Below, piece after piece: positions 1 through 64,000 of a stretch of 64,000 nucleotides of DNA; within the stretch, counting starts at the first letter, position 1, and each line of letters starts with the position of its first letter. Below the pieces are notes generated by a model. The model was not told where the DNA came from. It did no database searches and worked only from the letters and a program-made list of their open reading frames with translations. The stretch is from Frondihabitans sp. PAMC 28766. Its GTDB lineage: Bacteria > Actinomycetota > Actinomycetes > Actinomycetales > Microbacteriaceae. Both the position numbers and the translations under genes were made by a program. Location of the stretch: NCBI RefSeq assembly GCF_001577365.1, contig NZ_CP014513.1:744001-808000 (forward strand). The letters run 5' to 3'.

Positions 1-201
1 TCACGCCTGGCCATACCACCCAGGCCGGAATCGGGTCGCTTCCACATCGACCGACATCCGTGCAATACTCCTGGTCCGGGTTCCTCCTCATCGCGGGTGG
101 ATTCCTGACTCCGGGTCTACCGACCGGGAACATCTGCTCTCTCACGCCACCACCCGGCCTTCGAGCACGTCCCCCTCGTTACATGACCCGAAGGCACCCC
201 C

Positions 202-1488
202 ATGGCGCACTTTCGCATTCGCGACTTCCATCCCGACGACATCGACGGCATCCTGCACCTCTGGGAAGAGATGCGCGCCAGCCGGACCGAGCCCGTCTAC
301 GGCCTCTCCGAGGTACTCGCGTCCTGCCAGCAAGATCATGCCATCGTCGCCGTGCTCGACGACGTCGTCATCGGAGCGGCCGTCGGACGTGCCGCTCACG
401 CACAAGGGTGGATCGTTTTCCTCTCCACGGCCATCACCCACCAACAGCAAGGCGTCGGCGGCAAAATGCTTGCTGCACTGGAGAAGCGGATGGCGCCGTT
501 GGGTCTGTCGAAACTCTCCGTTCTCCTCCCGGAATCAGCGCTACGGGTCGACGCGTTCAGCCAGCAGGGTTTCATCGCGAAGAAAAACCTCAGGTATTTC
601 GAACGGCAGATCCCGGTGCAACCAAACGAAATCGATGCCCTGAACGAGCTGGGAGGCAGGATCCTGCCTCGCGGGCTCTGGGACTCCATCGGCGGAATGC
701 AGCGGGAAAAGGATCTCCTGGAACGCCGCCTCGTGCTCCCCCTGGCGCAACCCGACCTCGCGGAACGGTTCGGTGTCGTCCCGCCCAGTGCCGTCGTCCT
801 CTTCGGGCCCCCTGGAACGGGCAAGACCACCTTCGCCCGAGCGATCTCCTCTCGACTTGAATGGTCGTTCGTCGAAGTGTTCCCGTCGCGCCTGGCTACC
901 AATCCAGCAGGACTCGCCGGCGCCCTGCGGGAGACGTTCCTGCGGATAGCCGACTTGGAGCACGCCGTCGTGTTCATCGATGAAGTCGAGGAGATCGCAG
1001 TCCAGCGAGGCGGAGAACCGCCCTCGGCCATGCAGGGCGTCACCAACGAGCTGCTGAAGATCATTCCGAGCTTCCGAGACCAACCCAACCGGTTGCTTGT
1101 CTGCGCCACGAACTTCATCCGTTCCCTGGACTCCGCGTTCCTCCGCCACGGCCGATTCGACTACGTCATCCCCATCGGACTCCCCGACGACGCCGCCCGC
1201 GTCTCGATCTGGTCCAAGTACATCCCCGAGCATGTCCTGGTGGAGATCGATCTGGCCGCGCTGGTCCACGCCACCGACGGATTCTCCCCCGCCGACATCG
1301 AATACGCCGCGCAGAAGGCCTCCCAGTCAGCCTTGGAAATTGCCCTCACGGGCTCGGACTCTCTCGCCGGCGCGACGGGCCCCCGGACGAGCGACTACCT
1401 CGGCGCCATCTCCCGAACACGCGCCACCGTCTCCGCGGACGTCGCAAGAGCCTTCTTAGAAGACATCGACACCCTCGCGCGACTTTAG
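202..1488 (+). CDS. GNAT acetyltransferase-AAA+ ATPase fusion protein
   Basis: The protein has 428 aa. Residues 1 to about 135 read as a GNAT N-acyltransferase fold, with an acetyl-CoA loop around HQQQGVGGKM (80-89). Residues about 160-428 are a Cdc48/spastin-like AAA+ module. Walker A is GPPGTGKT at 202-209, Walker B is VVFIDEVEE at 256-264, sensor-1 Asn is near 304 and the arginine-finger motif RHGRFD is at 315-320. Both halves look intact. The role is unknown; by family logic it could be an ATP-driven remodeller that also modifies a bound target. It stands alone, with no clear partner gene inside the window. The ATG at 202 follows a GAAGG-type ribosome site. The domain calls are secure and the biological role is open. 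Confidence 0.85.
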   Translation: MAHFRIRDFHPDDIDGILHLWEEMRASRTEPVYGLSEVLASCQQDHAIVAVLDDVVIGAAVGRAAHAQGWIVFLSTAITHQQQGVGGKMLAALEKRMAPLGLSKLSVLLPESALRVDAFSQQGFIAKKNLRYFERQIPVQPNEIDALNELGGRILPRGLWDSIGGMQREKDLLERRLVLPLAQPDLAERFGVVPPSAVVLFGPPGTGKTTFARAISSRLEWSFVEVFPSRLATNPAGLAGALRETFLRIADLEHAVVFIDEVEEIAVQRGGEPPSAMQGVTNELLKIIPSFRDQPNRLLVCATNFIRSLDSAFLRHGRFDYVIPIGLPDDAARVSIWSKYIPEHVLVEIDLAALVHATDGFSPADIEYAAQKASQSALEIALTGSDSLAGATGPRTSDYLGAISRTRATVSADVARAFLEDIDTLARL

Positions 1489-1800
1489 GACTTAGGGCCG
1501 CAGATCCCCGCACCTCCCTGACGGTCGGATTCGACAACCGAACTTCCCGACTTTCGAGCCCCAGTGGAGGTCTGTCCCCTTTGACAGGGAGGTTCTCGGG
1601 CTGAGAGCGCAGTGCGACTCACCACCCACTCTGCATGGACCTCCGGCTACGTGGCATCACGGCTCACAAATCGTTGCGTCGGGCCATGAGCAACCGCCCC
1701 GATAGCCGATCGTTTAGGGGACGAGTGTGCGAGGCCAGCAGTACGGCGTCGCCGTGGATGGCGGCGGAGAATTGCAGGCCATCGCCCGGGCGGCGGCCTG
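1489..1800. other. intergenic stretch, no gene seen
   Basis: These 312 bases separate the GNAT-AAA+ gene from the convergent TolB-like gene. Short open frames here lack ribosome sites and family features. I see no strong terminator hairpin with a T run and no RNA gene. Confidence 0.5.
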
Positions 1801-2676
1801 TCAGGGCCGGACGGGGTAGGAGACAAAAGCGAAGCGACCGCTGTCGGGGCTCCAGCTGTTGACGTTCAGGGTGCCCTGTCCACCGAAAACAGGGTAGGTC
1901 GCGATCGGGGTCGTCCAATCGGATGTTCGCACGAGACGCACCTCGACCTCCAGGTCTGCCGGGTGTCCGAGGGTTCCGGCGGGGAACGCGATGTAGGTCG
2001 CTGCTTCACCATCCGGCGAAGGGTGCGGAAACCAGTCGACCGTCTCGCTCGTCACGAGGTGCTCGACGTCGCCGCCTGCGTCGGAGATCCGCGCGAGTTG
2101 GGCATGCCCCGGCTCGACAGTGAAGCCCTCGGTGTTGAAGTAGATCCAGGCATCGTCGGCCGACCACTCCGGCCCGTCGATGTGCCTCGGGCCGGTTTCG
2201 ACCTGATACCCCGGTTGCCCATCGCCCTTCGACACGATCAGACGCCCGGGCTCTTCGAAACCGCCCAGCTCGACATAGGCGAGACGACTCGCGTCCGCGC
2301 TGACGCCGTGCAGGAAGTGCCAGTTGCCGTCGTCGGGCGACACGCCTGTGACGGCGCCGCCCGTCAGAGAACCTCGGTAGATGTGCCCATCCATCGCAGA
2401 CATGAACACCCACTCCCCGTCCCGAGAGAGGACATGGTCGTTGTTGATGGCCGGCAACCCGTCGAAGACCACCTCGTGCAGAGCCTCCGGCTTCTCGACA
2501 TCGAGCCGCCACAGCTTCCCGTTGCCATTGAGATACAGAGAGCGCCCGTCGGCCGACCAGTTCGGAGCCTCGATCAGCATCGACCCCGTCTCGAACAGGA
2601 GCGACGCAGGGCCGCCGTCGGCGGAAGCCACCCAGACGCGAGAGTGCTGACCCGGTGCAAGCGTCCTGTAATCCAT
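1801..2676 (-). CDS. TolB-like beta-propeller protein
   Basis: The protein has 291 aa made of repeated WD40-like/TolB (PD40) blades: APNWSADGRSLYLN, LSRDGEWVFMSA, GPEWSADDAWIYFN, FPHPSPDGEAATYIAF and VNSWSPDSGRFAFVSY. It has no signal peptide, so it is probably cytosolic. Relatives are often annotated as Tol biopolymer transport components but in Actinobacteria commonly accompany sugar catabolic genes. The gene is divergent from the Dabb gene, and the 46-bp gap holds a copy of the LacI-type operator found again at 7.0 kb. It therefore probably belongs to the same sugar regulon. Its substrate is unknown. Confidence 0.8.
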   Translation of the reverse strand: MDYRTLAPGQHSRVWVASADGGPASLLFETGSMLIEAPNWSADGRSLYLNGNGKLWRLDVEKPEALHEVVFDGLPAINNDHVLSRDGEWVFMSAMDGHIYRGSLTGGAVTGVSPDDGNWHFLHGVSADASRLAYVELGGFEEPGRLIVSKGDGQPGYQVETGPRHIDGPEWSADDAWIYFNTEGFTVEPGHAQLARISDAGGDVEHLVTSETVDWFPHPSPDGEAATYIAFPAGTLGHPADLEVEVRLVRTSDWTTPIATYPVFGGQGTLNVNSWSPDSGRFAFVSYPVRP

Positions 2677-2699
2677 GACGGCACCCTACCAAGGATTGG

Positions 2700-2713
2700 T
2701 TAGCACGAGCTAA
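2700..2713. promoter_or_regulatory. LacI-type operator, copy 1
   Basis: TTAGCACGAGCTAA is the exact reverse complement of the sequence at 7001-7014 (TTAGCTCGTGCTAA). It is near-palindromic with the central CG typical of LacI/GalR operators. It sits between the divergent TolB-like and Dabb starts, so it can control both. The likely binder is the LacI regulator encoded at 4129. Confidence 0.75.
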
Positions 2714-2722
2714 GCTTTCATC

Positions 2723-3031
2723 ATGATCCAGCACACGGTGTGTTTCACCCTTGTTCATCCGACCGGCAGCGACGCCGAGCGCGACTTCCTGACGACGGCT
2801 GCCGCGGTCCTTCCGAACGTCCCCGGCGTCACCGGTTTCCGCATCGCCCGTCAGGTCGGCTCGCAGAGCGACCTGCGGTGGCAGTTCTCGATGGACTTCC
2901 CGGACTCCGCCACGTACGCGGCCTACGACGCCCACCCCGACCACCGCGGCTTCGTCGAGAGCCGATGGATTGCCGAGGTCTCCTCCTTCACGGAATTCGA
3001 TTTCGAGCCCTACGACGGGGCTGCCGCGTGA
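2723..3031 (+). CDS. Dabb (stress-responsive A/B barrel) family protein
   Basis: The protein has 102 aa and matches the Dabb dimeric ferredoxin-like fold: an N-terminal MIQHTVCFTL strand, a central FRIARQVG strand, and the region AAYDAHPDHRGFVESRW before the C-terminal strand. Small Dabb proteins often sit next to Gfo/Idh/MocA dehydrogenases in sugar or inositol catabolic clusters, but their catalytic role is poorly defined. The next gene starts inside this stop codon (GTGA overlap), so the two are translationally coupled. A LacI-type operator lies 9 bp upstream of the ATG. Confidence 0.85.
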   Translation: MIQHTVCFTLVHPTGSDAERDFLTTAAAVLPNVPGVTGFRIARQVGSQSDLRWQFSMDFPDSATYAAYDAHPDHRGFVESRWIAEVSSFTEFDFEPYDGAAA

Positions 3032-4083
3032 GCGGGTACGTGTTCCCCGACAGCTCGCCCGCTCCTCTTCGCGGCGGTGCCGTCCTGCGCTGGGGTGTCG
3101 TCGGTACCGGTGAGATCGCCGGGGACTTCATCGATGCCGTGCATGCCCACACCGACCAGCGCATCGTCGCGGTCGCGTCGCGGTCCGCCGAGCGCGGTGC
3201 GGCCTTCGCCGCAGCGCACGGCGTCGAACGCGTCGTCGCCTCGGCCGCGCAGCTCGCCGAACTGCCCGACGTGGACGTGCTGTACATCGCCACCCCGCAC
3301 ACGGCGCACCGCGCGGGCGCCCTGGCGGCGATCGCGGCCGGGAAGGCCGCCCTCATCGAGAAGCCGATGGCGACCTCCGAGGCCGAGGCACGCGAGATCG
3401 CGGATGCCGCTCGTGCCGCCGGGGTGTTCGTCATGGAGGCGATGTGGACTCGCTTCCTGCCCCACTTCGTTGCCCTCGACGCGCTGATCCGCGACGGAGC
3501 GATCGGCGAGGTCGTGCTCTCGAGCGTGGAGGTCGCATGGCGGGCCGATCTCTCCTCCGGCGGGCGACTGCTGGATCCTGCTCTCGGTGGCGGAGCCATG
3601 CTCGACATGGGCGTCTACAGCCTCTGGTTCGCCCAGTTCGCGATCGGCCACCCCGTCGGTGTCCAGGCGCTCGGCCGAGTGCTGGCGAACGGTGTCGACC
3701 TCGAGGCGGTGGCTGCGCTGACGTCGGCCTCCGGCGCTCTGGCGACCGCGTCGACCAGCATCCGAGCGACGGCACCGGGGCTGGCAACGATCAACGGCGC
3801 TGGGGGGTCCGTGCGGTTCCTCGACCATTTCGTCTTCCCGGCGCGCTTCTCGCTCACCACGGCCTCGGGCGGGGCAGGATCGGAGACGCTCGAGTGGGCG
3901 GACCACTCCGGCATCGTCGGCCGCGGAGGGCTTGCGTACGAGGCGGCAGCTGTCGCCGCTCACGTCGCGGACGGCCTCACCGAAGCGCCCGAGCACACGC
4001 TGGAGGACACCGTGTCGCTCGCGCGCACGTCGGACACGGTGCGTGCGAGCCTCACCGTCGTCCCCGACGACGCCGCCCGCTGA
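3028..4083 (+). CDS. Gfo/Idh/MocA family oxidoreductase (first copy)
   Basis: A GTG start at 3028 overlaps the Dabb stop by 4 bases and gives about 351 aa. The N-terminal Rossmann domain carries the NAD(P) motif WGVVGTGEIAGDF. The family EKP motif follows in ALIEKPMATS, and the substrate-site region is FVMEAMWTRFLPH. Members oxidise or reduce sugars or cyclitols. The protein is a clear paralogue of the one at 7086, which shares the order RWG..G.GWIAGEFVDAVHEHTAQR and MEAMWTRYLP. Both belong to the locus marked by TTAGCTCGTGCTAA operators. The substrate cannot be told from sequence. Confidence 0.9.
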   Translation: MSGYVFPDSSPAPLRGGAVLRWGVVGTGEIAGDFIDAVHAHTDQRIVAVASRSAERGAAFAAAHGVERVVASAAQLAELPDVDVLYIATPHTAHRAGALAAIAAGKAALIEKPMATSEAEAREIADAARAAGVFVMEAMWTRFLPHFVALDALIRDGAIGEVVLSSVEVAWRADLSSGGRLLDPALGGGAMLDMGVYSLWFAQFAIGHPVGVQALGRVLANGVDLEAVAALTSASGALATASTSIRATAPGLATINGAGGSVRFLDHFVFPARFSLTTASGGAGSETLEWADHSGIVGRGGLAYEAAAVAAHVADGLTEAPEHTLEDTVSLARTSDTVRASLTVVPDDAAR

Positions 4084-4128
4084 TGCTCGAGACGGCGTCT
4101 CGGCGCCCGAGAATGCGATAATCCGAAC

Positions 4129-5169
4129 GTGGCCCCGAGCGATCAGACCAGACCCGACGCGGGGTCCGTCTCTCGACCGCCGACGATGAGCGACGTGGCC
4201 GCGCGTGCCGGCGTCTCACGGCAGCTCGTCTCGATGGTCATGCGCGGGCTTCCCGGGCCGAGCGACGCTTCGCAGAAGCTCATCCTCGAGGCCGCGGCCG
4301 CGCTCGACTTCCGGCCGAACGCTTCGGCCCGTCTCCTCCGCCAGAAGCGGACCCACTTGATCGGCGTCATGATCCAGTCGTCGAACCCGTTCGAGCTGCG
4401 GGTGGTCGAACGCCTCCTCGAGCGAGCCGCCGAGCAGGGCTTTCACATGGTGATCGGACCGATGAGCGAAACCCGGACGACCGACGTGGTCATCTCCGAA
4501 CTGCTCGAACAGCGGGTCGAGGCAATCGCCTGCTACAACCCCGACCCGGCATCACCCGCACTCTCTCGGGCGTTCGACACGATTCCTGTCGCGTGGCTGG
4601 GCGAGCGAGCGAGCGACCCGCGGGCCGATGTCGTGCGCACGGACGACGATGCAGGCCTTCAGTTGATCGTCGACCACCTCGTCTCGCTCGGGCACCGGGA
4701 GATCGCATACGCCGGCGGGCTCGACGGCACCGTCGGGCCCGACCGCGCCGACACCTACCGCAGGGCAATGGAACGGGCGGGTCTCGGATCCGGCATCGAC
4801 GTCGTGGAGGTGGGGTTCGGCGCTGAGGACGGCGCGACGGCCGGGCGCACGCTCCTGGCGCGTGAGCAGTTGCCGACGGCCGTCGTCGGTGGCTCCGACC
4901 TGGCCGGCGCCGGGCTGCGGGCGATCTTCGCACAGGCCGGCGTCGCCGTGCCCGGCGACATCTCGGTGACCGGCTATGACGACAGCGACGTGGCGAGCCT
5001 CTCGTTCAACTCGCTGACGACGATTCGACAGGATGTCGAGCTGACGGTGGAGGCGACGCTGACCTCTCTGTTGCGGCGGCTCGCCGATCCTGCGCTCCCC
5101 GCTCAAGAGGTCGCGACCCTGGCGACTCTCGTCGTTCGAGGGTCGACCGGGCCCGCCCGCCAGGCCTAA
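4129..5169 (+). CDS. LacI family transcriptional regulator
   Basis: An N-terminal helix-turn-helix (MSDVAARAGVSRQLVSMVMR) is followed by a periplasmic-binding-protein-like sensor domain with the usual VTGYDDSDVASLSF and LTTIRQ segments. A GTG at 4129 gives 346 aa. The internal ATG at 4186, directly before the helix-turn-helix, is an alternative start. The gene lies between the two Gfo/Idh genes and converges with the UPF0303 gene, overlapping it by 4 bases. It is the best candidate for binding the three TTAGCTCGTGCTAA-type sites at 2700, 7001 and 7033. I see no operator at its own start. Confidence 0.9.
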   Translation: MAPSDQTRPDAGSVSRPPTMSDVAARAGVSRQLVSMVMRGLPGPSDASQKLILEAAAALDFRPNASARLLRQKRTHLIGVMIQSSNPFELRVVERLLERAAEQGFHMVIGPMSETRTTDVVISELLEQRVEAIACYNPDPASPALSRAFDTIPVAWLGERASDPRADVVRTDDDAGLQLIVDHLVSLGHREIAYAGGLDGTVGPDRADTYRRAMERAGLGSGIDVVEVGFGAEDGATAGRTLLAREQLPTAVVGGSDLAGAGLRAIFAQAGVAVPGDISVTGYDDSDVASLSFNSLTTIRQDVELTVEATLTSLLRRLADPALPAQEVATLATLVVRGSTGPARQA

Positions 5170-5642
5170 GCGCGGAGGTGCTCGTCGAGCACCTCGACCA
5201 CCAGGTCATGCTCCACGAAGTCGTTGACTCCGGACGCCACGACGACTCCGACCTGGGTGGCACCGATCCGGATCGGCACCGCGCCGCCGTTGAAGGCGTA
5301 GAGCATCGGGTCGACCATGCGGGCGCTGGCGACATCGGTGATGCCGTAGGCCTCCATGCGCTTCATGATGCCGAGCGATGACGTGTCGAAGCGCCGCACC
5401 GTGGCGGCCTTGCGGTTCATCCAGCCGTCGTTGTCGGCCGAAGTCCCGGCCAGAGCGGCCTGGAAAACCAGCTGCTCGCCCAACCACACAGCCGTCGAGA
5501 TCGTCTGAGTGCGCGAGCGCGCCAGCTCGATGATCCGGGCGCCGACGGCAAGCGCGTCGTCGTGTTCGAATTGGGTGAAACGGAGGCGCTGATCCTGCTC
5601 GGTGAGAGTGGCGAGCAGATCGGGAGCGTCGAGGATGGTCAT
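5166..5642 (-). CDS. UPF0303 / GlcG-HbpS (haem-degrading domain) family protein
   Basis: The preferred ATG at 5642 gives 158 aa (MTILDAPDLLATL...). The segments GARIIELARSRTQTISTAVWLG and WMNRKAATVRRF, and the C-terminal GAVPIRIGATQVGVVVASG, fit the HbpS/GlcG fold of UPF0303 proteins. Family members bind small ligands or haem, and many are encoded beside sugar-acid or glycolate genes without a defined enzyme activity. It lies just downstream of the MFS carrier on the same strand (35-bp gap), so the two probably share the operator-controlled promoter at 7.0 kb. Confidence 0.85.
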   Translation of the reverse strand: MTILDAPDLLATLTEQDQRLRFTQFEHDDALAVGARIIELARSRTQTISTAVWLGEQLVFQAALAGTSADNDGWMNRKAATVRRFDTSSLGIMKRMEAYGITDVASARMVDPMLYAFNGGAVPIRIGATQVGVVVASGVNDFVEHDLVVEVLDEHLRA

Positions 5643-5677
5643 GGTGCTGCTTTCTGTGGAGGGCGGAGGTGAGGGTT

Positions 5678-6949
5678 TCAACGCACCCGCTTGATCGGAA
5701 TGACAACGAGTGCGCCGAGAATGCTGGCGATGCCGGCACCCCAGATCAGGGCGGTGTAGTTGTCACCGGCCGCGGAGCCGACTTTCAGGAGGATGAGGCC
5801 GACGGCGGGGGCGAGCGACTGGGGAAGGGCGTTGGCGATGTTGATGACGCCGAGATCCTTTCCGGGGCGGTCGGCGTTCGGAAGGACGTCGACGACGAGC
5901 GCGGTGTCGACGGCGGTGTAGATACCGTAGGCGAAGCCCATGACGATCTCGGCGGTGTAGAAGACACCGAGGGTGCTCGAATGGGCCAGGACGATCAGCC
6001 CGATCGCGAAGAGGAACGTCGACCCGGCGACGAAGATCTTCCGGCGCCGGAGCCGGTCCGACAGGTAGCCCGAAATCAGCGAACTGATCAGGAGAGCGAT
6101 GGTGTACAGCAGCACGCCGAGGGCGACGGCGCCGACGGCCTTGGCGCTCGAGAGGCCGAGGCGGTCTTCCATGTAGAGCAACCGGTAGGTGGTGAACATG
6201 AACGACGAGAAGGTGATCAGGAAGCGGGACCACCAGGCGAATGCGAAGTCCGGGTTCTTGACCGGGTTCGTCCAGAACGACGAGACGATGTTGATGAAGG
6301 TGAACGGCTTCACCGGGTTCGTCGGAAGGACGTCCTTCGCGACGAAGACGTAGACGACGATGCAGAGCACGCCGAGGACGCCGGGCGCGAGAAACAGGAC
6401 TGGGAGATTTCCGACCAGGTAGACCGCGAGGTAGATGCCGGCCAGGATCGAGACGTTCTGCGCGATGGCGACGACACTCGAGGCGCGTCCGCGCTGTTCG
6501 ATCGGGACGTTGTCGGCGAAGCTGGCGATGAGGGCGGCCGAAGCGGCGTTCGAAGCGACCTGGCAGAGCAGCCACGCGAGAGTGATCTCCAGAACGTTCG
6601 TCGAACCGGCGACGAGGCCCAGGCCGATCGCCAGGGCGACGATGCCTCCGAGCAGCCACGGGCGGCGGCGTCCCCACCGCGATCGTGTGCGGTCGCTGAG
6701 CGCGCCGAAGAGGGGGTTCGAGATGAGGGCGCCGAGGGCACCGATCGGCAGGACCGTGCCGATGATAGATGCCGGGTCGCCCGGGTTCAGTTCCTGTGCC
6801 TTCAGCTGCATACTCACGAAGATCGGCGACAGGATCGCGATGAAGATTCCGAACTGGGCGATGCCCAGCCCCGCCAGGTAGAGGTTGGAAACACGCCTTG
6901 TGGCGATGGGAGTGGTCAACGGGTGGAGCCCGGGGATTTCGGTGGACAA
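5678..6949 (-). CDS. MFS transporter
   Basis: The protein has 423 aa with about 12 hydrophobic segments. The loop motif NPLFGALSDRTRSRWGRRRPW after helix 2 is typical of the major facilitator superfamily and resembles the GPH/SLC45-like sugar carriers. It probably imports the substrate handled by the neighbouring dehydrogenases. It is transcribed divergently from the second Gfo/Idh gene, and two LacI-type operators occupy the gap. Confidence 0.85.
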   Translation of the reverse strand: MSTEIPGLHPLTTPIATRRVSNLYLAGLGIAQFGIFIAILSPIFVSMQLKAQELNPGDPASIIGTVLPIGALGALISNPLFGALSDRTRSRWGRRRPWLLGGIVALAIGLGLVAGSTNVLEITLAWLLCQVASNAASAALIASFADNVPIEQRGRASSVVAIAQNVSILAGIYLAVYLVGNLPVLFLAPGVLGVLCIVVYVFVAKDVLPTNPVKPFTFINIVSSFWTNPVKNPDFAFAWWSRFLITFSSFMFTTYRLLYMEDRLGLSSAKAVGAVALGVLLYTIALLISSLISGYLSDRLRRRKIFVAGSTFLFAIGLIVLAHSSTLGVFYTAEIVMGFAYGIYTAVDTALVVDVLPNADRPGKDLGVINIANALPQSLAPAVGLILLKVGSAAGDNYTALIWGAGIASILGALVVIPIKRVR

Positions 6950-7000
6950 CGACGCCTCCTTGAGTCGGACGAATGGAACTGTGAAAAGTTCTGCACGTCT

Positions 7001-7014
7001 TTAGCTCGTGCTAA
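7001..7014. promoter_or_regulatory. LacI-type operator, copy 2
   Basis: TTAGCTCGTGCTAA, extended by one matching base each side to TTTAGCTCGTGCTAAA. It lies in the divergent promoter between the MFS and Gfo/Idh genes and is the reverse complement of the 2700 site. Confidence 0.8.
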
Positions 7015-7032
7015 AAGGAGTGCGTGGCGAGT

Positions 7033-7046
7033 TTAGCTCGTGCTAG
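7033..7046. promoter_or_regulatory. LacI-type operator, copy 3
   Basis: TTAGCTCGTGCTAG differs at one base from copy 2 and starts 32 bp downstream of it, about three helical turns. Two dimers could therefore bind the same DNA face. Confidence 0.75.
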
Positions 7047-7085
7047 GTTCGAACGCCAAGAGCTGATTTCTGATGGAGATGATTC

Positions 7086-8162
7086 ATGACGTTCACGGCC
7101 TTCCCCGAAGCCGAACTGTTCCTGCCCGAGAGCGGCGAGCCCGCCCTGCGCTGGGGCCTGATCGGCCCGGGCTGGATCGCGGGCGAGTTCGTCGATGCGG
7201 TCCACGAGCACACGGCGCAGCGTTTCGTCGCCGTCGCTTCCCGCTCGCTCGACCGCGCCACGGCGTTCGCGAGCGAACACGGCATCGAGTCGGCATTCGG
7301 ATCGGCCGCGAAGATGCTCGCCCGACCCGACGTCGACGTCGTCTACATCGCCTCGCCCCCCGGCGCGCACCTCGCCGAGGGACTCGCTGCCCTGGCCGCC
7401 GGCAAACACGTCATCATCGAGAAGCCGCTGGCGTCGAGCGCCGTCGAGGCCCAGCTGCTGGCCGACGCCGCACGCGCCGCGGGCGTCCTCCTGATGGAGG
7501 CGATGTGGACGCGGTACCTGCCTCAAACGTCCGTGATCCGGGCGCTCCTCGCGGACGGCGCCCTCGGCGAGGTCCGCGCGGTCGTCGCCGATCACGGACA
7601 GGCCATCAATCCGGGCCCCGAGCACCGTCTCTCGCGCGTCGACCTGGGCGGCGGCGCCCTGCTCGACCTCGGCATCTACCCGCTGCAGTTCGACTCGATG
7701 GTGCTCGGCGCTCCGACCCGGGTGACGGCTATCGGTGGTCTGACCGACACCGGCGTCGACGAGTACGCGTCGTTGATCCTGAACCACGACGGCCACGCTC
7801 AATCGACGCTGACCACCTCGATGGTGACCCGCACCCCGAACTCGGCCGTTGTCGCCGGATCCGAAGCGCACCTGTTCGTGGCCCCGACCTTCTACAACCC
7901 GACGAGCCTGTCCGTCACGGGCAACGACCACTTCGCGACCCCGATGCACTGGGACGACCCGACCAGCCTTCGCGGCTTCGCCGCCCTCTCGTGGGAAGCG
8001 ACCGCCCTCGCGCGGTTCGTCGGCGAGGGCAGCACCGAGTCGCCCCTCCACACGCTCGACGAGACCGTCTCGATCCTCGCGACGATCGACGAGGCGCGGA
8101 CTCAGCTCGAGCTGCAGGCGATCGGCAGCCGGGCTGGGCAGGGCATTGGCTCGGGGGCCTGA
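7086..8162 (+). CDS. Gfo/Idh/MocA family oxidoreductase (second copy)
   Basis: The protein has 358 aa. Its N-terminal Rossmann motif is WGLIGPGWIAGEF, the EKP motif is HVIIEKPLASS, and the catalytic-domain segments include LLMEAMWTRYLPQ and DLGGGALLDLGIYPLQ. It is paralogous to the enzyme at 3028. The ATG follows GATGGAGATGATTC, which supplies a GGAG ribosome site. Two adjacent operators place it under the 4129 regulator. A pair of related dehydrogenases suggests successive oxidation and reduction of a sugar or inositol isomer, which is inference. Confidence 0.9.
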   Translation: MTFTAFPEAELFLPESGEPALRWGLIGPGWIAGEFVDAVHEHTAQRFVAVASRSLDRATAFASEHGIESAFGSAAKMLARPDVDVVYIASPPGAHLAEGLAALAAGKHVIIEKPLASSAVEAQLLADAARAAGVLLMEAMWTRYLPQTSVIRALLADGALGEVRAVVADHGQAINPGPEHRLSRVDLGGGALLDLGIYPLQFDSMVLGAPTRVTAIGGLTDTGVDEYASLILNHDGHAQSTLTTSMVTRTPNSAVVAGSEAHLFVAPTFYNPTSLSVTGNDHFATPMHWDDPTSLRGFAALSWEATALARFVGEGSTESPLHTLDETVSILATIDEARTQLELQAIGSRAGQGIGSGA

Positions 8163-8552
8163 CTCGCGAGGGCGGGATTTGGGGCGAGGCCCCGTGGGCG
8201 GCGAGCGGTCGATGCGGGGATTCCACTGTCGTCGAACGCAGCGCGGAGGTCGTGCTGACGTGGTCGAGCGGCAGTCAGGGACGTCGAAGGGCGAGGACGA
8301 CAGCGGGGCCGACGAACTGCGCGATGCCGAGACCACTCCTCGTCGCTGATATCGCCTGCCTCGGGCTCGACCGCCCGTTCGGGGCATGTGATGAGCGATG
8401 GACATCGCCGGGGTCAGCGAGGGTAATGGCGCCGAAGTGCCTTATCCGGAATTGACTCTCACTTGCGGTCTGAGTCTGATATATCGCGCAAACACGAAAT
8501 GGCCCCGCCATCCGAGGATGTCGGGCCCATTCGTGTCGCTCGCCACTTTATT
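8163..8552. other. intergenic region with terminator only
   Basis: These 390 bases hold no convincing gene. A G/C-rich short hairpin near 8180 and the longer hairpin at 8492-8536 are the only structures I see. Genes on both sides converge here. Confidence 0.5.
8492..8536 (-). terminator. hairpin terminator of the BNR/ricin glycosidase gene
   Basis: The arms ACACGAAATGGCCCC and GGGCCCATTCGTGT form a long, slightly bulged stem directly downstream of the minus-strand stop at 8553. It probably terminates that gene and could also serve the convergent dehydrogenase gene. Confidence 0.6.
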
Positions 8553-10259
8553 TCAGCTGGTTGTCGGAACGTGCCAGACCTGGGTGGAAAGGCCGTTGCA
8601 GTCGTAGATCTGCAACTGCGTTCCATCGGTGGTGATGGCCTGCGGGTCGTCGAGGCAGCGTCCCGACTGCGGGTTGTACAGCGACCCGTCCGAGCGCGCA
8701 GTCCACTGCTGACCGCCCGCACCGTCGCAACCCCAGAGTTCGACTTTGGTGGAGTCGGCGGTGCCGTTGCCGACGATATCCAAGCACTTGTCGTAAGCGC
8801 GAACGGTGCCGTCGGACTCGAGCGCCCACTGCTGCCCTTCTGCGGTGCCGCAGGTATACAGCTGGACAGCGTTTCCGGCGACGGACGTGTTGGTGTTGAC
8901 GTCGACGCACTTACCCGTCGTGCCGGGACCGGTGATCGGCCCGTTGGCGGTGGGCAGGGTGGCGGTGGCGAATTGTGTCTCGCACTTACCCGTCGACACG
9001 TGCGTTCCGGCGAGCATCAGGTAGCTGGTCCCAGAGGTCGCACCGAGCAGAGGGGAGCTGTACCCGGCGCAGGACGTCTCGCTTCCGTCGTAGCCGCCCG
9101 TCGGGTCGGTGGTCACCGCCGTCGTGACCTCCTTCCACGCACCAACGCCAAGGTTCGTGTTCGTGAAAAGCACGTGCCCGGACTCGGCCTCGACGGTGAG
9201 GGACCCGTCCGTACCGGCCACGACACGCTGACCAGAGGCGATGAGAGTGCCGTTGGTGCCACCGGCTGGCGACCACGCCAGGTACGGGGTGTGAAGAAGG
9301 AACCGAGAGTCGCTGGTCTGCATCCGCGTGCCGAGGCTGCTGGGATTCCAGGATTCAGCGTTCGACGTCGTCTTGATGTAGTCGTCGCACGCCTGGTCAG
9401 GGTCGTACCCGTTTTTGCAGTCCTCGTAGCTCATGGCGTAGGTACCGTTGGGAAGGTTGACCACCGTGGCCATGCCGGGTCGTTCGACATTGTTCTGCAC
9501 GGCGACGTCGTAGACCTCGCTGCCCCAGGTCAAGCCTCCGTCGGTGGAGGCGACGTGGGCGATGACCTGGTTGTAGTTATTCGACGAGGGCCTTTCATCG
9601 GAGAAGAAGCACAGGAGGTCACCGTTGCCAGCGACGTCGAACTCGGGCTCCCAAATGCCGTGCCCGGTCGTGTTGGCGGTGCCGGACTCGGACGCACAGG
9701 AACTGCGATAGCTCCACGTCACGCCTTGATTGGTCGACACGTACACTTCGACGGCCTGCTGCGTGTAGTCGCCGTGGTTCCACGCGGTGCCCGCGGCGAG
9801 AAGGGTCCCGGCGGGGAGGTTGCCTTCGGCCTGAGGCAGTTCGTACAGGGTGGGGCCGTCCATGTCCCAGCCGTGCTGGGTGTCGGTTACGGTGCCGATT
9901 GGCGACGGCGTCCACGTGACCCCGTTGTTCGTGGACCGGTAAATGGGAAAGTTCGCTTTGGTGACGCCCGTTCCGGAATGGGCGAAGGTCGCCAGCAGGG
10001 TGCCGTTGGCGGATCCGGAGTGCTGGAGTCGGATGGCCCGCGGGTAGCTGGCATCCTCGGTGGATCCAGAGGCGGTACTCGGTGCGTACAAGACACCGCT
10101 TGATGTGGTCGCGGCGACGGCTGGTGACGCCGAGTGCACCACTCCTCCGAGGGCGAGAGCTGCCGCGGCTACGGCCATGACGATTGTGGCGACACGTCGC
10201 CGTGTCCTCGATCGTGCCCCGGCGCCTCTCGACGCCGCCCCTGAACCTGTGATCGCCAT
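8553..10259 (-). CDS. secreted BNR-repeat (sialidase-fold) glycosidase with ricin-type lectin domain
   Basis: The ATG at 10259 gives 568 aa. An arginine-rich n-region (RSRTRRRVAT), a hydrophobic core and an Ala-rich cleavage zone (SASPAVAA) form a secretion signal. The catalytic region has Asp-box-like repeats STNNGVTWTP, STNQGVTWSY and STDGGLTWGS, typical of six-bladed sialidase-fold hydrolases. The last about 130 residues are a ricin-type beta-trefoil with QxW motifs (GQQWAL, GQQWTA, TQVWHV). It probably attacks an extracellular plant or microbial glycan; the bond is not evident. Longer upstream frames run through the operator and are unlikely to be translated. Two LacI-type operators lie upstream. 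Confidence 0.85.
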   Translation of the reverse strand: MAITGSGAASRGAGARSRTRRRVATIVMAVAAAALALGGVVHSASPAVAATTSSGVLYAPSTASGSTEDASYPRAIRLQHSGSANGTLLATFAHSGTGVTKANFPIYRSTNNGVTWTPSPIGTVTDTQHGWDMDGPTLYELPQAEGNLPAGTLLAAGTAWNHGDYTQQAVEVYVSTNQGVTWSYRSSCASESGTANTTGHGIWEPEFDVAGNGDLLCFFSDERPSSNNYNQVIAHVASTDGGLTWGSEVYDVAVQNNVERPGMATVVNLPNGTYAMSYEDCKNGYDPDQACDDYIKTTSNAESWNPSSLGTRMQTSDSRFLLHTPYLAWSPAGGTNGTLIASGQRVVAGTDGSLTVEAESGHVLFTNTNLGVGAWKEVTTAVTTDPTGGYDGSETSCAGYSSPLLGATSGTSYLMLAGTHVSTGKCETQFATATLPTANGPITGPGTTGKCVDVNTNTSVAGNAVQLYTCGTAEGQQWALESDGTVRAYDKCLDIVGNGTADSTKVELWGCDGAGGQQWTARSDGSLYNPQSGRCLDDPQAITTDGTQLQIYDCNGLSTQVWHVPTTS

Positions 10260-10270
10260 TCGATTCTCCT

Positions 10271-10284
10271 TTGCATCGTTGCAG
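10271..10284. promoter_or_regulatory. LacI-type operator B1
   Basis: TTGCATCGTTGCAG matches the TTGCAGCGTTGCAA family at 12 of 14 bases. It lies 12 bp upstream of the secreted glycosidase start, where binding would block transcription or early elongation. Confidence 0.7.
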
Positions 10285-10323
10285 AACGGATTCGAGGGCG
10301 ACACTAAACCTGATCGAAGGAGA

Positions 10324-10337
10324 TTGCAACGCTGCAA
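10324..10337. promoter_or_regulatory. LacI-type operator B2
   Basis: TTGCAACGCTGCAA is the exact reverse complement of the site at 17074-17087. It lies in the divergent promoter between the BNR glycosidase and the GH2 gene and probably controls both. Confidence 0.8.
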
Positions 10338-10428
10338 TTGTGGTGTTAGCGTGAGCCGATCGAAGGCCGAGCCCGTTGGGCGTCACCGCGTGCCCTCACT
10401 TTTGTCTCTACTCCGAAGGACGTCTTCT

Positions 10429-12498
10429 GTGACTGATTCTCTGCTGGCCCCTGCACTCACGGACACGTCCGGCACCCCACGGGCGGAGTATCCCCGGCCT
10501 CAATTCGACCGGTCCCACAGTTGGCAGCCGTTGAACGGGGTGTGGGACTTCGCCCGGGACGCCGAACATACGAGCGACGGTCCGGCCTTGGAGGAGTGGA
10601 CGGAAAGCATCGTCGTGCCGTTCGCGTGGGAGACCGAAGTCTCGGGCGTGGAGGCCCTCTGGTTGGATCGCGCGTGGTACCGGCGCTTCTTCGAGGTATC
10701 CCGCAGCTTGGACGGGGATCGAACTGTCCTCCACTTCGGCGCAGTCCACCATTCGTGCACGGTCTGGATCGACGGCACCAACGTCGGCGCACACACGGGG
10801 GGCTACGTGCCGTTCGAGTTCGACATCACGGACGCGCTGACGCCAGGCGACGCTCACGAAGTCCTCGTGCGCGTGGACTCCCCCGTGGACAAGCGGAGTA
10901 TCGCACACGGGAAGCAGCGAAGCGTGCCTCGCGACGACTACGACGGCTGCTCGTTCACCCCCACCAGCGGCATCTGGCAATCCGTCTGGCTCGAGGGTCG
11001 CCCCGCCACATACCTGGCCGGCCTCGACCTGCGGGCGACTGACGGTCTGGACGGCATCGATCTCCGAGGAGCCCTCTCCGGGATGGGAACGGCCTCCGCG
11101 ACCCTCACGGTCCTGCTGGACGACGTCGAGGTCTTGACGGGTGTCGGCCCGGCAGAGCTGCAGGCCGGTCTCACGCTCGACATTTCGTCGCCCCGCCTGT
11201 GGTCGCCACAGGATCCCCACCTGTATCGGGTGACTGTGATCGTGGAGTCCGAGAACGGCGAAGACCGGGTGGCCGGGACGACGGGTCTCCGCCGCTTCGA
11301 GACCCTAGGCCCTGAGCTGTACCTCAACGGCACACGTATTTCGATGCGCGGTGTCCTCGACCAGGGCTACTGGCCGCGAACCGGTCTGACAGCACCTGAC
11401 GACGACGCGTTCGTCCGCGATCTCGAGATCGCAAAGCAGGCCGGATTCAACCTCGTCCGCAAGCATCTCAAAATGGAAGATCCCCGTTTCCACTACCACG
11501 CCGACCGGCTGGGCATGCTGGTGTGGGCGGAACCGGCGTCAACGGGGCGATACTCCGCTGAGGCCGCTGCAGCCTTCGCCGACCAGATCGAACCGATGGT
11601 CCGACGAGATGGAAACCATCCCAGCATCATCATCTGGGGCCTCTACAACGAAGAATGGGGCCTCGACTGGGCCCTCCCGGACGACCCCGCAAAGCAAGAA
11701 ACGGTCCGCGACGCGTTCCAGCAAATCAAAAGGCTCGATCCGTCGCGGCCGGCCGTGGACAACTCCGGATGGACCCACCTCGACACGGATCTCGTCGACT
11801 GGCACGTCTACGACGAGAAGCCCGCTGGTTGGGCCGACAAGGTAAGGGACCTCGTCACCGACTCCGCGCCGAGCTTCCCCGTCGCTATCGCCGTCGACAG
11901 AATCGTCGACAAGAAGCTGATGGTCGAGGGCGACGTCCCGTCTGACGTGCCGTTCGTGAACAGCGAATTCGGCGGCGGTTACACGTCCGTCGAACGTGGT
12001 TGGAATCTGCACTGGCAGACGCAAGAACTCCGTCGGCACGACTCGATCGCCGGTTACGTGTGGACCGAACTGAACGACATCGAGCACGAGACCGCTGGCA
12101 TCGTCGACTTCGAGCGCCATCTGCGGGATCACGGTGGCCGGCCGCCGGCCGATGCCAACGCCGAGACGGTAACCGTCTTCGACGTCACTCCCCTGGAACC
12201 CGGCAGAGACCTCGTCGCTCCGGACGGCGTCGCGCGGCTCGGCGTGGCCGTGTCGCACCACGGCTCCTCCGCGGTGGACGTGCATGTCGCCGTGGCCTGG
12301 GGACCCGTCTTCAGCGAGGCCCCCACCGGGATGGCCGAGAACGCTGGCACCGTGCGCGTCGATCCGTTCCGGCTCAGCGGCACGGTCACACTCGAGGTCC
12401 CTCTTCCAGCCGATGCGTCATCGTCTCGCCTTCACGTGACCCTGTCGACGAACGGCGAGCTCATCGGCCGTGGATCCGTCGACGTGGTTCGCGACTGA
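10429..12498 (+). CDS. GH2 family glycoside hydrolase (beta-galactosidase/glucuronidase type)
   Basis: A GTG at 10429, 10 bases after GAAGGA, gives 689 aa. The order is an N-terminal jelly-roll (FDRSHSWQPLNGVWDFAR, residues about 25-190), an immunoglobulin-like domain, and a TIM barrel from about 295. The acid/base sits in WGLYNEEW (N407, E408) and the nucleophile is probably E513 in FVNSEFGGG. There is no signal peptide, so it should act on oligosaccharides after import. It shares operators with the ABC importer at 13.6-17.0 kb. Exact beta-glycoside specificity is not deducible. Confidence 0.9.
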   Translation: MTDSLLAPALTDTSGTPRAEYPRPQFDRSHSWQPLNGVWDFARDAEHTSDGPALEEWTESIVVPFAWETEVSGVEALWLDRAWYRRFFEVSRSLDGDRTVLHFGAVHHSCTVWIDGTNVGAHTGGYVPFEFDITDALTPGDAHEVLVRVDSPVDKRSIAHGKQRSVPRDDYDGCSFTPTSGIWQSVWLEGRPATYLAGLDLRATDGLDGIDLRGALSGMGTASATLTVLLDDVEVLTGVGPAELQAGLTLDISSPRLWSPQDPHLYRVTVIVESENGEDRVAGTTGLRRFETLGPELYLNGTRISMRGVLDQGYWPRTGLTAPDDDAFVRDLEIAKQAGFNLVRKHLKMEDPRFHYHADRLGMLVWAEPASTGRYSAEAAAAFADQIEPMVRRDGNHPSIIIWGLYNEEWGLDWALPDDPAKQETVRDAFQQIKRLDPSRPAVDNSGWTHLDTDLVDWHVYDEKPAGWADKVRDLVTDSAPSFPVAIAVDRIVDKKLMVEGDVPSDVPFVNSEFGGGYTSVERGWNLHWQTQELRRHDSIAGYVWTELNDIEHETAGIVDFERHLRDHGGRPPADANAETVTVFDVTPLEPGRDLVAPDGVARLGVAVSHHGSSAVDVHVAVAWGPVFSEAPTGMAENAGTVRVDPFRLSGTVTLEVPLPADASSSRLHVTLSTNGELIGRGSVDVVRD

Positions 12499-12522
12499 GC
12501 AGATCCATACCCTCCGCCAATT

Positions 12523-12555
12523 GGCCCGCGCCCTCAGATGTCGAGGGCGCGGGCC
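12523..12555. terminator. strong bidirectional hairpin
   Basis: GGCCCGCGCCCTC and GAGGGCGCGGGCC form a perfect 13-bp stem with a 7-base loop, 25 bp after the GH2 stop. The last codons of the convergent LacI gene lie inside it, so it can end transcription from the left and possibly from both sides. Confidence 0.75.
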
Positions 12556-13580
12556 TCGTGTGTTCGCCCGGTCGTACTCTCCCGAACAGCCAGGTGATAG
12601 GGCGCTCTCAGCTCCTCGCCGGGGTGATCGGAGTGGTCGCGGAGACGCGCCTGCAGGCGCGTGATGGCGATGCGGGCGACTTCCGGTTTGTCCGGTGAGA
12701 CGGTGGTCAGTGAGGGAGTGTGGTACCGCCCGGCTTCGATGTCGTCGAAACCGACGACGGCGACGTCTTCCGGCACGCGAAGGCCGGCCGCGAGGAGAGT
12801 GCGAATGGCGCCGATGGCGAGCAGGTCGTTGAAGCAGAACACGGCATCGACGCGTGGACCCGGCCGATTCAGCAATTCGGTCATTGCGGCCGAGCCGTCC
12901 GAGAAGTGGAAGCGTCGGGTCGGGATGATAAGCGAGGAGTCGACCTGGCGACCGCGGGCGTGATGGGCCAAGAGATATCCCTGGGTCCGGAGCTGCGCGG
13001 TCTCGCCGGTTTCGTACGGCTGGTCACCGATGGCGGCGATACGACTCCGGCCCAGGTCCATGAGGTGTTCGGTGGCTTCTTGCGCCGCGGCGACGTTGTC
13101 GATCGTCACGTGATCGAACTCGCTCCCGGCGATCCGCTCACCCAGCAGCACCAAGGGGGTCGTCGATCCCCTCTCGGCCAGATCGGCGCGGGAGAGGGCC
13201 AGAGGGCTGAGCAGGATCCCGTCGAACATGGCGGCCCGTCCGTCACGGCTGAGCAGTTCTCGTTCTCGTTCGGGTTCTCCGTCTGTCTGGTCGACGACCA
13301 CAGTGAAGCCGGCGTCCCGACCGAGAGTCACCACAGAGCGCGCCAGCTCCGAGAAGTACGGCACATCCAACTCGGGAACGACCAGCGCGATAAGGCCGCT
13401 CCGACCACTCTTGAGGTTTCGCGCGGCGACATTGGGGCGGTATCCGAGCTTCGCCACGGCCGCCTCGACCCGTTCCCGCTTCGGGGCACTCACCGGCGCG
13501 TAGCCGTTCACCACGTTCGAAACGGTGCGGACGGAGACGCCGGCGAGCTCCGCGACGTCCTGCAATCGCGCTGCAGCCAC
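12534..13580 (-). CDS. LacI family regulator of the BNR/GH2/ABC locus
   Basis: The protein has 348 aa with the helix-turn-helix LQDVAELAGVSVRTVSNVVN, hinge region PNVAARNLKSGRSG and effector-binding domain (VAVVGFDDIEAGRYHTPSLTTV). It lies between the GH2 gene and the ABC importer. Its own promoter carries operator B3 (13614), so it probably represses itself and all flanking units until a sugar is imported. It is the only LacI gene between the four related operators, which supports the assignment. Confidence 0.92.
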   Translation of the reverse strand: MAAARLQDVAELAGVSVRTVSNVVNGYAPVSAPKRERVEAAVAKLGYRPNVAARNLKSGRSGLIALVVPELDVPYFSELARSVVTLGRDAGFTVVVDQTDGEPERERELLSRDGRAAMFDGILLSPLALSRADLAERGSTTPLVLLGERIAGSEFDHVTIDNVAAAQEATEHLMDLGRSRIAAIGDQPYETGETAQLRTQGYLLAHHARGRQVDSSLIIPTRRFHFSDGSAAMTELLNRPGPRVDAVFCFNDLLAIGAIRTLLAAGLRVPEDVAVVGFDDIEAGRYHTPSLTTVSPDKPEVARIAITRLQARLRDHSDHPGEELRAPYHLAVRESTTGRTHEARALDI

Positions 13581-13613
13581 TCTTCACCTCCGGGTCGAGA
13601 GACCCCCAGCCTA

Positions 13614-13627
13614 TTTCAACGCTGCAG
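13614..13627. promoter_or_regulatory. LacI-type operator B3 (autoregulatory)
   Basis: TTTCAACGCTGCAG is a one- or two-base variant of TTGCAACGCTGCAA, placed about 35 bp upstream of the regulator start on the minus strand. Confidence 0.65.
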
Positions 13628-13645
13628 AGGCGCGAATCCCCCGTG

Positions 13646-14548
13646 TCAGCCTGTCGTGCTGCCCTGCAGCATGCCGCCGCGGAAGTACCGCTCGAGGATT
13701 AAAAAGAGCGCGATCAGCGGGAGGACGGTGACGAGACCTCCGGTGATGAGGATCGGCACCAGGTCGGCCTTCGACCCGGTCTCGGCTGCCTGCGAGAGTG
13801 ACGAGAGCCCGACAGTGAGCGGATACAGGCTGTTCTTGCTGAAGATGACCAGCGGCAGAAAGTAGTTGTTCCACACGGCCACGACTGTCAAGAGAAGAAC
13901 TGTCATCAAGCCGGGAACGGACAAAGGGAGTGCGATCCGGATGAAGATGCCGAGTTCACTCGCCCCGTCGAGCCGGGCGGCTTCGATGAGGTCATTGGGC
14001 ACGGAGGCGTCCATGAAGGTGCGCATGAGGACGATGCCAACGATCGACACCATGCTGGGCAGGATCATGCCCCAGATCGAGTTGACGAGACCGACCTTGG
14101 CGTAGACGAGGAAGAGCGGGAGCGCGATCGAGGTGATCGGCACCAGCAGGGTCGCCATGACCAAGAAGAAGAGAGCGTTCGATCCCCGGAACCGGTATCG
14201 CGAGAATCCGTAACCGGCCAGCGCAGACAGAAGGGTCGCTCCGACGGCGCCCACGACGGCGTAGAGCATGGTGTTCTTCAGCCAGACGACGAAGATGCCG
14301 GCGCCGCTGATGTCCTGGCCGAGGGCCCGGATATTGCTGAAGAGGGTGAACGGTCCGCTGAACCAGAACCCGAAACTGCCATAGACGTTGGCCTGGTTCT
14401 TCGTGGCGTTGATGAGGAGCCAGAGGAGCGGCGCGAGGATGAAAACCCCGAAGAGGCAGGTGGCTATGGTCAGGGCGATCCGTGTCACCGGGGTGACTCC
14501 GTACAGGCGCAGGGGTACCTGCTCAGGTGCGACTTTCTGGCGGGTCAT
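13646..14548 (-). CDS. carbohydrate ABC transporter permease, MalG type
   Basis: The ATG at 14548 gives 300 aa with six hydrophobic segments. The EAA loop is present as EAARLDGASELGIFIRIALPLSVPG, the coupling site for the ATPase. The stop of the upstream MalF-type gene overlaps this start by 4 bases (ATGA). With the partner permease and binding protein it forms a CUT1 oligosaccharide importer. No ATPase gene is present, so a shared MsmK-type ATPase elsewhere is expected. Confidence 0.93.
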   Translation of the reverse strand: MTRQKVAPEQVPLRLYGVTPVTRIALTIATCLFGVFILAPLLWLLINATKNQANVYGSFGFWFSGPFTLFSNIRALGQDISGAGIFVVWLKNTMLYAVVGAVGATLLSALAGYGFSRYRFRGSNALFFLVMATLLVPITSIALPLFLVYAKVGLVNSIWGMILPSMVSIVGIVLMRTFMDASVPNDLIEAARLDGASELGIFIRIALPLSVPGLMTVLLLTVVAVWNNYFLPLVIFSKNSLYPLTVGLSSLSQAAETGSKADLVPILITGGLVTVLPLIALFLILERYFRGGMLQGSTTG

Positions 14549-15510
14549 TTCGCTTCTCCTCTCCGACGGGTGAGTGCGAAGGCGCCGACCGACACCAGAC
14601 CGATGATGACGGCGAGCACGATGGCAGCGGCGGCACCGAGGTTGTACTGCCCGCTGCCGACAGCGGTGTTGTAGACGAACAGGGACGGTGTGAATCCGAA
14701 CGAGATCGCCTGCGGCTGGAAGGCTGCGAGGATCGACGGTTCGGTGAACAGCTGCAGTGCCCCGACGGCATTCAAGAAGACCAGCGTCACGATGGAGGGG
14801 ATGACCATCGGCAGCTTGATCCGCACGATGATCGTCCAGAGCGACGCTCCCTCCATGATCGCAGCCTCGGTCACCTCTCTGGGGATCGACTTGAGGGAGG
14901 TGAAGAGGATGGTCATGTTGTAACCGGTCCACTCCCAGATGACGATGAGGATGATCGTCGGCAGAATCAGGCCGCTCGAGAAGAAGTTCACATTCCCGAG
15001 CCCGAGGGCTTTGGCGAACTCGGCGTAGGGCCCGAAGCCCGGCAAGAGCAGGAAGGACCACATCACGGATGCCACGACACCGGGGACGGCGAAGGGCATG
15101 AAGAAGATGGTGCGGAAGAAGCGGCTGAACGGCACGATCCCGGCGTCGAAGATCGCCGCGAATGCGAAGGCGAGCGCGATCGTCACGGGAACCTGGATGA
15201 CCGCGAACAGCAGCACCCGGCCGACACCGCTCCAGAACACGGTCGAGTGCATGACCGTCACGTAGTTGGCCAGACCCGAGAAGCGGTTGCCTCCGATCAG
15301 CCGGCTGGTGAAGAGGCTCGTATAGACGGCGTAGACGGTCGGCACCAGCATGAACAGGGCGAGCATCAGCATGTGCGGGGCGACGAAGACGGCGCCGGGC
15401 CATTGCCGGCGTGACGAACGGCGGGGGCGCCGGCCATGTGTCGGCATAGTGGAGACCTCGTGCGGTGACGGCTGAGCCGAACGGGGCGCTCGAAGCGTGT
15501 GCTCCGACAT
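14545..15510 (-). CDS. carbohydrate ABC transporter permease, MalF type
   Basis: The ATG at 15510 follows AAGGA and gives 321 aa. A basic cytosolic N-terminus (GRRPRRSSRRQ) precedes six or more membrane segments. The EAA coupling loop reads EAAIMEGASLWTIIVRIKLPMVIPS. It forms the heterodimeric channel with the MalG-type protein. A strong intercistronic hairpin separates it from the binding-protein gene, which would allow more binding protein than permease to be made. Confidence 0.93.
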   Translation of the reverse strand: MSEHTLRAPRSAQPSPHEVSTMPTHGRRPRRSSRRQWPGAVFVAPHMLMLALFMLVPTVYAVYTSLFTSRLIGGNRFSGLANYVTVMHSTVFWSGVGRVLLFAVIQVPVTIALAFAFAAIFDAGIVPFSRFFRTIFFMPFAVPGVVASVMWSFLLLPGFGPYAEFAKALGLGNVNFFSSGLILPTIILIVIWEWTGYNMTILFTSLKSIPREVTEAAIMEGASLWTIIVRIKLPMVIPSIVTLVFLNAVGALQLFTEPSILAAFQPQAISFGFTPSLFVYNTAVGSGQYNLGAAAAIVLAVIIGLVSVGAFALTRRRGEAK

Positions 15511-15534
15511 GGGGGGTCCTTCCGGTGCGGGGAG

Positions 15535-15568
15535 GTGCCGGGCACCACCTGTCGGTGGTGCCCGGCAC
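15535..15568 (-). promoter_or_regulatory. intercistronic hairpin after the binding-protein gene
   Basis: A perfect 15-bp inverted repeat (GTGCCGGGCACCACC with its complement, loop TGTC) lies between the binding-protein stop and the permease start. It has no T run. Such hairpins commonly stabilise the upstream mRNA or attenuate downstream expression in importer operons. Confidence 0.7.
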
Positions 15569-15593
15569 GGGGAGAGAGCGTCGAGGCGTCCGA

Positions 15594-16994
15594 CTAATCG
15601 GTCGAGACCGTGAAGCCCTGGCTCTTGGCGTACGAGACCATCGACTTCTGGAACGACGCGAAAGCCTGCGGCAGAGTCTCGGTGCCCTTGGTGACGCCAG
15701 CAAACGTCGACGTCCACTGGGTGAGGGCCGCGGTCATGATCGGCGGCCACTCCGGGCTGATCATGTTCTGGGCGGCTGCCGCGAACGTCACGTTGGACAT
15801 CGACGTGCCGGAGATCGGGAGGGTCGTCTTCTGGAACGTCGACGAGTTCAGCAGCGGCAGATATCCGGGGAACGCCCCCGCGACCGGGCCGCTGAGGATC
15901 TTCCAGGAGTCGGCGGAGCCACCGAACCACTTCACGAATTCCGCAGCTTCCTTCGCGTGCGGGGTACCCTTGACGACCGTCAAAGTCGAGCCTCCCCAGT
16001 TGCCCGAGAGCTTGTCGCCGGCTTTCACCTGCGGCAGGGGTGCCGCTTTCCAGTCACCGATCGTCTTCTTGATGCTGAGCTGCATGCCCACGGGACCCCA
16101 TGCCGGGCTGAGCCGGGCGGCGTTGGCGCCGCTGTCGAGGTTCGCCCACTGCGCGGGCGAGAAGTCAGCGGCGGTGGTCACTTCTTTCGCCGCGATGAGC
16201 TTCTGCCAGAAATTCGCGAAAGACGTCTCGGACGCTCCCGTGAAGTGAATGCCCAGCTTTGATCCGCCCGTGTAGGTGAACGGGAACGCGTTGTACTGCT
16301 GCATCAGAGCCAGGACGTCTTGGGCACTCTCGGGGTCGAAGTTCGTGATCGCCGCAGACGAGTCTTTCTGCTTGAGCGCGGCCGCGGTCGCCGCGAAGTC
16401 GCTCCACGTCGCGGGAACGGCGAGACCGTTCGTCGAGAATTCCTTCGTGTTGTAGAAGAGCGCCATCGGGCCCAGGTCGACCGGCATCGCAAAGATCTTC
16501 TTGCCCTGCGTGACCTGGGACCAGGCCACGGGGGCCTCGTTCTTCTTCGCGGACGCGAGGCCGTACTTTGACAGGTCGAGGAGACTGTTCGTCACCTCGA
16601 ACGAAGGCAGCTCGAAGTACTCGATCTGGGCGACGTCGGGAGTTCCGCTGCCCGCCTTCAGGGCATCGTTGAGCTTGGTGTATTCGGCAGTCGATGCGCC
16701 CGCGTTCTCGAGCTTCACACAGATCTTCGGGTGCGTCTTGTTGAACTGCTTGACCGCAAGGTCATACCCCGCCGACCACCCCCAGAACGTGACCGGGGTA
16801 GCCGAAGACGAGCAACCAGAGGCAGTCGCCGAGCTCGAACTGGCCGAAGGGGACGCGGCAGTACCTGCACCGCTGCTGCAAGCAGTGAGAGCCACGACCG
16901 CGCCCACCGCCAGCGCCGCGGCGGCAATCCGTTTCTTGGGTGATCGACGGAAGGCGGCGTCTGTGACGCGGGAGAAAAGCGATGCAGATCGCAT
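15594..16994 (-). CDS. extracellular solute-binding lipoprotein of a CUT1 ABC importer
   Basis: The ATG at 16994 gives 466 aa. A basic n-region (KKRIAAAALAVGAVV) and lipobox LTAC with Cys39 mark a lipoprotein anchored outside the membrane. The mature part is a family 1 sugar-binding fold (VTFWGWSAGYDLAVKQFN, GTPDVAQIEY, IFAMPVDLGPMALFYNTKEF). It captures the oligosaccharide for the two permeases downstream. An upstream in-frame extension would be read through the operator and is rejected. The promoter carries operator B4. Confidence 0.93.
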   Translation of the reverse strand: MRSASLFSRVTDAAFRRSPKKRIAAAALAVGAVVALTACSSGAGTAASPSASSSSATASGCSSSATPVTFWGWSAGYDLAVKQFNKTHPKICVKLENAGASTAEYTKLNDALKAGSGTPDVAQIEYFELPSFEVTNSLLDLSKYGLASAKKNEAPVAWSQVTQGKKIFAMPVDLGPMALFYNTKEFSTNGLAVPATWSDFAATAAALKQKDSSAAITNFDPESAQDVLALMQQYNAFPFTYTGGSKLGIHFTGASETSFANFWQKLIAAKEVTTAADFSPAQWANLDSGANAARLSPAWGPVGMQLSIKKTIGDWKAAPLPQVKAGDKLSGNWGGSTLTVVKGTPHAKEAAEFVKWFGGSADSWKILSGPVAGAFPGYLPLLNSSTFQKTTLPISGTSMSNVTFAAAAQNMISPEWPPIMTAALTQWTSTFAGVTKGTETLPQAFASFQKSMVSYAKSQGFTVSTD

Positions 16995-17073
16995 GACGGT
17001 CCTATCTTCATTGACCGGATGTCGGGCACAAGAGTGCCGATTGCTGTGGGTGACGCCGACTGTAGCAAGCATT

Positions 17074-17087
17074 TTGCAGCGTTGCAA
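17074..17087. promoter_or_regulatory. LacI-type operator B4
   Basis: TTGCAGCGTTGCAA is a near-perfect palindrome 80 bp upstream of the binding-protein start and identical in reverse complement to B2. It should control the importer operon. Confidence 0.8.
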
Positions 17088-17356
17088 TCACTGACCGTTT
17101 GGCTGGCGGTCCGCTGTGGTGAGGGAGCTGACGTCCATCCGAGCTCGCCGACGCTGCGTTCCCGCCGCAACCGTGATCAGCGGGGGCGTTCGACACCCGT
17201 CTCGTCAAATGCAGAGCCATGGTTCTGCTTCTGAGAGAGTTGCCGCCCCGGCGAAAGCACGAGCTCGAGCCCTGTTCGGCCTCATCCCCACCGTCTCGAC
17301 TGAGACCACCGTTCAGACGGTCGTCGGCCTGTCCCCGACAACAGTTCAACGGTCGG

Positions 17357-17928
17357 CCCAGGTCTGGTCCGTGCTCACTTGCGGCGTAGCCAGGGCGTTT
17401 ACGTGGCGTTCGCGATCGACTTGTTCTCCCGGGCGATCGTGGGCTGGCAGGCGTCGACGGTGAAAGACACTGCGTTCGTGGAGTCATGTCTGCGGATGGC
17501 GCTCTGGCGGCGGGACCAAACGGACCGGAAGGTCGAGGCCGGAATGATTCATCACAGCGATGCCGGCAGCCAAGGTGAATTCAACTGGTCGTCGCAACAC
17601 CTCGATTCGTTTCACCGAGACCGTCGCCCTCGAGGGCCTCGTCGCGTCCATCGGATCTGTCGGCGATGCTTATGACAACGCCGCCGCCGAGACCGTGATG
17701 GGCCTGTGCAAAAACGAAGCGATCCGCAACGGCTCACCGTTCCGGACCGGCGCTCTCAAAGGCCTAGCAGACGTCGAAGAAGTCACCTTCGACTGGGTTT
17801 CTTGGTACAACAACGACCGCCGGCACTCGTTCCTCGGCGACGTCCCGCCCGAGGAATTCGAGGCCAACTATTACGCTGGTAAAACCGGCCCGTCAGCCGA
17901 CGAGGCCGCCAACAAAAAGGCGGCATGA
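17357..17928 (+). pseudogene. IS3-family transposase (OrfB/integrase-type) remnant
   Basis: Fragments of a DDE integrase-core transposase appear in successive frames: QVWS at about 17357, then YVAFAIDLFSRAIVGWQAS and MIHHSDAGSQ around 17401-17570. A frame change near 17570 gives TSIRFTETVALEGLVASIG, VGDAYDNAAAETVMG and WYNNDRRHSFLGDVPPEEFE to a stop at 17928. The N-terminal DNA-binding region is missing and at least two frameshifts or deletions are present, so it is inactive. I could not identify terminal inverted repeats. It marks a past insertion between the importer operon and the TetR/MFS pair. Confidence 0.85.
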
Positions 17929-18104
17929 AACCCGGGACGGCTCACAGAACGCCGACCTCCACACCCGAATTAAGGTCGGCAGCGGGAGAAGTTCGTCAAG
18001 CGAGGGATCACCTATCCGAGGTGGACGCGCGACGATCACGCACAGTTGATCGTGTTCGTGTAGGCGAGCGGAATCCTTGTGCCTGGTGCCCCAGACTTGA
18101 TCTG
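17929..18104 (+). other. relic coding fragment after the IS3 remnant
   Basis: A short open stretch ending at about 18063 reads FVKRGITYPRWTRDDHAQLIVFV before a stop. It has no start or ribosome site, so it looks like the tail of a truncated gene, possibly cut by the insertion. I do not recognise the family. Confidence 0.3.
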
Positions 18105-18755
18105 TCAGGCGCCTCGGCCCGGCGGTGGTGCCAGCAGAGCCGTGAGCACATCGCCCAAGGGACCTTCGAGGTCACCGGCCCCGGCGGACGTCAGCGGTTC
18201 GAGCCCAGTGGAGGACGCCCGCAAAAGGGCGATCCCGAGCATCGTCGAGAGGGCGATCTGAGCCCGGAGCATGAGGTCGTCGCTTCGGGCGCTGCCCGGT
18301 GCCCAGCCGGCCGCGGCGGACATCTGCTCGGCGAACGATCGAAGCGTGTTCCGCCGAATCCGGTCTGCGCCCTCGTCGCCGGACGACCTCAGAAGCAGAA
18401 GCATCATGAGCGTGCGTTCGCCGCTCGGCGGCCCGGAGATCTGCCTCGTGGTCTTCTCGACCAGGTCGCCCAACGAGGACGTGGCGTCGTCGGTTCGACC
18501 CAGCTCGTCGCGAGCGGTAGCCAGACAGGCTTCGAACAGCCCCTCCTTCGAGCCGAAATACCGATTGATGAGTGCCACGTTGACGCCAGCGTCCGAGGCG
18601 ATGTCTCGAACCTTGGTCGAGGAGTAGCCGTCTTGAGCGAATCGACGGCGGCCAGCGGTCAAGAGGAGCTGCCGGGTAGCCCCGGCATCACGAGACCGGA
18701 CCGTGGTCTCCAGGTCGTCGTCAGTGACGACCGGGGATGGCGAGTCGGGTGACAT
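18105..18755 (-). CDS. TetR family repressor of the adjacent MFS pump
   Basis: The ATG at 18755, with AAAGGA 6-7 bases before it, gives 216 aa; a start 24 bases further upstream is less likely. The N-terminal helix-turn-helix reads AQDGYSSTKVRDIASDAGVNVALINRYFGSKEGLF. The rest is a helical ligand-binding domain. It is divergent from a drug-type MFS exporter, the classic arrangement of a repressor and its pump. The 126-bp gap contains an inverted-repeat pair that could be the operator. Confidence 0.9.
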   Translation of the reverse strand: MSPDSPSPVVTDDDLETTVRSRDAGATRQLLLTAGRRRFAQDGYSSTKVRDIASDAGVNVALINRYFGSKEGLFEACLATARDELGRTDDATSSLGDLVEKTTRQISGPPSGERTLMMLLLLRSSGDEGADRIRRNTLRSFAEQMSAAAGWAPGSARSDDLMLRAQIALSTMLGIALLRASSTGLEPLTSAGAGDLEGPLGDVLTALLAPPPGRGA

Positions 18756-18802
18756 CGATTTCCTTTCGTTCTGCGTCACGCTACAGGTCCATTCTGAGAG
18801 AG

Positions 18803-18863
18803 GTAAACGGGCATTGACTTTCAGTGAAAAGCCTCTAGAGTTTGCAAGTCAGCACTCGTTTAC
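18803..18863. promoter_or_regulatory. inverted-repeat pair in the TetR/MFS divergent promoter
   Basis: GTAAACG at 18803-18809 and CGTTTAC at 18857-18863 are exact inverse copies, and the similarity continues inward to TGACT on both arms. A TTGACT -35-like element sits by the left arm. This is a plausible TetR operator pair overlapping the pump promoter. Confidence 0.5.
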
Positions 18864-18881
18864 ATCGACCGGAGACGACAC

Positions 18882-20384
18882 ATGTCGCACACACTGCAGG
18901 AGCCCGCGACCGGCTCCGTTCCCGTGGCTGTAGGCCACAAGCCGAACACGACGCTCCTCGTCGTCTACCTGGCACTCGGCGGTCTCGCCTACGCCGTGCT
19001 GCAGTCGCTGGTGGCCCCGGCCCTGTCGACCATCGGCAAAGACCTCAATGCGACCACGTCGAGCGTCAGCTGGCTCATCACGGCCTACCTGCTCTCGGCC
19101 TCCGTGTTGACGCCGATCTTCGGCAAGCTCGGCGACATGATGGGCAAGCGCAGAATCCTCATCGTCGTCATGAGCCTCCTGCTCGTCGGAACGGTCGTCG
19201 CCGGGCTCGCCCCGAACCTCAGCGTGCTGATCGTGGCCCGCATCTTCCAGGGCGCCGCAGGTGCGGTCCTCCCCTTGTCGATCGGCATCGTCCGCGACGA
19301 ACTGCCCAAGGAGCGCGTCAGCGTCACCATCGGAATCCTCTCCGGCATCTTCGGCATCGGCGCCGGCGTCGGCATCGTGGCAGCCGGGCCAATCGTCCAG
19401 CACCTCAACTACCACTGGCTCTTCTGGTTCCCACTCGTGCTGATCGTCATCGCCCTCATCGGCATCGTCTTCGGCATGAAGGAGTCGCCGGTCCGTACCC
19501 CGGGCAAGCTCGACCTCGCCGGCACCGGCATCCTCACCGTCTCTCTCGTCTCGCTCTTGCTCGCAATCAGCGAGGGCGAGACCTGGGGCTGGGGCGACGT
19601 CAAGACCATCGGCCTGCTCGCCCTCGGCGCCGTCGCCATGGTCGTGTTCGTCTTCGTCGAACTGCGCGTCAAGAGCCCGCTGATCGACGTCCGACTCTTC
19701 AAGATCCGCGGCGTCTGGACGGCCCACGTCGTGGCCCTCGTCTTCGGTTTCGCGATGTACGGCACCTTCGTCCTCGTCCCGACACTGCTTCAGCTGCCGG
19801 CCTTCACCGGTTACGGCTTCGGCAAGACCGCCACCGTCTCGGGACTGTTCCTCCTGCCGACCGTGCTCATGATGGTCGTGGTCTCCCCGGTCTCGGGAAG
19901 CATCGTCCGGAAGGCCGGGCCGAAACCGGCACTCGTCATCGGCGCGATCCTGCTGACGGCCGCCTTCGTGCTGCCCGCGATCTCGCACGCTCACACCTGG
20001 CAGGTGCTGGTCTCGGGCATCCTGACCGGTGCCGGCATCGGCTTCGGCCTCGCCGCCGCCTCCAACGCCATCATCGAAAGCGTCCCGATGACGCAGACCG
20101 GTGAGGCCATCAGCGCCAACACCATCGCCCGGACCATCGGCTCCAGCGTCGGCACGGCCGTCATCGCCGCCCTCATCTCCTCGCACACGAAGCTGTTCAC
20201 CCTGCCCACCGGGAAGATCGCGCTGCCCTCCGATGACACCTTCATGATCGGCTTCTGGGCCTGCGCCGGCGTCGCAGCCCTCGCGATCGTCATCGCCCTC
20301 GCCGCCCCATCGCTGAAGAGCCGCCTTGCCGCGGCCAAGAGACTCGGCGTCGAAGACACCGACTCCATCGTCGTCGTCAAGTAA
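18882..20384 (+). CDS. MFS multidrug exporter, DHA2 type
   Basis: The protein has 500 aa with about 14 hydrophobic segments. The early motif is SSVSWLITAYLLSASVLTPI, followed by loop motif A, GKLGDMMGKRRILIVVM, and a motif C-like GIGAGVGIVAAGP. These fit proton-driven EmrB/QacA-type drug exporters. The start follows GGAGA. Regulation is probably by the divergent TetR, and a strong terminator follows at 20403. The substrate is unknown. Confidence 0.9.
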   Translation: MSHTLQEPATGSVPVAVGHKPNTTLLVVYLALGGLAYAVLQSLVAPALSTIGKDLNATTSSVSWLITAYLLSASVLTPIFGKLGDMMGKRRILIVVMSLLLVGTVVAGLAPNLSVLIVARIFQGAAGAVLPLSIGIVRDELPKERVSVTIGILSGIFGIGAGVGIVAAGPIVQHLNYHWLFWFPLVLIVIALIGIVFGMKESPVRTPGKLDLAGTGILTVSLVSLLLAISEGETWGWGDVKTIGLLALGAVAMVVFVFVELRVKSPLIDVRLFKIRGVWTAHVVALVFGFAMYGTFVLVPTLLQLPAFTGYGFGKTATVSGLFLLPTVLMMVVVSPVSGSIVRKAGPKPALVIGAILLTAAFVLPAISHAHTWQVLVSGILTGAGIGFGLAAASNAIIESVPMTQTGEAISANTIARTIGSSVGTAVIAALISSHTKLFTLPTGKIALPSDDTFMIGFWACAGVAALAIVIALAAPSLKSRLAAAKRLGVEDTDSIVVVK

Positions 20385-20402
20385 GCTGCACCGCTACCGA
20401 CC

Positions 20403-20439
20403 AAGAAGGACCGTTTCCCGCCAGGGATCGGTCCTTCTT
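20403..20439 (+). terminator. rho-independent terminator after the MFS exporter
   Basis: AAGAAGGACCG pairs with CGGTCCTTCTT across a 15-base loop, and T residues continue after the right arm. It lies 19 bp after the stop. Confidence 0.85.
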
Positions 20440-20547
20440 TGGTGTGGGTGTTTGCGGCATTAGTGACGAGGCCAGCCCAGGTCGATGTAACCCAGTCCTG
20501 AGTGGTGCGATTTGCGCAAGACCTTCTCGACCGTGAGGATTTGACCC

Positions 20548-21141
20548 ATGGCAGGAGACCGTCCGGGGCGAAAGCGGAGTGAAGTGTCTCGCGCGGCGAT
20601 CCTCGAGGCCACCCGCGACGAGCTCACTGCTGAAGGGTACGACCGGCTCTCCATCGACCGGATCGCGACAGCAGCCGGCGTCGGAAAGCAGACGATCTAC
20701 CGCTGGTATCCGTCCAAGAGCGAACTCGTGGCGGACTGCATCCTGGCCGGCTACATCGTGCGTCCCGTCATCATGACGCCCGACACGGGTGATGTTCGTC
20801 GCGACATCGCCACCTGGATCCGGTCATTCGCGAAGGAGAGCAGGACGCCGTCGGCAGCATCGCTGACGCGAGCGATCACAGCCGCGGCCGCCGAGGACAA
20901 CGCTGTTGCGGCGCATTTTCAGGACCAGGTCACAATCACACAGGAGACCCTCGTCACGCGGCTCCGCGCAGGTGTCGATGCCGGCCAACTCCACAAGGAC
21001 ACCGGGGTGTCCACCGTTGCGGAGACGGTCGTCGGAGCTCTGCTCTACCGGATACTGACCCGGCAAGAACTTGACGATGTTTTCGTCGACGAGCTCGTGG
21101 AATTGATCTTCAGCGGAATCGTCAACCGCGAAGAGCGGTGA
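20548..21141 (+). CDS. TetR family regulator (paralogue of the 31179 gene)
   Basis: The protein has 197 aa. Its helix-turn-helix reads YDRLSIDRIATAAGVGKQTIYRWYPSKSEL, and the C-terminal domain starts with PDTGDVRRDIATW. The protein at 31179 has the same layout (VGKQTIYRWWSSKSAI, EDTGDLREDLLGW, YRILSR), so the two are paralogues. It is followed by an SDR gene with a CGAGAC-N5-GTCTCG operator in the gap, which it probably binds. Confidence 0.9.
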   Translation: MAGDRPGRKRSEVSRAAILEATRDELTAEGYDRLSIDRIATAAGVGKQTIYRWYPSKSELVADCILAGYIVRPVIMTPDTGDVRRDIATWIRSFAKESRTPSAASLTRAITAAAAEDNAVAAHFQDQVTITQETLVTRLRAGVDAGQLHKDTGVSTVAETVVGALLYRILTRQELDDVFVDELVELIFSGIVNREER

Positions 21142-21156
21142 ACTGACAGCTGTATT

Positions 21157-21173
21157 CGAGACTATTTGTCTCG
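21157..21173. promoter_or_regulatory. TetR-type operator CGAGAC-N5-GTCTCG, copy 1
   Basis: CGAGACTATTTGTCTCG, with a second GAGAC half-site from about 21182. It lies in the 100-bp gap between the TetR and SDR genes. The same spacing and half-sites recur at 23175 and 31816. Confidence 0.75.
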
Positions 21174-21241
21174 TTTTGTGCGAGACTCGTTCTGTGGAAC
21201 GGGGTCGACGGTCGTCGATCTCCTGATCAAAGGACAGGTAC

Positions 21242-22141
21242 ATGACAAGTCGTCTCGCGGGTCGCACCGCACTCGTCACAGGCAGCGGAAACGGAATCGG
21301 CCGGGAGGTCGCCCTGCGGCTGGCGTCGGAAGGGGCGAACGTCGTCGTCAACGACCTCGGCACCAGCGCCTTCGGCGAGGGCGTGAGCTCGGAAGCGGCC
21401 GACACGACCGTGGCCGACATCATCGCGGCCGGTGGCACGGCCGTCGCCAACTACGACTCCGTCGCCGACGCCGCGGGTTGTGAGAAAGCGGTCGATACGG
21501 CCGTGCAGAACTTCGGAGCCTGCGACATCGTCGTCGCCAACGCGGGTGCGCTGGTCAAGGGAGCCCTGGCAGGCGTCCAGGCTGACGACGCCTCCTGGGA
21601 ACTGATGGTGAACCTCTATCTCGGCCAGAAGTTCTGGCTAACCCGGGCGGCCCTTCCTGCCATGCTCGAGCGCGGATGGGGTCGCTTGCTGTTCGCCACC
21701 TCCGAAATCGCCCGCGGCACGCAGGCGAGCCCTCTCGGGGCCGTTGTCATGAACGGCAGCATCGGACTGTCGCACGATCTGGCGAACACCCACCGTGGCT
21801 CCGGCGTCACGTTCAACTCCTACGCCCCCTCTGCCGGCACCCGCACCTTCGACCTCTACAAGGACGACATGGAGGAGGCCCTCCGCGCGCAGGGTGTTCC
21901 GGAAGACGAGATGGGCGGGTTCTACCTCCCGCCTGCCGACCTCATTGCACCGATCCTCGCCTGGCTGTGCTCCGACGCAGCCGCCGACGTCACGGGCGAG
22001 GTTTTCGGTGTCTCCGGTTCGCAGGTGACCCGCTGGAAGGAACCCGTCGATGGCGCGTCCATCATGAAGGACGACGACCTGCGCGCGCTCTGGACGCTTG
22101 ACGAGCTCGACACCGCCGTCCCGTCTGGCCTCTTCCAGTAG
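21242..22141 (+). CDS. SDR-fold protein lacking the canonical Tyr-Lys pair
   Basis: The protein has 299 aa with an SDR Rossmann start (TALVTGSGNGIGREVALRLASEGANVVVNDLG) and the NAG motif (DIVVANAGAL). The active-site region reads TSEIARGTQASPLGAVVMNGSIGL. Aligned on the GL that normally follows YxxxK, the Tyr falls on Gly and the Lys on Met. It may therefore bind nucleotide without classical dehydrogenase chemistry or use other residues. The ATG at 21242 follows AAAGGA. It pairs with the upstream TetR and ends in a strong bidirectional terminator. Confidence 0.85.
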   Translation: MTSRLAGRTALVTGSGNGIGREVALRLASEGANVVVNDLGTSAFGEGVSSEAADTTVADIIAAGGTAVANYDSVADAAGCEKAVDTAVQNFGACDIVVANAGALVKGALAGVQADDASWELMVNLYLGQKFWLTRAALPAMLERGWGRLLFATSEIARGTQASPLGAVVMNGSIGLSHDLANTHRGSGVTFNSYAPSAGTRTFDLYKDDMEEALRAQGVPEDEMGGFYLPPADLIAPILAWLCSDAAADVTGEVFGVSGSQVTRWKEPVDGASIMKDDDLRALWTLDELDTAVPSGLFQ

Positions 22142-22156
22142 CCGAGAGGCGTGACA

Positions 22157-22195
22157 GAGAAGGAGGTCAGCGATCACGTCGCTGACCTCCTTCTC
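22157..22195. terminator. bidirectional terminator
   Basis: A perfect 16-bp stem (GAGAAGGAGGTCAGCG and its complement, 7-base loop) lies between the convergent SDR and esterase genes. A and T tracts are short but present on both flanks. Confidence 0.85.
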
Positions 22196-22211
22196 GTTGT
22201 CGACCGGCGCC

Positions 22212-23144
22212 TCAGCGGCGGCTGTGCTGCTCCAGGAAGAGCTGCAGCTCGGCATCCAGTTCGTAATCCTCAGGAGCACCCGCGAAGCCACCGTGGGGCA
22301 TCGCCTCGCCGACATGCAGGACGGCTTCGACTCCGGCATTCCGGAGCTTCCGGTGCATACGGACGGTGTTCGACAGGAAGAGGTCGCGCGTTCCAGTCTT
22401 GAGGAACGTCGGAGGGAAGTGGCTCACGTCGCCGAAGAGCGGCGACAGGTAGGGCTCGTCGAGTGCGTGTCCTGCCGCGTACAACTCGTTGACCTCCTTG
22501 AGGGAACCGAGGATGTTGTCGAAATGAGCGTTGGTGTGGAACGAGTCGCCCGATTCCGTCAGATCGACCTCCGGCGTATTGAGCACCAACGCCGCCGGCA
22601 TCGGCAGCCCCTCGTCGTGCGCGCGGAGCATGAGTGCTGCGGCGATGTTGCCGCCGGCAGACCCGCCACCGACGAATACGTCGGCGGGATCGTGGTCTTC
22701 GAGCGCGTGGCGGTAGACCGTCATGGCGTCGTCGAGGCCAGCCGGGTAGGGGTGCAGCGGAGGCATCCGGTAGTCGACGCCCCAGGTGGTCAGGCCACCC
22801 GACAGGGCGGCCATCCCGGTCATGGTCCGGGCGACTTGGCCGCCGCCGGTGATGAGGCCACCGCCGTGGAAGTCGATGTAGATGCGGCGATCGTCGTCGG
22901 CGACGCCCGGGCCGCGGACGACGAAGACGGGCACGCCGTCGACGGTGACGTCGTCCGTTGTCACGGGGAGTTCGACGCTCAGGAACTGCTGAACGACGGC
23001 TTTGTCGGTCTGCTCGATCATCGAGAGCCACGCGTCGGTGTCCTCGGTGGGCGGATAGGTCTGCGTCTGCTTGGGGATCTGGAGCCACTGCTGCGCCTGG
23101 GCGCTGACGGATGTCGGAACGTGGGCGGTCGTGTCATCGGTCAT
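22212..23144 (-). CDS. alpha/beta hydrolase, hormone-sensitive-lipase-like esterase
   Basis: The protein has 310 aa. The oxyanion motif is DFHGGGLITGG, the nucleophile elbow is GGGSAGGN, the acid is in GTRDLFLSN and the His in AMPHGGF. These define the HSL (family IV) esterases, which hydrolyse short acyl esters or lactones. There is no signal peptide, so it is cytosolic. Its promoter holds a CGAGAC-N5-GTCTCG operator, placing it with the TetR/SDR genes on either side. Confidence 0.9.
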   Translation of the reverse strand: MTDDTTAHVPTSVSAQAQQWLQIPKQTQTYPPTEDTDAWLSMIEQTDKAVVQQFLSVELPVTTDDVTVDGVPVFVVRGPGVADDDRRIYIDFHGGGLITGGGQVARTMTGMAALSGGLTTWGVDYRMPPLHPYPAGLDDAMTVYRHALEDHDPADVFVGGGSAGGNIAAALMLRAHDEGLPMPAALVLNTPEVDLTESGDSFHTNAHFDNILGSLKEVNELYAAGHALDEPYLSPLFGDVSHFPPTFLKTGTRDLFLSNTVRMHRKLRNAGVEAVLHVGEAMPHGGFAGAPEDYELDAELQLFLEQHSRR

Positions 23145-23174
23145 TGTCTGACATCCTCGTCATTCTCACTGGAG

Positions 23175-23191
23175 CGAGACGATGCGTCTCG
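23175..23191. promoter_or_regulatory. TetR-type operator CGAGAC-N5-GTCTCG, copy 2
   Basis: CGAGACGATGCGTCTCG is palindromic over 7+7 bases and lies about 30 bp upstream of the esterase start. It matches copies at 21157 and 31816 in both half-sites and spacing. Confidence 0.8.
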
Positions 23192-23320
23192 TCTGATCAC
23201 GATACCCCTGCAGCTCTCGATCACATGCATTTCTTCGCCACCCCTCAGACCCGTGACTGAGTGATTCACTTTCGCATGACAGTTTCAGCAGGAACCAGAG
23301 TCCGGTGGCACCATGGCGTC

Positions 23321-24121
23321 GTGTCCACCTCAGAGAACGGCCCCGTCAAAGTCATCGCGGCCCTCGGAAGCTCCTTCGCCGCCGGCCCCGGTATCGAACC
23401 CGTGGCCGACGCAGCCGCCATGCGCTCCGCCAGGAACTACGCGCACCAGCTCGCCGACCGACTTTCAGCCGAGCTCGTCGACCTCACCGTCTCGGGGGCG
23501 ACGACGGCGAACGTCATCGACACTCCTCAGCAGAGCCCGACCGGTTCCTCCTACCCGCCGCAGGTCGACGGACTACCGGCGAATGCCGACGCCATCACGG
23601 TGACCGCCGGGGGCAACGACCTCCAGTTCGCCGGCGCCATGCTCTACGTCGCGTGGCGACGCCTGGAGCCGGAGTCGCCGATGGTCCCGATGCTCGGGGC
23701 GATGTTCGAAGGCGGCATTCCCGCGCCGACCGACGAGGCCGTCGAGGCGGCGACCGCCGGACTCGTCCGGGTCGTCGAGAAGGCCCGCGAAAAGGCGCCC
23801 AACGCTCGGATCCTGCTCGTCGACTACCTGACCGTCCTCGATGCGGACTCCCTCGACCACACGCCGTTCGACCAGGACGAGCTCGAGCAGTTCCTGGTCA
23901 TCCAGACGGCGATCGGCACGGTCTTCCGCGATGCGGCGGCACGGACCGGTGCCGATCTCATCCTCGCCTCCGCGCTCAGCGAGGGTCACGCGCTCGGATC
24001 GGCCGAGCCCTGGGTCCAGTCGTTCCACCAGGACATGGCGGCGACTGCAGGGTCGTTCCACCCCAACGAGGCGGGCATGACGGCCATCGCAACCGAACTG
24101 GAGCGCACGCTCACCGCCTGA
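23321..24121 (+). CDS. SGNH/GDSL-type hydrolase
   Basis: A GTG at 23321 gives 266 aa; upstream in-frame codons lack a ribosome site. Block I is ALGSSFAAGPG (GSS instead of GDS), block III is TAGGNDLQF and block V is SFHPNEAGM. These supply the Ser, Gly, Asn and His of the SGNH esterase fold. No signal peptide is seen. It is encoded between the esterase and mdcR and may belong to the same ester-metabolic group. Confidence 0.88.
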   Translation: MSTSENGPVKVIAALGSSFAAGPGIEPVADAAAMRSARNYAHQLADRLSAELVDLTVSGATTANVIDTPQQSPTGSSYPPQVDGLPANADAITVTAGGNDLQFAGAMLYVAWRRLEPESPMVPMLGAMFEGGIPAPTDEAVEAATAGLVRVVEKAREKAPNARILLVDYLTVLDADSLDHTPFDQDELEQFLVIQTAIGTVFRDAAARTGADLILASALSEGHALGSAEPWVQSFHQDMAATAGSFHPNEAGMTAIATELERTLTA

Positions 24122-24125
24122 TCGA

Positions 24126-25036
24126 TCAGCCGGTCACGTCCGCCCAGCCCGGATACCTCTTGGTCAGGTCTCGCGTGAAGTCGATGAGCGCCCGAGCCGC
24201 CGACGACGCGTGTTCACCGTCCCAGGTCAGCCCGAAGCTCCGGTGCGCGTCTGGATCGGTCAGCGGCACGCTGACCGTCCGCGGGCTCAGGGCTCCGTCG
24301 GCGGGCAGGATCGCGACTCCTAGCCCGGCCGCGACATAGCCGCGGACCGTGGTCAGATCGTCGGCTTCCAGAACGACCCGGGGTGAGAAGCCCGCCGCGG
24401 CGCAGAGGGCGTCGGCGCGCTGACGCGCGTCGAAGCGCCGATCGAGCACGAGAAACGGCTCGCCGCTGACGTCGGACACGTCGACGGCCCCCACCTCGGC
24501 CAGTGCGTGCCCCCGAGGCACCACCAGGACGAACGCTTGCCGGCCGACCGGCAGCCACCCGAAGCGCTCGGGGGCCTTCGGCGCCGTGATCGCGACGTCG
24601 ACGCGGCCCTCGTCCAGGGCGTCGAGAAGCTCGACGCCCGATCCTTCTCGATGCGTGATCAGCACGCCCGGGCTCTTGTCGAGGAACGAGGCGATCAACT
24701 CGCCGGCCACGGTCGGGCCGAGCGAACGCAGGAACCCGACGGCGAGGGAATTCGCCGTCCGGGTGCCGCGAATGCGTTGGAGAGCCCGGTCCATGCGCTC
24801 GACGGACTCCGCAGCGGCAGCCGCGAGGATCCGGCCCTCCTCCGTCAGCTCGATGCTCCGGCCGCGCCGCGCGACGATCGCGACCCGAGGTCGTCCTCCC
24901 ACGAACGCAGGGACCGGCTCAGGGTCGGCTGACTGGTACCGGTTCGTTCCGCAGCGCGGGTGATGTTCGCGTCGAGGGCGAGCGCGGCGAGCTGCGCCAG
25001 CGTCGGGGCGAGCGAGGCGGCCGAAGATTCATGCAT
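24126..25036 (-). pseudogene. mdcR: LysR regulator of malonate decarboxylase, one frameshift
   Basis: The N-terminal helix-turn-helix (ALDANITRAAERTGTSQPTLSRSLRSWEDDLG) is in one frame. The continuation VAIVARRGRSIELTEEGRILAAAAAESVERMD and the whole effector domain are in another. Adding one G to the GGG at 24884-24886 (minus strand) joins them into a normal LysR of about 303 aa. Divergent position next to mdcA and a palindrome in the gap identify it as MdcR, the malonate-responsive activator. The start at 25036 lies inside that palindrome; 25051 is an alternative. It is either a recent inactivation or a base-calling error. Confidence 0.8.
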
Positions 25037-25044
25037 GCATGAAT
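25027..25044. promoter_or_regulatory. mdcR-mdcA divergent palindrome
   Basis: ATTCATGCATGCATGAAT is a perfect 18-bp palindrome overlapping the mdcR start, about 55 bp upstream of mdcA. Size and symmetry suit a LysR-type binding box, so MdcR probably binds here to activate mdcA and limit itself. Confidence 0.65.
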
Positions 25045-25098
25045 GAAACACGGGTCGCCCGGTGGACGCAAGGGCGGCCGAGGCGGAGAGTGGCTGTC

Positions 25099-26742
25099 GT
25101 GGCAGACACCGAAACTCGCTGGACGACCCATCGTCGCGAGAAGAAGCGACGCCTCGACGCGCTCGGCCTGTCGGAAGCCACCAAGATCGTCGACGCCGAC
25201 CGCATCGACACCGTTCTCTCCACGCTGATCCAGCCCCGCGACCGCGTCTCGCTGGAGGGAGACAACCAGAAGCAGGCCGACTTCCTGGCGCAGTCCCTGG
25301 CGGAGGTCGACCCGGCGCTGCTCCACGACCTGCACCTGCTCATCTCGTCCGTGAGCCTGTCCGCGCACCTCGACGTCTTCGAGCGCGGGATCGCCTCGCG
25401 GCTCGACCTCGCGTTCGCGGGCCCCCAGAGCCTCCGCCTCGCGCAGCTCGTCGAAGATCGGGTCGTCACGATCGGCGCGATTCACACCTACGTCGAGCTG
25501 TACGCCCGGATGTTCGTCGACCTGCCGCCGAATGTCGCGCTGCTCTGCGCCGAGGCAGCGGACGAGCACGGCAATCTCTACACCGGTCCGAACACGGAAG
25601 ACACCCCGACGATCGCCGAGGCGACGGCGTTCCACGACGGCATCGTCATCGTCCAGGTCAACCGGATCGTCGAGACCCTGCCGCGCGTCGACATCCCCGG
25701 CGACTGGGTCGACGCCGTCATCGTGAGCCCCCGCCCGTACAAACTCGAGCCCCTGTTCACCCGCGATCCTGCGAAGATCGGCCGCGTCGAGATCCTGAAG
25801 GCCATGCTCGCGATCCGCGGAGTCTACGAGCGCCACGAGGTCGTCTCGCTCAACCACGGCATCGGCTTCGACACGGCCGCCATCGAGCTGATCCTGCCCA
25901 CCTACGGAGAAGAGCTTGGGCTGCGGGGGCGGATCGCGAAGAACTGGGTGCTCAACCCGCACCCGACGCTGATTCCCGCTATCGAGAGCGGCTGGGTCGA
26001 GTCGGTCCACTGCTTCGGCGGTGAACCAGGCATGGAACGCTACGTCGCCGCGAGACCCGACGTGTTCTTCACCGGCCGCGACGGCAGCCTCCGCTCGAAC
26101 CGGGTTCTCGCCCAGCTCGCCGGGCAGTACGCCATCGACATGTTCATCGGCTCCTCGCTCCAGATCGACGGCGACGGGAACTCATCGACGGTCACCGCCG
26201 GCCGACTCGCTGGCTTCGGGGGCGCGCCGAACATGGGCCACGACCCGCACGGCCGCCGTCACGGCACCGCCGCCTGGCTCGACCTCGCCTCGGGCGAAGG
26301 GGCCAGCCGCCGCGGCAAGAAGCTCGTCGTCCAGCTCGTCGAGACGTTCAAGGCCGGGGGCACCCCGACCTTCGTCGACCGACTCGACGCCATCGACGTC
26401 GGTGCCCAGGCCGGAATGGCCCTTCCTCCGATCATGGTCTACGGCGACGACGTCAGCCACATCGTCACCGAAGAGGGAGTCGCGTATCTCTATAAGGCCG
26501 ACAGCCTCGACGAACGCCGCGCGGCAATCGCGGCGGTGGCAGGTGCGACGCCGATCGGACTCCGACACGACACCGAGGTGACCGAGCGGCTGCGCCGAGA
26601 CGGCGTCGTCGCGTTCCCGGAAGACCTGGGCGTCGACGTGCGTCGCGCCGACCGCACGCTGCTGGCGGCCAAGAGCATCGGCGACCTCGAGGCGTGGTCG
26701 GGCGGCCTCTACGACCCGCCGGCGCGCTTCCGGAACTTCTGA
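25099..26742 (+). CDS. mdcA: malonate decarboxylase alpha subunit (malonyl/acetyl-ACP transferase)
   Basis: A GTG at 25099 after GGAGAG gives about 547 aa, usual for MdcA. The sequence is a clear family match (TRWTTHRREKKRRLDAL, NHGIGFDTAAIELILPTYGEELGL, FGGAPNMGHDPHGRRH). It moves the carrier protein from acetyl to malonyl form, the first step of biotin-independent malonate decarboxylation to acetate and CO2. It is intact and heads the operon mdcABC-DE-GH. Upstream in-frame codons up to 25039 lack a better ribosome site. Confidence 0.93.
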   Translation: MADTETRWTTHRREKKRRLDALGLSEATKIVDADRIDTVLSTLIQPRDRVSLEGDNQKQADFLAQSLAEVDPALLHDLHLLISSVSLSAHLDVFERGIASRLDLAFAGPQSLRLAQLVEDRVVTIGAIHTYVELYARMFVDLPPNVALLCAEAADEHGNLYTGPNTEDTPTIAEATAFHDGIVIVQVNRIVETLPRVDIPGDWVDAVIVSPRPYKLEPLFTRDPAKIGRVEILKAMLAIRGVYERHEVVSLNHGIGFDTAAIELILPTYGEELGLRGRIAKNWVLNPHPTLIPAIESGWVESVHCFGGEPGMERYVAARPDVFFTGRDGSLRSNRVLAQLAGQYAIDMFIGSSLQIDGDGNSSTVTAGRLAGFGGAPNMGHDPHGRRHGTAAWLDLASGEGASRRGKKLVVQLVETFKAGGTPTFVDRLDAIDVGAQAGMALPPIMVYGDDVSHIVTEEGVAYLYKADSLDERRAAIAAVAGATPIGLRHDTEVTERLRRDGVVAFPEDLGVDVRRADRTLLAAKSIGDLEAWSGGLYDPPARFRNF

Positions 26743-26746
26743 CGTC

Positions 26747-27586
26747 GTGACACTCGCTCCAGACACCATCGCCGCGCTGGCCGTCAGCGCCCTCCGCGAG
26801 GAGGCGCTGCTCACCCCCAAGCCGGGCCTCGTCGACCGCAACGGGCAGGGCAGCCACTGCGACATGACCCTGGCCATGCTCCTCGACTCCGCCGACTCCC
26901 TCTTCGACACCTTCCTCGACCTCGCGCGGGCGGGCGGCGAAGAGCCGGTGGGTCAAAGTCTCCGCGACAGGGTGGGCGTGCTCGGACGCGCAGGCGAGGC
27001 GGCGATGCTGCGAGCCACCGGCGGGGTCAACACCCACCGCGGGGCACTCTGGACCGTCGGGCTGCTGGCGACCGCCGCCGGCGCGGCACACGCGGAAGCC
27101 GACATCTTCAGGATCGCGGGGGCGCTGGCCGTCATCCCCGACTCCGCCGCCGCACCGTCGTCGTCCTCCCATGGGCAGGCCGCCGTCCGGACCTACGGCG
27201 TCTCCGGAGCCGTCGGCGAGGCGGCCGCGGGATTCCCCCACATCCGCCTGCATGCCCTCCCCGCCGTCCGATCGAGCTTGGCCTGGGGTGAGAGCGTGGA
27301 GCGCGCGCAGCTCGGAGCGCTCTTGGCACTCGTGGCGACCCTCGACGACACCTGCGTCCTTCACCGCGGCGGCGCGGCTGGTCTCAGCTGGATGCAGGCG
27401 TCAGCCCGCGCGGTCCAGCGGGCCAGACGCTTCGACAGCGCTCTCAGCCGGTTCGTCGGCCGCGCCGAGCGTCGACGTCTCTCCCCCGGAGGAAGCGCCG
27501 ATCTGCTGTCGGGTGCGATCTTCGTTGAAAGCCTCTCCCTCCCCACGACCGTCCCTTTCGAGGAGCACGCCCATGCAGACGTTTGA
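26747..27586 (+). CDS. mdcB: triphosphoribosyl-dephospho-CoA synthase
   Basis: A GTG start 4 bp after mdcA gives 279 aa. Family motifs are visible: ALLTPKPGLVDRNGQGSH, GGVNTHRGALW and a C-terminal DTCVLHRGG. The enzyme joins ATP and dephospho-CoA to make the precursor of the MdcC prosthetic group, which MdcG then attaches. The frame is intact. It overlaps mdcC by 14 bases. Confidence 0.92.
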   Translation: MTLAPDTIAALAVSALREEALLTPKPGLVDRNGQGSHCDMTLAMLLDSADSLFDTFLDLARAGGEEPVGQSLRDRVGVLGRAGEAAMLRATGGVNTHRGALWTVGLLATAAGAAHAEADIFRIAGALAVIPDSAAAPSSSSHGQAAVRTYGVSGAVGEAAAGFPHIRLHALPAVRSSLAWGESVERAQLGALLALVATLDDTCVLHRGGAAGLSWMQASARAVQRARRFDSALSRFVGRAERRRLSPGGSADLLSGAIFVESLSLPTTVPFEEHAHADV

Positions 27587-27884
27587 ATTCGAATTCCCGG
27601 GCGACCGGCCGGCAACCCAGCGCGCCCACGTCGGCGTCGTCGCCTCGGCCGACCTCGAGGTCTTGGTCGTTCCGTCCGACGGCGACTCGGCGTCGGTGCG
27701 GATCCGCACCAGCGTCGACGGGTTCGACGACGTCTGGCGGAACGTCCTGGAGCGTTTCTTCACGCGCTACGGCCTGACCGGCTCCATCGAGATCAACGAT
27801 TTCGGGGCGACACCGGGCGTGGTGTCCATCCGCCTCCTCCAGGCACTCGACCAGTCCACCGACGACCAGACCCCGGAGATCTGA
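27573..27884 (+). CDS. mdcC: malonate decarboxylase acyl-carrier protein (delta subunit)
   Basis: The ATG at 27573 gives 103 aa, the usual size. The prosthetic-group region reads HVGVVASADLEVLV; Ser25 is in the position of the serine that carries the 2'-(5''-phosphoribosyl)-3'-dephospho-CoA arm, although family members usually have GSGDLEV. The arm shuttles acetyl and malonyl groups between MdcA and MdcDE. It is intact and starts inside mdcB. Confidence 0.9.
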   Translation: MQTFEFEFPGDRPATQRAHVGVVASADLEVLVVPSDGDSASVRIRTSVDGFDDVWRNVLERFFTRYGLTGSIEINDFGATPGVVSIRLLQALDQSTDDQTPEI

Positions 27885-27886
27885 GC

Positions 27887-28707
27887 ATGACAACGGAAAC
27901 CGACGTCGAGCCCCTGGTGCCCGAGAGCGCGTACGTCTGTCGAGACAGCTTCATCGAGCGCGATGCCCGGTCACGGGCGTTCGCGCTTGTCGATGAGGGA
28001 TCAGGCCGGGAGCTCCTGGATCCGTTCGACCACCTCGAGTCGCCCTGGCTCGAGCAGCAGGGCGTCGTCCCCGAGGCGGACGACGGGACGTCGTCGTCGT
28101 CAAGGGCACCGTGGCCGGCAAGGCCACCGTGGTCATCGGCATCGAGCAGGGCTTCCAGGGCGGCGGCATCGGCGAGGTGTCCGGGGCGAAGATCGCCGCA
28201 GCCCTCGGGCTGGCAGCCCGAGACAGCCGTGCCGGCAAGCGACCGCGCGGCCGTCCTGCTCTTGGAGACCGGAGGCGTTCGACTCCAAGAGGCGAACCTT
28301 GGCCTGGCGGCGGTCGCTGAAGCCTGCTCCGGCGTGCTCGAGCTCCGCGCCCTTCAACCCGTCATCGCCGTCATCGCCGGTGGTCTCGGCAGCTTCGGCG
28401 GGATGAGCATCGTCGCAGGACTCTGCTCGGCCGTCATCATGACCCGCGAAGCACGGTTGGGCTGAACGGGCCCGAGGTCATCGAGTCTGAAGGAGGCATC
28501 TCCGAGTTCGACTCCGCGGACCACGCCCTCGTCTGGTCGATCGACGGCGGTGTCCAGCGCCACGCGCTCGGGCAGGCCGATGTGCTCGTCAAGGACGACA
28601 CCGACGAGATCGTCGAGGCGGTTCGCGGGGCGATGTCCGGTGAGGCTCCCACAGCACCCGCCTCCCGTGACCTCGCCCGACTCCGGGCACACCTGACCTC
28701 TCTCGAT
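27887..28707 (+). pseudogene. mdcD: malonate decarboxylase beta subunit, three frameshifts, fused to gamma
   Basis: All parts of MdcD are present but in three pieces: SAYVCRDSFIERDARSRA to VVPEADDG in one frame, VAGKATVVIGIEQGFQGGGIGEVSGAK in the next, then VLLLETGGVRLQEANLGL to MTREARLG back in the first, and NGPEVIESEGGISEFDSADH in the second. Loss of one G from GGGG explains the breaks near 28091 and 28463. The break near 28247 needs one extra base. The C-terminus runs without a stop into mdcE. The subunit decarboxylates malonyl-carrier together with MdcE. As written it cannot be made. Confidence 0.8.
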
Positions 28708-29626
28708 CCCAGCTCGCCGCCGACGCCGGCCGAGCTTCCGGCGCTGTTCGCGACGCCCGTCGCCCCGGCGAGCACGGAGGAGAGTCCCCGATCGCCCGAG
28801 TCCGCCTCTGCAGTCGAATCGACCGGCCGAGGCTCTGCCTGGACGACTGCCCTGGCCGACACAGCCCCGACTGCGGTCGAGTCGACCGTCATCGACGCGA
28901 CGATCGGGATGCACGGGGTTTCGGCGATCCTGCTGGCTGTCGTCCCCGACGCCGCCAGCCCCTACCGCCGTGCCCGACACGGAGAGGTCGGGCTCCTGGA
29001 AGGCCTGGCCCTCGCGGAACGGGTCACCGCCATCGTGACCGAGGATGCCGACCTGGAGCCCGAGCGGAAGCGCCCCATCATCGCCGTCGTCGACCTCCCC
29101 AGCCAGGCCTACGGACGTCTCGAAGAGATGGTCGGGATCCATTTGCACCTCGCGGCAGCCGCGGACGCCTACGCCACGGCGCGCACGCACGGGCACCCGG
29201 TCGTCGCTCTCGTCGTGGGGACGGCTCTGTCCGGCGGATTCCTCGCCCACGGACTGCAGGCCGATCAGATCCTCGCGCTGAACGACCCGGACGTCGAGAT
29301 CCACGCCATGCACAAGCCCGCAGCGGCCCGTATCACCAGGCGGACGGTCGCCGAACTCGACGAACTGGCAACCAGGATCCCGCCGCTGTCCTACGACGTC
29401 CGCGACTGGGCGACCCTTGGGCTCTGCACTGGCCTGCTGGAGGTCGCCGACGCCGACCACCCCACCGCCGACGACGTGGCGACCGTGAGCGAGCAGCTCC
29501 GGGCGGCGGTCTCTCGCGCCGCGCCGGCGACTCCGGTCTGAGCGGGCGCTGGTCGCCGAGACGTCGGGCGACAACCGCGCCGCCACCCGACGCGTCTGGG
29601 AGGCGATGACCGCGCAGTGGGAGTGA
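28708..29626 (+). pseudogene. mdcE: malonate decarboxylase gamma subunit, C-terminal frameshift
   Basis: The open frame is continuous with the end of mdcD, so beta and gamma subunits are encoded as one chain joined by a Ser/Pro-rich linker (about 28700-28825). Family motifs are RGSAWTTALAD, VVDLPSQAYGRLEEMVGIHL, SGGFLAHGLQADQILALND and RRTVAELDELATRIPPLSYD. The frame stops at 29541. The expected tail, ALVAETSGDNRAATRRVWEAMTAQW, follows one frame over and stops at 29626, overlapping mdcG by GTGA. One extra base near 29539 explains this. Confidence 0.8.
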
Positions 29627-30248
29627 CCGACGAGCGGATCCTCCGCGTCCACGACTTGGTCCGCTTCCGGGCCGACGACGACGCCCGAGTGCCGCCGTGG
29701 GTCACGCGCGACGGCGACACCGTCTGGGGCGTCGTCCGTCGGCCGCCCGCGACCGCTCCCGACGCGACCGCACTCGGTCTCCGGGGCGCGAACCGCTCGG
29801 AACGCGTGCCGCTCCAGGTCAAGCTCCGGGACGTCGTCGAGGTCGTGCCCCCGGAGGATCTCGCGGGCCGCACCCTCGGAAGCTCGGTCAATCCCGTGCT
29901 GGCGGAGGCCCTGTCGATCCTCGCGACCGCGAGCTCGGAGACGCTCGGGGGGCTCGCGTGGGGCCCGACGGGTTCGGCGGGTTTCGAACCACGCGGCTTC
30001 GGGCTGTGCGTGCGACGAGCGACCTCGACCTGATCCTGCGCGCCGACCGACGCCTGGCTCGCGAGGACGCACGCGTGATCCTGCGGTTCCTCCAGACGCT
30101 GCCCTGCCGGGCCGACTGCCTGCTCGAAACCGAGCGCGGCGCCGTCGCGCTGGCCGAGTGGGCCGACCCGGCCGGTGGGCCCGTGCTGCTCCGGACGCCG
30201 ACCGGCCCGGTTCTCATCCGCGACCCGTGGCAGGATGACGCCCGATGA
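29623..30248 (+). pseudogene. mdcG: phosphoribosyl-dephospho-CoA transferase, one frameshift
   Basis: A GTG at 29623 overlaps the inferred mdcE stop. The first part (RVHDLVRF, WVTRDGDTVWGVVRRP, LGGLAWGPTGSAGFE) is in one frame. The nucleotidyltransferase-like core ATSDLDLILRADRRL and the rest are in the next. Adding one G to GGG at 30001-30003 restores FGAVRATSDLDLILRA. The product loads the prosthetic group on MdcC. The end overlaps mdcH by ATGA. Confidence 0.8.
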
Positions 30249-31171
30249 TCGCCTTCCTCTACCCCGGCCAGGGCTCGCAGCACGCCGGCATGATCGCCGC
30301 CCTGCCGACCGACCGGGTGGTGACCGACACCCTCGACGAGATCGGCGCAGCGCTGGGGCAGGATCCCCGGGAACTCGACACGGCGGAAGCCCTTGCCGAC
30401 ACCGTCGCCGCTCAGCTGGCCCTCTTCACCGTCGGCGTCGCGTGCACGCGCTTTCTGGCCGAGCGCGACGTCAGGCCAGACACCGTCCTCGGGCACTCCA
30501 TCGGCGCCTTCCCGGCAGCCGTCGAGGCAGGGGTCCTCACCCTCGACGAGGCCGTGGCGGCTGTGCGCATCCGAGCCCGAGGCATGCGCGACCTGTATCC
30601 CGGAGGCTTCGGACTGCTGGCGGTGCTCGGGAGTCCACTGGCCGAGGTGCGCCGACTCGTCGCCGCGGCGCGTGCTGGCGACGACCTGTTCGTCGCGATG
30701 GAGAACGCGGAGGATCAGGTCGTCCTCGCGGGAAGCGATGCCGCGTTCGAGCGCGTCGCATCGGCTGCACCCGGATTCGGTGTCCGTGAGCTGCGGCGCC
30801 TGGACGTCGCCGTCCCATCCCACTGCCTGCTCATGGCGCCGGTGGCGGAAGCCGTACGGCAGCAGCTCGGCTCGGCGTCCGCCCGGCGTCCGCAGGTTCG
30901 CTACCTGTCGGCCATGACGGCTCGATCGGCAGCCACGGCCGACGCGGTCGTCGACGATCTCGCCGGGGGAGTCGAGCGGATGGTCCGCTGGCGCGACGCC
31001 ACCGACCTCCTCGCCGAACTCGGCACGACCGGTGTGATCCAGCTGGCCCCCGGGCACGCGACGGCCGATCTGTTTCGGGACGGCCATCCCGACATCCCGC
31101 TGGTCACACTCGACGACGCGTCGTTCGCGGACTCGCTCGTTCGGGCGCAACGACTTGCGTCGCGAGCGTAG
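30245..31171 (+). CDS. mdcH: malonyl-CoA:carrier malonyltransferase
   Basis: The protein has 308 aa and an FabD-like fold: FLYPGQGSQ, nucleophile Ser85 in VLGHSIGAFPA, catalytic His193 in VPSHCLLM. It primes the MdcC carrier with malonyl or acetyl groups. It is intact and is the last gene of the cluster. No malonate transporter (MdcLM, MdcF or MatC type) is encoded beside it, which is unusual for a complete malonate catabolic unit. Confidence 0.92.
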   Translation: MIAFLYPGQGSQHAGMIAALPTDRVVTDTLDEIGAALGQDPRELDTAEALADTVAAQLALFTVGVACTRFLAERDVRPDTVLGHSIGAFPAAVEAGVLTLDEAVAAVRIRARGMRDLYPGGFGLLAVLGSPLAEVRRLVAAARAGDDLFVAMENAEDQVVLAGSDAAFERVASAAPGFGVRELRRLDVAVPSHCLLMAPVAEAVRQQLGSASARRPQVRYLSAMTARSAATADAVVDDLAGGVERMVRWRDATDLLAELGTTGVIQLAPGHATADLFRDGHPDIPLVTLDDASFADSLVRAQRLASRA

Positions 31172-31178
31172 GAGGCCG

Positions 31179-31787
31179 TCAGGAGCTTCGTCGATCTCCG
31201 CGAAGACCGTTGAGCAGGGTGTCGATGAGGCCGTCGGCCAGCTCCGGCCCCACGTCCAAGCGGCTGAGGATCCGGTACACGATGGTCCCGAAGAGCATCT
31301 CGATCACGGCGGTCGACGTGAGGGCGGAGTCGATCTCGCCGCCCGCCTCGGCGCGACGAAGGCGTTCGGCCATGGTCGCCTCCTGCGGCCCGGTGAGGCG
31401 TTCGTAGAGCACTGCAGCGAGATCCGGGTCATCTGCGGCAGCCGACACGAGGCCCCGAAGCAGGCTGGCGTTCGCCGGGTCGCCGAGATCCTGCAGGGCC
31501 CGCCGGAACCAGCCGAGCAGATCCTCCCGGAGGTCGCCGGTGTCCTCGGGCATGTCCTGCGACGGCAGGATCAGCCCCTCGAGCACGCACTCGGCGAGAA
31601 TGGCGCTCTTCGAACTCCACCAGCGGTAGATCGTCTGCTTGCCGACATGGGCCCGAGCCGCGATGCCCTCGATGCTCATCTGCTCGTAGCCGACCTCCGA
31701 CACGAGGTCGCGAGTCGCCGACAGGATCGCCGTGCGGGCCCGCTCGCTGCGTGGTCTGGTCGGACTCGGCTCACTCATGGGAGCCAC
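31179..31787 (-). CDS. TetR family regulator (paralogue of the 20548 gene)
   Basis: The protein has 202 aa. Its helix-turn-helix reads YEQMSIEGIAARAHVGKQTIYRWWSSKSAIL and the C-terminal domain carries EDTGDLREDLLGW and TIVYRILSRLDVG, as in the paralogue. It is divergent from an SDR gene, and a perfect operator palindrome lies 27 bp from its start. It converges with mdcH with a 7-bp gap. Confidence 0.92.
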   Translation of the reverse strand: MAPMSEPSPTRPRSERARTAILSATRDLVSEVGYEQMSIEGIAARAHVGKQTIYRWWSSKSAILAECVLEGLILPSQDMPEDTGDLREDLLGWFRRALQDLGDPANASLLRGLVSAAADDPDLAAVLYERLTGPQEATMAERLRRAEAGGEIDSALTSTAVIEMLFGTIVYRILSRLDVGPELADGLIDTLLNGLRGDRRSS

Positions 31788-31813
31788 GCTAGTCGAGGCG
31801 TATGCTCGTCTTA

Positions 31814-31832
31814 ACGAGACGGACCGTCTCGT
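31814..31832. promoter_or_regulatory. TetR-type operator CGAGAC-N5-GTCTCG, copy 3
   Basis: ACGAGACGGACCGTCTCGT is a perfect 19-bp palindrome around a central A, in the 71-bp gap between the divergent TetR and SDR genes. It should control both. Confidence 0.85.
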
Positions 31833-31858
31833 CTTATTTTCAGCACATTGGAGTCACC

Positions 31859-32698
31859 ATGTCCAAGCACGTCGTCGTCATCATCGGAGCAGGCGGGATG
31901 GGCGAGCAGATCGCCCGCCGCCAGGGCGCCGGAAAGCACCTTTTCCTCGCGGACTTCAACGAAGAGATGCTGGCGAGCAAAGCCGCCGCCCTGCAACTCG
32001 ACGGCTTCGAGGTGACCACGCAGAAGGTCGACGTCTCATCGCGCGACTCGGTCAAGGCCCTCGCCGAAGCCGCTGCCGCTGCCGGACCCGTGGTCGAGGT
32101 CATCGACACCGCCGGCCTCTCGCCGACACAGGCTCCAATCGGCGCGATCCTGAACGTGGACCTCCTGGGCGTCGCCATCGTCCTCGAGGAGTTCGCCGCC
32201 GTCATCGCCGACGGCGGAGCAGGAGTCGTCATCGCCAGCATGGCCGGCCAGACCTACCCCGGCCTGACTCCCGAGCAGGAGTTCGCCCTTGCCACCACCG
32301 GCACCGACGACCTGCTCGACCTCCCCTTCGTGAAGGAGGGCATCGCGGACCCCGGCGCCGCCTACGGCCTGTCGAAGCGGGCGAACCAGCTCCGTGTGAA
32401 GTACGCCAGCATCGCCTGGGGCCAGCGCGGCGGCCGTGTCAACTCCGTCAGTCCCGGCATCATCTCCACCCCGATGGGCCAGCAAGAGCTCGACGGGCCC
32501 TCCGGCGTCTACATGAAGGCGATGATCGAAGGCTCCGGCACAAAGCGGATCGGCACGCCCGCCGACATCGCCAACACCGTCTCGTTCCTGCTGGGCTCCG
32601 AGGCGTCATTCATCACCGGCATCGACGTCCTTGTCGACGGCGGCGTCATCGCGTCGGTCACGACGAACCCGCCGGCGTTCCTCACACAGGGCGCGTAG
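31859..32698 (+). CDS. short-chain dehydrogenase/reductase
   Basis: The ATG at 31859 after TTGGAG gives 279 aa. The nucleotide-binding motif is IIGAGGMGEQIARR and the active site is intact as AAYGLSKRANQ, followed by VNSVSPGIISTPM. It belongs to the classical SDR type with the unusual GAGGMG start. The substrate is unknown. It is controlled by the divergent TetR and followed by a strong terminator. Confidence 0.92.
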   Translation: MSKHVVVIIGAGGMGEQIARRQGAGKHLFLADFNEEMLASKAAALQLDGFEVTTQKVDVSSRDSVKALAEAAAAAGPVVEVIDTAGLSPTQAPIGAILNVDLLGVAIVLEEFAAVIADGGAGVVIASMAGQTYPGLTPEQEFALATTGTDDLLDLPFVKEGIADPGAAYGLSKRANQLRVKYASIAWGQRGGRVNSVSPGIISTPMGQQELDGPSGVYMKAMIEGSGTKRIGTPADIANTVSFLLGSEASFITGIDVLVDGGVIASVTTNPPAFLTQGA

Positions 32699-32715
32699 CT
32701 CAGGCGAAAAACGGA

Positions 32716-32743
32716 GACCGCTCGCCCTGTTGGGCGAGCGGTC
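32716..32743 (+). terminator. terminator after the SDR gene
   Basis: GACCGCTCGCCC and GGGCGAGCGGTC form a 12-bp perfect stem with loop TGTT, followed by CTTTGCTTACTT, 18 bp after the stop. Confidence 0.9.
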
Positions 32744-33301
32744 CTTTGCTTACTTCACTGCGGGCCATTGAACTCACGACACGAAAGCTTGGAAACCGAC
32801 ACTTAGTTTTGGAAGCCATACCACTGGTCTGAGGTCGCTCTGCCAAATAAAGTGTCGCTCCGGGCAGCTGGCGACACTTTATGTGGGCCAGCGACACTTT
32901 GCGTGGGCCGTTCACAATGTCGAGCCAACTTTATTTAGTCCCAAAATCCCCGCTTTGGGGAAATGATCTTGTCCGATTGGAGGGGCTCAAAATACCTCGT
33001 CCTGGAGGAAATGAACATCGTGCGAGCCTCGCGACCGGCGCAAGTTACGCACTTATGCGCCATCGCCAGTAAGTTTTGTGCGCCCGTCTCGAGACTCTCC
33101 GCACGCGATTCCAAGGTTCGTGTTGCAGATACCGAAAGTTTGCGGCTGATCGCCTCAACCTGCGATGCCGCCACGAAAAGCGAAGGCCACGAGTTATCCA
33201 GGGTCTCTGGCGTCGACTTTCGCCATCGCGCGGTCGATGTGCGTAGTGACTGGGAGCCCTGCTAACAGGAATCAGCACCTCCCAGGCGGGCTGAGTTTTG
33301 T
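32744..33301. other. non-coding region with repeats
   Basis: No gene is convincing here. The stretch is relatively AT-rich for the window and contains the GCGACACTTT repeats described separately. Short open frames lack starts and family features. Confidence 0.5.
32848..32910. repeat. inverted and tandem GCGACACTTT repeats
   Basis: TAAAGTGTCGC (32848-32858) is inverted by GCGACACTTTA (32871-32881). GCGACACTTT plus a similar GTGGGCC tail repeats in tandem at 32871 and 32891. Repeated short ends of this kind resemble terminal binding sites of some insertion sequences such as IS21-like elements, but no transposase is nearby, so this is only a suggestion. Confidence 0.6.
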
Positions 33302-33339
33302 CTCCACCTAAATGGTCAGGCTCCACCTGGAGATACTCT
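33302..33339 (+). promoter_or_regulatory. CTCCACCY-box promoter 1 (pseudo-kinase operon)
   Basis: Direct repeats CTCCACCT at 33302-33309 and 33321-33328 lie 19 bp apart. The second is followed after 5 bases by TACTCT (33334-33339) as a -10. Four other promoters in the 44-49 kb region have the same box-to--10 arrangement. It should drive the 33417-36672 genes. Confidence 0.6.
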
Positions 33340-33385
33340 CGCCAGCCGATGTTGTGGGGGCGCTCAACTCATACCTTGCAGAGGA

Positions 33386-33400
33386 GGCCGAAAGTCGGCC
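33386..33400 (+). promoter_or_regulatory. leader hairpin before the pseudo-kinase start
   Basis: GGCCG-AAAGT-CGGCC forms a 5-bp stem and 5-nt loop ending 3 bases before AGGAGG. Equivalent hairpins (loop AAACG) precede the genes starting at 44434 and 46368. Confidence 0.55.
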
Positions 33401-33416
33401 CGCAGGAGGAATCGAA

Positions 33417-34616
33417 ATGTCAACGACGTTCCGCGTCGCCAGAGCCCGGGGCATTGGCCACCGAGGGGCCCAGCTGACGGTCACCGACATCGTCCGACCG
33501 ATCGGCATGGTGTCATACGTAGCGATCATCGCGGGTTCCCTCGCGACTGTCCACGCCTCGAGCTTGGTCTGGATGTTCTTCACCCCGGTGGCCCTTTTGT
33601 CTCTAGGGAGCATCCTTCCGCTCCGACATGTCCCTGAAGGGGTCCGCCTGGCAGGATTCGTCGTGTGGGCGGTCCTCGCTGCCGTCCTTTTCTCGATCAA
33701 CGGCGGGACGTACGCTGAGGGTTTCGTTTTCCTGGCCGCAGCCGGAGCCGGCCAACTACTCAGCTCGAGCCGAGACGCCGGAATCGTCGCAGCCACGGCA
33801 GCCGCCATGAATGCGGTCGGCATCATCGTGATCCACGGCGGTGAATACATCGGCTGGCCGTGGTGGCTGGGCCTCGGGGCGGGCGCAGGTATCTACGTCG
33901 GTATCGCCCGGCGGCTCTCCGTCGAGAAACGTTCCGACACGGCGGCTCTTGCGACCGAGAGAAAACGCGCCGAAGAGGCGGAGACGGCTCGGGCTGCCGT
34001 CCTAGAACGCAACGCTGTGGCGCTCGACATCAACGACACCTTGAGCGAGTCGCTGTCGTCGGTTTCGATCCAACTCGATCTCGTTGACGCCCTGCAGTCG
34101 ACGGACGCCGCGAACTCGCGGGCTTCCAACGCCCTCCGCAACGCCCGCTCTCTGACTCGTGCGGGAGTTGTCGCGACCCGCCGGGCGGTGGACGCTCTCA
34201 AGACTCAATCGCTCCCCGCGCACACAAGCATCGAGTCGATCGCCCGCGCTCATCGAGCCGTTTTCGACGTCATTGGTGAACCGGCGGGACTGCCGGTGCC
34301 GACTGAGCAGGTTTTGCTTAGGGCTGTCGCCGAGAGCCTTTCCGATGCGGCCTTGTTCGCACCAGCCGCCTGGGTGCAAATCTCACTTGATCTGACCGAT
34401 CCGTCATGGGCGGAGGTCGCAATCGTCAACGGCCCGTCGATCGAGGGCCACGACGCACGCGTCACCGGACTAGTCGACGGTCCCGCCGTCAACACGCTCG
34501 GCCTCCAAATGGTCCAAGAACGCGCCCGCCTCCTCGGGGGCTCCCTTGAGGCCGGCCCGACCCTGGACGATGCGGCCAATCCCGGGTGGGCCGTCCACGT
34601 CAGACTGCCTCGATGA
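33417..34616 (+). CDS. histidine-kinase-like membrane protein without phospho-acceptor His
   Basis: The ATG at 33417 after AGGAGG gives 399 aa. Residues about 25-165 form a multi-helix membrane domain with the conserved GWPWWLGLGAG segment, a coiled coil follows (about 168-200), then a DHp-like and an ATPase-like domain. Where the canonical paralogues read EIHDVLGHSLS, this reads DINDTLSESLS: the His is Asn206. The N-box (QESLTNAHRHAPG in paralogues) is AESLSDAALFAPA, losing the Asn (Asp310). The C-terminal GLQMVQERARLLGG box is kept. It cannot autophosphorylate in the usual way and may act as a partner or antagonist of true kinases. It is coupled to the FUSC gene by ATGA. Confidence 0.85.
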   Translation: MSTTFRVARARGIGHRGAQLTVTDIVRPIGMVSYVAIIAGSLATVHASSLVWMFFTPVALLSLGSILPLRHVPEGVRLAGFVVWAVLAAVLFSINGGTYAEGFVFLAAAGAGQLLSSSRDAGIVAATAAAMNAVGIIVIHGGEYIGWPWWLGLGAGAGIYVGIARRLSVEKRSDTAALATERKRAEEAETARAAVLERNAVALDINDTLSESLSSVSIQLDLVDALQSTDAANSRASNALRNARSLTRAGVVATRRAVDALKTQSLPAHTSIESIARAHRAVFDVIGEPAGLPVPTEQVLLRAVAESLSDAALFAPAAWVQISLDLTDPSWAEVAIVNGPSIEGHDARVTGLVDGPAVNTLGLQMVQERARLLGGSLEAGPTLDDAANPGWAVHVRLPR

Positions 34617-35707
34617 CAACCCATCCTTCGGCTGACGACGGTTCAACCCCAAAGGGTGGGCGTCCCCGTTTCCGGGCAACGGAGAACAACGTCCCTCTCG
34701 TCGTGACGGGCCTCGTTCTGCCCGGCTTCGTGCTCTCTGTGACGCCATGGGGCGGATTCGGGGAACTGCTCTTCGTCGGCACGATCCCGGCCCTGATAGG
34801 TCTGATGCACGGACGTCGGGCCGCCATCGTGGCGCCTGCGGCGACCACTGTTCTTGTCGCGATCCTTGTCGCGGCCGGATCGACACCGATCGTCGCAGGC
34901 GTCGTCATGGGTTTTGTCGGCCTCGGCGTCGGTGCCTCAAGCCTTCGCGGCTGGCATACCGTGGCGGTCGTAGTGACCTCATGGCCATCCGTGTTGCTCG
35001 TCTCACCGCCGACACCCGTGTTCGATCACGGCTGGCTCGATTCGTCGACCGCCGTCATCGTCCTGGCGGCAGCAGCCACCGCGATCGGTGGCGCGTGGAC
35101 TCTCGCCGTCACGACGGCCTTCCTACCGAATCCTCCTCAAGGCGAATTCATCGCACAACCCCGGGCGACGGCCGTGACCTACGGGACAAGCCTTGCGGTT
35201 CTGCTCGGAGGCGCGGCCTTCGTGGCGACGATGTGGGCACAAGGCACGATGGCCGGGTGGATCCTTCTCACGGTGCTCGTGGTTGCTCGGCCTGGTTATG
35301 CGGAAACGCGCCACCGGGCCGTGTCCCGGTCGGTCGGCACCTTGGCGGGCGGAATCGGAGCAGGAATTGTCGGTCTCTTTGTGCCGATTTCCCTCGTCGT
35401 GACCCTGTTGGGCGTCGCATGTCTCGGTTTCGCCGTCATCCTGCAGTTGAAGAAGTCCAACTACGCCTTGTACTCCATCGCGCTCACTGGCGCGATCGTC
35501 CTCCTTAACTCATCTGGCGGCCGTCTGATCGACACGGACATCCAACGCGTCAGCTTCACGCTCGCTGGTGCCGTCCTGGCCGGAGTTCTCGTGGTCCTCC
35601 TTCAACTCCTTCTAACCCAGGTCGGTCGTCGGGTGGAGAAGAACACCTCCACCCAGCGTCGAGCCGGCATCCAGAAGTCCACCCGGAATACGTCAGACGG
35701 CTCATGA
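34613..35707 (+). CDS. FUSC family (fusaric-acid-resistance-like) membrane protein
   Basis: The ATG at 34613 overlaps the pseudo-kinase stop and gives 364 aa. About 10 hydrophobic segments occur in two blocks. The C-terminal block has YAETRHRAVSRSVGTLAGGIGAGIVG, typical of FUSC_2 proteins, which are linked to aromatic-acid efflux and envelope stress. Its last bases overlap the hydrolase start (ATGA), so three genes are coupled. Confidence 0.8.
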   Translation: MTTHPSADDGSTPKGGRPRFRATENNVPLVVTGLVLPGFVLSVTPWGGFGELLFVGTIPALIGLMHGRRAAIVAPAATTVLVAILVAAGSTPIVAGVVMGFVGLGVGASSLRGWHTVAVVVTSWPSVLLVSPPTPVFDHGWLDSSTAVIVLAAAATAIGGAWTLAVTTAFLPNPPQGEFIAQPRATAVTYGTSLAVLLGGAAFVATMWAQGTMAGWILLTVLVVARPGYAETRHRAVSRSVGTLAGGIGAGIVGLFVPISLVVTLLGVACLGFAVILQLKKSNYALYSIALTGAIVLLNSSGGRLIDTDIQRVSFTLAGAVLAGVLVVLLQLLLTQVGRRVEKNTSTQRRAGIQKSTRNTSDGS

Positions 35708-36672
35708 CTGGCCTTCAGACGACTCATACCTTCGGTGTCATGAAGCAGATCTTGAACCCCTCGTCCACTAGCGGCTCCAAGCGACCCGCCATCTTCACGA
35801 TCGTTGGAGCAAGCGTGGCGGCACTCGGCCTCGCTCTCGCCGGAACGGTCGTCGCCGCCGCCGGCAGTGCTACCGCGGCACCTGCCTCAGTTGCCGCGAA
35901 GACCCCTGGCGTCGTGAAGCAACTCGAAGCGGCCACCCCGAAAGGCAGCAGTAAACCGACGGTGGTGCTCGTCCATGGTGCGTGGGCAGACACCTCCAGC
36001 TGGGACGGAGAGGTCACCTATCTGCAGGACGCCGGCTACCCCGTGCGCGCCATCGCAAACCCGGTCGAGAACCTCACCACCGACTCGGAATACGTCAAGG
36101 ACTTCCTCGACTCGATCAAGGGACCCATCGTCCTGGTGGGCCATTCGTACGGCGGTTCCGTCATCACGAACGCGGCCTACGGCGACAAAGAAGTCAAAGC
36201 GCTCGTCTACGTCGACGCGGCAGCGCCCGCTACCGGCGAGACGAACGGGTCGCTCAGTGGCTCTGACTCGATCCTCAGCAAAGACCCCGCCTCGACGCTC
36301 TTCACGTCCGTACCCGAGCCCGGAGCACCCGCCGGAGTGGACGATATCTACCTCAATGAGCCGATCTTCGTGAACTACTTCGGAGCGGACCTTCCCAAAG
36401 GCCAGGCGGAACAGCTCTGGGCCACTCAGCGCAGCGCCTCGACCGCAGCGTTCAACACCCCCTCCAAGTACGAGGCGTGGAAGACCATCCCGTCGTGGTT
36501 CTTCATCTCTACCGGTGACAAAATCATCACCCCCACCTCCGAAGAGGCCATGGCCAAGCGTGCGCACTCGACAGTCACCCTGTTTCACGGCGGGTCACAC
36601 CTGACGCTCATTTCCCACCCCGCGGCCGTCACCGCAGTCATCGCCTCGGCAATCAAAGCCACCTCGCACTGA
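35704..36672 (+). CDS. secreted alpha/beta hydrolase
   Basis: The protein has 322 aa from the coupled ATG at 35704, with an alternative ATG at 35740. A hydrophobic signal (FTIVGASVAALGLALAGTVVAAAG, about 31-54) precedes an Ala-rich cleavage region. The catalytic parts are VVLVHGAWADTSSW, nucleophile elbow VLVGHSYGGSVI, acid near STGDKI and His in GGSHLTLI. These match the EstC/salicylate-esterase-like hydrolases. Export suggests action on an extracellular ester. Confidence 0.85.
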   Translation: MTGLQTTHTFGVMKQILNPSSTSGSKRPAIFTIVGASVAALGLALAGTVVAAAGSATAAPASVAAKTPGVVKQLEAATPKGSSKPTVVLVHGAWADTSSWDGEVTYLQDAGYPVRAIANPVENLTTDSEYVKDFLDSIKGPIVLVGHSYGGSVITNAAYGDKEVKALVYVDAAAPATGETNGSLSGSDSILSKDPASTLFTSVPEPGAPAGVDDIYLNEPIFVNYFGADLPKGQAEQLWATQRSASTAAFNTPSKYEAWKTIPSWFFISTGDKIITPTSEEAMAKRAHSTVTLFHGGSHLTLISHPAAVTAVIASAIKATSH

Positions 36673-36925
36673 TCGAGACCCATAGCCAACTCTCTTGGGC
36701 TCAACCCGCCTTCCGAGAGTCAACCTCCAGGGCGCCGGCAATCCTCCACGTCAGCGCTCTTCGACAGAGATAGCCGGAATCCGCTGCGAGAACCGAGACA
36801 GGCGCCCCGCGTTTTCGTCTCCTGCACAGCCGCAACCTCGACACGGCCGACCGACGCGTCACCCAATCGGCCTCCGAACACGCATGTCCTCACCGAATAA
36901 CACTTCGAGAGAATCGAATAAAACC

Positions 36926-37981
36926 ATGACCATCGCAACCGCTCAGAAGTCACGACACGTGGCTTCGCTTGTGAATGGCGAGAACGTTAACGACAACGAG
37001 CTCGGACGCATCACCACGGTGACCGCCGACAGCTTCCCTATCCTCCAGGGAATGTCGATCAAACGCCTCGTCCTTGAACCCGGCAGCTTCCGGGAACCGC
37101 ACTGGCACACCAATGCCGACGAGATCGCCTATTGCCTAAGCGGGACCCTGCTCGTCACCATCCTCGACAACGCATCCGCATACTCCAGCTTCACCATCGC
37201 CGAAGGCCAGATGTTCCACGTCGACTCCGGGATGCTCCACCACATCGAGAACACCGGCAGCGACGTCGGCGAACTCGTCATCGCGTTCAACAACGCCGCC
37301 CCGGCTGAATTCTCGATGCACGCAGCCTTCGGAGCCATGACCGACGCCGTTCTGGGGAACGCCTACGGCCTGCCTGCCGCCGACTTCGAACCTCTGGTCC
37401 GTGACACGACATCGGAAAGAATTCTGCAGCGACCGGACAACGCACCCATCCCTGACACGGCAGGACACCCGAACCCCCACAAGTTCGACCTTGGAGCGCA
37501 AACTCCGCCCCTGGACTACCCATACGCCAGCGCCCAGGTGGCGCGAAACCAGTTCTGGCCAGCCCTGAAAAACCTGTCGATGTACTCCATCGAGGTCGAG
37601 GAGGACGGCATGCGTGAACCGCACTGGCACCCACAGACATCCGAACTCGGCTACGTCCATAAGGGCCGTGCGCGGATGACCATCCTCGATCCTGACGGGT
37701 CGACAGACACCTACCTCCTCGAACCGGGCGACGTGTACTTCGTTCCTCGCGCATACCCGCACCAGATCGAAGTGATCGGCGACGACGAAATCCACTTCCT
37801 CATCTTCTTCGATCAGCCTTACCCCGGCGACATCGGATACCGAGCCGCGGGCAGCGCCATTTCCCGTCCGATCCTCGCGTCGGTGTTCAACGTCGAGGAG
37901 GAAGTGCTGCCGCATCTGCCCTTCACCGCGGTCGACCCGCTGCTGGTCAGCAAGGTCAACTCCACCGACCCCGTCGCCTGA
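36926..37981 (+). CDS. bicupin, oxalate-decarboxylase-like
   Basis: The ATG at 36926 gives 351 aa; an upstream ATG at 36884 is possible. Two cupin domains each carry a metal site: REPHWHTNADEIAYCLSG with a later His in MLHHIENT, and REPHWHPQTSELGYVHKG with PHQIEV. Both have the HxH, Glu and His ligands of Mn-dependent oxalate decarboxylase/oxidase. No signal peptide is seen. It is followed 8 bp later by a DUF1275 gene. Oxalate is the best guess at substrate. Confidence 0.85.
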   Translation: MTIATAQKSRHVASLVNGENVNDNELGRITTVTADSFPILQGMSIKRLVLEPGSFREPHWHTNADEIAYCLSGTLLVTILDNASAYSSFTIAEGQMFHVDSGMLHHIENTGSDVGELVIAFNNAAPAEFSMHAAFGAMTDAVLGNAYGLPAADFEPLVRDTTSERILQRPDNAPIPDTAGHPNPHKFDLGAQTPPLDYPYASAQVARNQFWPALKNLSMYSIEVEEDGMREPHWHPQTSELGYVHKGRARMTILDPDGSTDTYLLEPGDVYFVPRAYPHQIEVIGDDEIHFLIFFDQPYPGDIGYRAAGSAISRPILASVFNVEEEVLPHLPFTAVDPLLVSKVNSTDPVA

Positions 37982-37989
37982 GTGTCACT

Positions 37990-38760
37990 GTGACCGACTC
38001 CCTGCGCCGAAATCATGCCCTCGAGGCGGCGAGACCGCTCGCCGTCCCACCGGCGCAGGTAGTCGCCGTCGCCGCCCCTGACCGCAAAATGGTCGGCGCC
38101 GTCCTTCTCCTGTCCTTGAGCGCCGGTGCCACCGATGCCTTCGCTTTCCTCTCGCTCGGCGGAATCTTCACGGCGAACATGACGGGCAACCTGATCCTGA
38201 TCGGCCTCGTGCAACGCCCCATGTTCATGCACACTCTGGTGAGTGCAGGAGTAAGCGTTCTCCTGTTCGTGGCCGGTCTCTTCGCTGCATTCTGGAAGAC
38301 TTCCGCAGCGCGGTCGAAGCCGCGGATCACCAGCCACCTCGTTCACGTCCTCGCGGGCACGACATTGCTTCAGCTGACCGTGTTCCTCGGCTGGGTAACA
38401 GAGCACGGGAGGACCGGATTCGGTCTCGAGTGCGTTCTCATCGGACTCTCGGCGGTGGCCATGGCCTTTCAGACGGTCCTCGGTAAGAAGCTCTTTGGAA
38501 GCCTGGGCATGTCGACCACCTTCGTCACCGGAACCATCACCGCCGTCGTCGAAGACGTCATCGACCACCACCGGGGCGGTCGCGTACTCCGCACCTTCAG
38601 CGTCGTTCTACTCTGCGCGGGGGCATTCGCCAATGCCTTGGTGATCGAGCTCGCGCCCGCGCTCGGGGGTCTGCTTCCGCTGCTCATCGTCACAACCGCA
38701 CTCGGTCTTGTGCTCCGCGCCGAGGCGAAAACGACCGCTCCGGGAGGGAGCCAGCCATGA
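37990..38760 (+). CDS. DUF1275 (YoaK-like) membrane protein
   Basis: A GTG start 8 bp after the cupin gene gives 256 aa with about 6-7 hydrophobic segments. The family signature is LSAGATDAFAFLSLGGIFTANMTGNLILIG and the later FVTGTITAVVED. The function of the family is unknown; members are often near transporters or stress genes. Its end overlaps the MFS start (ATGA). Confidence 0.85.
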   Translation: MTDSLRRNHALEAARPLAVPPAQVVAVAAPDRKMVGAVLLLSLSAGATDAFAFLSLGGIFTANMTGNLILIGLVQRPMFMHTLVSAGVSVLLFVAGLFAAFWKTSAARSKPRITSHLVHVLAGTTLLQLTVFLGWVTEHGRTGFGLECVLIGLSAVAMAFQTVLGKKLFGSLGMSTTFVTGTITAVVEDVIDHHRGGRVLRTFSVVLLCAGAFANALVIELAPALGGLLPLLIVTTALGLVLRAEAKTTAPGGSQP

Positions 38761-40004
38761 CCGACCCCACAGTCGCCACCCGGGCCCGGGACGGTCATTT
38801 CCCGGCCTTCCAGGTCCCCAACTTCCGACGATTCGTACTGGGCCAGAGCGTCAGCCTCGTCGGAACTTGGACCGAGACCGTCGCCCAAGCGCTCCTCGTC
38901 CTTCAGCTCACCGACTCTGGAGTCCTCCTTGGATTGGCGACTGCGGCACGCTACCTCCCCGTCCTTCTTCTGACCCCATATGCCGGCGTCGTCGTCGATC
39001 GGCACGACAAACGCCGGCTTCTCATCGTGACGCAGACCGGACTGGCAGCCCTCTCCCTCCTGCTCGGCATCCTGGTGCTCACCCACACAGTCACGCTCTG
39101 GTGGATCCTCGCGGTGGCCCTTGGATTCGGCACGCTCACTGCCCTCGCCAATCCCGCCCGACAGGCCTTCATCCCGGAAATAGTCGGCCAGCCCCTAGTT
39201 CGAAACGCAGTCACCCTCAACAGCACGTTCGTGAACGTGGGACGAGCGGTAGGGCCAATCGTTGCCGCAATCCTGGTGGCGACAGTCGGCATCGGGTGGT
39301 GCTTCCTCCTCAACGCCGCCAGTTTCACCGTTGTCATCGCCGCCCTCCTGACGATGGCCGTCTCGCAACTCCATCCGGGCAAAACGGTCAAGAAGGTGCG
39401 CGGCCAGCTCGTCTCCGGGCTGCGATATGCACGGAACGTTCCCGAGATCATCGGTCCGTTGCTGATGATGGCGCTCATCGGAACATTCACCTACGAATTC
39501 GAGGTCAGCCTGCCCCTCCTCGCGCACCTCACACTCCATGGCACGTCCCAGACCTACAGCTTCCTGATCGGCTCATTCGGGTTCGGTTCCGTCGTGGGAG
39601 GGTTCTTTTGCATCCGCTATCCGGGTACTGGGTTACCAAGACTCATCCGGGCCGCCGCCGCCTACGCCGCCGGCATGATCGCCCTGTCGCTCACGACCAC
39701 GATCATCATCGCGGTACCGGTCCTATTCCTGATCGGCATGGCCAGCATCACGTTCATCACAACGGGAAACAGCACGATCCAACTCGCCTCCGCTCCCGAG
39801 TTCCGAGGTCGCGTCACGGCTCTCTGGAGCACGGCCTTCATCGGGTCGACTCCCATCGGATCTATCATCATCGGGTCCATCGGAGGAGCTACTCCCAGAG
39901 TTGCTCTCGCCGTGGGTGGGGCAGCCTGCGTAGCCGCGGCCCTGGTCGGCATGAACGCGCTGCGAAATCACCCCGCCCCCGATTCTCCCCCCGGCCCGGT
40001 GTGA
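38757..40004 (+). CDS. MFS exporter, MFS_3 (EntS-like) type
   Basis: The protein has 415 aa and about 12 hydrophobic segments. It begins FQVPNFRRFVLGQSVSLVGTWTETVAQALLVLQLTDSG, the MFS_3 signature shared with siderophore and macrolide exporters. Loop motif TPYAGVVVDRHDKRRLLI is intact. It is the last gene of the cupin-DUF1275-MFS unit. The substrate is unknown. Confidence 0.87.
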   Translation: MTDPTVATRARDGHFPAFQVPNFRRFVLGQSVSLVGTWTETVAQALLVLQLTDSGVLLGLATAARYLPVLLLTPYAGVVVDRHDKRRLLIVTQTGLAALSLLLGILVLTHTVTLWWILAVALGFGTLTALANPARQAFIPEIVGQPLVRNAVTLNSTFVNVGRAVGPIVAAILVATVGIGWCFLLNAASFTVVIAALLTMAVSQLHPGKTVKKVRGQLVSGLRYARNVPEIIGPLLMMALIGTFTYEFEVSLPLLAHLTLHGTSQTYSFLIGSFGFGSVVGGFFCIRYPGTGLPRLIRAAAAYAAGMIALSLTTTIIIAVPVLFLIGMASITFITTGNSTIQLASAPEFRGRVTALWSTAFIGSTPIGSIIIGSIGGATPRVALAVGGAACVAAALVGMNALRNHPAPDSPPGPV

Positions 40005-40232
40005 CGTCGCATTCTACGGGGCTCACGGCAGGCAACGGGAGTGGCCCGGTCGAGAGCCGCCCGTCTTGGCTGAGACCAAGAGCTGGAGGGGGTGCCGTCA
40101 GGAAGGATCGGCTAACTGCGCCGCGCCGCCCTCCGACAGTTGACGGTCACACCCGGTTGCGACGTTCGCCCACGTCGAGGCTGGCAAAGTTGCAGAAGCC
40201 CTCGCGAATCGACCGCTCCTAGCGGCACCAGG

Positions 40233-40745
40233 TCATGCGCGTTCGGTTTGTTTGCGCGCAGTCCGAATCCATCCGGCCAGACCGATGCCGATGACCAACG
40301 TGGCCAGAAGTTCAACGATGACATCACGCCACACGTTTCTGGCAAGAGCGTCCGCTTCGAAATGGCTGGCGAGTACGGCCTGCGACGGGCGTTCTGGGTC
40401 GAACAAGAGGCTCATTCGCTGATTCACCTGATAGGCGCCCTTCTTGGCCGTGGGGTACTTGTCAAGGTCCACGATGTAGTCCACATGGTCGTCAGTTAGT
40501 CGCACCACCGGCGCGAACGCGTATTCGTTCCCCAAATTGCCAACAGTCCAATGCTTAACTTTAATGACCACCGCGCTGTGAACGTGTCCGGACTCCTGCA
40601 ATTCCGTAGTTAGACGCCACATCGGTACCTCGTGAGCGAGATTGGCTCCAGCGATGAGCCCGGAGAACAGCCCCCCGACAACGGCGGCGATCGAGACAGC
40701 CATGATGGCCGTCCAGACGGATCTTCTTGGCGCAGGTCGACTCAC
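40233..40745 (-). CDS. two-helix membrane protein of unknown function
   Basis: The protein has 170 aa. One hydrophobic helix lies at about 10-32 (AIMAVSIAAVVGGLFSGLIA) and one near the C-terminus (VIVELLATLVIGIGLAGWI), flanking an extracellular-type beta-rich domain (VPMWRLTTELQESG, VIKVKHW). The plan resembles DUF3592-like proteins. No partner gene is evident. Confidence 0.65.
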   Translation of the reverse strand: MSRPAPRRSVWTAIMAVSIAAVVGGLFSGLIAGANLAHEVPMWRLTTELQESGHVHSAVVIKVKHWTVGNLGNEYAFAPVVRLTDDHVDYIVDLDKYPTAKKGAYQVNQRMSLLFDPERPSQAVLASHFEADALARNVWRDVIVELLATLVIGIGLAGWIRTARKQTERA

Positions 40746-41307
40746 TTCGTTCCCGACGATCTGGCGAATCGCACCCGTTGGTCACCCTTTAAAGTCGGCG
40801 TGCCAGCAATGACCTTGCCAACCGCGCCCGGAACGGCAGGGGCGTCGGCCCTGCGGGCAAACTGGCTTCGGTGCGAGCGGCCCCACGGATCCACGCGCAC
40901 GGTGAAGCTCCCAGAGGACTTACCCGAGAACCACGGCAGCGCGCGATCAGTCATGGAACACGCAGGCGTATCCGGACTCGCACGTCGGCTGACGCAGGAC
41001 GAGACGGCGGCTGAGAACGGGCACGACGGGGCGCAACTTGTCGACCTACGCATGGGCACTCCTACTGGGTGGCGGGACGACCGAGCGCCCGATCCCTTCC
41101 GTAAACCTTGTGAGTACGCAAGCCTCAGTGGGCGGGTGGACGTGCGGCGGTTCTCCGTTTCTGAACTTTTAGGTTCAGTTTACTTTAGACAGTAACGCAC
41201 CGATTTCAAATCAATAATTCGCGGGGCGAAGCTGGCGCTCCGGCGCCATGAGCGAGAAGCGAACTGAGCCGACGACTCCTCTGTCTGTTGCGAGTTCAGA
41301 GCGGATC
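40746..41307. other. region without a convincing gene
   Basis: About 560 bases with overlapping open frames on both strands. A 105-codon minus-strand frame ending at 40742 has low-complexity composition and no family match I recognise. An AT-richer segment with a terminator-like hairpin lies at 41161-41184. Confidence 0.4.
41161..41184 (+). terminator. weak terminator-like hairpin
   Basis: CTGAAC and GTTCAG form a 6-bp stem (loop TTTTAG) followed by TTTACTTT. It is unusually AT-rich for this genome. No gene clearly ends just upstream. Confidence 0.35.
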
Positions 41308-41805
41308 TCAGCTGGTGCGTTGACGATCGGCGAAGGCCCGCACCTTCATTCGGTTGCCGCACGTCGCCATAGAACACCACTTCGCCGTCCCGGGGCGGCT
41401 CCGGTCAAGAAGGAAAAGATTGCAGTCGGGATTGGCACAGGCGCGTAGCCGGCCTGGAAGTTCTTCGGTGACGCGCGACCATGCCATCACGGCGCGGGCG
41501 GCGAGGAGTAGCTCATCAGGAGCCTGAATGTCCCAGGTCAGCCTTCCGTCGGCGACCCTGGGCCGGAGTGCGGTTTTACTCAACAGCCCCTCCAGGCTGC
41601 CGCCGTCGGCGGAGGAGTCTCGGACGAGGGCGTGTAATCCGACGCGCGCCGCTCGAAGACATTCCAACTCCGACGGTGATCCTGTGCCGCCGAAGCCGAC
41701 GACCAGTGCGGCGCCGTCGTGCCCTGCCAGCTTCTCCATCGGAGTTCCATCGACTACCGGGGCGCTGTTCAACACGGCCAGTAATAAGTCTTCGTCGTGG
41801 ACCAT
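41308..41805 (-). CDS. CGNR zinc-finger (ABATE-domain) regulator
   Basis: The protein has 165 aa. The C-terminal zinc finger reads LRACANPDCNLFLLDRSRPG and KWCSMATCGNRMKVRAF, with four Cys and the CGNR signature. The N-terminal part is a shortened ABATE/stress-type domain. Such proteins are putative transcription factors. It is divergent from a dehalogenase-like gene with an 89-bp gap and probably regulates it. Confidence 0.9.
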   Translation of the reverse strand: MVHDEDLLLAVLNSAPVVDGTPMEKLAGHDGAALVVGFGGTGSPSELECLRAARVGLHALVRDSSADGGSLEGLLSKTALRPRVADGRLTWDIQAPDELLLAARAVMAWSRVTEELPGRLRACANPDCNLFLLDRSRPGTAKWCSMATCGNRMKVRAFADRQRTS

Positions 41806-41894
41806 TCGGTTCCTTGCTCTTCGGGCACACCCTTGGCGACTCGTACGCGTGCTACGGTCATCCTAACCAGTAAAGCAACTTTAAGGAGTTAGCA

Positions 41895-42755
41895 ATGAGT
41901 GTCGTCCATCACCGCACCGTCTCGGTCGACGGCCTGGAGGTGTTCTACCGAGAGGCTGGGCCAGGCGACGCGCCTGTACTTCTCCTCCTCCACGGCTACC
42001 CGACGAGTTCCCACATGTTCCGGCACCTGATCCCTGCACTCGCCGAACGCTACCGGGTGATCGCACCCGACCACATCGGGTTCGGCCGGTCGTCGGCGCC
42101 ATCAGTCGATGAATTCGAGTACACCTTCGCGGCACTCACCGACGTGACCCTTAGGTTCCTCGACGCGGTCGGCGTCGAGAAGTACACCATCTACACCCAG
42201 GACTATGGCGCGCCGATCGGCTGGCGGCTCGCACTGGAGAACCCGGACGCAGTCGTCGGCGTCATCTCACAGAGCGGCAACGCCTATGAAGACGGTTTCG
42301 TCGAGGACTTCTGGGCACCGATCTGGGCGTACGGCGCGAACCCGAGCCCCGAGAACGAGTTGGCGCTCCGGCCCGCTCTCGAAAGGGAGGCGGTTGAATG
42401 GCAGTACAAGCACGGCGTGCCGGACGTCGCGAGGGTCGATCCCGATGCTTGGGAGCACGACATCGCCCTGTTGCACCGACCCGGTGTCGACCGGGCGCAA
42501 CTCGCTCTCTTTGGCGACTACCACACGAATAGAGAGCTCTACCCCCGCGTGCAGGAATGGTTGCGCAGATCCCAGGTCCCCCTACTTGTGGTCTGGGGGA
42601 ACAACGACGAGATTTTCGGGCCAGCGGGCGCTCGCGCGTTCCAACGCGACGTCACTTCTGCTCGTGTGGAACTGCTCGACGGAGGCCACTTCCTTCTCGA
42701 GTCTCACCTGGACGACGTCGCGCAGATCATCCTCGACTGGTGCATTAGCTTTTGA
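41895..42755 (+). CDS. alpha/beta hydrolase, haloalkane dehalogenase/epoxide hydrolase type
   Basis: The protein has 286 aa. The HGYP motif is LLLHGYPTSSHMFRHL, the nucleophile is Asp in YTQDYGAPIG rather than Ser, the acid region is VVWGNNDEIF and the His is in GGHFLLES. An Asp nucleophile marks haloalkane dehalogenases, epoxide hydrolases and fluoroacetate dehalogenases. The start follows AAGGAG. It is cytosolic and likely under the divergent CGNR protein. Confidence 0.88.
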   Translation: MSVVHHRTVSVDGLEVFYREAGPGDAPVLLLLHGYPTSSHMFRHLIPALAERYRVIAPDHIGFGRSSAPSVDEFEYTFAALTDVTLRFLDAVGVEKYTIYTQDYGAPIGWRLALENPDAVVGVISQSGNAYEDGFVEDFWAPIWAYGANPSPENELALRPALEREAVEWQYKHGVPDVARVDPDAWEHDIALLHRPGVDRAQLALFGDYHTNRELYPRVQEWLRRSQVPLLVVWGNNDEIFGPAGARAFQRDVTSARVELLDGGHFLLESHLDDVAQIILDWCISF

Positions 42756-43225
42756 CCGCGTTTCCTCCCATGGGGTGGTGCGGGGTAGGTTCCGCGCAAC
42801 GCCCCGGCGAGAGGTGATCGACCGAACTGGACAGCAGCGAACGCCCACCACCGCCAGCCTCAGAGGATCGGCCCTCACCTTGACCGCCAGGATCCATGGC
42901 CCGGTGGCCCTTTCTGAGCAGGCCCATACCGGCAACTTTTGTCCTGGATGAACAGCAGGTTCGGGAGGAGTCCGTGGGCCTTTTGCCGTGCCCCACGTCG
43001 CGGACACGGAGCCGATGCCGCTCTGCACAGGGTGCTAATACGGGCAGAAAAGAGCGGTAGTTTCTCGACGGTGAGTACTGCCCGAGGCAGCGCCGTGCAT
43101 TGCAGCCAAAGCTCAACCTGGAACAACGAGGCGGGCCCTGTGAGGACGACAAGTGTGCGTCGAAGTTATTGGCTCAGCTTTCGGGAACGGGATCGACGCT
43201 ATTCAGGTCCGAAGGCAGGTGACGG
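42756..43225. other. intergenic region, no gene seen
   Basis: About 470 bases between a plus-strand hydrolase and a minus-strand pseudo-kinase, both ending here. Open frames on both strands overlap each other and lack ribosome sites and recognisable domains. Confidence 0.45.
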
Positions 43226-44434
43226 TCACCGTGGAAGACGGACGTGCACCGTCCAACCGGGATTGGCCACGTCGTCGAGCGTAGGCCCGAAATCCACTGA
43301 GCCGCCGAGCAGGTGAGCCCGCTCCTTCACGCCTTGAAGACCGATCGTACTGCCGGTTCGGCTGTCGACCATTGCTTCCGTGCGACCGGCTCCGTGCGAG
43401 ATCACGGGCCCAATTACGATGCGGAGGTCCACCCAGGTGGGCTCGGTGAGGTCGAGCGCAATCCTTACGGACGCTCCTGGGGCAAACAAATGCGCGTCAG
43501 TGAGGCCCTCGGCGACTGCTCGGAGCAGGGTCTGTGTGATAGTAACCGGCAGTTCAGCGGGTGAGCCAACAAGAGTGAACGGGGCCCCGTGAGCTCGGGC
43601 GAGAGATTCGATACTTATTGCCACCGGACGAGGCTGCGTCTTAAGAGCGTCGACAGCGCGTCGGCTTTCGGCGATGCCGGTGCGGGTGAGGGCGCGAGCG
43701 TGACGAAGCGCTGTCTCGGAGCGAGAGCCGGCTGCGTCCGTGATGGTAGCGGGCTGCAGTGCATCGACCAGATCGAGTTGGATTGAAGCGGACGAAAGCG
43801 ATTCGCTCAGTGCATCGTTGATGTCGCAGGCGACAGCATTTCGTTCGAGAACGGCGGCCTCGGCGCCCTCGGCGTCATCTGCTCGCTTCGTCTCGAGTCG
43901 CAAGGCGACCGTGTCGTTGCGCTTCTCAACGGAAAGGCGTCGGGCAAGACCGATATAGATTCCTCCTCCGGCTCCGAGTCCGAGCCACCAGGGCCAGCCG
44001 CGGAACTCACCGCCGTGAATGACGATGATCCCGACAGCGTTCGTGACCGCTGCCGTGAGAGCGACAATGCCGGCGTCACGGCTTGATTTGAGCAGCTGAC
44101 CAGCGCCGGCGGCGGCTAGGAATACAAAGCCTTCGGTATACGTGCCGCCGTTGATTGAGAACAAGCCGGCCGCAAGCACGGCCCATACGAGGAAGCCCGT
44201 GAGGCGGACGGATTCGGACAGGTGGCGAAGTGGGGCAAGGCTTGCAAGCGACAGCAGCGCGACCGCGGTGAACAGGCCCCAAACGAGTCCAGAGGCGTGC
44301 ATACTGACGAGCGAGCCGGAGATGATTGCGATGTACGAGACAACGCCGATTGGCCGGACGATGTCGGTAACGGTCGGCTTGGCCTTATGTTGGTCGCTAT
44401 TCCGGGCGATGACCCCCGGGAAGGTCGTTGACAC
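43226..44434 (-). CDS. second histidine-kinase-like protein without phospho-acceptor His
   Basis: A GTG at 44434 with AGGAGG 7 bases before it gives 402 aa. It is highly similar to the 33417 protein across its length (TVTDIVRPIG, LFSINGGTYTEGFVFLAAAGAGQLL, GWPWWLGLGAGGGIY). The H-box reads DINDALSESLS, again with Asn206 for His, and the N-box reads AEGLTDAHLFAPG, with Asp313 for Asn. Two copies with the same losses argue for a conserved non-kinase role, not random decay. It is transcribed from its own CTCCACCC-box promoter. Confidence 0.85.
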   Translation of the reverse strand: MSTTFPGVIARNSDQHKAKPTVTDIVRPIGVVSYIAIISGSLVSMHASGLVWGLFTAVALLSLASLAPLRHLSESVRLTGFLVWAVLAAGLFSINGGTYTEGFVFLAAAGAGQLLKSSRDAGIVALTAAVTNAVGIIVIHGGEFRGWPWWLGLGAGGGIYIGLARRLSVEKRNDTVALRLETKRADDAEGAEAAVLERNAVACDINDALSESLSSASIQLDLVDALQPATITDAAGSRSETALRHARALTRTGIAESRRAVDALKTQPRPVAISIESLARAHGAPFTLVGSPAELPVTITQTLLRAVAEGLTDAHLFAPGASVRIALDLTEPTWVDLRIVIGPVISHGAGRTEAMVDSRTGSTIGLQGVKERAHLLGGSVDFGPTLDDVANPGWTVHVRLPR

Positions 44435-44451
44435 GTTGATGCCTCCTGATA

Positions 44452-44464
44452 GCCGCGTTTCGGC
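44452..44464 (-). promoter_or_regulatory. leader hairpin before the second pseudo-kinase
   Basis: On the minus strand GCCG-AAACG-CGGC forms a small stem, 4 bases upstream of AGGAGG. It matches the leaders at 33386 and 46388. Confidence 0.5.
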
Positions 44465-44511
44465 CCTGATTCGACGATACGAATGGTGAGGGTTGGCAGC
44501 ATCGGGTTGCA

Positions 44512-44563
44512 ACCGTATTCTCGGGTGGAGCTAACTTCGCGGGTGGAGACATCCACTCCACCC
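44512..44563 (-). promoter_or_regulatory. CTCCACCC-box promoter 2 (second pseudo-kinase)
   Basis: Read on the minus strand: GGGTGGA-N9-TCCACCC (44563-44541), a further CTCCACCC (44530-44523), 5 bases, then TACGGT as -10 (44517-44512). Promoter 1 has the same doubled CTCCACCY spacing. Confidence 0.7.
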
Positions 44564-44568
44564 ACGTG

Positions 44569-45747
44569 TCAAGTGGGGATCGCGAGACGCACGATCCAGC
44601 CGCCTTCAGGCGTAGTGCGGAATTGGCACTCGCCGCCGATATCCCTGACACGCTTCTCCATACTGGCCAGGCCCATGCTGGATCCTTCCAGCTCAATGTC
44701 TGCACGGCGCGGAGCGAAGGCTGGCGCACCGTTTTCGACCTCGAGTCGGCAAGATCCCGCCGTTGAAAAGTCGAGGGTGACGGTTGCGACGGAACCCGGA
44801 GCATGGCGGTGCGCGTTTGTGAGGCTCTCTTGGGTAGCCCGAATGATGGTTTGCGACTTTTCTACGGCCATCGTCGTTGGTTGACCTATCAACATGAACG
44901 TCGCCGCGTAATCATCGGTTACTGCCTGGAGGGTGTCGGAAACGGGGAGCTGGTCTTCATTCAGGGCGTGAACCGCGCGTCTCGTTTCCCCGATGCCGGT
45001 ACGAGCGAGGTCGCGGGCTCGATGGATGGCAGCGTCGGCATCATCTGTGCGATCGTGGGCTTGGAGCACCTGGGCCATGTCGAGCTGGATGGCAATCGCG
45101 GAAAGGGAGTGACCAAGTACGTCATGGATTTCGCGAGCAATTCGGCCTCGTTCCAGCAGAGCTGCCTCGCGCGCTTCCGATGCCGCCGCTCGTTCCATCT
45201 CGAAAGCTGCCAGCTCGGCTACCTTCAGGGCATCGTTTCGCTGCCGGCGAGTGATGCCGATGTACACCGGCAGGCCGACGAGTAGCCCTAGCCACCACGG
45301 CCATGGAGTCGGATCTGCGAAGTCAGAGATGTAGTTGGCCACAGCGCACGCGACTCCATCGACGACCGCGACGAGGACGGCAAGGCGATAGGAGCTAAGG
45401 AGCTGGCCCGCTGAGGCAGCCGCCATGAACACGAAGGCAGCAGAGAAGGTGTCCGCAGGGATGGGGAAGAGTGCGGATGCGAGTATCGAGTACAGACAAA
45501 AGAGGGTGGTCTGAAGCCAGACAGGAACCGCTTCGACGTAGCGAGTGATAGTCCAGATTGCCAACAGCGCGGTTGGCACGAAGAGCAGCCAGCTGACGAA
45601 GGCAGCATCACCGTCGGGGCTCAGGATCAACTGCACTCCCACAACTAGGACGACGCACACAACGAGGAACGGTCGGAATAGACGGTCCGTATACGCCACC
45701 GCCCGGCGGCTGGCGCCGTCGGGTGGGGTAGGGCTCTGATCGTTCAT
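44569..45747 (-). CDS. canonical membrane histidine kinase, DesK/LiaS-like (orphan copy)
   Basis: The protein has 392 aa with about six membrane segments ending in WPWWLGLLVGLPVYIGI, then a coiled coil. The HisKA_3 motif is REIHDVLGHSLSAIAIQLDM (His208). The N-box is QESLTNAHRHAPG (Asn311) and the G-box is MGLASMEKRVRDIGG, so it should be active. The nearest response regulator is 4 kb away beside the paralogue at 48603, suggesting that regulator is shared. It lies 27 bp behind a CcdC-like membrane protein gene in one operon. Confidence 0.9.
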   Translation of the reverse strand: MNDQSPTPPDGASRRAVAYTDRLFRPFLVVCVVLVVGVQLILSPDGDAAFVSWLLFVPTALLAIWTITRYVEAVPVWLQTTLFCLYSILASALFPIPADTFSAAFVFMAAASAGQLLSSYRLAVLVAVVDGVACAVANYISDFADPTPWPWWLGLLVGLPVYIGITRRQRNDALKVAELAAFEMERAAASEAREAALLERGRIAREIHDVLGHSLSAIAIQLDMAQVLQAHDRTDDADAAIHRARDLARTGIGETRRAVHALNEDQLPVSDTLQAVTDDYAATFMLIGQPTTMAVEKSQTIIRATQESLTNAHRHAPGSVATVTLDFSTAGSCRLEVENGAPAFAPRRADIELEGSSMGLASMEKRVRDIGGECQFRTTPEGGWIVRLAIPT

Positions 45748-45774
45748 CGGTCTCAGATCGGTGAGATGGCGGAG

Positions 45775-46368
45775 TCAGTCGCGGTGGTTGCGAATGCTAT
45801 CGAGAATGGATGAAGCGGTGCTGCCGTTGTTGTTGGCGCGGTTGCGCTGCAGGTTGTCCAGGAAGTCGGAGTGGCGGTCGGCCTCGCCGTCCTTGCCCTT
45901 GGCCCAGACGACTCGGCTGTCACCATTGACGGCCTTATAGGCGACGACAACACCCTCCATGAGAACACCCATACCGAGGCTGATCAGCAAACCGGAGGAC
46001 TCTTCGTGAGCAGCGACCGGGTCGATGGCAGCGATCGTGAGGGCGGCGGCGATCTTGATGGCGATGTTAGTGACCCAGAGCGCGACGGTGACACCGGTGT
46101 AGCGCATCCAAACGATTCCGTCCTTCTCGAACAATCTGATCGAGACTCCGCGGAGGATGCCAATGACGAAGCTGATGGCGGTTGTACCGACGAGGAAGGC
46201 GACAGCGGTAGGTGTCCAGGTGTGGGAAAGGCTGGTGAAGCCGATAACCATGATGATGGCGGGCAAGATGAGCAACTTTTTGCCCTGGGCCGGCTGCCCA
46301 GCCATACGTCGAATGAGGACGTAGGCGATCAGGGCGATGATGAGGATGAGTTCGATGGGATCTGACAT
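45775..46368 (-). CDS. CcdC/DUF1453-like membrane protein
   Basis: The ATG at 46368 gives 197 aa with four or five hydrophobic segments (LILIIALIAYVLI, LLILPAIIMVIGFTSLS, AVAFLVGTTAISFVIGIL) and a polar C-terminal tail of about 45 residues. The GQPAQGKKLLILP and RGVSIRLFEKDG segments fit CcdC/DUF1453-type proteins. It is first in an operon with the canonical kinase at 44569 and may sense envelope state for it, which is inference. Confidence 0.7.
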   Translation of the reverse strand: MSDPIELILIIALIAYVLIRRMAGQPAQGKKLLILPAIIMVIGFTSLSHTWTPTAVAFLVGTTAISFVIGILRGVSIRLFEKDGIVWMRYTGVTVALWVTNIAIKIAAALTIAAIDPVAAHEESSGLLISLGMGVLMEGVVVAYKAVNGDSRVVWAKGKDGEADRHSDFLDNLQRNRANNNGSTASSILDSIRNHRD

Positions 46369-46387
46369 TGGCTTGGTGGCTCCTGTC

Positions 46388-46402
46388 GGCCGCGTTTCGG
46401 CC
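46388..46402 (-). promoter_or_regulatory. leader hairpin before the CcdC-like gene
   Basis: On the minus strand GGCCG-AAACG-CGGCC, a 5-bp stem with 5-nt loop, lies 3 bases upstream of AGGAG. It is the same element as at 33386 and 44452. Confidence 0.55.
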
Positions 46403-46448
46403 CTCAAACCAGAATGCCGACCAACCCAGGTTGCAGAATCGGGCAGAC

Positions 46449-46482
46449 ACCGTATTTTCGGGTGGAGGAAGTGCGTCCACCC
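46449..46482 (-). promoter_or_regulatory. CTCCACCC-box promoter 3 (CcdC-like/kinase operon)
   Basis: On the minus strand GGGTGGA-N9-TCCACCC (46482-46460) is followed after 5 bases by TACGGT (46454-46449). The box sits where a -35 would be, as expected for an activator-dependent promoter. Confidence 0.7.
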
Positions 46483-46487
46483 GCGGG

Positions 46488-47575
46488 TTATCGAGCCTTC
46501 TGCCTAGGTATCACGACACGGTCGGCGAATATCGTGCTGGCCGCCACAACGGGGACTGCAATGAGTGCGCCGAGGACACCTCCCAGTGCGGCGCCGCCTA
46601 AGACCGAAAGAACGATCAGTGTTCCAGATACATGGACGACTCGCGCCATTACCCGCGGGTGAATCACATAGGCCTCTAGCGGGTGGTAAATCACGAAGAA
46701 CGCGATGGCGGCGATGAATGCCACGGGCGACGTAAATAAAGCCACGGAAATGACGATGATGGCCTCGACAATCGTCCCGGCGACAGGGATGAGCCCGCCA
46801 AGGAACGCGATTGCGGTGAGTAGAACTGCGCCAGGTATATGGAATATAAGAAGCAGGATTGAGGTCAACGTTGCATTGACGGCCGCGATGAGTACTTGGC
46901 CAGCGACGTAGCGACCAACTGAATGGGTCATGTCGTCGTATACGCTTCGCGCTCCCGTTGCCCTGCTTGCCGGTACGAACTGGAAGGCGCGTTCCGTGAG
47001 ACGGGGGAGGGCCACGCTGAAATAGACGGTGAGGATGAGGACTATGACGATTCCGGAGATCCCGCTGACAACCCCTGTTCCCACCGATAACAAACCTCCC
47101 CGATGGTCTTCAGGTGGCTTGGACTCTGCAGGAACGTCTCTAGGGTTGACGTGACCCGTGATCGGGACATCGATATGTCGAGCGGTTGGAACCAGCTTTG
47201 TTTCGACAATTCCGCGATGGCCGAAGGAGCACGCCGAATCAACGCTTCGGTCTCACGTACGATCTCCGGAACCGCAACGAATCCGAAGCCAGCGACGGCG
47301 GCTGCGCCGACGATGAACACTCCGCCGACCACGGGGCCTCTCCGTATTCCGCGCCGGGCGGCGACGGTGACGAGCGGTTCGATAGCGAGCGCGAGAAAAA
47401 ACGCGATGGTCGTGTAGGTGAGAACAGTCGACAATGCTGCAACACCGCCGAGAACAACGAGTCCTGCTCCGGCTCCCAAAATGCCGAGGAAGCCGACCGT
47501 AAATGGACGGCCCGCAATGCCTATGCGTGCCTTTTCTTTGGGGCTTGCATTCGGAAGGGCTGATTGATCGGGCAT
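46488..47575 (-). pseudogene. AI-2E family transporter, one frameshift
   Basis: Two frames together encode a standard eight-helix AI-2E (TqsA/YdiK-like) permease of about 360 aa. The first runs from MPDQSALPNASPKEKARIG (ATG 47575) to SPSHLKTIG. The second runs from LLSVGTGVVSGISGIVIVLI to DRVVIPRQKAR. Adding one G to the GGGG at 47098-47101 (minus strand) restores TIGGGLLSVGTGVVSG, a normal family sequence. It may therefore be intact in the organism. Members export small molecules or act as Na+/H+ antiporters. It is divergent from the 47706 gene. Confidence 0.8.
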
Positions 47576-47626
47576 CCACTCAGCGTATGAAGGAGACTCA
47601 GGGGCTACCTGGGGCCGTCGCCCCAT

Positions 47627-47661
47627 CTGGGGTGGAGGTTTTTATCCACCCCAGATACGCC
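47627..47661 (+). promoter_or_regulatory. CTCCACCC-box promoter 4
   Basis: CTGGGGTGGA and TCCACCCCAG form a 10-bp inverted repeat with 8 bases between. TACGCC follows 4 bases after TCCACCC and can serve as -10 for the plus-strand gene at 47706. The site also lies 52 bp upstream of the divergent AI-2E gene. Confidence 0.65.
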
Positions 47662-47705
47662 AGTGAGGCCATGTTCATGTGGCATCTCGTTCCTATCGTT
47701 TTGGC

Positions 47706-48098
47706 ATGACTCGTGTTTCTGATGTGACTCCCACCTCGACCACCTCGTCCTCGATGACTCGAGCGGGCCGAGTTATCCGTGCAGCAGTCATTTCGATCGC
47801 CATAGGTTGGTTCGTCGCCATTGCAGCGCTTTTCGTCCCATTTGACGCCGCGCCCCCGTGGGGCGTAATCGTCTTCGTCGGGTCAAGCATCATCTTCGGA
47901 TTGTCCGTTGTCGTAAGCGTTTGTCTCGCCGTCGTTGCTGGAGCGATGTGCGCCCTCGCGAGTCGGAATCAACAGCCGCCCGCATTCAGTGCACGACGTC
48001 TGAATCCCGTCTCGACGATCGCGCTCACGATTGTCCTGTTTGCTCCAGCCTCGTTCATCATCGAGAAGACGCTGACGATCGTGGCCTTGTCATCCTGA
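47706..48098 (+). CDS. small three-helix membrane protein of unknown function
   Basis: The ATG at 47706 gives 130 aa. A Ser/Thr-rich N-terminus precedes three hydrophobic segments (VISIAIGWFVAIAALFVPF, VIVFVGSSIIFGLSVVVSVCLAVVAG, STIALTIVLFAPASFII). No family is recognised. A CTCCACCC-box promoter immediately upstream groups it with the kinase regulon. Confidence 0.65.
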   Translation: MTRVSDVTPTSTTSSSMTRAGRVIRAAVISIAIGWFVAIAALFVPFDAAPPWGVIVFVGSSIIFGLSVVVSVCLAVVAGAMCALASRNQQPPAFSARRLNPVSTIALTIVLFAPASFIIEKTLTIVALSS

Positions 48099-48499
48099 CC
48101 AAGCTGAGCGCTCTTCCTGGACCGCTCGGGGTGAGGTCGTTGCATCCGCTTGTCTTGTCTGCTGCGCGAGTGATTCCACGCAGAGGAGCCGCGAGCCCCT
48201 TTCGAGCGCTGGCCGAGATGAGTTGATGCTGCGCTCACTCCGGAAGGTGGACGGACGGTCGTGATCGAGGACATACCTCCGTCGACTCTCAACCTGGAGG
48301 GCGAAGTGCGGGCTCGCTTCCTCTGTCCCGGGAGGCCATTACCGGGGGCGCAGGGATCCTCATCGTGGCGCCGAGGCGATGATGAGGATCCGATCGATCG
48401 GATCTTGGATCAAACTTGCTCCCCATAAACGTGGTCCGGCCCTGAACGAACCGACGATTCGAGTTCGCGCTCACCATTTCGTCACGTGGACGATCTGGC
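48099..48499. other. intergenic region, no gene seen
   Basis: About 400 bases without a supported coding frame. A GATCCGATCGATCGGATC self-complementary segment at 48388-48405 is the only notable structure; it could be a small terminator for the 47706 gene. Confidence 0.45.
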
Positions 48500-48532
48500 G
48501 GGTGGAGAGTGTTCTCCACCCATATCTACGCT
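48500..48532 (+). promoter_or_regulatory. CTCCACCC-box promoter 5 (kinase-response regulator operon)
   Basis: GGGTGGAGA and TCTCCACCC form a 9-bp inverted repeat with loop GTGT (48500-48521). After 5 bases TACGCT (48527-48532) is the -10. It should drive the kinase, response regulator and following membrane genes, implying autoregulation. Confidence 0.7.
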
Positions 48533-48602
48533 TGTGGGAGCACTCCAAGGTGCGCCACGGCCTCTACGGTGGCTAATAAGAGAACCGTGTAAGGGAGGGT
48601 GA

Positions 48603-49802
48603 TTGATCGTCGGCAGACAGAACTACCCGAGGAAGGCGGCAGCCTTCAGCGATCGCCTACTTCGGCCGTTCTTGATCGTGGCATTCGTCGCCGTAGTCGC
48701 GACGCAGCTCGTTGAGAGTCATGCGCCAGCGACTCGACTCGGCTGGCTGCTCTTCGCGCCGGTAGGCCTCCTTGCTCTATGGACTCTCTTGCCGGCGCAG
48801 CGCACGCCATCCGCGATGCGAATTGCGCTCCTGCTCGTGTTTGCCATCCTGTCCGGGATTCTGTTCGCAGTGCCGATCGAAACATTCTCGGTTGGGTTCG
48901 TCTTCCTGGCGGCCCTCTACGCCGGTCAGCTGATTGAGGCGCGGCTAGTGGCCATCGCGGTGGCCGTCGTCGCGGCGGTGACGTGCGCCGCGTCGAGCTT
49001 CATCGTGGATCAGTTCAGTCCGCAGGGGTGGCCGTGGTGGCTAGGCCTTACAGCAGGCCTGCCCGTATATATCGGTATTGCGCGCCGGGAGCGCGCGGCT
49101 GCATTGGAAGCTGCACAAGAGGCGGCCATTGAGTCGGAACGGGCCCGTCTGTCGGAAGCTCGCGAAGCGGCGCTCCTAGAGCGCGGGAGGATCGCGCGCG
49201 AGATCCACGATGTTCTCGGTCACTCACTGTCGGCCATTTCCATCCAATTAGACATGGCAGACACCCTCTATACCCACGATCGACTAGGAGAATCCATCGC
49301 GGCCGTGCGACGGGCCCGAACATTAGCCAAGTCCGGAATTGGAGAGACCCGCCGGGCAGTCCACGCTCTAAACGAAGATCCAAAGCCGTTGACCGATACG
49401 ATCCAAGCGATCGCTTCATCGTTCGGTGCGACCTTCGTGGTGAACGGCGAGCCTGGGCTCTTGAACGTCGAGACCTCGCAGACGCTCATCCGGGCCGCGC
49501 AAGAAAGTCTCACTAATGCACACAGGCATGCTCCAGGCGCCGATATCTGGACCGAGCTCACATTCTCTGACGTTGATTCGCCAGACGCCTTCGTAGTCCT
49601 GCGTGTTCTCAACGGGCCGTCCGAGAGGGCGGGTCGCGACCAGGCAATAGAGGAAGGAATAGGAATGGGTCTCGAGGGTATGAAGGAACGGGCAGGCCTT
49701 CTTGGCGGCATAGTCATTGCCGGCCCGATCGAGGATCCCTATGACTACGCCGATGGCAACACCCCAACAGGGTGGTCCGTCTCAATGAGGTTGCCCCGAT
49801 GA
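48603..49802 (+). CDS. canonical membrane histidine kinase, DesK/LiaS-like
   Basis: A TTG at 48603, 4 bases after GGGAGGG, gives 399 aa. Six membrane segments end in GWPWWLGLTAGLPVYIGIARR. The H-box is REIHDVLGHSLSAISIQLDM (His202), the N-box is QESLTNAHRHAPG (Asn305) and the G-box is GMGLEGMKERAGLLGG. It is the cognate sensor of the response regulator that starts inside its stop codon. The ligand is unknown; relatives sense membrane fluidity or cell-wall damage. Confidence 0.92.
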   Translation: MIVGRQNYPRKAAAFSDRLLRPFLIVAFVAVVATQLVESHAPATRLGWLLFAPVGLLALWTLLPAQRTPSAMRIALLLVFAILSGILFAVPIETFSVGFVFLAALYAGQLIEARLVAIAVAVVAAVTCAASSFIVDQFSPQGWPWWLGLTAGLPVYIGIARRERAAALEAAQEAAIESERARLSEAREAALLERGRIAREIHDVLGHSLSAISIQLDMADTLYTHDRLGESIAAVRRARTLAKSGIGETRRAVHALNEDPKPLTDTIQAIASSFGATFVVNGEPGLLNVETSQTLIRAAQESLTNAHRHAPGADIWTELTFSDVDSPDAFVVLRVLNGPSERAGRDQAIEEGIGMGLEGMKERAGLLGGIVIAGPIEDPYDYADGNTPTGWSVSMRLPR

Positions 49803-50497
49803 TCCGATTGCTCATTGCTGACGATCAGACGGCCGTCCGGCAGGCGCTTGAGGTCATGCTCGGACTAGTTGAGGATCTCGACGTGGTCGGCACGGCCGCT
49901 AACGGCCAGGAGGCAGTTGAACTGGCAGGTAAATTGCGCCCTGACGTTGTGCTCATGGACTTGAACATGCCTGTCATGGGCGGCGCCGAGGCCACTGAAC
50001 ACATCGTGGATGCAAACGACGCTATCTCGATAGTTGTGCTCACCACGTTTGAGGACGATGAGTCGATTCTTCGGGCACTCCGAGCAGGAGCCCTTGGGTA
50101 CTTGACCAAAGACGCCGATCACTTTCAGATAGCACAAGCCGTGAGAAGCGCCCATCTTGGCCAGTCGGTACTTGACCCCGAAGTCCAGACTAGGCTCTTA
50201 CGACTGGCGTCTTCCGTATCGGCCCGCGGAGGCGCAACTGGTCGCGACTCTGCCGGCAAATTGGGGCCTATTAGGACCGAGGCGTCATCGCTCCTGACCC
50301 AGCGAGAGAAGGAAATCTTGCAACTCATTGGTGCAGGTCTCAGAAACCGCGACATTGCCGACGCACTGACCATCTCCGAAGCGACGGTCAAGACCCACAT
50401 CAACAACATCTTCACCAAAGCAGACCTCCACTCACGTGCGGACGCCGTCCGATACGCGCTCACGGTAGGTGGAGATGCTCCGGAGTTCACTCGGTGA
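49799..50497 (+). CDS. NarL/LuxR-type response regulator
   Basis: The ATG at 49799 (ATGA overlap) gives 232 aa. The receiver has acidic residues IADDQ, phospho-acceptor Asp54 in VLMDLNMPVMGG, switch Thr in VVLTTFEDD and Lys in YLTKDA. The C-terminal helix-turn-helix is LTQREKEILQLIGAGLRNRDIADALTISEATVKTHINNIF. It probably binds the CTCCACCC boxes at five promoters in this window, including its own. It is the only response regulator seen for two canonical and two pseudo-kinases. Confidence 0.93.
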   Translation: MIRLLIADDQTAVRQALEVMLGLVEDLDVVGTAANGQEAVELAGKLRPDVVLMDLNMPVMGGAEATEHIVDANDAISIVVLTTFEDDESILRALRAGALGYLTKDADHFQIAQAVRSAHLGQSVLDPEVQTRLLRLASSVSARGGATGRDSAGKLGPIRTEASSLLTQREKEILQLIGAGLRNRDIADALTISEATVKTHINNIFTKADLHSRADAVRYALTVGGDAPEFTR

Positions 50498-51156
50498 GTC
50501 CCGTACCGCGGTGGACGCCGCCCGTCTTCCAACGCGGATTTGACCGCCTCAACGCACTCAGCGATGGCGTCGTCGCGATCGCCATCACTCTGCTTGTGTT
50601 TCCGATTACGGGCCTGGCGACAGCCGATCCCGGGGCCAATGTCCTCGCGATCCTCAACCAGCACAGCGGCAAGTTCATCACCTTCTTCATCACCTTCCTC
50701 GTGATCGCGAAGCTGTGGGTCGATAATCACGGCCTTTACCGAGACATCCAGGCGTACACGCCCCCACTTATGTGGACCCACATCGTCTGGCTGCTGGCAA
50801 TTGTGTTCATTCCCTTCCCCATGGATGTCCTGTCTTCTGCAAGTGACACTAAGTTTCCGAATTCGGCGGTCTACGTCGGAACTCTGTTGCTTGCGACAGC
50901 CGCCCTATTCGTCGAGTACACGATCGCTTTCCGCACTCCCGCCCTTCAGGAAGAAGACGTTAATCTGCGTCCCGGATTCATCGGAGCCGTTGTTGACGTT
51001 CTCTTCGTACTAGTTGCGTTCATACTTACGGTGACGGTTCCGCATTGGGGTCTGAAGCCGCTCCTTCTTCTGATCCCTGGTGGCATCCTGGGCCGTGCTT
51101 TGGGCTATTCCTTTGGGGAGAAGCATGACGGCGATCCGGACAGGCAAGACGCGTGA
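50494..51156 (+). CDS. TMEM175-family (DUF1211) potassium channel-like protein
   Basis: A GTG start overlapping the regulator stop gives 220 aa. The family signature FDRLNALSDGVVAIAITLLVF begins helix 1, and about six helices follow, including ITFFITFLVIAKLWVDNH. Bacterial TMEM175 proteins are potassium-permeable channels. Co-transcription with the two-component genes suggests it is an output or helper of the sensor. Confidence 0.88.
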   Translation: MSPVPRWTPPVFQRGFDRLNALSDGVVAIAITLLVFPITGLATADPGANVLAILNQHSGKFITFFITFLVIAKLWVDNHGLYRDIQAYTPPLMWTHIVWLLAIVFIPFPMDVLSSASDTKFPNSAVYVGTLLLATAALFVEYTIAFRTPALQEEDVNLRPGFIGAVVDVLFVLVAFILTVTVPHWGLKPLLLLIPGGILGRALGYSFGEKHDGDPDRQDA

Positions 51157-51743
51157 GCTCCTCCGGGTCGGCCTCTTCGAGTCCTCGCCGTCTGGCCGTC
51201 GCTTTTCCGTCCCTCGCGTTCCTTCTCACTGTCGGCTCGCTCCTCGGAAGGCCAAGCGGAGACCTGAGTACATTCGGGCTCGCCGGAGCTGCAGTACGAC
51301 TGATGGTCATCTCCACAGCTGCCGTCGCGTTAATGGCAGGAGTTTGGGCGGCAGCGAAGTGGCTAGATACGCGGGACGAGCGCCAGCCTCTCGGGCTTGC
51401 TCGTCCATTGCTGTGGGTTGCTTCCGTTTTTTGCGTCCCCGTAACGGCGACGCTAGTTGCAGCCTCGAGCGCATCGGCACTCGCCATGCTGATCATTGAG
51501 GCCAATATCGTGCTCATCCTCGTGTTTGTTTTCGGCGTTGCGGCAGCGCTCAACCGGAAAGCAAGTCGGCCCCATCACGTTCGCGGACGCGATACCGGTG
51601 CGGCTGTAGCCTTGGCAGCCGGCTCGGTCGGCAGCATCCTGATCACGGCCTTCTTCCCCGTGATGGGTGCAATTGCTCTTATCGCCTTTCTCGGCGGCTG
51701 CTTGGTTGCGTTCGTGACGAGATTCACAACGGCAGGTGACTGA
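51153..51743 (+). CDS. five- or six-helix membrane protein of unknown function
   Basis: A GTG start overlapping the TMEM175 stop gives 196 aa. A Ser-rich N-terminus and hydrophobic segments such as LMVISTAAVALMAGVWAAAKW, LAMLIIEANIVLILVFVFGVAAAL and LITAFFPVMGAIALIAFLGGCLVAFV indicate an integral membrane protein. No family is recognised. It ends the kinase operon. Confidence 0.7.
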   Translation: MSSSGSASSSPRRLAVAFPSLAFLLTVGSLLGRPSGDLSTFGLAGAAVRLMVISTAAVALMAGVWAAAKWLDTRDERQPLGLARPLLWVASVFCVPVTATLVAASSASALAMLIIEANIVLILVFVFGVAAALNRKASRPHHVRGRDTGAAVALAAGSVGSILITAFFPVMGAIALIAFLGGCLVAFVTRFTTAGD

Positions 51744-52218
51744 AATAGCCGGTCTCCGCCGATGACGCGCCAATGGCGTTAAGCGACGGTGAGTCGGGGG
51801 CAGCAGGCGGTGACGATTGAGCAGTCAGGCGTGTGCTTCGTTCCAACTCGCTGATGCGGGCCAAGACGGTCCCGAGACGTTCGGCCGCGCGGACAGGGGT
51901 CAGTTGGCCGTTGTCGCGGAAGTCTCCACGGTCATCCGTGCGTTCAACGGGGCCGGGACGTGCACGTTTTTTGGGGGCGATGGCTCCTTTGAGGCAGCGG
52001 AGGATGTGTTTGGAGCTGCCGTTTGAACCAGGTCGGTTGGCCGCCTCACTTTCTCCCCGTGGGGTTTGCCCGTTCGCTCGCCATTCCTGGACCGCCAGTC
52101 CCTAACCTTCAGCGCCGGCTGGTCGTTCGAGAAATGCCTTCGACGGCGGATCGCTTACCGAACCTCGCTTTCAAGGACAGCAGCACAAGCGTCGTATAAG
52201 TCAGCCTGCCGCGACGAC
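51744..52218. other. intergenic region, no gene seen
   Basis: About 475 bases. Several short overlapping frames exist on the plus strand, with none supported by a ribosome site or domain. I see no clear terminator or repeat. Confidence 0.4.
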
Positions 52219-52686
52219 CTACAGGTCGTCGTACAGCGCGGCAAGCTGCAGCAGTGCGTCCGCGATCCCTACCGTCTCCGCGGCGGAGAGAGCGCCGAAC
52301 GTCCGGGAGAGCCGAGCGTCGAGAAACGCGGCCCGGGACTCATGCCGCGCGCGACCCGTTGGCGTCAAGTGCACCGTCACGGCTCGCTGGTCCTTCTGCT
52401 GTCCGCGCCTTCGTTCCACCAGCCCTTCCCGTTCGAGGCGGTGCAGCAGCTGCGTTGTCCCCGCACCGGAAATCTCGACGGCGTCGGCCAGCTGCGCGAC
52501 CGTCAGTGCACCGCGCGCGGCCAGGGCGCCGAGTGCTCGCGCCTGAGGAAGCGAAAGTGCTTCGTCGCCCCGCGTCGCCCGCCCTCGGAGGCGTGCATCG
52601 GCACTACTCAATCGGTACGCAGCTCGCGACAGGGACTGGAGCGCCTCCTGCTTGTTTGCCGATTCGCCTTTTTCGCGCTCGTTCAT
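52219..52686 (-). CDS. MarR family regulator
   Basis: The protein has 155 aa. The winged helix reads LSLPQARALGALAARGALTVAQLADAVEISGAGTTQLLHRLEREGLVERRRGQQKDQRAVTVHLTPTG, with the Asp-Arg wing motif DQRAV. It is divergent from an alpha/beta hydrolase gene, and the 74-bp gap contains a near-perfect palindrome suited to a MarR dimer. It probably represses both genes. Confidence 0.92.
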   Translation of the reverse strand: MNEREKGESANKQEALQSLSRAAYRLSSADARLRGRATRGDEALSLPQARALGALAARGALTVAQLADAVEISGAGTTQLLHRLEREGLVERRRGQQKDQRAVTVHLTPTGRARHESRAAFLDARLSRTFGALSAAETVGIADALLQLAALYDDL

Positions 52687-52725
52687 ACTCCTCCTTGACT
52701 TCGGCCGGTCGCCTCAGCATACTAG

Positions 52726-52752
52726 CTAAGAACTTATTCGATAAGTACTTAG
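52726..52752. promoter_or_regulatory. MarR operator palindrome
   Basis: CTAAGAACTTAT and ATAAGTACTTAG are inverse copies at 11 of 12 positions around TCG, spanning 27 bp. The right arm ends 8 bp before the hydrolase start and overlaps its AGGAG ribosome site, so binding would block expression. Confidence 0.8.
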
Positions 52753-52760
52753 GAGAAATC

Positions 52761-54017
52761 ATGACGACACGATCCACTGGTCAGAGCTGGGCGCTCGATA
52801 TCGCTCTCGCCCAAGGGGGATTCGATGCTCTGCACCCTCAGGCCAAAGGCACCATGGTCGAACTGGGGCACAACGCCACTGACTTCGACAAAGTGTTCGC
52901 CCTAGTGAAGAGCGGTGCCATGTTGCCGAAGGCATGGGCGACCATCGCCTTCCAGGCCGAGCAACGCGCCCAGCACCACGAGGAGCACGGTTACGGCCGC
53001 ACCGCCGCCGATCTTTACACGCGGGCGGCAGTCATGTTCGGACGGGCCCAGTACTCGATCTTCGACAGCACCGATCCGCGAAAGATCATGCTGCGCGAGC
53101 ACTGCGACCACGCCGTCGACCGCCTAGCGGAACTTCGCGGGGGCGTCGTGCGCCGGGTCGAGATCCCCTTCGAGGGTAAAACCCTCTTCGCGCTGCTCCA
53201 TCTTCCTTCGACTCCGGCACGGAACGCGTCCGCAGTCATTCTGGGACCGGGCATGGACATGATCAAAGAGGACTACATCCAAATCGCCGAGCGCTACTAC
53301 ACATCGCAGGGAGTCGTTGCCCTCTCCATCGAGGGTCCCGGGCAGGGGCAGACCCGGTCAGAAGGGCTCACCGTCGACCTCGACAACTACTCACGTGCCA
53401 TCGACGCTTACGTCGACTACCTGGCTGCTCTGGACGAAGTAGATGCCGGACGGATTGGCATGTTCGGCATCAGCATGAGTGGACACTGGGGCCTCGCCGC
53501 AGCGTCGAGAAAAGACCACGGCCTGCGTGCACTCGCATCGTTCGAGGGCGTGACCGGAACGTTCGAAACGATTTTCGAACGCGCTCAGCCGACCTTCAAG
53601 AACAACTACCTTTACATGACCGGCTACACGGACGAGACGCTCTTCGACTCAGAGATCGCCCGCCGGATGCCGCTCGGCGACCGAGTGCGCGACATTGACA
53701 TCCCCGTCCTCATGGCGCAGGGCGAGTTCGACGAGCTCACGCCACTCGAGGAGGCACTCGCCACCTACGAGAAGATCACGGCACCCAAGCAGATGCGCGT
53801 CTTCGAGGGTGAGTTTCACCCGCTCGGAGGCGTCGCAGCCGAAATGTGCCGGTTCGGAGCCGATTGGCTCTCGCGCGCCCTCACGGGAGAGTTCGACGGA
53901 ACGAGCATGGACGAGCGGTACTTCGTGCACACCGACGGCGACACGACGGACGGATCGGCCGACCCCACATGGTGGAACGGCGAAATGCCTGTGTCGCTCG
54001 AGCAGGCACGTCGCTAA
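52761..54017 (+). CDS. alpha/beta hydrolase, FrsA/DUF1100-like (pseudooxynicotine hydrolase type)
   Basis: The ATG at 52761 after AGGAG gives 418 aa. An N-terminal helical cap (residues about 1-130, YGRTAADLYTRAAVMFGRAQYS) precedes the core. The nucleophile elbow is IGMFGISMSGHWG, the acid is in GEFDELTP and the His in GEFHPLGG. The architecture resembles C-C bond hydrolases such as 2,6-dihydroxypseudooxynicotine hydrolase. It is controlled by the divergent MarR gene. Confidence 0.85.
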   Translation: MTTRSTGQSWALDIALAQGGFDALHPQAKGTMVELGHNATDFDKVFALVKSGAMLPKAWATIAFQAEQRAQHHEEHGYGRTAADLYTRAAVMFGRAQYSIFDSTDPRKIMLREHCDHAVDRLAELRGGVVRRVEIPFEGKTLFALLHLPSTPARNASAVILGPGMDMIKEDYIQIAERYYTSQGVVALSIEGPGQGQTRSEGLTVDLDNYSRAIDAYVDYLAALDEVDAGRIGMFGISMSGHWGLAAASRKDHGLRALASFEGVTGTFETIFERAQPTFKNNYLYMTGYTDETLFDSEIARRMPLGDRVRDIDIPVLMAQGEFDELTPLEEALATYEKITAPKQMRVFEGEFHPLGGVAAEMCRFGADWLSRALTGEFDGTSMDERYFVHTDGDTTDGSADPTWWNGEMPVSLEQARR

Positions 54018-54033
54018 CTCCGGCAAGAGTTCT

Positions 54034-55050
54034 TCAGGGTGCGGTGCCGTCCACGGCGAAGTCGTCCACGGCCCGCACCTCGTCGTTGGTCAGTGGATCG
54101 CCCCTTAGGCTGTCCAGGCAATCGTCGAGTTGGTTGACGGACGAGGCCCCAATGAGGGCGGACGTCACCGCCTTGTGACGAAGGGCCCAAGTGAGGGCCA
54201 ATTGCGGGAGTGTCTGTCCTCGCGCGGAAGCGATCTCCTGGAGAGCCGCCACGCGAAGCAGGTAGTCGGGGTTCGTTGCGTCTCCATCAAACCAACGACT
54301 CGCGGCTCCTCGCGATCCGCTCGGAGCGGAACCTTTCAGGTAACGCCCAGAGAGTAGACCGCCGGCTAAGGGCGCGTATGCGACCGATCCAATTCCGAGG
54401 TCGATCAGAACATCGAAGAGTCCTTGCTCGGCGACACGATCGAACATGTTGTAGCGCGGCTGATGCAAAGACAGGGGCACGCCTTCAGATTCAAGAGCCT
54501 CAGCAGCTGCCACCGTCTCTTCGGGAGAGTAATTCGAGATCCCGACATAAAGCGCCTTGCCGAATCGAACGGCATCCGCAAGGGCTGAGGCTGTCTCCTC
54601 AATCGGCGTATCCGGATCGGGCCGATGCGAGTAGAAGATGTCGACGTAGTCGAGGTTGAGGCGAGCCAGGCTCTGGTCGAGGGAGGCCAGCATGTGCTTG
54701 CGCGAGCCGCCGGATCCGTGCGGCCCTTGCCACATGTCGTAGCCAGCCTTGGTCGACACAACGAGCTCGTCCCGGTAGCGGAGAAGATCGTGTGCAATAA
54801 TCTCGCCGAAGCGACATTCAGCGGCTCCCGGTGGCGGCCCGTAGTTGTTGGCGAGATCGAAGTGGGTCACGCCTCGATCGAACGCGTGAAGGACGATATC
54901 GCTCTGCGTGTCGGCTGAGCGGTCGGTGCCGAAGTTGTTCCACAGGCCGAGGGAGATTTTAGGAAGTCGAAGGCCGCTGCGCCCCGCTCGTTCGTAGGGC
55001 AGCGCCGCGTAACGCTCAGGCGCCGCAGCGAATCCAGGAGACGAGTTCAT
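54034..55050 (-). CDS. aldo/keto reductase, YghZ-like
   Basis: The ATG at 55050 overlaps the corrected stop of the GH38 gene (ATGA) and gives 338 aa. The catalytic residues are visible: Asp in THFDLANNYG, Lys in VVSTKAGYDMW and His in DIFYSHRPD. NADPH site residues lie in the C-terminal LIGASSVNQL. The family (L-glyceraldehyde 3-phosphate reductase-like) reduces aldehydes. It is the last gene of the glycan operon and may reduce a released sugar or detoxify aldehydes. Confidence 0.9.
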   Translation of the reverse strand: MNSSPGFAAAPERYAALPYERAGRSGLRLPKISLGLWNNFGTDRSADTQSDIVLHAFDRGVTHFDLANNYGPPPGAAECRFGEIIAHDLLRYRDELVVSTKAGYDMWQGPHGSGGSRKHMLASLDQSLARLNLDYVDIFYSHRPDPDTPIEETASALADAVRFGKALYVGISNYSPEETVAAAEALESEGVPLSLHQPRYNMFDRVAEQGLFDVLIDLGIGSVAYAPLAGGLLSGRYLKGSAPSGSRGAASRWFDGDATNPDYLLRVAALQEIASARGQTLPQLALTWALRHKAVTSALIGASSVNQLDDCLDSLRGDPLTNDEVRAVDDFAVDGTAP

Positions 55051-57820
55051 TCTGCCTCGGCGTTGAGAAGTCGAATCGAGCAGATCTCCCAAGGACCCAA
55101 ATGCACTGTCAGGTCGCCGTCCGCACTCGCGCGAGTCGTCTCGCTTCCGAGCAGATCGACGTGCACGACCGAGTCGAACGCCCCCCGATTCGAGCCGAGG
55201 TCGGGGTGTCCGTCATGGCGATGAGTCGAACCTCGATGGCGTCGCCGATCCTGTGGATGGCGCTGACCGCTACGCCGCGCCCCTCGACTCTGAGCCCCGC
55301 CCGGGAGCCCGGGAGGTGAAGGACTTCTCCCGTTCCACGGGCAACGAGGAGGTCTCGACGAAACTCGTCGGCGAGACGGACGGCTTCAGCATCCTCGTAT
55401 CCGTGCGGAGATGGCAGGATCGCGACACTCGTCCAATGATGAATCCCAAGGTCCTGTGCTCCCGGAATCGGGATCTCGCTGGCGGCGGGTTCGTCGCGCA
55501 GTGGATGCAGATTCACGCTGATGGCTCCTACGGCTCGCAGAAGGGTGAGGGCGAGTTCGCGTCCGTTCTCGACAATCTCGTACTCACTCGGATGAGTGAG
55601 AAGGAGGGTCGCGGGGCCGGCAGTGACAAACGAACTGGCAGGATACGTGGGAAGCGGAAATTCTCCCCATCCGCCCTCCCCCTCGAGGCCGCGCCGAGTC
55701 ACCGAGAATTGCCCTTCGGATTCCGAGTGAGTGACAGGCTCCGGAAGTGGAATATGCAGGCGAAGTCGATGATTCTTGGCTGCATTTACGAACGCCACAC
55801 TGAGCCGGACGAAGGGTTCCCCGATTCGGACCTCGATGAACGTGGAAGTCGCAACGGACACGGTCGCGGCGCTTCGGCGATCGACGTCCTCATCCAGGGC
55901 AGCAGGCCAGGCATAGGTCCGATCGACTCGCAGGATGGCGCGAACCGGCCCGTCTTCGACGACCGACACATTCACGGACTCCGGTACGTCCACGACGACG
56001 TCGTGATTCAAGCTTCCGTAGTTGTAGCTGTCTCCGCGATCGCCCCCGTCCACGAGCCTTCCGACGCCACTCAGTGTGGTCCCATCAGCGGCGGTCACGC
56101 TGAAGCACCCGTCGTCGGTAACGACGGCGCGGACAAGGCCGTTGTCGACGGACCGGCTCGTGCTTCGCGCCTGCTGCGACGCCCTCGGCGTCGGGTGGGT
56201 GCCGGTCGAACCGATCACGTCGAGGGCGCTCTGGGCGCCGGTCACCGTGAAGGACGCCACCCCGGAGGCGGGAACCGGCAGTGCCACAAGGACGCGGGAT
56301 CGTCGTTGAGCGAGGGTCCGGACTCGCCACTGGCCCTTGGCCTCCTTTGTCGCCTGTGTGAGGCGACTAAGCAGGTCGAGCAGGTCGAATTCCGGTTCCA
56401 CTGCCACCTCGGCCAGGTGGAAGGTCAGCTCGCCCGGCTCGATCGAATAGTGGTCGATTTGAAGTCCAAACAACTCGCGTCTGTGGATGCGACGGAGAAC
56501 GCGATGGACCGCCGCCGCCGCCATAGTCTCGTCCGCGAGCACTTCTGGAGAGTCGTGAAGAAACTGGGCAGGAACAACAACGCCGTCTCCCGTGATGGCT
56601 ACGACGTTGGCGGGATCGACGGCCACCGGCACGTCGACCTCGACGACCCCGGTTCGGTCCATCGCGCAGGTGGAGGCGACAACGAAGCCGCTCGGCCCGA
56701 CCGTTGCGGCCAATTCGGCCAGAACGGAATCGCGAATCGCACGACCAGCGTGGGTGGCCTCTGCGAGGCGCGAAGCGACCTGCTCCACCGTCTCGTCGGT
56801 TCCAGACCCCACCACGGAATCATGAGCCGTTGACTCGACGATTTTGTGCCACGCCATGTCGAAGAAAGGTTCGAATGACCTCATGGTCCACTGAGCGGCG
56901 AGCCTCTCAGCGTCGTCCACAGTCCGCTCAGCCCGTGCCATTGCCTCCTTCAAATTCTTCCGAATCGAAAGCACCCCGGGGAGGATGTTGCCGCGCGCAT
57001 GGCTGCGAAGCTCGCCGTGGACGGCGACGAGATCCGATCCGTCCACAAAGTTCGACAGGTACTCCTCGAGCGTCGCAACCCGGATGGGAAGCTCCTCGCT
57101 GTCATGCTCCCTGACCAACGTCATGAGCCGAGGATTGGGAAGTGCATGGTCGGTGCCAGCCATCGCCAGGACGTCGTCTTCGCCCCACCGGTCGGCCGTC
57201 ACTCCGCGGTAGTCCCGAATACTCCTCGTCAATTCGTCGGGGGTGAGCAGGATGTCCATGCCATTCCCGTACCCATCAAAGAGGTACTCGACCCTGACCG
57301 AGGAACCGTCCGGAGCCGACCAGCGAAACGCGTGTCCACTGACCCGCCCTGGGACACCTCTCCATAGGGCCGTGTGCTCGAGGCCCGCTTTTCTCAGAAT
57401 CTGCGGCATCTGCGCGATGTGGCCAAACATATCCGGCAGATAGCCGATGCTTGAGGCGCCGCCTAGACGTTCTGCCGCCTGGTGGCCCAACCGAAGGTTA
57501 CGAACGATGGTCTCTCCGCTGGAAAGGAATTCGTCCATCAGGATGAGCCAAGGCCCCAGAGAAAGCTGGCCTCGGAGTACGGCTGCTCGAACGCGGTCTT
57601 CATTCTCAGGTCGCATTTCGAGGTAGTCGAGGATGGCTGCTGTCTGTCCGTCGAGGGTAAACCGGAAGCCGGCGTCGCCCTCGATCCGGTCCAGGACGTC
57701 GTCCAGCGCCTCGACGAGGCGAAATCTGAACACGTGGAAGGGCTCGTACCACTCCCTATCCCAATGGGTGTGGGGCACGAAGACGATTCCAGGGTTGCGG
57801 TGGGATGACAAGTCGGTCAT
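55047..57820 (-). pseudogene. GH38 alpha-mannosidase, C-terminal frameshift
   Basis: The ATG at 57820 opens a frame of about 925 aa when corrected. Zinc ligands lie in VPHTHWDREWY (His19, Asp21), and the nucleophile region is GYLPDMFGHIAQMP (Asp130). The GH38 middle domain and C-terminal beta domains follow. Near the end the frame departs into RSTRSCTSICSEA. One added G in the six-G run at 55181-55186 (minus strand) restores GGAFDSVVHVDLLG and LTVHLGPWEICSIRLLNAEAE, stopping at 55047 in overlap with the reductase. As that tail is conserved in character, the break may be a sequence error. The enzyme is cytosolic and releases alpha-mannose. Confidence 0.82.
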
Positions 57821-57860
57821 GGTCGTATGTCTTTCAGTGGTTGCAGACGCGCTGCAGGAA

Positions 57861-60014
57861 TCAAATGGAGGTGACTCGAAGCAGGAACGATTGCTCAGGT
57901 CGAAGGGTGGGCAATTGGAGTCCAGCACTGCCGAGGACGCGACCCGACATCGTCAACGAATCCCGCATCCAGTCGGGCTGAGAGTCTGAGACTTCTCCGA
58001 GGCGATTCTGGAACGGGACGCTGACGGCATACACACGCTTGGGGTCCAGCCCGGGCAGCGCGACCCGGCCGGGAGGCCAGGTCACCGATCGGCTCATGGC
58101 AGTGACGCTGAAAAGACCCTTTTCGAGGTCACGGCTGACAACTCCGGAAATGCGAAGACCTTCGTCGGGATGATCGGAGTTGACGACAGTCCCAGTGTGG
58201 AGCAGGAGGCGATTGGCCTTGTAGAACTGGATCCATTCTGCGAGTAGCGCCGTGTCACCGAGGTCCAGGGTTCGAACGTCGAGTTCAAGACCGAAGTGAT
58301 TCCACATCGAAGTCTGGGCGCGGAAGTCCAGGCTGTGCTGGCGTCCCGTGGTGTGCGATGGCGACGAACCCACGTGTGACCCGATGAGTTCCGGCGGAAC
58401 AACGAGAGTCGTCTCGCGGTGCATCCGACGGCGTTCCAGGGGATCGACGGTGTCGCTTCCCCAGACGCGCTGCGCATGATCGAGGATGCCGAGGTCCACC
58501 CGTCCCCCTCCCGACGCGCACGATTCGAGTTCGAGTCCAGGATGAGCCGAGCGGAGTTCATCCATGAGCCTGTACACCGCAAGGTTCTGCTTGTGAATGG
58601 CCGGACGTCCGTCCGGCTGATGGCCGGCTTCGACGAGTTGACGATTGTGGTCCCACTTGAGGGCGGCGATGTCGTAGCGCGTGAGGAGATCGTTTAGCGC
58701 GGCGAAAATATAGTCATATGCCTCCGGATGGGTGAGATCGAGGACGTGCTGGCGACGCGAACTGTAACCGTGTCGACCACCTGCTTCGAACAGCCATTCC
58801 GGGTGCTCCCGCGCGAGGTCGGAATCACGATTGACCATCTCCGGCTCGACCCAGAGACCGAAGTCAAGGCCAAGACTTTTTACATGGTCGATAAGGGGTC
58901 CGAGACCATTTGGCCATACCTGTTTCGAGACCGTCCAGTCTCCGAGTCCGGAGGAATCATCCCGGCGGGATCCGAACCAGCCATCGTCCAACACGAAGCG
59001 TTCGACTCCGAGCTCTGCTGCGTGATCCGCGAGCTCGGTCAGGACGGCGAGGTCTTGCTTGAAGTACACCGCCTCCCACGTGTTGATGACGACGGGTCGA
59101 GGAGATCGGGGGTACGCCCGTCCTGTTCGCACGTGCTCATGGAAACGGGCACTCATGGCGTCCAGCCCGTCGGCGTAGGAGCCTAAGAACCACGGCGAGG
59201 TGTACGCCTCGCCCGTCGTGAGAACGACCTCGCCGCTCTGCAGGAGTTCGGATCCTCCAATGACGCGTGCTCCGTTGTAGATTCGCTCCGCGTAAAGGTT
59301 CTGGTTGCCGCTGAACGCTAAGTGAGTTGCCCAGACCTGGCCTCCGCGGTAGCCGAAGCCGGCGACTCCGGCGATGAGCAGGTAAGCCGCGTCTAGGCCG
59401 GTTCTCCCACCACGCTGCTCTCGCGAATGCACTCCCACCGTGAACGGCGAGCGTTGCGCCGAGTGCTCCCGCATGTGTCGGCCCGTGAAGTCGAGGAGTT
59501 CTCCGGCTTCCGTGGGCACGGGAAATGCGAGTCGAAGGGCCTGCAATTGGTACGTGTCACCGTCGTTTTTGAGCGTCGCCCGGGCACGCAGGAGGCCCGA
59601 TTCGAGCAGCTCGATTTCGAGGGTGATCATCAGTTGAGCTACTGCGTCCGCGGCAGTGCAAGCGACCCGATCGCAAAGACGACCGTCGTCGCTCGTGACG
59701 TCCTGCGCGAGCGAGGCGGGCCCGGCCGCAAGGGACGGCGACCAGTCACGCCCGGCTCGTGATCCGTCGATCCCCGGTCGACCGACCCAGCCCGCCTCGT
59801 ATTCGGGGAGAAGTGAGATGTCCCAGGCCTGGTCGTTGGGGTTGTGAGCCATCGGCGGTTTCGCGGTCGCAGAGACCGCGGCGAGATCCTCCGGGGACAG
59901 GTCTCCCAGATCCGCACCCCAGTGGAGGATCCGCGGAAGTCGACCATCGTTGACGGCGAGGACGACGCTGACGCCACTGCGTCGAAGGTGGATGAAGGGA
60001 ACACTTATGGCCAT
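57861..60014 (-). CDS. GH36 alpha-galactosidase
   Basis: The ATG at 60014 after CGGAGA gives 717 aa, the usual size. An N-terminal beta-supersandwich is followed by the TIM barrel with FVLDDGWFG, LWVEPEMVN, the nucleophile Asp in ALKWDHNRQ and the acid/base region in WGSDTVDPLERR. It should cleave terminal alpha-galactosides in the cytosol. It lies 40 bp upstream of the GH38 gene in the same operon. An upstream in-frame extension begins inside the leader and is not preferred. Confidence 0.93.
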   Translation of the reverse strand: MAISVPFIHLRRSGVSVVLAVNDGRLPRILHWGADLGDLSPEDLAAVSATAKPPMAHNPNDQAWDISLLPEYEAGWVGRPGIDGSRAGRDWSPSLAAGPASLAQDVTSDDGRLCDRVACTAADAVAQLMITLEIELLESGLLRARATLKNDGDTYQLQALRLAFPVPTEAGELLDFTGRHMREHSAQRSPFTVGVHSREQRGGRTGLDAAYLLIAGVAGFGYRGGQVWATHLAFSGNQNLYAERIYNGARVIGGSELLQSGEVVLTTGEAYTSPWFLGSYADGLDAMSARFHEHVRTGRAYPRSPRPVVINTWEAVYFKQDLAVLTELADHAAELGVERFVLDDGWFGSRRDDSSGLGDWTVSKQVWPNGLGPLIDHVKSLGLDFGLWVEPEMVNRDSDLAREHPEWLFEAGGRHGYSSRRQHVLDLTHPEAYDYIFAALNDLLTRYDIAALKWDHNRQLVEAGHQPDGRPAIHKQNLAVYRLMDELRSAHPGLELESCASGGGRVDLGILDHAQRVWGSDTVDPLERRRMHRETTLVVPPELIGSHVGSSPSHTTGRQHSLDFRAQTSMWNHFGLELDVRTLDLGDTALLAEWIQFYKANRLLLHTGTVVNSDHPDEGLRISGVVSRDLEKGLFSVTAMSRSVTWPPGRVALPGLDPKRVYAVSVPFQNRLGEVSDSQPDWMRDSLTMSGRVLGSAGLQLPTLRPEQSFLLRVTSI

Positions 60015-60066
60015 GAGAGTCTCCGGGAAATGCGGTGGAATGTCGCAAAAGAAGGTGGGCGGGGTG

Positions 60067-61779
60067 TCAAACGAGAGGTGTCTGTCGAAGAGTGGCTGCA
60101 CGAGCCAAATGCAGGTAGCAGCTGGCTGTCCATGTGTAGGCCAGGTCGCGGAGGCCGCGTCCGGTCAAGGCGTCGAAATTCTCAGCGAAGCCCTCGGCTT
60201 CGCAAAGGAGCCGAAAACGTTGGCTGATGTCGTCAGCGAGCTCGACGTAGCCGGCTGACCTGAGCCCATCCTCGATCAGGACGGTGGGTGGGCCCCAGAC
60301 GGGACCCCGCCAATAGCCATCTGACTGGTAGTCAGGAGAGTCGACCGTCTCAGTGGCCAGTCCGTGGTCGGTGAGAAAGGCCTCCACCCTTACGGCCATC
60401 GCCTCGGACACGGCCTGTGGCAGGAGATCGTGCGCCACCAGCGGAATCAAGTTCAGGAGGCTGCCGTCACTCGGCCGAGAGCCATCGGAGCGCCTGGCCG
60501 CAAAGCCCTTGTCGGTCCAGAGTTCATCGACCACCGCGGTCAGCAACGCGTCACGTTGGAGCCTCCAGCCGTCGCAGCGTGCATCCGCAAGGTCGTCCCC
60601 GATCTCTGCCATGACGTCGAGCTGAATCGCGAGCAGGACGGCGAGGTCCGCACTCTCGACGACACCGTCGCCATCGAAGACGGTGGAGTTGTCCCAGCCG
60701 CTGTCATTGCCGTGCTGGTAGTAGGGAAGCGCTTGCCCCGGTCGTCGCCGAAAGTCGAGCCAGAACCGACTTTGCCGCTCGAGCCCGTTCAGGATGACAG
60801 ACCATTGGCTCGGCTCGAGTTCCAGAAGGGGTCGAAGCGCTCGTAGCGTCCACCCCTGCACCGGAGGCTTCACATATCCGTAAGACACGACTGAGTGGCC
60901 AACCATATCGGGGAGCGCTCCGGAGGGATCTTGAAGATCGAAGGTCATCATGAACTGGTCGAGCGCTGCTGCAGGAAGGCCCGGTGCCAGGGCGAGCGCG
61001 TTAAAGCAGTTGTCCCAACTCCACACGCGGTCCATCCAGTGTTTCGACATGAGGATCGCCTCGCGGGTCACGAAGCCGGCGGGCGACACGGTTGCGGACC
61101 ACAAGACGTAGGCTGCCAATTCTGCTGCAGGAGTCTCGGCAGTCCGCCATGGGGCAATGCTCTCTAGATAGGTCCGGAACGCGTCGCGGTTCCCCGTCTC
61201 GCAGGCAGCGAATGCGCGAGAGGGCCGGAAAGGCGGACTTGCCGTACCAATTTCTTCGATCGCGATCTCCCAGTCGCCGCCCGATACCGCGACGTTCGCT
61301 CGCCCGTCCGGGCCGTGAACAATTTCGGCGGCGCCGTGCAGCGCGGTGATGCGATATCGGAGCCCGGTCTCGTAGGAGTTGAAGGTCGGACAGTCGTTCA
61401 CGGGGTCGAGGAAAAGATACGACCCGGTGAAGGGGCGGTCGGCGACGGCGTCGTAAATCTCGAGGCGCAGCCCGTTACCCCGCAGACGGATCACCTTCGG
61501 TCCGTCGAAGACGGCGCGGATGTCACCGCGCGGTGACGACCACATGGACAGGCTAGGGGTGGCCGAGACGGAGCAGCTGACGGGCTGCGCCGTCCCGGCG
61601 GTTGGAACGAGCCGCAGGACGGCGTTCATTCCCTGCACGTGAGACACGAGATGGACGAACTCACTTGTCGTATGCGGTCCGACAACCTGCGAGAGGTTCA
61701 GCCAGGACCCTTGCGTGCTAAACGGGACCTCGGACAGTTCAAAGCGGGGGCCGATCGTTGCGGCCGAGTTGCCTCTCAC
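60067..61779 (-). CDS. MGH1/GH63-like (alpha/alpha)6-barrel glycosidase
   Basis: A GTG at 61779, just after AAGG, gives 570 aa. An N-terminal beta domain precedes an (alpha/alpha)6 barrel with the GH63/GH37-type segments HWMDRVWSWDNCFNALAL and SDGYWRGPVWGPPTVLIEDGL, which hold the catalytic Asp and substrate-binding Trp residues. Members remove alpha-glucose or mannosyl-glycerate type residues. It is first in the operon with GH36, GH38 and the reductase, divergent from the LacI gene. Confidence 0.85.
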   Translation of the reverse strand: MRGNSAATIGPRFELSEVPFSTQGSWLNLSQVVGPHTTSEFVHLVSHVQGMNAVLRLVPTAGTAQPVSCSVSATPSLSMWSSPRGDIRAVFDGPKVIRLRGNGLRLEIYDAVADRPFTGSYLFLDPVNDCPTFNSYETGLRYRITALHGAAEIVHGPDGRANVAVSGGDWEIAIEEIGTASPPFRPSRAFAACETGNRDAFRTYLESIAPWRTAETPAAELAAYVLWSATVSPAGFVTREAILMSKHWMDRVWSWDNCFNALALAPGLPAAALDQFMMTFDLQDPSGALPDMVGHSVVSYGYVKPPVQGWTLRALRPLLELEPSQWSVILNGLERQSRFWLDFRRRPGQALPYYQHGNDSGWDNSTVFDGDGVVESADLAVLLAIQLDVMAEIGDDLADARCDGWRLQRDALLTAVVDELWTDKGFAARRSDGSRPSDGSLLNLIPLVAHDLLPQAVSEAMAVRVEAFLTDHGLATETVDSPDYQSDGYWRGPVWGPPTVLIEDGLRSAGYVELADDISQRFRLLCEAEGFAENFDALTGRGLRDLAYTWTASCYLHLARAATLRQTPLV

Positions 61780-61811
61780 CCTTGTCCCAAGGCTGGCTTT
61801 TTCAGACGATC

Positions 61812-61827
61812 AATTTGTGCAAGCAAA
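61812..61827. promoter_or_regulatory. probable LacI operator of the alpha-glycan operon
   Basis: ATTTGTGCAAGCAAAT has exact inverse ends (ATTTG/CAAAT) around TGCAAG. It lies in the 108-bp gap between the divergent glycosidase operon and the LacI gene. I found no second copy in the window. Confidence 0.55.
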
Positions 61828-61887
61828 TGAAAGCCTATGCTGGAATTGTGGCCTTCTTGAAGGCCGCAGACGAGTGGGGGGTGGACG

Positions 61888-62892
61888 GTGAGTCGAGTCG
61901 GACTGAAAGAAGTTGCCGCATCAGCGGGCGTGAGCGAAGCAACTGTCAGTCGGGTGGTCAACAACCGTGGGGTAGTGGCGCCCGGAACGCGCAAGACCGT
62001 CGAGGACGCAATGCGCCAGTTGGGATATTCGCGAGCTTCATCGAGCAACGTTGTCCTCCTCGTCACACCGCACCTGATCGATCCTTTTTTCGCAGCATTG
62101 GCCGATCGGATCAGTGCCGCGCTGAGCTCGCACGATGTGCGCGCCGTCATCTGTTCGGCACCGGGCGGCGCCGTCCAGGAGTTCGACTTCATTTCCGCGT
62201 TGGTCGACCTCGGAGCCATCGGCGTGGTGTTCATTTCTGCAAGCAACACTTTGGAGAACGCCGATCCCGTCGTCCCCCGATTTTTGGAAACACGCAAGAT
62301 TCCCTTCCTTTGCATCAACGGGTCCTTCCGGGAAGTGCCCTCGGCGACGCTGTCGACCGACGACGAGTTGGCGGCCGAAGTCGCCGTCGCCCATCTCTGG
62401 AACCTCGGCCACCGCGATATCGCTCTTATCGCCGGCCCGGTCGGAAACCGCCCGAGCGACCGTCGAGTGAGCGGTTACAGAAAGGCTCTGCGCCTCCGAG
62501 GCCAGGACGGAGCTGAGACGAAGGTCATCCATCACGAATACTCGGTGGAGGGAGGCTATGCGGCCGCCTCTGAGATGTTCGCCGATCGTGCGCCAACAGC
62601 AGTTGTTGCGGCCAGTGACGAGATTGCCTTTGGCACGATCCGGGCGGCCAAGCGCCGTGGATTGCTTGTTCCGGAAGACCTGTCTGTTGTCGGATACGAC
62701 GATGCGCACCCCCTCGAATTTACCGATCCTCCACTGACGACCGTTCGACAGCCCATTGAGCGCCTCGCGCAGGCCGTGGTTCCGATTTTGACGCGCCTCA
62801 TCGCCGGACGACCGGTGCAGAAATTGGAGCTGCTGTTCGAGCCCGAACTCGTTCAGCGCGCGTCGACAAGCGCCATCCTTCGTCACTCCTGA
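61888..62892 (+). CDS. LacI family regulator of the alpha-glycan operon
   Basis: A GTG at 61888 gives 334 aa. The helix-turn-helix is LKEVAASAGVSEATVSRVVNN, and the effector domain carries AVVAASDEIAFGTIRAAKRRG and LSVVGYDDAHPLEFTDPPLTTVRQ. It is divergent from the glycosidase operon and probably represses it until an alpha-galactoside or mannoside appears. Its stop lies 2 bp from the convergent next gene. Confidence 0.92.
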   Translation: MSRVGLKEVAASAGVSEATVSRVVNNRGVVAPGTRKTVEDAMRQLGYSRASSSNVVLLVTPHLIDPFFAALADRISAALSSHDVRAVICSAPGGAVQEFDFISALVDLGAIGVVFISASNTLENADPVVPRFLETRKIPFLCINGSFREVPSATLSTDDELAAEVAVAHLWNLGHRDIALIAGPVGNRPSDRRVSGYRKALRLRGQDGAETKVIHHEYSVEGGYAAASEMFADRAPTAVVAASDEIAFGTIRAAKRRGLLVPEDLSVVGYDDAHPLEFTDPPLTTVRQPIERLAQAVVPILTRLIAGRPVQKLELLFEPELVQRASTSAILRHS

Positions 62893-62894
62893 CG

Positions 62895-64000
62895 TCACTC
62901 CGTGGCGTCGTCGCGGGTGAGGGTGAGTAATCCGCCACTTGGAACGGGAAGAGCGCACGGCCCAGAGAATTGGAAGGACTGCGCTTCCCCGATGCACTCG
63001 CCGCGGGCATCGAAAATTGAGTATGAGATCGAGCCCGATAGAGGTGGGCCAAGGAGCACAAGACCCGCGGTGTCGGCATTCACGATGTGCAGAATTCTCC
63101 AAGCCTGACCTGTAGGTAGAGTCACGGGAGTGGGTGCATAGCGGGCGATGATGATCGTCCCGTCGCAACCGGCCTCGACTAATGGATAGAGCAGATCGGG
63201 ACGATGGGCGGTGAAGGTCCCGTGCAGCAAGGTCTCGGCGTTCGCGGTCCAGAAGTCCATCCAGAAAGCCAGGACATCACGGTGCACAAGTGAGAGTCGC
63301 ACCAGATCGACCGACACCTGCGGCACTCCGAACAACGCGTTCGCTAGATGTTGAGCCACTCTTTCCGGGCTGTCGTGGTCGCTCCACATGACGGGGTCCG
63401 AATGCACCGGCCTGCCCGGCGCGATCAGCCTGAGATCCACGATTCCGAGTCGATTCTCGAGTGGGCTGAGGGGACAATCCCCCACGCGTAGCATTGTCGC
63501 GTGCCGACCGGCTATCGGACCGATGTAGGGCTCCCGGAACTCGATCATGACCGCCGGATCGGGCCCTGTGAGAGCGTCGTTCAATTCGTCCAGAAAACGC
63601 AGGGCGCCGGACTCCAGGTCGGGGACGTCCCCATCGAGGGGGCGCGGGCCGACATCCGAGGTGGCAAACCGATCCAGGAAATCCACCTTGAGTCCGTGTG
63701 CTCCAGTGCTCTTGAGGAGCGCGGCCAGGCGCCCTACGAGGACGCGTCGCGCCCTGACCGAGCGGAGGTCGATGATGGCTGCGTCCATGGAGGGCTCTTC
63801 GAAGGCCCGCGGAAGTTCGTCCTCGCCTATTGCGTCGGAGCGGTAGCCGAGGAAGGGCGTCCCAACCCACCAGATCGTGCGGAGCCCCAGCAACCCGACA
63901 GCTTCGACCAGCTCGGCAGGGTCTGGGAGCTTCTTGGGGTCGGGGCGCCAGTCGCCGCTGGATCCGTAGCCGCGCGATCGATCGGAGGTCTGCCAACCGT
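62895..64000 (-). CDS. clan GH-D-like alpha-galactosidase-type glycosidase, 5' end beyond window
   Basis: The frame stays open to the right edge, so the start lies outside; at least 368 codons are visible. GWQTSDRSRGYGSSGDW and DPAELVEAVGLLGLRTIWWVGTP resemble the GW...GDW and barrel strands of GH36/GH27/GH31-type enzymes. GAHGLKVDFLDRF supplies the KxD nucleophile strand, and a MWSDHDSPERVAQHL segment follows. A beta-sandwich C-terminus ends the protein. It probably belongs with the alpha-glycan locus but is on the far side of the regulator. Family membership within the clan is uncertain. Confidence 0.75.
   Translation of the reverse strand, partial: GWQTSDRSRGYGSSGDWRPDPKKLPDPAELVEAVGLLGLRTIWWVGTPFLGYRSDAIGEDELPRAFEEPSMDAAIIDLRSVRARRVLVGRLAALLKSTGAHGLKVDFLDRFATSDVGPRPLDGDVPDLESGALRFLDELNDALTGPDPAVMIEFREPYIGPIAGRHATMLRVGDCPLSPLENRLGIVDLRLIAPGRPVHSDPVMWSDHDSPERVAQHLANALFGVPQVSVDLVRLSLVHRDVLAFWMDFWTANAETLLHGTFTAHRPDLLYPLVEAGCDGTIIIARYAPTPVTLPTGQAWRILHIVNADTAGLVLLGPPLSGSISYSIFDARGECIGEAQSFQFSGPCALPVPSGGLLTLTRDDATE

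Follow-up and report, generated by a model that had tools for sequence, protein, structure and literature searches.

Two paralogous genes of Frondihabitans sp. PAMC 28766, PK1 and PK2, encode proteins that are, judged by sequence, true pseudo-histidine kinases, and the comparisons below give good support to their being kept by purifying selection in a non-kinase role. They were found in a 64,000-nucleotide stretch of the genome (the window), the features of which are listed in Table 1. Both reading frames are intact, from ATG 33417 in PK1 and GTG 44434 in PK2, in agreement with the initial annotation, which had described both as full length with good starts. Identity between the two proteins is 70%, and with the active-type paralogues A1 and A2 it is 33-43%; the alignment shows the membrane domain and coil to be shared with these, as had also been stated. 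A pseudo-histidine kinase is a kinase-like protein without one or more kinase functions (excerpts of PMC12632262), and PK1 and PK2 would lack at least one by the residues described next.

Table 1. Positions within the window of the genes and of the operator-like and leader elements discussed in the text.
Feature	Position	Strand	Remarks
PK1	33417..34616	+	pseudo-histidine kinase: 6 TM helices, coil, pseudo-DHp, degenerate CA
PK2	43226..44434	-	pseudo-histidine kinase, paralogue of PK1, GTG start
A1	44569..45747	-	predicted active-type HisKA_3 sensor kinase; intact His and N-box, Ser in place of one G2 glycine
A2	48603..49802	+	predicted active-type HisKA_3 sensor kinase
LuxR/NarL-type response regulator	49799..50497	+	overlaps A2; Response_reg 91 bits, GerE 71 bits
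TMEM175-like membrane protein	50494..51156	+	overlaps regulator gene; PF06736 73.8 bits
CcdC-like membrane protein (weak label)	45775..46368	-	PF07301 17 bits, below cut-off 24.6
FUSC_2-like membrane protein	34613..35707	+	PF13515 48.3 bits
Operator-like palindrome before A2-regulator operon	48499..48521	+	GGGTGGAGAGTGTTCTCCACCC
Three half-sites before PK2	44523..44563	-	GGGTGGAG-n-CTCCACCC-n-CTCCACCC
Two direct half-sites before PK1	33302..33327	+	CTCCACC, 19-nt spacing
Imperfect palindrome before CcdC-like gene	46460..46483	-	GGGTGGA-n-CTCCACCC
Palindrome upstream of alpha/beta hydrolase 35740	35631..35654	+	GGGTGGAG-n8-CTCCACCC
Near-palindrome between divergent AI-2E-like and 47679 ORFs	47629..47652	-	GGGGTGGATAAAAACCTCCACCCC
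Leader hairpin and ribosome-binding site, PK1	33386..33408	+	GGCCGAAANNCGGC-n-AGGAG
Leader hairpin and ribosome-binding site, PK2	44443..44465	-	GGCCGAAANNCGGC-n-AGGAG
Leader hairpin and ribosome-binding site, CcdC-like gene	46380..46402	-	GGCCGAAANNCGGC-n-AGGAG

The H-box reads NAVALDINDTLSESL in PK1 and NAVACDINDALSESL in PK2 versus GRIAREIHDVLGHSL in A1 and A2, and the N-box reads DAALFAPA and DAHLFAPG, respectively, versus NAHRHAPG. In both proteins the acceptor at position 206 has changed from His to Asn, the N-box Asn to Asp and the H+5 phosphatase residue from His to Glu, and the second G2 Gly is Thr; the loss of phospho-acceptor and N-box Asn reported at the outset, including the assignment of Asn206, was thus borne out by alignment. 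With respect to domain scores, HisKA_3, which we take to be the label of HPK7/NarL-type histidine kinases, was recognized in PK1 (31.3 bits) and PK2 (25.8 bits) above the curated Pfam cut-off of 24. The HATPase_c scores of 13.0 and 16.3 bits fell below the cut-off of 26.4 but were dropped as evidence on their own, since active-type A2 also falls below it (14.1); the argument is carried by the residues. An AlphaFold model of PK1 (mean pLDDT 82.9) contains six membrane helices, the last continuing into the coil, and a CA domain which is mostly folded with confidence. By profile as well as by fold, DesK-DesR (HisKA_3) provided the nearest solved structures, with a Foldseek TMq of ~0.25 across the whole chain, from which histidine-kinase nature is the only conclusion drawn.

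Among the best 120 of 1616 active-type homologues, a set in which A1 and A2 are counted, the acceptor His, the H+5 His and the N-box Asn are all present in 120/120 and the H+4 Gly in 119/120. HisKA_3 proteins without the acceptor His are rare, making up 0.3% of the domains (56/16,025) in one survey (excerpts of PMC12632262). Because the listed homologues are intact and His-less domains so infrequent, the losses at Asn206, the N-box and H+5 in PK1 and PK2 exceed chance by this sequence comparison.

Divergence between PK1 and PK2 was not neutral, unlike the decay that would have spoken against the initial proposal. The NG86 estimate of dN/dS was 0.22/1.80, or about 0.12, a rough value as dS is near saturation, and differences by codon position were 82/74/234 of 399. 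The lowest dN was observed in the TM domain (0.13) and the highest in CA (0.31); CA is nevertheless still constrained between the two, which exceeds the need of a pure TM-DHp dimer module. The selected non-kinase role suggested in the initial annotation is well supported, since both frames have stayed open at near-saturated dS with this low dN/dS while 0/500 neutral simulations remained stop-free, and since a relative, P0003, likewise has neither the His nor an ATPase domain and the regulatory elements are common with the active-type system.

P0003 was the one further member of the PK1/PK2 lineage found. It has Thr at the acceptor position, carries SESLSS in common with PK1 and PK2, and has Glu at H+5; it is without a CA domain and retains the TM (56% identity) and DHp (59% identity to PK1) portions, the HisKA_3 score of 22.2 bits being slightly under the cut-off of 24. 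As to whether relatives retain the His, which the initial annotation had considered would speak against its proposal, this sole pseudo-lineage relative has Thr. In an unrooted tree a 100/100 branch separates PK1, PK2 and P0003 from the other sequences, and the SESL signature is therefore probably older than the PK1/PK2 split. Since P0003 keeps TM and DHp without CA, the sensor plus dimer domain is, on sequence grounds, the retained unit of the pseudo-kinase lineage. The longest contig of both P0003 and the active-type kinase P0014 is 107,668, which suggests that the two are linked.

The protein search with PK1 gave four proteins, namely PK1, PK2, P0003 and P0004, a distant His-bearing kinase, and that with P0003 gave P0003, PK1 and PK2, with 7997 candidates scored in each; the PK1 search missed A1 and A2 of its own genome, and with this limited sensitivity absence elsewhere is weak evidence. 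Scanning of GTDB contigs with the pseudo-kinase alignment matched 48 stretches, of which none was confirmed, and viral contigs gave 39 stretches with the same alignment and 179 with a mixed alignment, again with 0 confirmed, while plasmids yielded three weak matches at 51% coverage in Streptantibioticus/Streptomyces. No match was obtained in six other genomes of the genus (E<=1e-30), nor, with PK1 (E<=1e-20) or A2 (1e-45), in a sample of 397 further genomes of the family; 395 other genomes of the order gave 6 matches at 1e-30 and 383 of the class gave 2 at 1e-40. These family, order and class searches were non-exhaustive, with at most 4 candidates scored per genome and one of five own-genome paralogues missed each time. 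His and the N-box Asn were kept in 10/10 proteins checked, comprising the eight order and class matches and two loci from the second GTDB scan, described next. In a second GTDB scan no second related kinase was flagged (E<=1e-8, ~6 kb each side, by a filter comparing rounded start positions) at the loci of the best 80 of 554 relatives, many of the 80 being distant kinases.

All parts of the putative circuit, that is, two active-type kinases, one regulator and two dead kinases, lie within about 20 kb. The CcdC-like gene is ~28 nt upstream of A1, giving the order CcdC-A1-PK2, and the FUSC_2-like start overlaps the PK1 stop (ATGA). Of those neighbouring ORFs that were examined with Pfam, none besides that at 49799 was a response regulator, and no FUSC-like gene followed PK2 among the ORFs checked. 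A fifth, His-bearing paralogue is located on contig C2, where the cassette is visibly broken; the AI-2E gene adjoining the operator-like site at 47629..47652 is visibly broken as well.

Gene neighbourhood and common operator-like and leader elements suggest that PK1 and PK2 may be integrated in this putative two-component network. The operator-like palindrome GGGTGGAG-n-CTCCACCC precedes both the active-type kinase/regulator operon and PK2, and PK1 has half-sites, which are direct repeats (CTCCACCT) rather than a palindrome, the second being followed by a -10-like ATAC. Every pattern, whether for operator, promoter or leader, was drawn up after the sites had been inspected, and the rarity of their matches is descriptive: genome-wide, the palindrome gave 7 matches (overlapping ones counted) versus 2 for a reversed-pattern control, the leader element 4 versus 0, the promoter pattern CTCCACCYNNNNWTMCK 4 versus 1, and the PK1 direct-repeat arrangement was no commoner than its control (4 versus 4). 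Four of the seven palindrome matches are in this locus, one is beside the C2 paralogue, and one is near another gene, TMEM175-like by eye; the match at C1:4197505 looks unrelated. The palindrome at 35631..35654 falls within the last part of the FUSC_2-like ORF. The leader element stands before PK1, PK2 and two CcdC-like genes, and its hairpins have just a small folding advantage over shuffled sequences (z -0.75 to -1.29). One of the four promoter-pattern places (C1:852670) is unrelated, and a looser pattern with 3 mismatches gave one chance-like site. On the strength of the palindrome, half-sites and common leader, the dead kinases probably belong to the regulon of response regulator 49799. 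The 'regulated promoters' of the initial annotation fit these common elements, the regulator sites themselves being putative.

That PK1 and PK2 act as heterodimer partners or antagonists of the active kinases, as was proposed initially, is plausible. Our preferred reading, to which we give a probability of roughly 0.45, is that they are regulator-induced accessory sensors which would perceive signals by way of the membrane domain and form a feedback brake on A1 and A2 through mixed dimers. A1, A2, the LuxR-type regulator 49799 and the two dead kinases would form one circuit, in which the phosphorylated regulator would bind GGGTGGAG-n-CTCCACCC and raise its own operon, PK1 and PK2. Having both the membrane sensor and the dimer scaffold of DHp in common with A1 and A2, PK1 and PK2 are proposed to pair with them in ligand-dependent mixed dimers; these would have no productive autophosphorylation, and no phosphatase action on the dead side, so that the pseudo-kinases would act as a delayed negative-feedback brake that damps the response. 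In Corynebacterium, native heterodimers of ChrS and HrrS are in keeping with mixed dimers, whereas a ChrS pseudokinase raised output, counter to a brake, and a truncated form gave no heterodimer in two-hybrid assays (all from excerpts of PMC9491836). More tentatively, PK1 and PK2 could belong to a natural 'anti-kinase' lineage which has lost the chemistry of His, ATP site and phosphatase alike and is induced by the regulator it restrains, P0003 being reduced to the membrane sensor and dimerisation helices alone.

The pseudo-DHp might instead be a decoy, docking the response regulator with no transfer or removal of phosphate and sequestering it from A1 and A2. Docking-face residues H+8 Ser and H+12 Ile are retained in PK1, PK2 and P0003, and in DesK positions H+5, H+8 and H+12 contact DesR (excerpts of PMC5231405; the numbering from His188 is our own assignment). 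However, Glu at H+5 would sit next to the phospho-Asp site, and constraint between PK1 and PK2 is strongest in the TM domain, for which a cytosolic decoy would have no use; we regard this account as unlikely. We are similarly doubtful that the pseudo-kinases, each in the presence of its own ligand, stimulate the active kinases in the manner of DivL on CckA or of ChrS_CA-fs, proposed to act in HrrS-to-ChrA transfer (excerpts of PMC9491836). TM conservation fits a sensor, and the nearest experimental actinobacterial precedent found did raise output (same excerpts), but if the same regulator induced them, positive feedback would be added to autoregulation of the A2-regulator operon.

Decay of functionless duplicates would agree with the failure to match PK1/PK2 and A2 in the 397 sampled family genomes at the thresholds used, and with the broken C2 cassette and AI-2E gene beside one operator-like site; it is very unlikely in view of the dN/dS, the absence of stops against the neutral simulations, the common regulatory elements kept, and the occurrence elsewhere of P0003 with the same signature. 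A dedicated phosphatase, acting solely to dephosphorylate the regulator, is the form of brake which the initial annotation had also entertained and which we now disfavour as highly improbable. HisKA_3 phosphatase activity can do without the phospho-acceptor His (excerpts of PMC12632262), and the H+1 Asp is kept. Against this, the catalytic residue is H+5, the Q or H of a DxxxQ/H motif (excerpts of PMC11502775), which appears as DxxxE in PK1, PK2 and P0003 versus His in 120/120 of the listed active-type homologues. Least probable of all is a direct sensor-transporter partnership of PK1 with the coupled FUSC-like protein rather than with kinases: the ATGA overlap and the FUSC_2 score favour it, but PK2 is without such a downstream gene among the ORFs checked and both genes have elements in common with the kinase operons.

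The setting of PK1 and PK2 joins the earlier pseudo-kinase examples DivL, RetS and ChrS_CA-fs. LiaF is a membrane brake on the LiaFSR system, and its gene belongs to that system's own regulon; to our knowledge LiaF is not a kinase homologue. RetS of Pseudomonas is a hybrid kinase of another family and is not known to be a paralogue whose expression is induced by the regulator it holds in check. In the excerpted sources RetS controls GacS through hetero-oligomerisation, as is proposed for PK1 and PK2, and DivL of Caulobacter is a natural kinase-fold protein controlling another kinase, with dispensable ATPase domain and phosphorylation residue, which, unlike them, couples to CckA and DivK. DivL also belongs to a different DHp family and has Tyr at the acceptor position. 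DesK of Bacillus, in contrast, is an active kinase/phosphatase, whose His and phosphatase residue PK1 and PK2 are without. ChrS_CA-fs of Corynebacterium glutamicum resembles them as a kinase-dead sensor still affecting signalling among actinobacterial paralogous two-component systems, but is a laboratory frameshift in CA whose own His is present yet dispensable and which raises output; by the excerpted text such a form had not yet been described naturally in corynebacteria (PMC9491836).

Within one open-access library we found no natural published case combining a His-less HisKA_3 protein with active paralogues, one regulator and common elements; new here are the operator-like palindrome and leader element which appear to link the dead kinases with the active-type operon. 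A locus with all parts this close together suits a direct test of mixed-dimer control. If the 'anti-kinase' reading is true, ligand-tuned mixed dimers would be a built-in, inducible feedback in the circuit, and if the feedback reading is true, paralogous kinases may become inducible, signal-responsive modulators through loss of chemistry.

Four HisKA_3-type membrane sensor kinases are encoded inside 17 kb of the window: PK1 and PK2, which share 70% identity, and A1 and A2, labelled active-type from motifs judged intact in sequence and 33-43% identical to the first pair. The response regulator gene that follows A2 is itself overlapped by a TMEM175-like membrane protein gene, and no second response regulator was seen among the neighbouring ORFs checked with Pfam. 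A fifth paralogue, its H-box intact, is found on another contig of the host genome, C2, and is followed by what by eye appear to be a similar regulator and a TMEM175 gene, with a CcdC-like gene adjoining. The C2 kinase ORF enters the regulator coding region out of frame. With no C-terminal tail left on the kinase and no N-terminus on the regulator, the cassette seems to be broken, a deletion being the probable cause. The AI-2E-family transporter gene of the window consists of two overlapping ORFs in different frames and therefore carries a frameshift, real or sequencing-derived. Overlap of the PK1 stop (ATGA) by a FUSC_2-like membrane protein gene hints at translational coupling of PK1 with a transporter-like protein.

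Genes and sequence elements of the kinase locus (window positions unless a contig is named; C1 is the contig of the window)
Feature	Position	Strand	Description
PK1	33417-34616	+	HisKA_3-type membrane sensor kinase
PK2	43226-44434	-	HisKA_3-type membrane sensor kinase
A1	44569-45747	-	HisKA_3-type membrane sensor kinase, active-type by motifs
A2	48603-49802	+	HisKA_3-type membrane sensor kinase, active-type by motifs
LuxR-type response regulator	49799-50497		overlaps A2
FUSC_2-like gene	34613-35707
AI-2E-family transporter gene	46488-47626	-
C2 kinase/regulator junction	C2:62385-63458 region (L004 1396-2676)
CTCCACCC copies			before A2 (2), PK2 (3), CcdC-like gene (1)
CTCCACCC copies			before hydrolase at 35740 (2), within end of FUSC_2-like ORF
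CTCCACCC copy			between AI-2E-like and 47679 ORFs (1)
Palindrome	35632, 44524, 44542, 48501		kinase locus
Palindrome	C2:63617		adjoining fifth paralogue
Palindrome	C1:817109		9 kb past window (L034)
Palindrome	C1:4197505		apparently unrelated
GGCCGAAANNCGGC leader	33386-33408		PK1
GGCCGAAANNCGGC leader	44443-44465		PK2
GGCCGAAANNCGGC leader	46380-46402		CcdC-like gene
GGCCGAAANNCGGC leader	C2:63718-63740		C2 counterpart of CcdC-like gene

The initial annotation placed Asn206 at the phospho-acceptor His of both PK1 and PK2, and this residue-level account is correct. Both proteins also carry Ser for Gly at H+4 and Glu for His at H+5 (counted from that His), Asp for the N-box Asn with Leu-Phe replacing the next basic and His/Tyr residues, and Thr for the second G2-box glycine; PK1 alone of the pair has Val at the first G2 glycine, and PK2 alone has lost the G1-box Asn. 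Among the best 120 of 1616 A2 homologues, picked by similarity to an active-type kinase and including A1 and A2, the His, H+5 His, N-box Glu and N-box Asn are each kept in 120/120 and the H+4 Gly in 119/120; the His and N-box Asn are likewise kept in 10/10 distant homologues checked. A1 is slightly atypical too, as one G2 glycine is Ser. The Pfam HATPase_c score (A1 32.5, PK2 16.3, A2 14.1 and PK1 13.0 bits) failed to separate pseudo from active-type kinases, given the value for A2; the residues do separate them. The case from sequence that PK1 and PK2 are pseudo-kinases is strong.

Selected retention of the pair, as the initial annotation had proposed, is strongly supported. Between PK1 and PK2, dN was 0.22 and dS 1.80 (NG86), a ratio of about 0.12 that is rough because dS is near saturation. 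Differences at codon positions 1, 2 and 3 numbered 82, 74 and 234 of 399, and 0/500 neutral simulations matched to third-position divergence were stop-free (median 9 stops). Long-term neutral drift does not fit. By part, dN was 0.13 for the membrane domain, 0.19 for the coil and dimer domain (DHp) and 0.31 for the ATPase domain (CA), unlike A1 versus A2, in which coil and DHp are the most conserved part. The AlphaFold model of PK1 (mean pLDDT 82.9, pTM 0.52; 36-row alignment) predicts six membrane helices, the sixth continuing into the coil and a two-helix DHp, and an alpha/beta CA domain, confident save around residues 341-360; DesK chains are the nearest solved relatives by profile (best E 5e-20) and also top by fold.

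Among 5.8 billion proteins, a search with PK1 listed PK1, PK2, the database relative P0003 and one distant His-bearing kinase; it scored the 7997 candidates with the most words in common with the query, and A1 and A2 were absent from the matches listed, so more distant members of the pseudo lineage may exist. P0003 (JGI; 272 aa; three member sequences on three contigs) has its membrane domain in common with PK1 at 56% identity, and its pseudo-DHp, RITDTVSESLSS, with Thr for His, is 59% identical to that of PK1; the protein ends there, without a CA domain. With P0003 as query of the protein search no further relatives were found. In an unrooted tree, a 100/100 branch parts PK1, PK2 and P0003 (its own branch long) from 43 active-type rows, and residues common to the three include H+5 Glu, H+40 Thr, H+28 Arg and H-34 Arg, each present in no more than 2 of the 120 active-type A2 homologues counted above. 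The longest P0003 contig measures 107,668 bases, as does that of P0014, an active-type kinase that the tree places with A2 (support 94/86), and from this equality we infer one shared contig.

Operator-like, promoter and leader patterns were defined post hoc, from the sites themselves; among these, CTCCACCC has 12 copies in the window, where 3.2 would be expected (0/100 shuffles as high), with 9/12 copies placed as tabulated and the others at 6921, 32464 and 60382. PK1 is preceded by two CTCCACCT half-sites outside these 12, whose direct-repeat arrangement does not beat its control. The palindrome GGTGGAGN{3,30}CTCCACC has 7 matches in the 4.77-Mb genome, two overlapping, against 2 for the reversed-pattern control. 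Near its C1:817109 match, inspection by eye showed a further TMEM175-like gene together with a small membrane protein similar to the one at 47679 (L034 512-1117, 1575-1943). A -10-like ATAC lies at equal distance downstream of the half-site in PK1, PK2 and CcdC (4 genome-wide matches to the combined pattern, one unrelated; control 1), and the genome has four copies of the leader element GGCCGAAANNCGGC-n-AGGAG (control 0). In four genes only, a conserved GGCCGAAANNCGGC hairpin stands directly 5' of the ribosome-binding site. This hairpin might serve in translational control; the stem is small, and its folding exceeds that of shuffled sequences only modestly. Because the same palindrome precedes its own operon and the paralogous C2 cassette, the 49799 regulator is the simplest candidate binder, and we infer that it may bind there. 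On moderate evidence, PK1 and PK2 probably belong to one regulon with the A2-regulator system.

In the mechanism we propose, A1 and A2 would probably phosphorylate the 49799 regulator, which would induce its own operon and, at a later stage, the two pseudo-kinases PK1 and PK2; with the sensor and dimer scaffold retained and the chemistry lost, these would pair with A1 or A2 and so lower net phosphorylation. Both the contact and the sign of its effect are drawn from indirect evidence. PK1 and PK2 might instead act as decoys for the regulator, which we consider less likely; H+8 and H+12 of the DHp, described in PMC5231405 as contacting the regulator in DesK (numbering as in this analysis), are still Ser and Ile, respectively, in all three pseudo-kinases, PK1, PK2 and P0003. 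An activating co-sensor is an alternative of similar likelihood to the decoy; in PMC9491836 the pseudokinase example ChrS raised output, and truncated ChrS showed no heterodimer in two-hybrid assays. The phosphatase-like brake of the initial annotation is disfavoured in its canonical form, and such a role is unlikely, because the HisKA_3 Q/H residue that positions water, according to passages of PMC5231405 and PMC11502775, is Glu in PK1 and PK2.

Pseudo-histidine kinases are a recognised kind (PMC12632262), with DivL and RetS as examples, and the survey in that paper gives the His as absent from 56/16,025 HisKA_3 domains. Unusual here are a natural HisKA_3 pseudo-kinase pair adjoining active-type paralogues, operator-like and leader elements common to genes of the pseudo-kinases and the active-type system, the joint loss of residues needed for the kinase and for the phosphatase reaction, and a relative, P0003, without a CA domain. 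No PK1 relative passed the thresholds used in 6 other genomes of the genus, and no relative of PK1 or of A2 did so in 397 other genomes sampled from the family (up to 4 candidates scored per genome). This distribution suggests that the kinase locus either arrived recently in the host lineage or survives there as a rarity.
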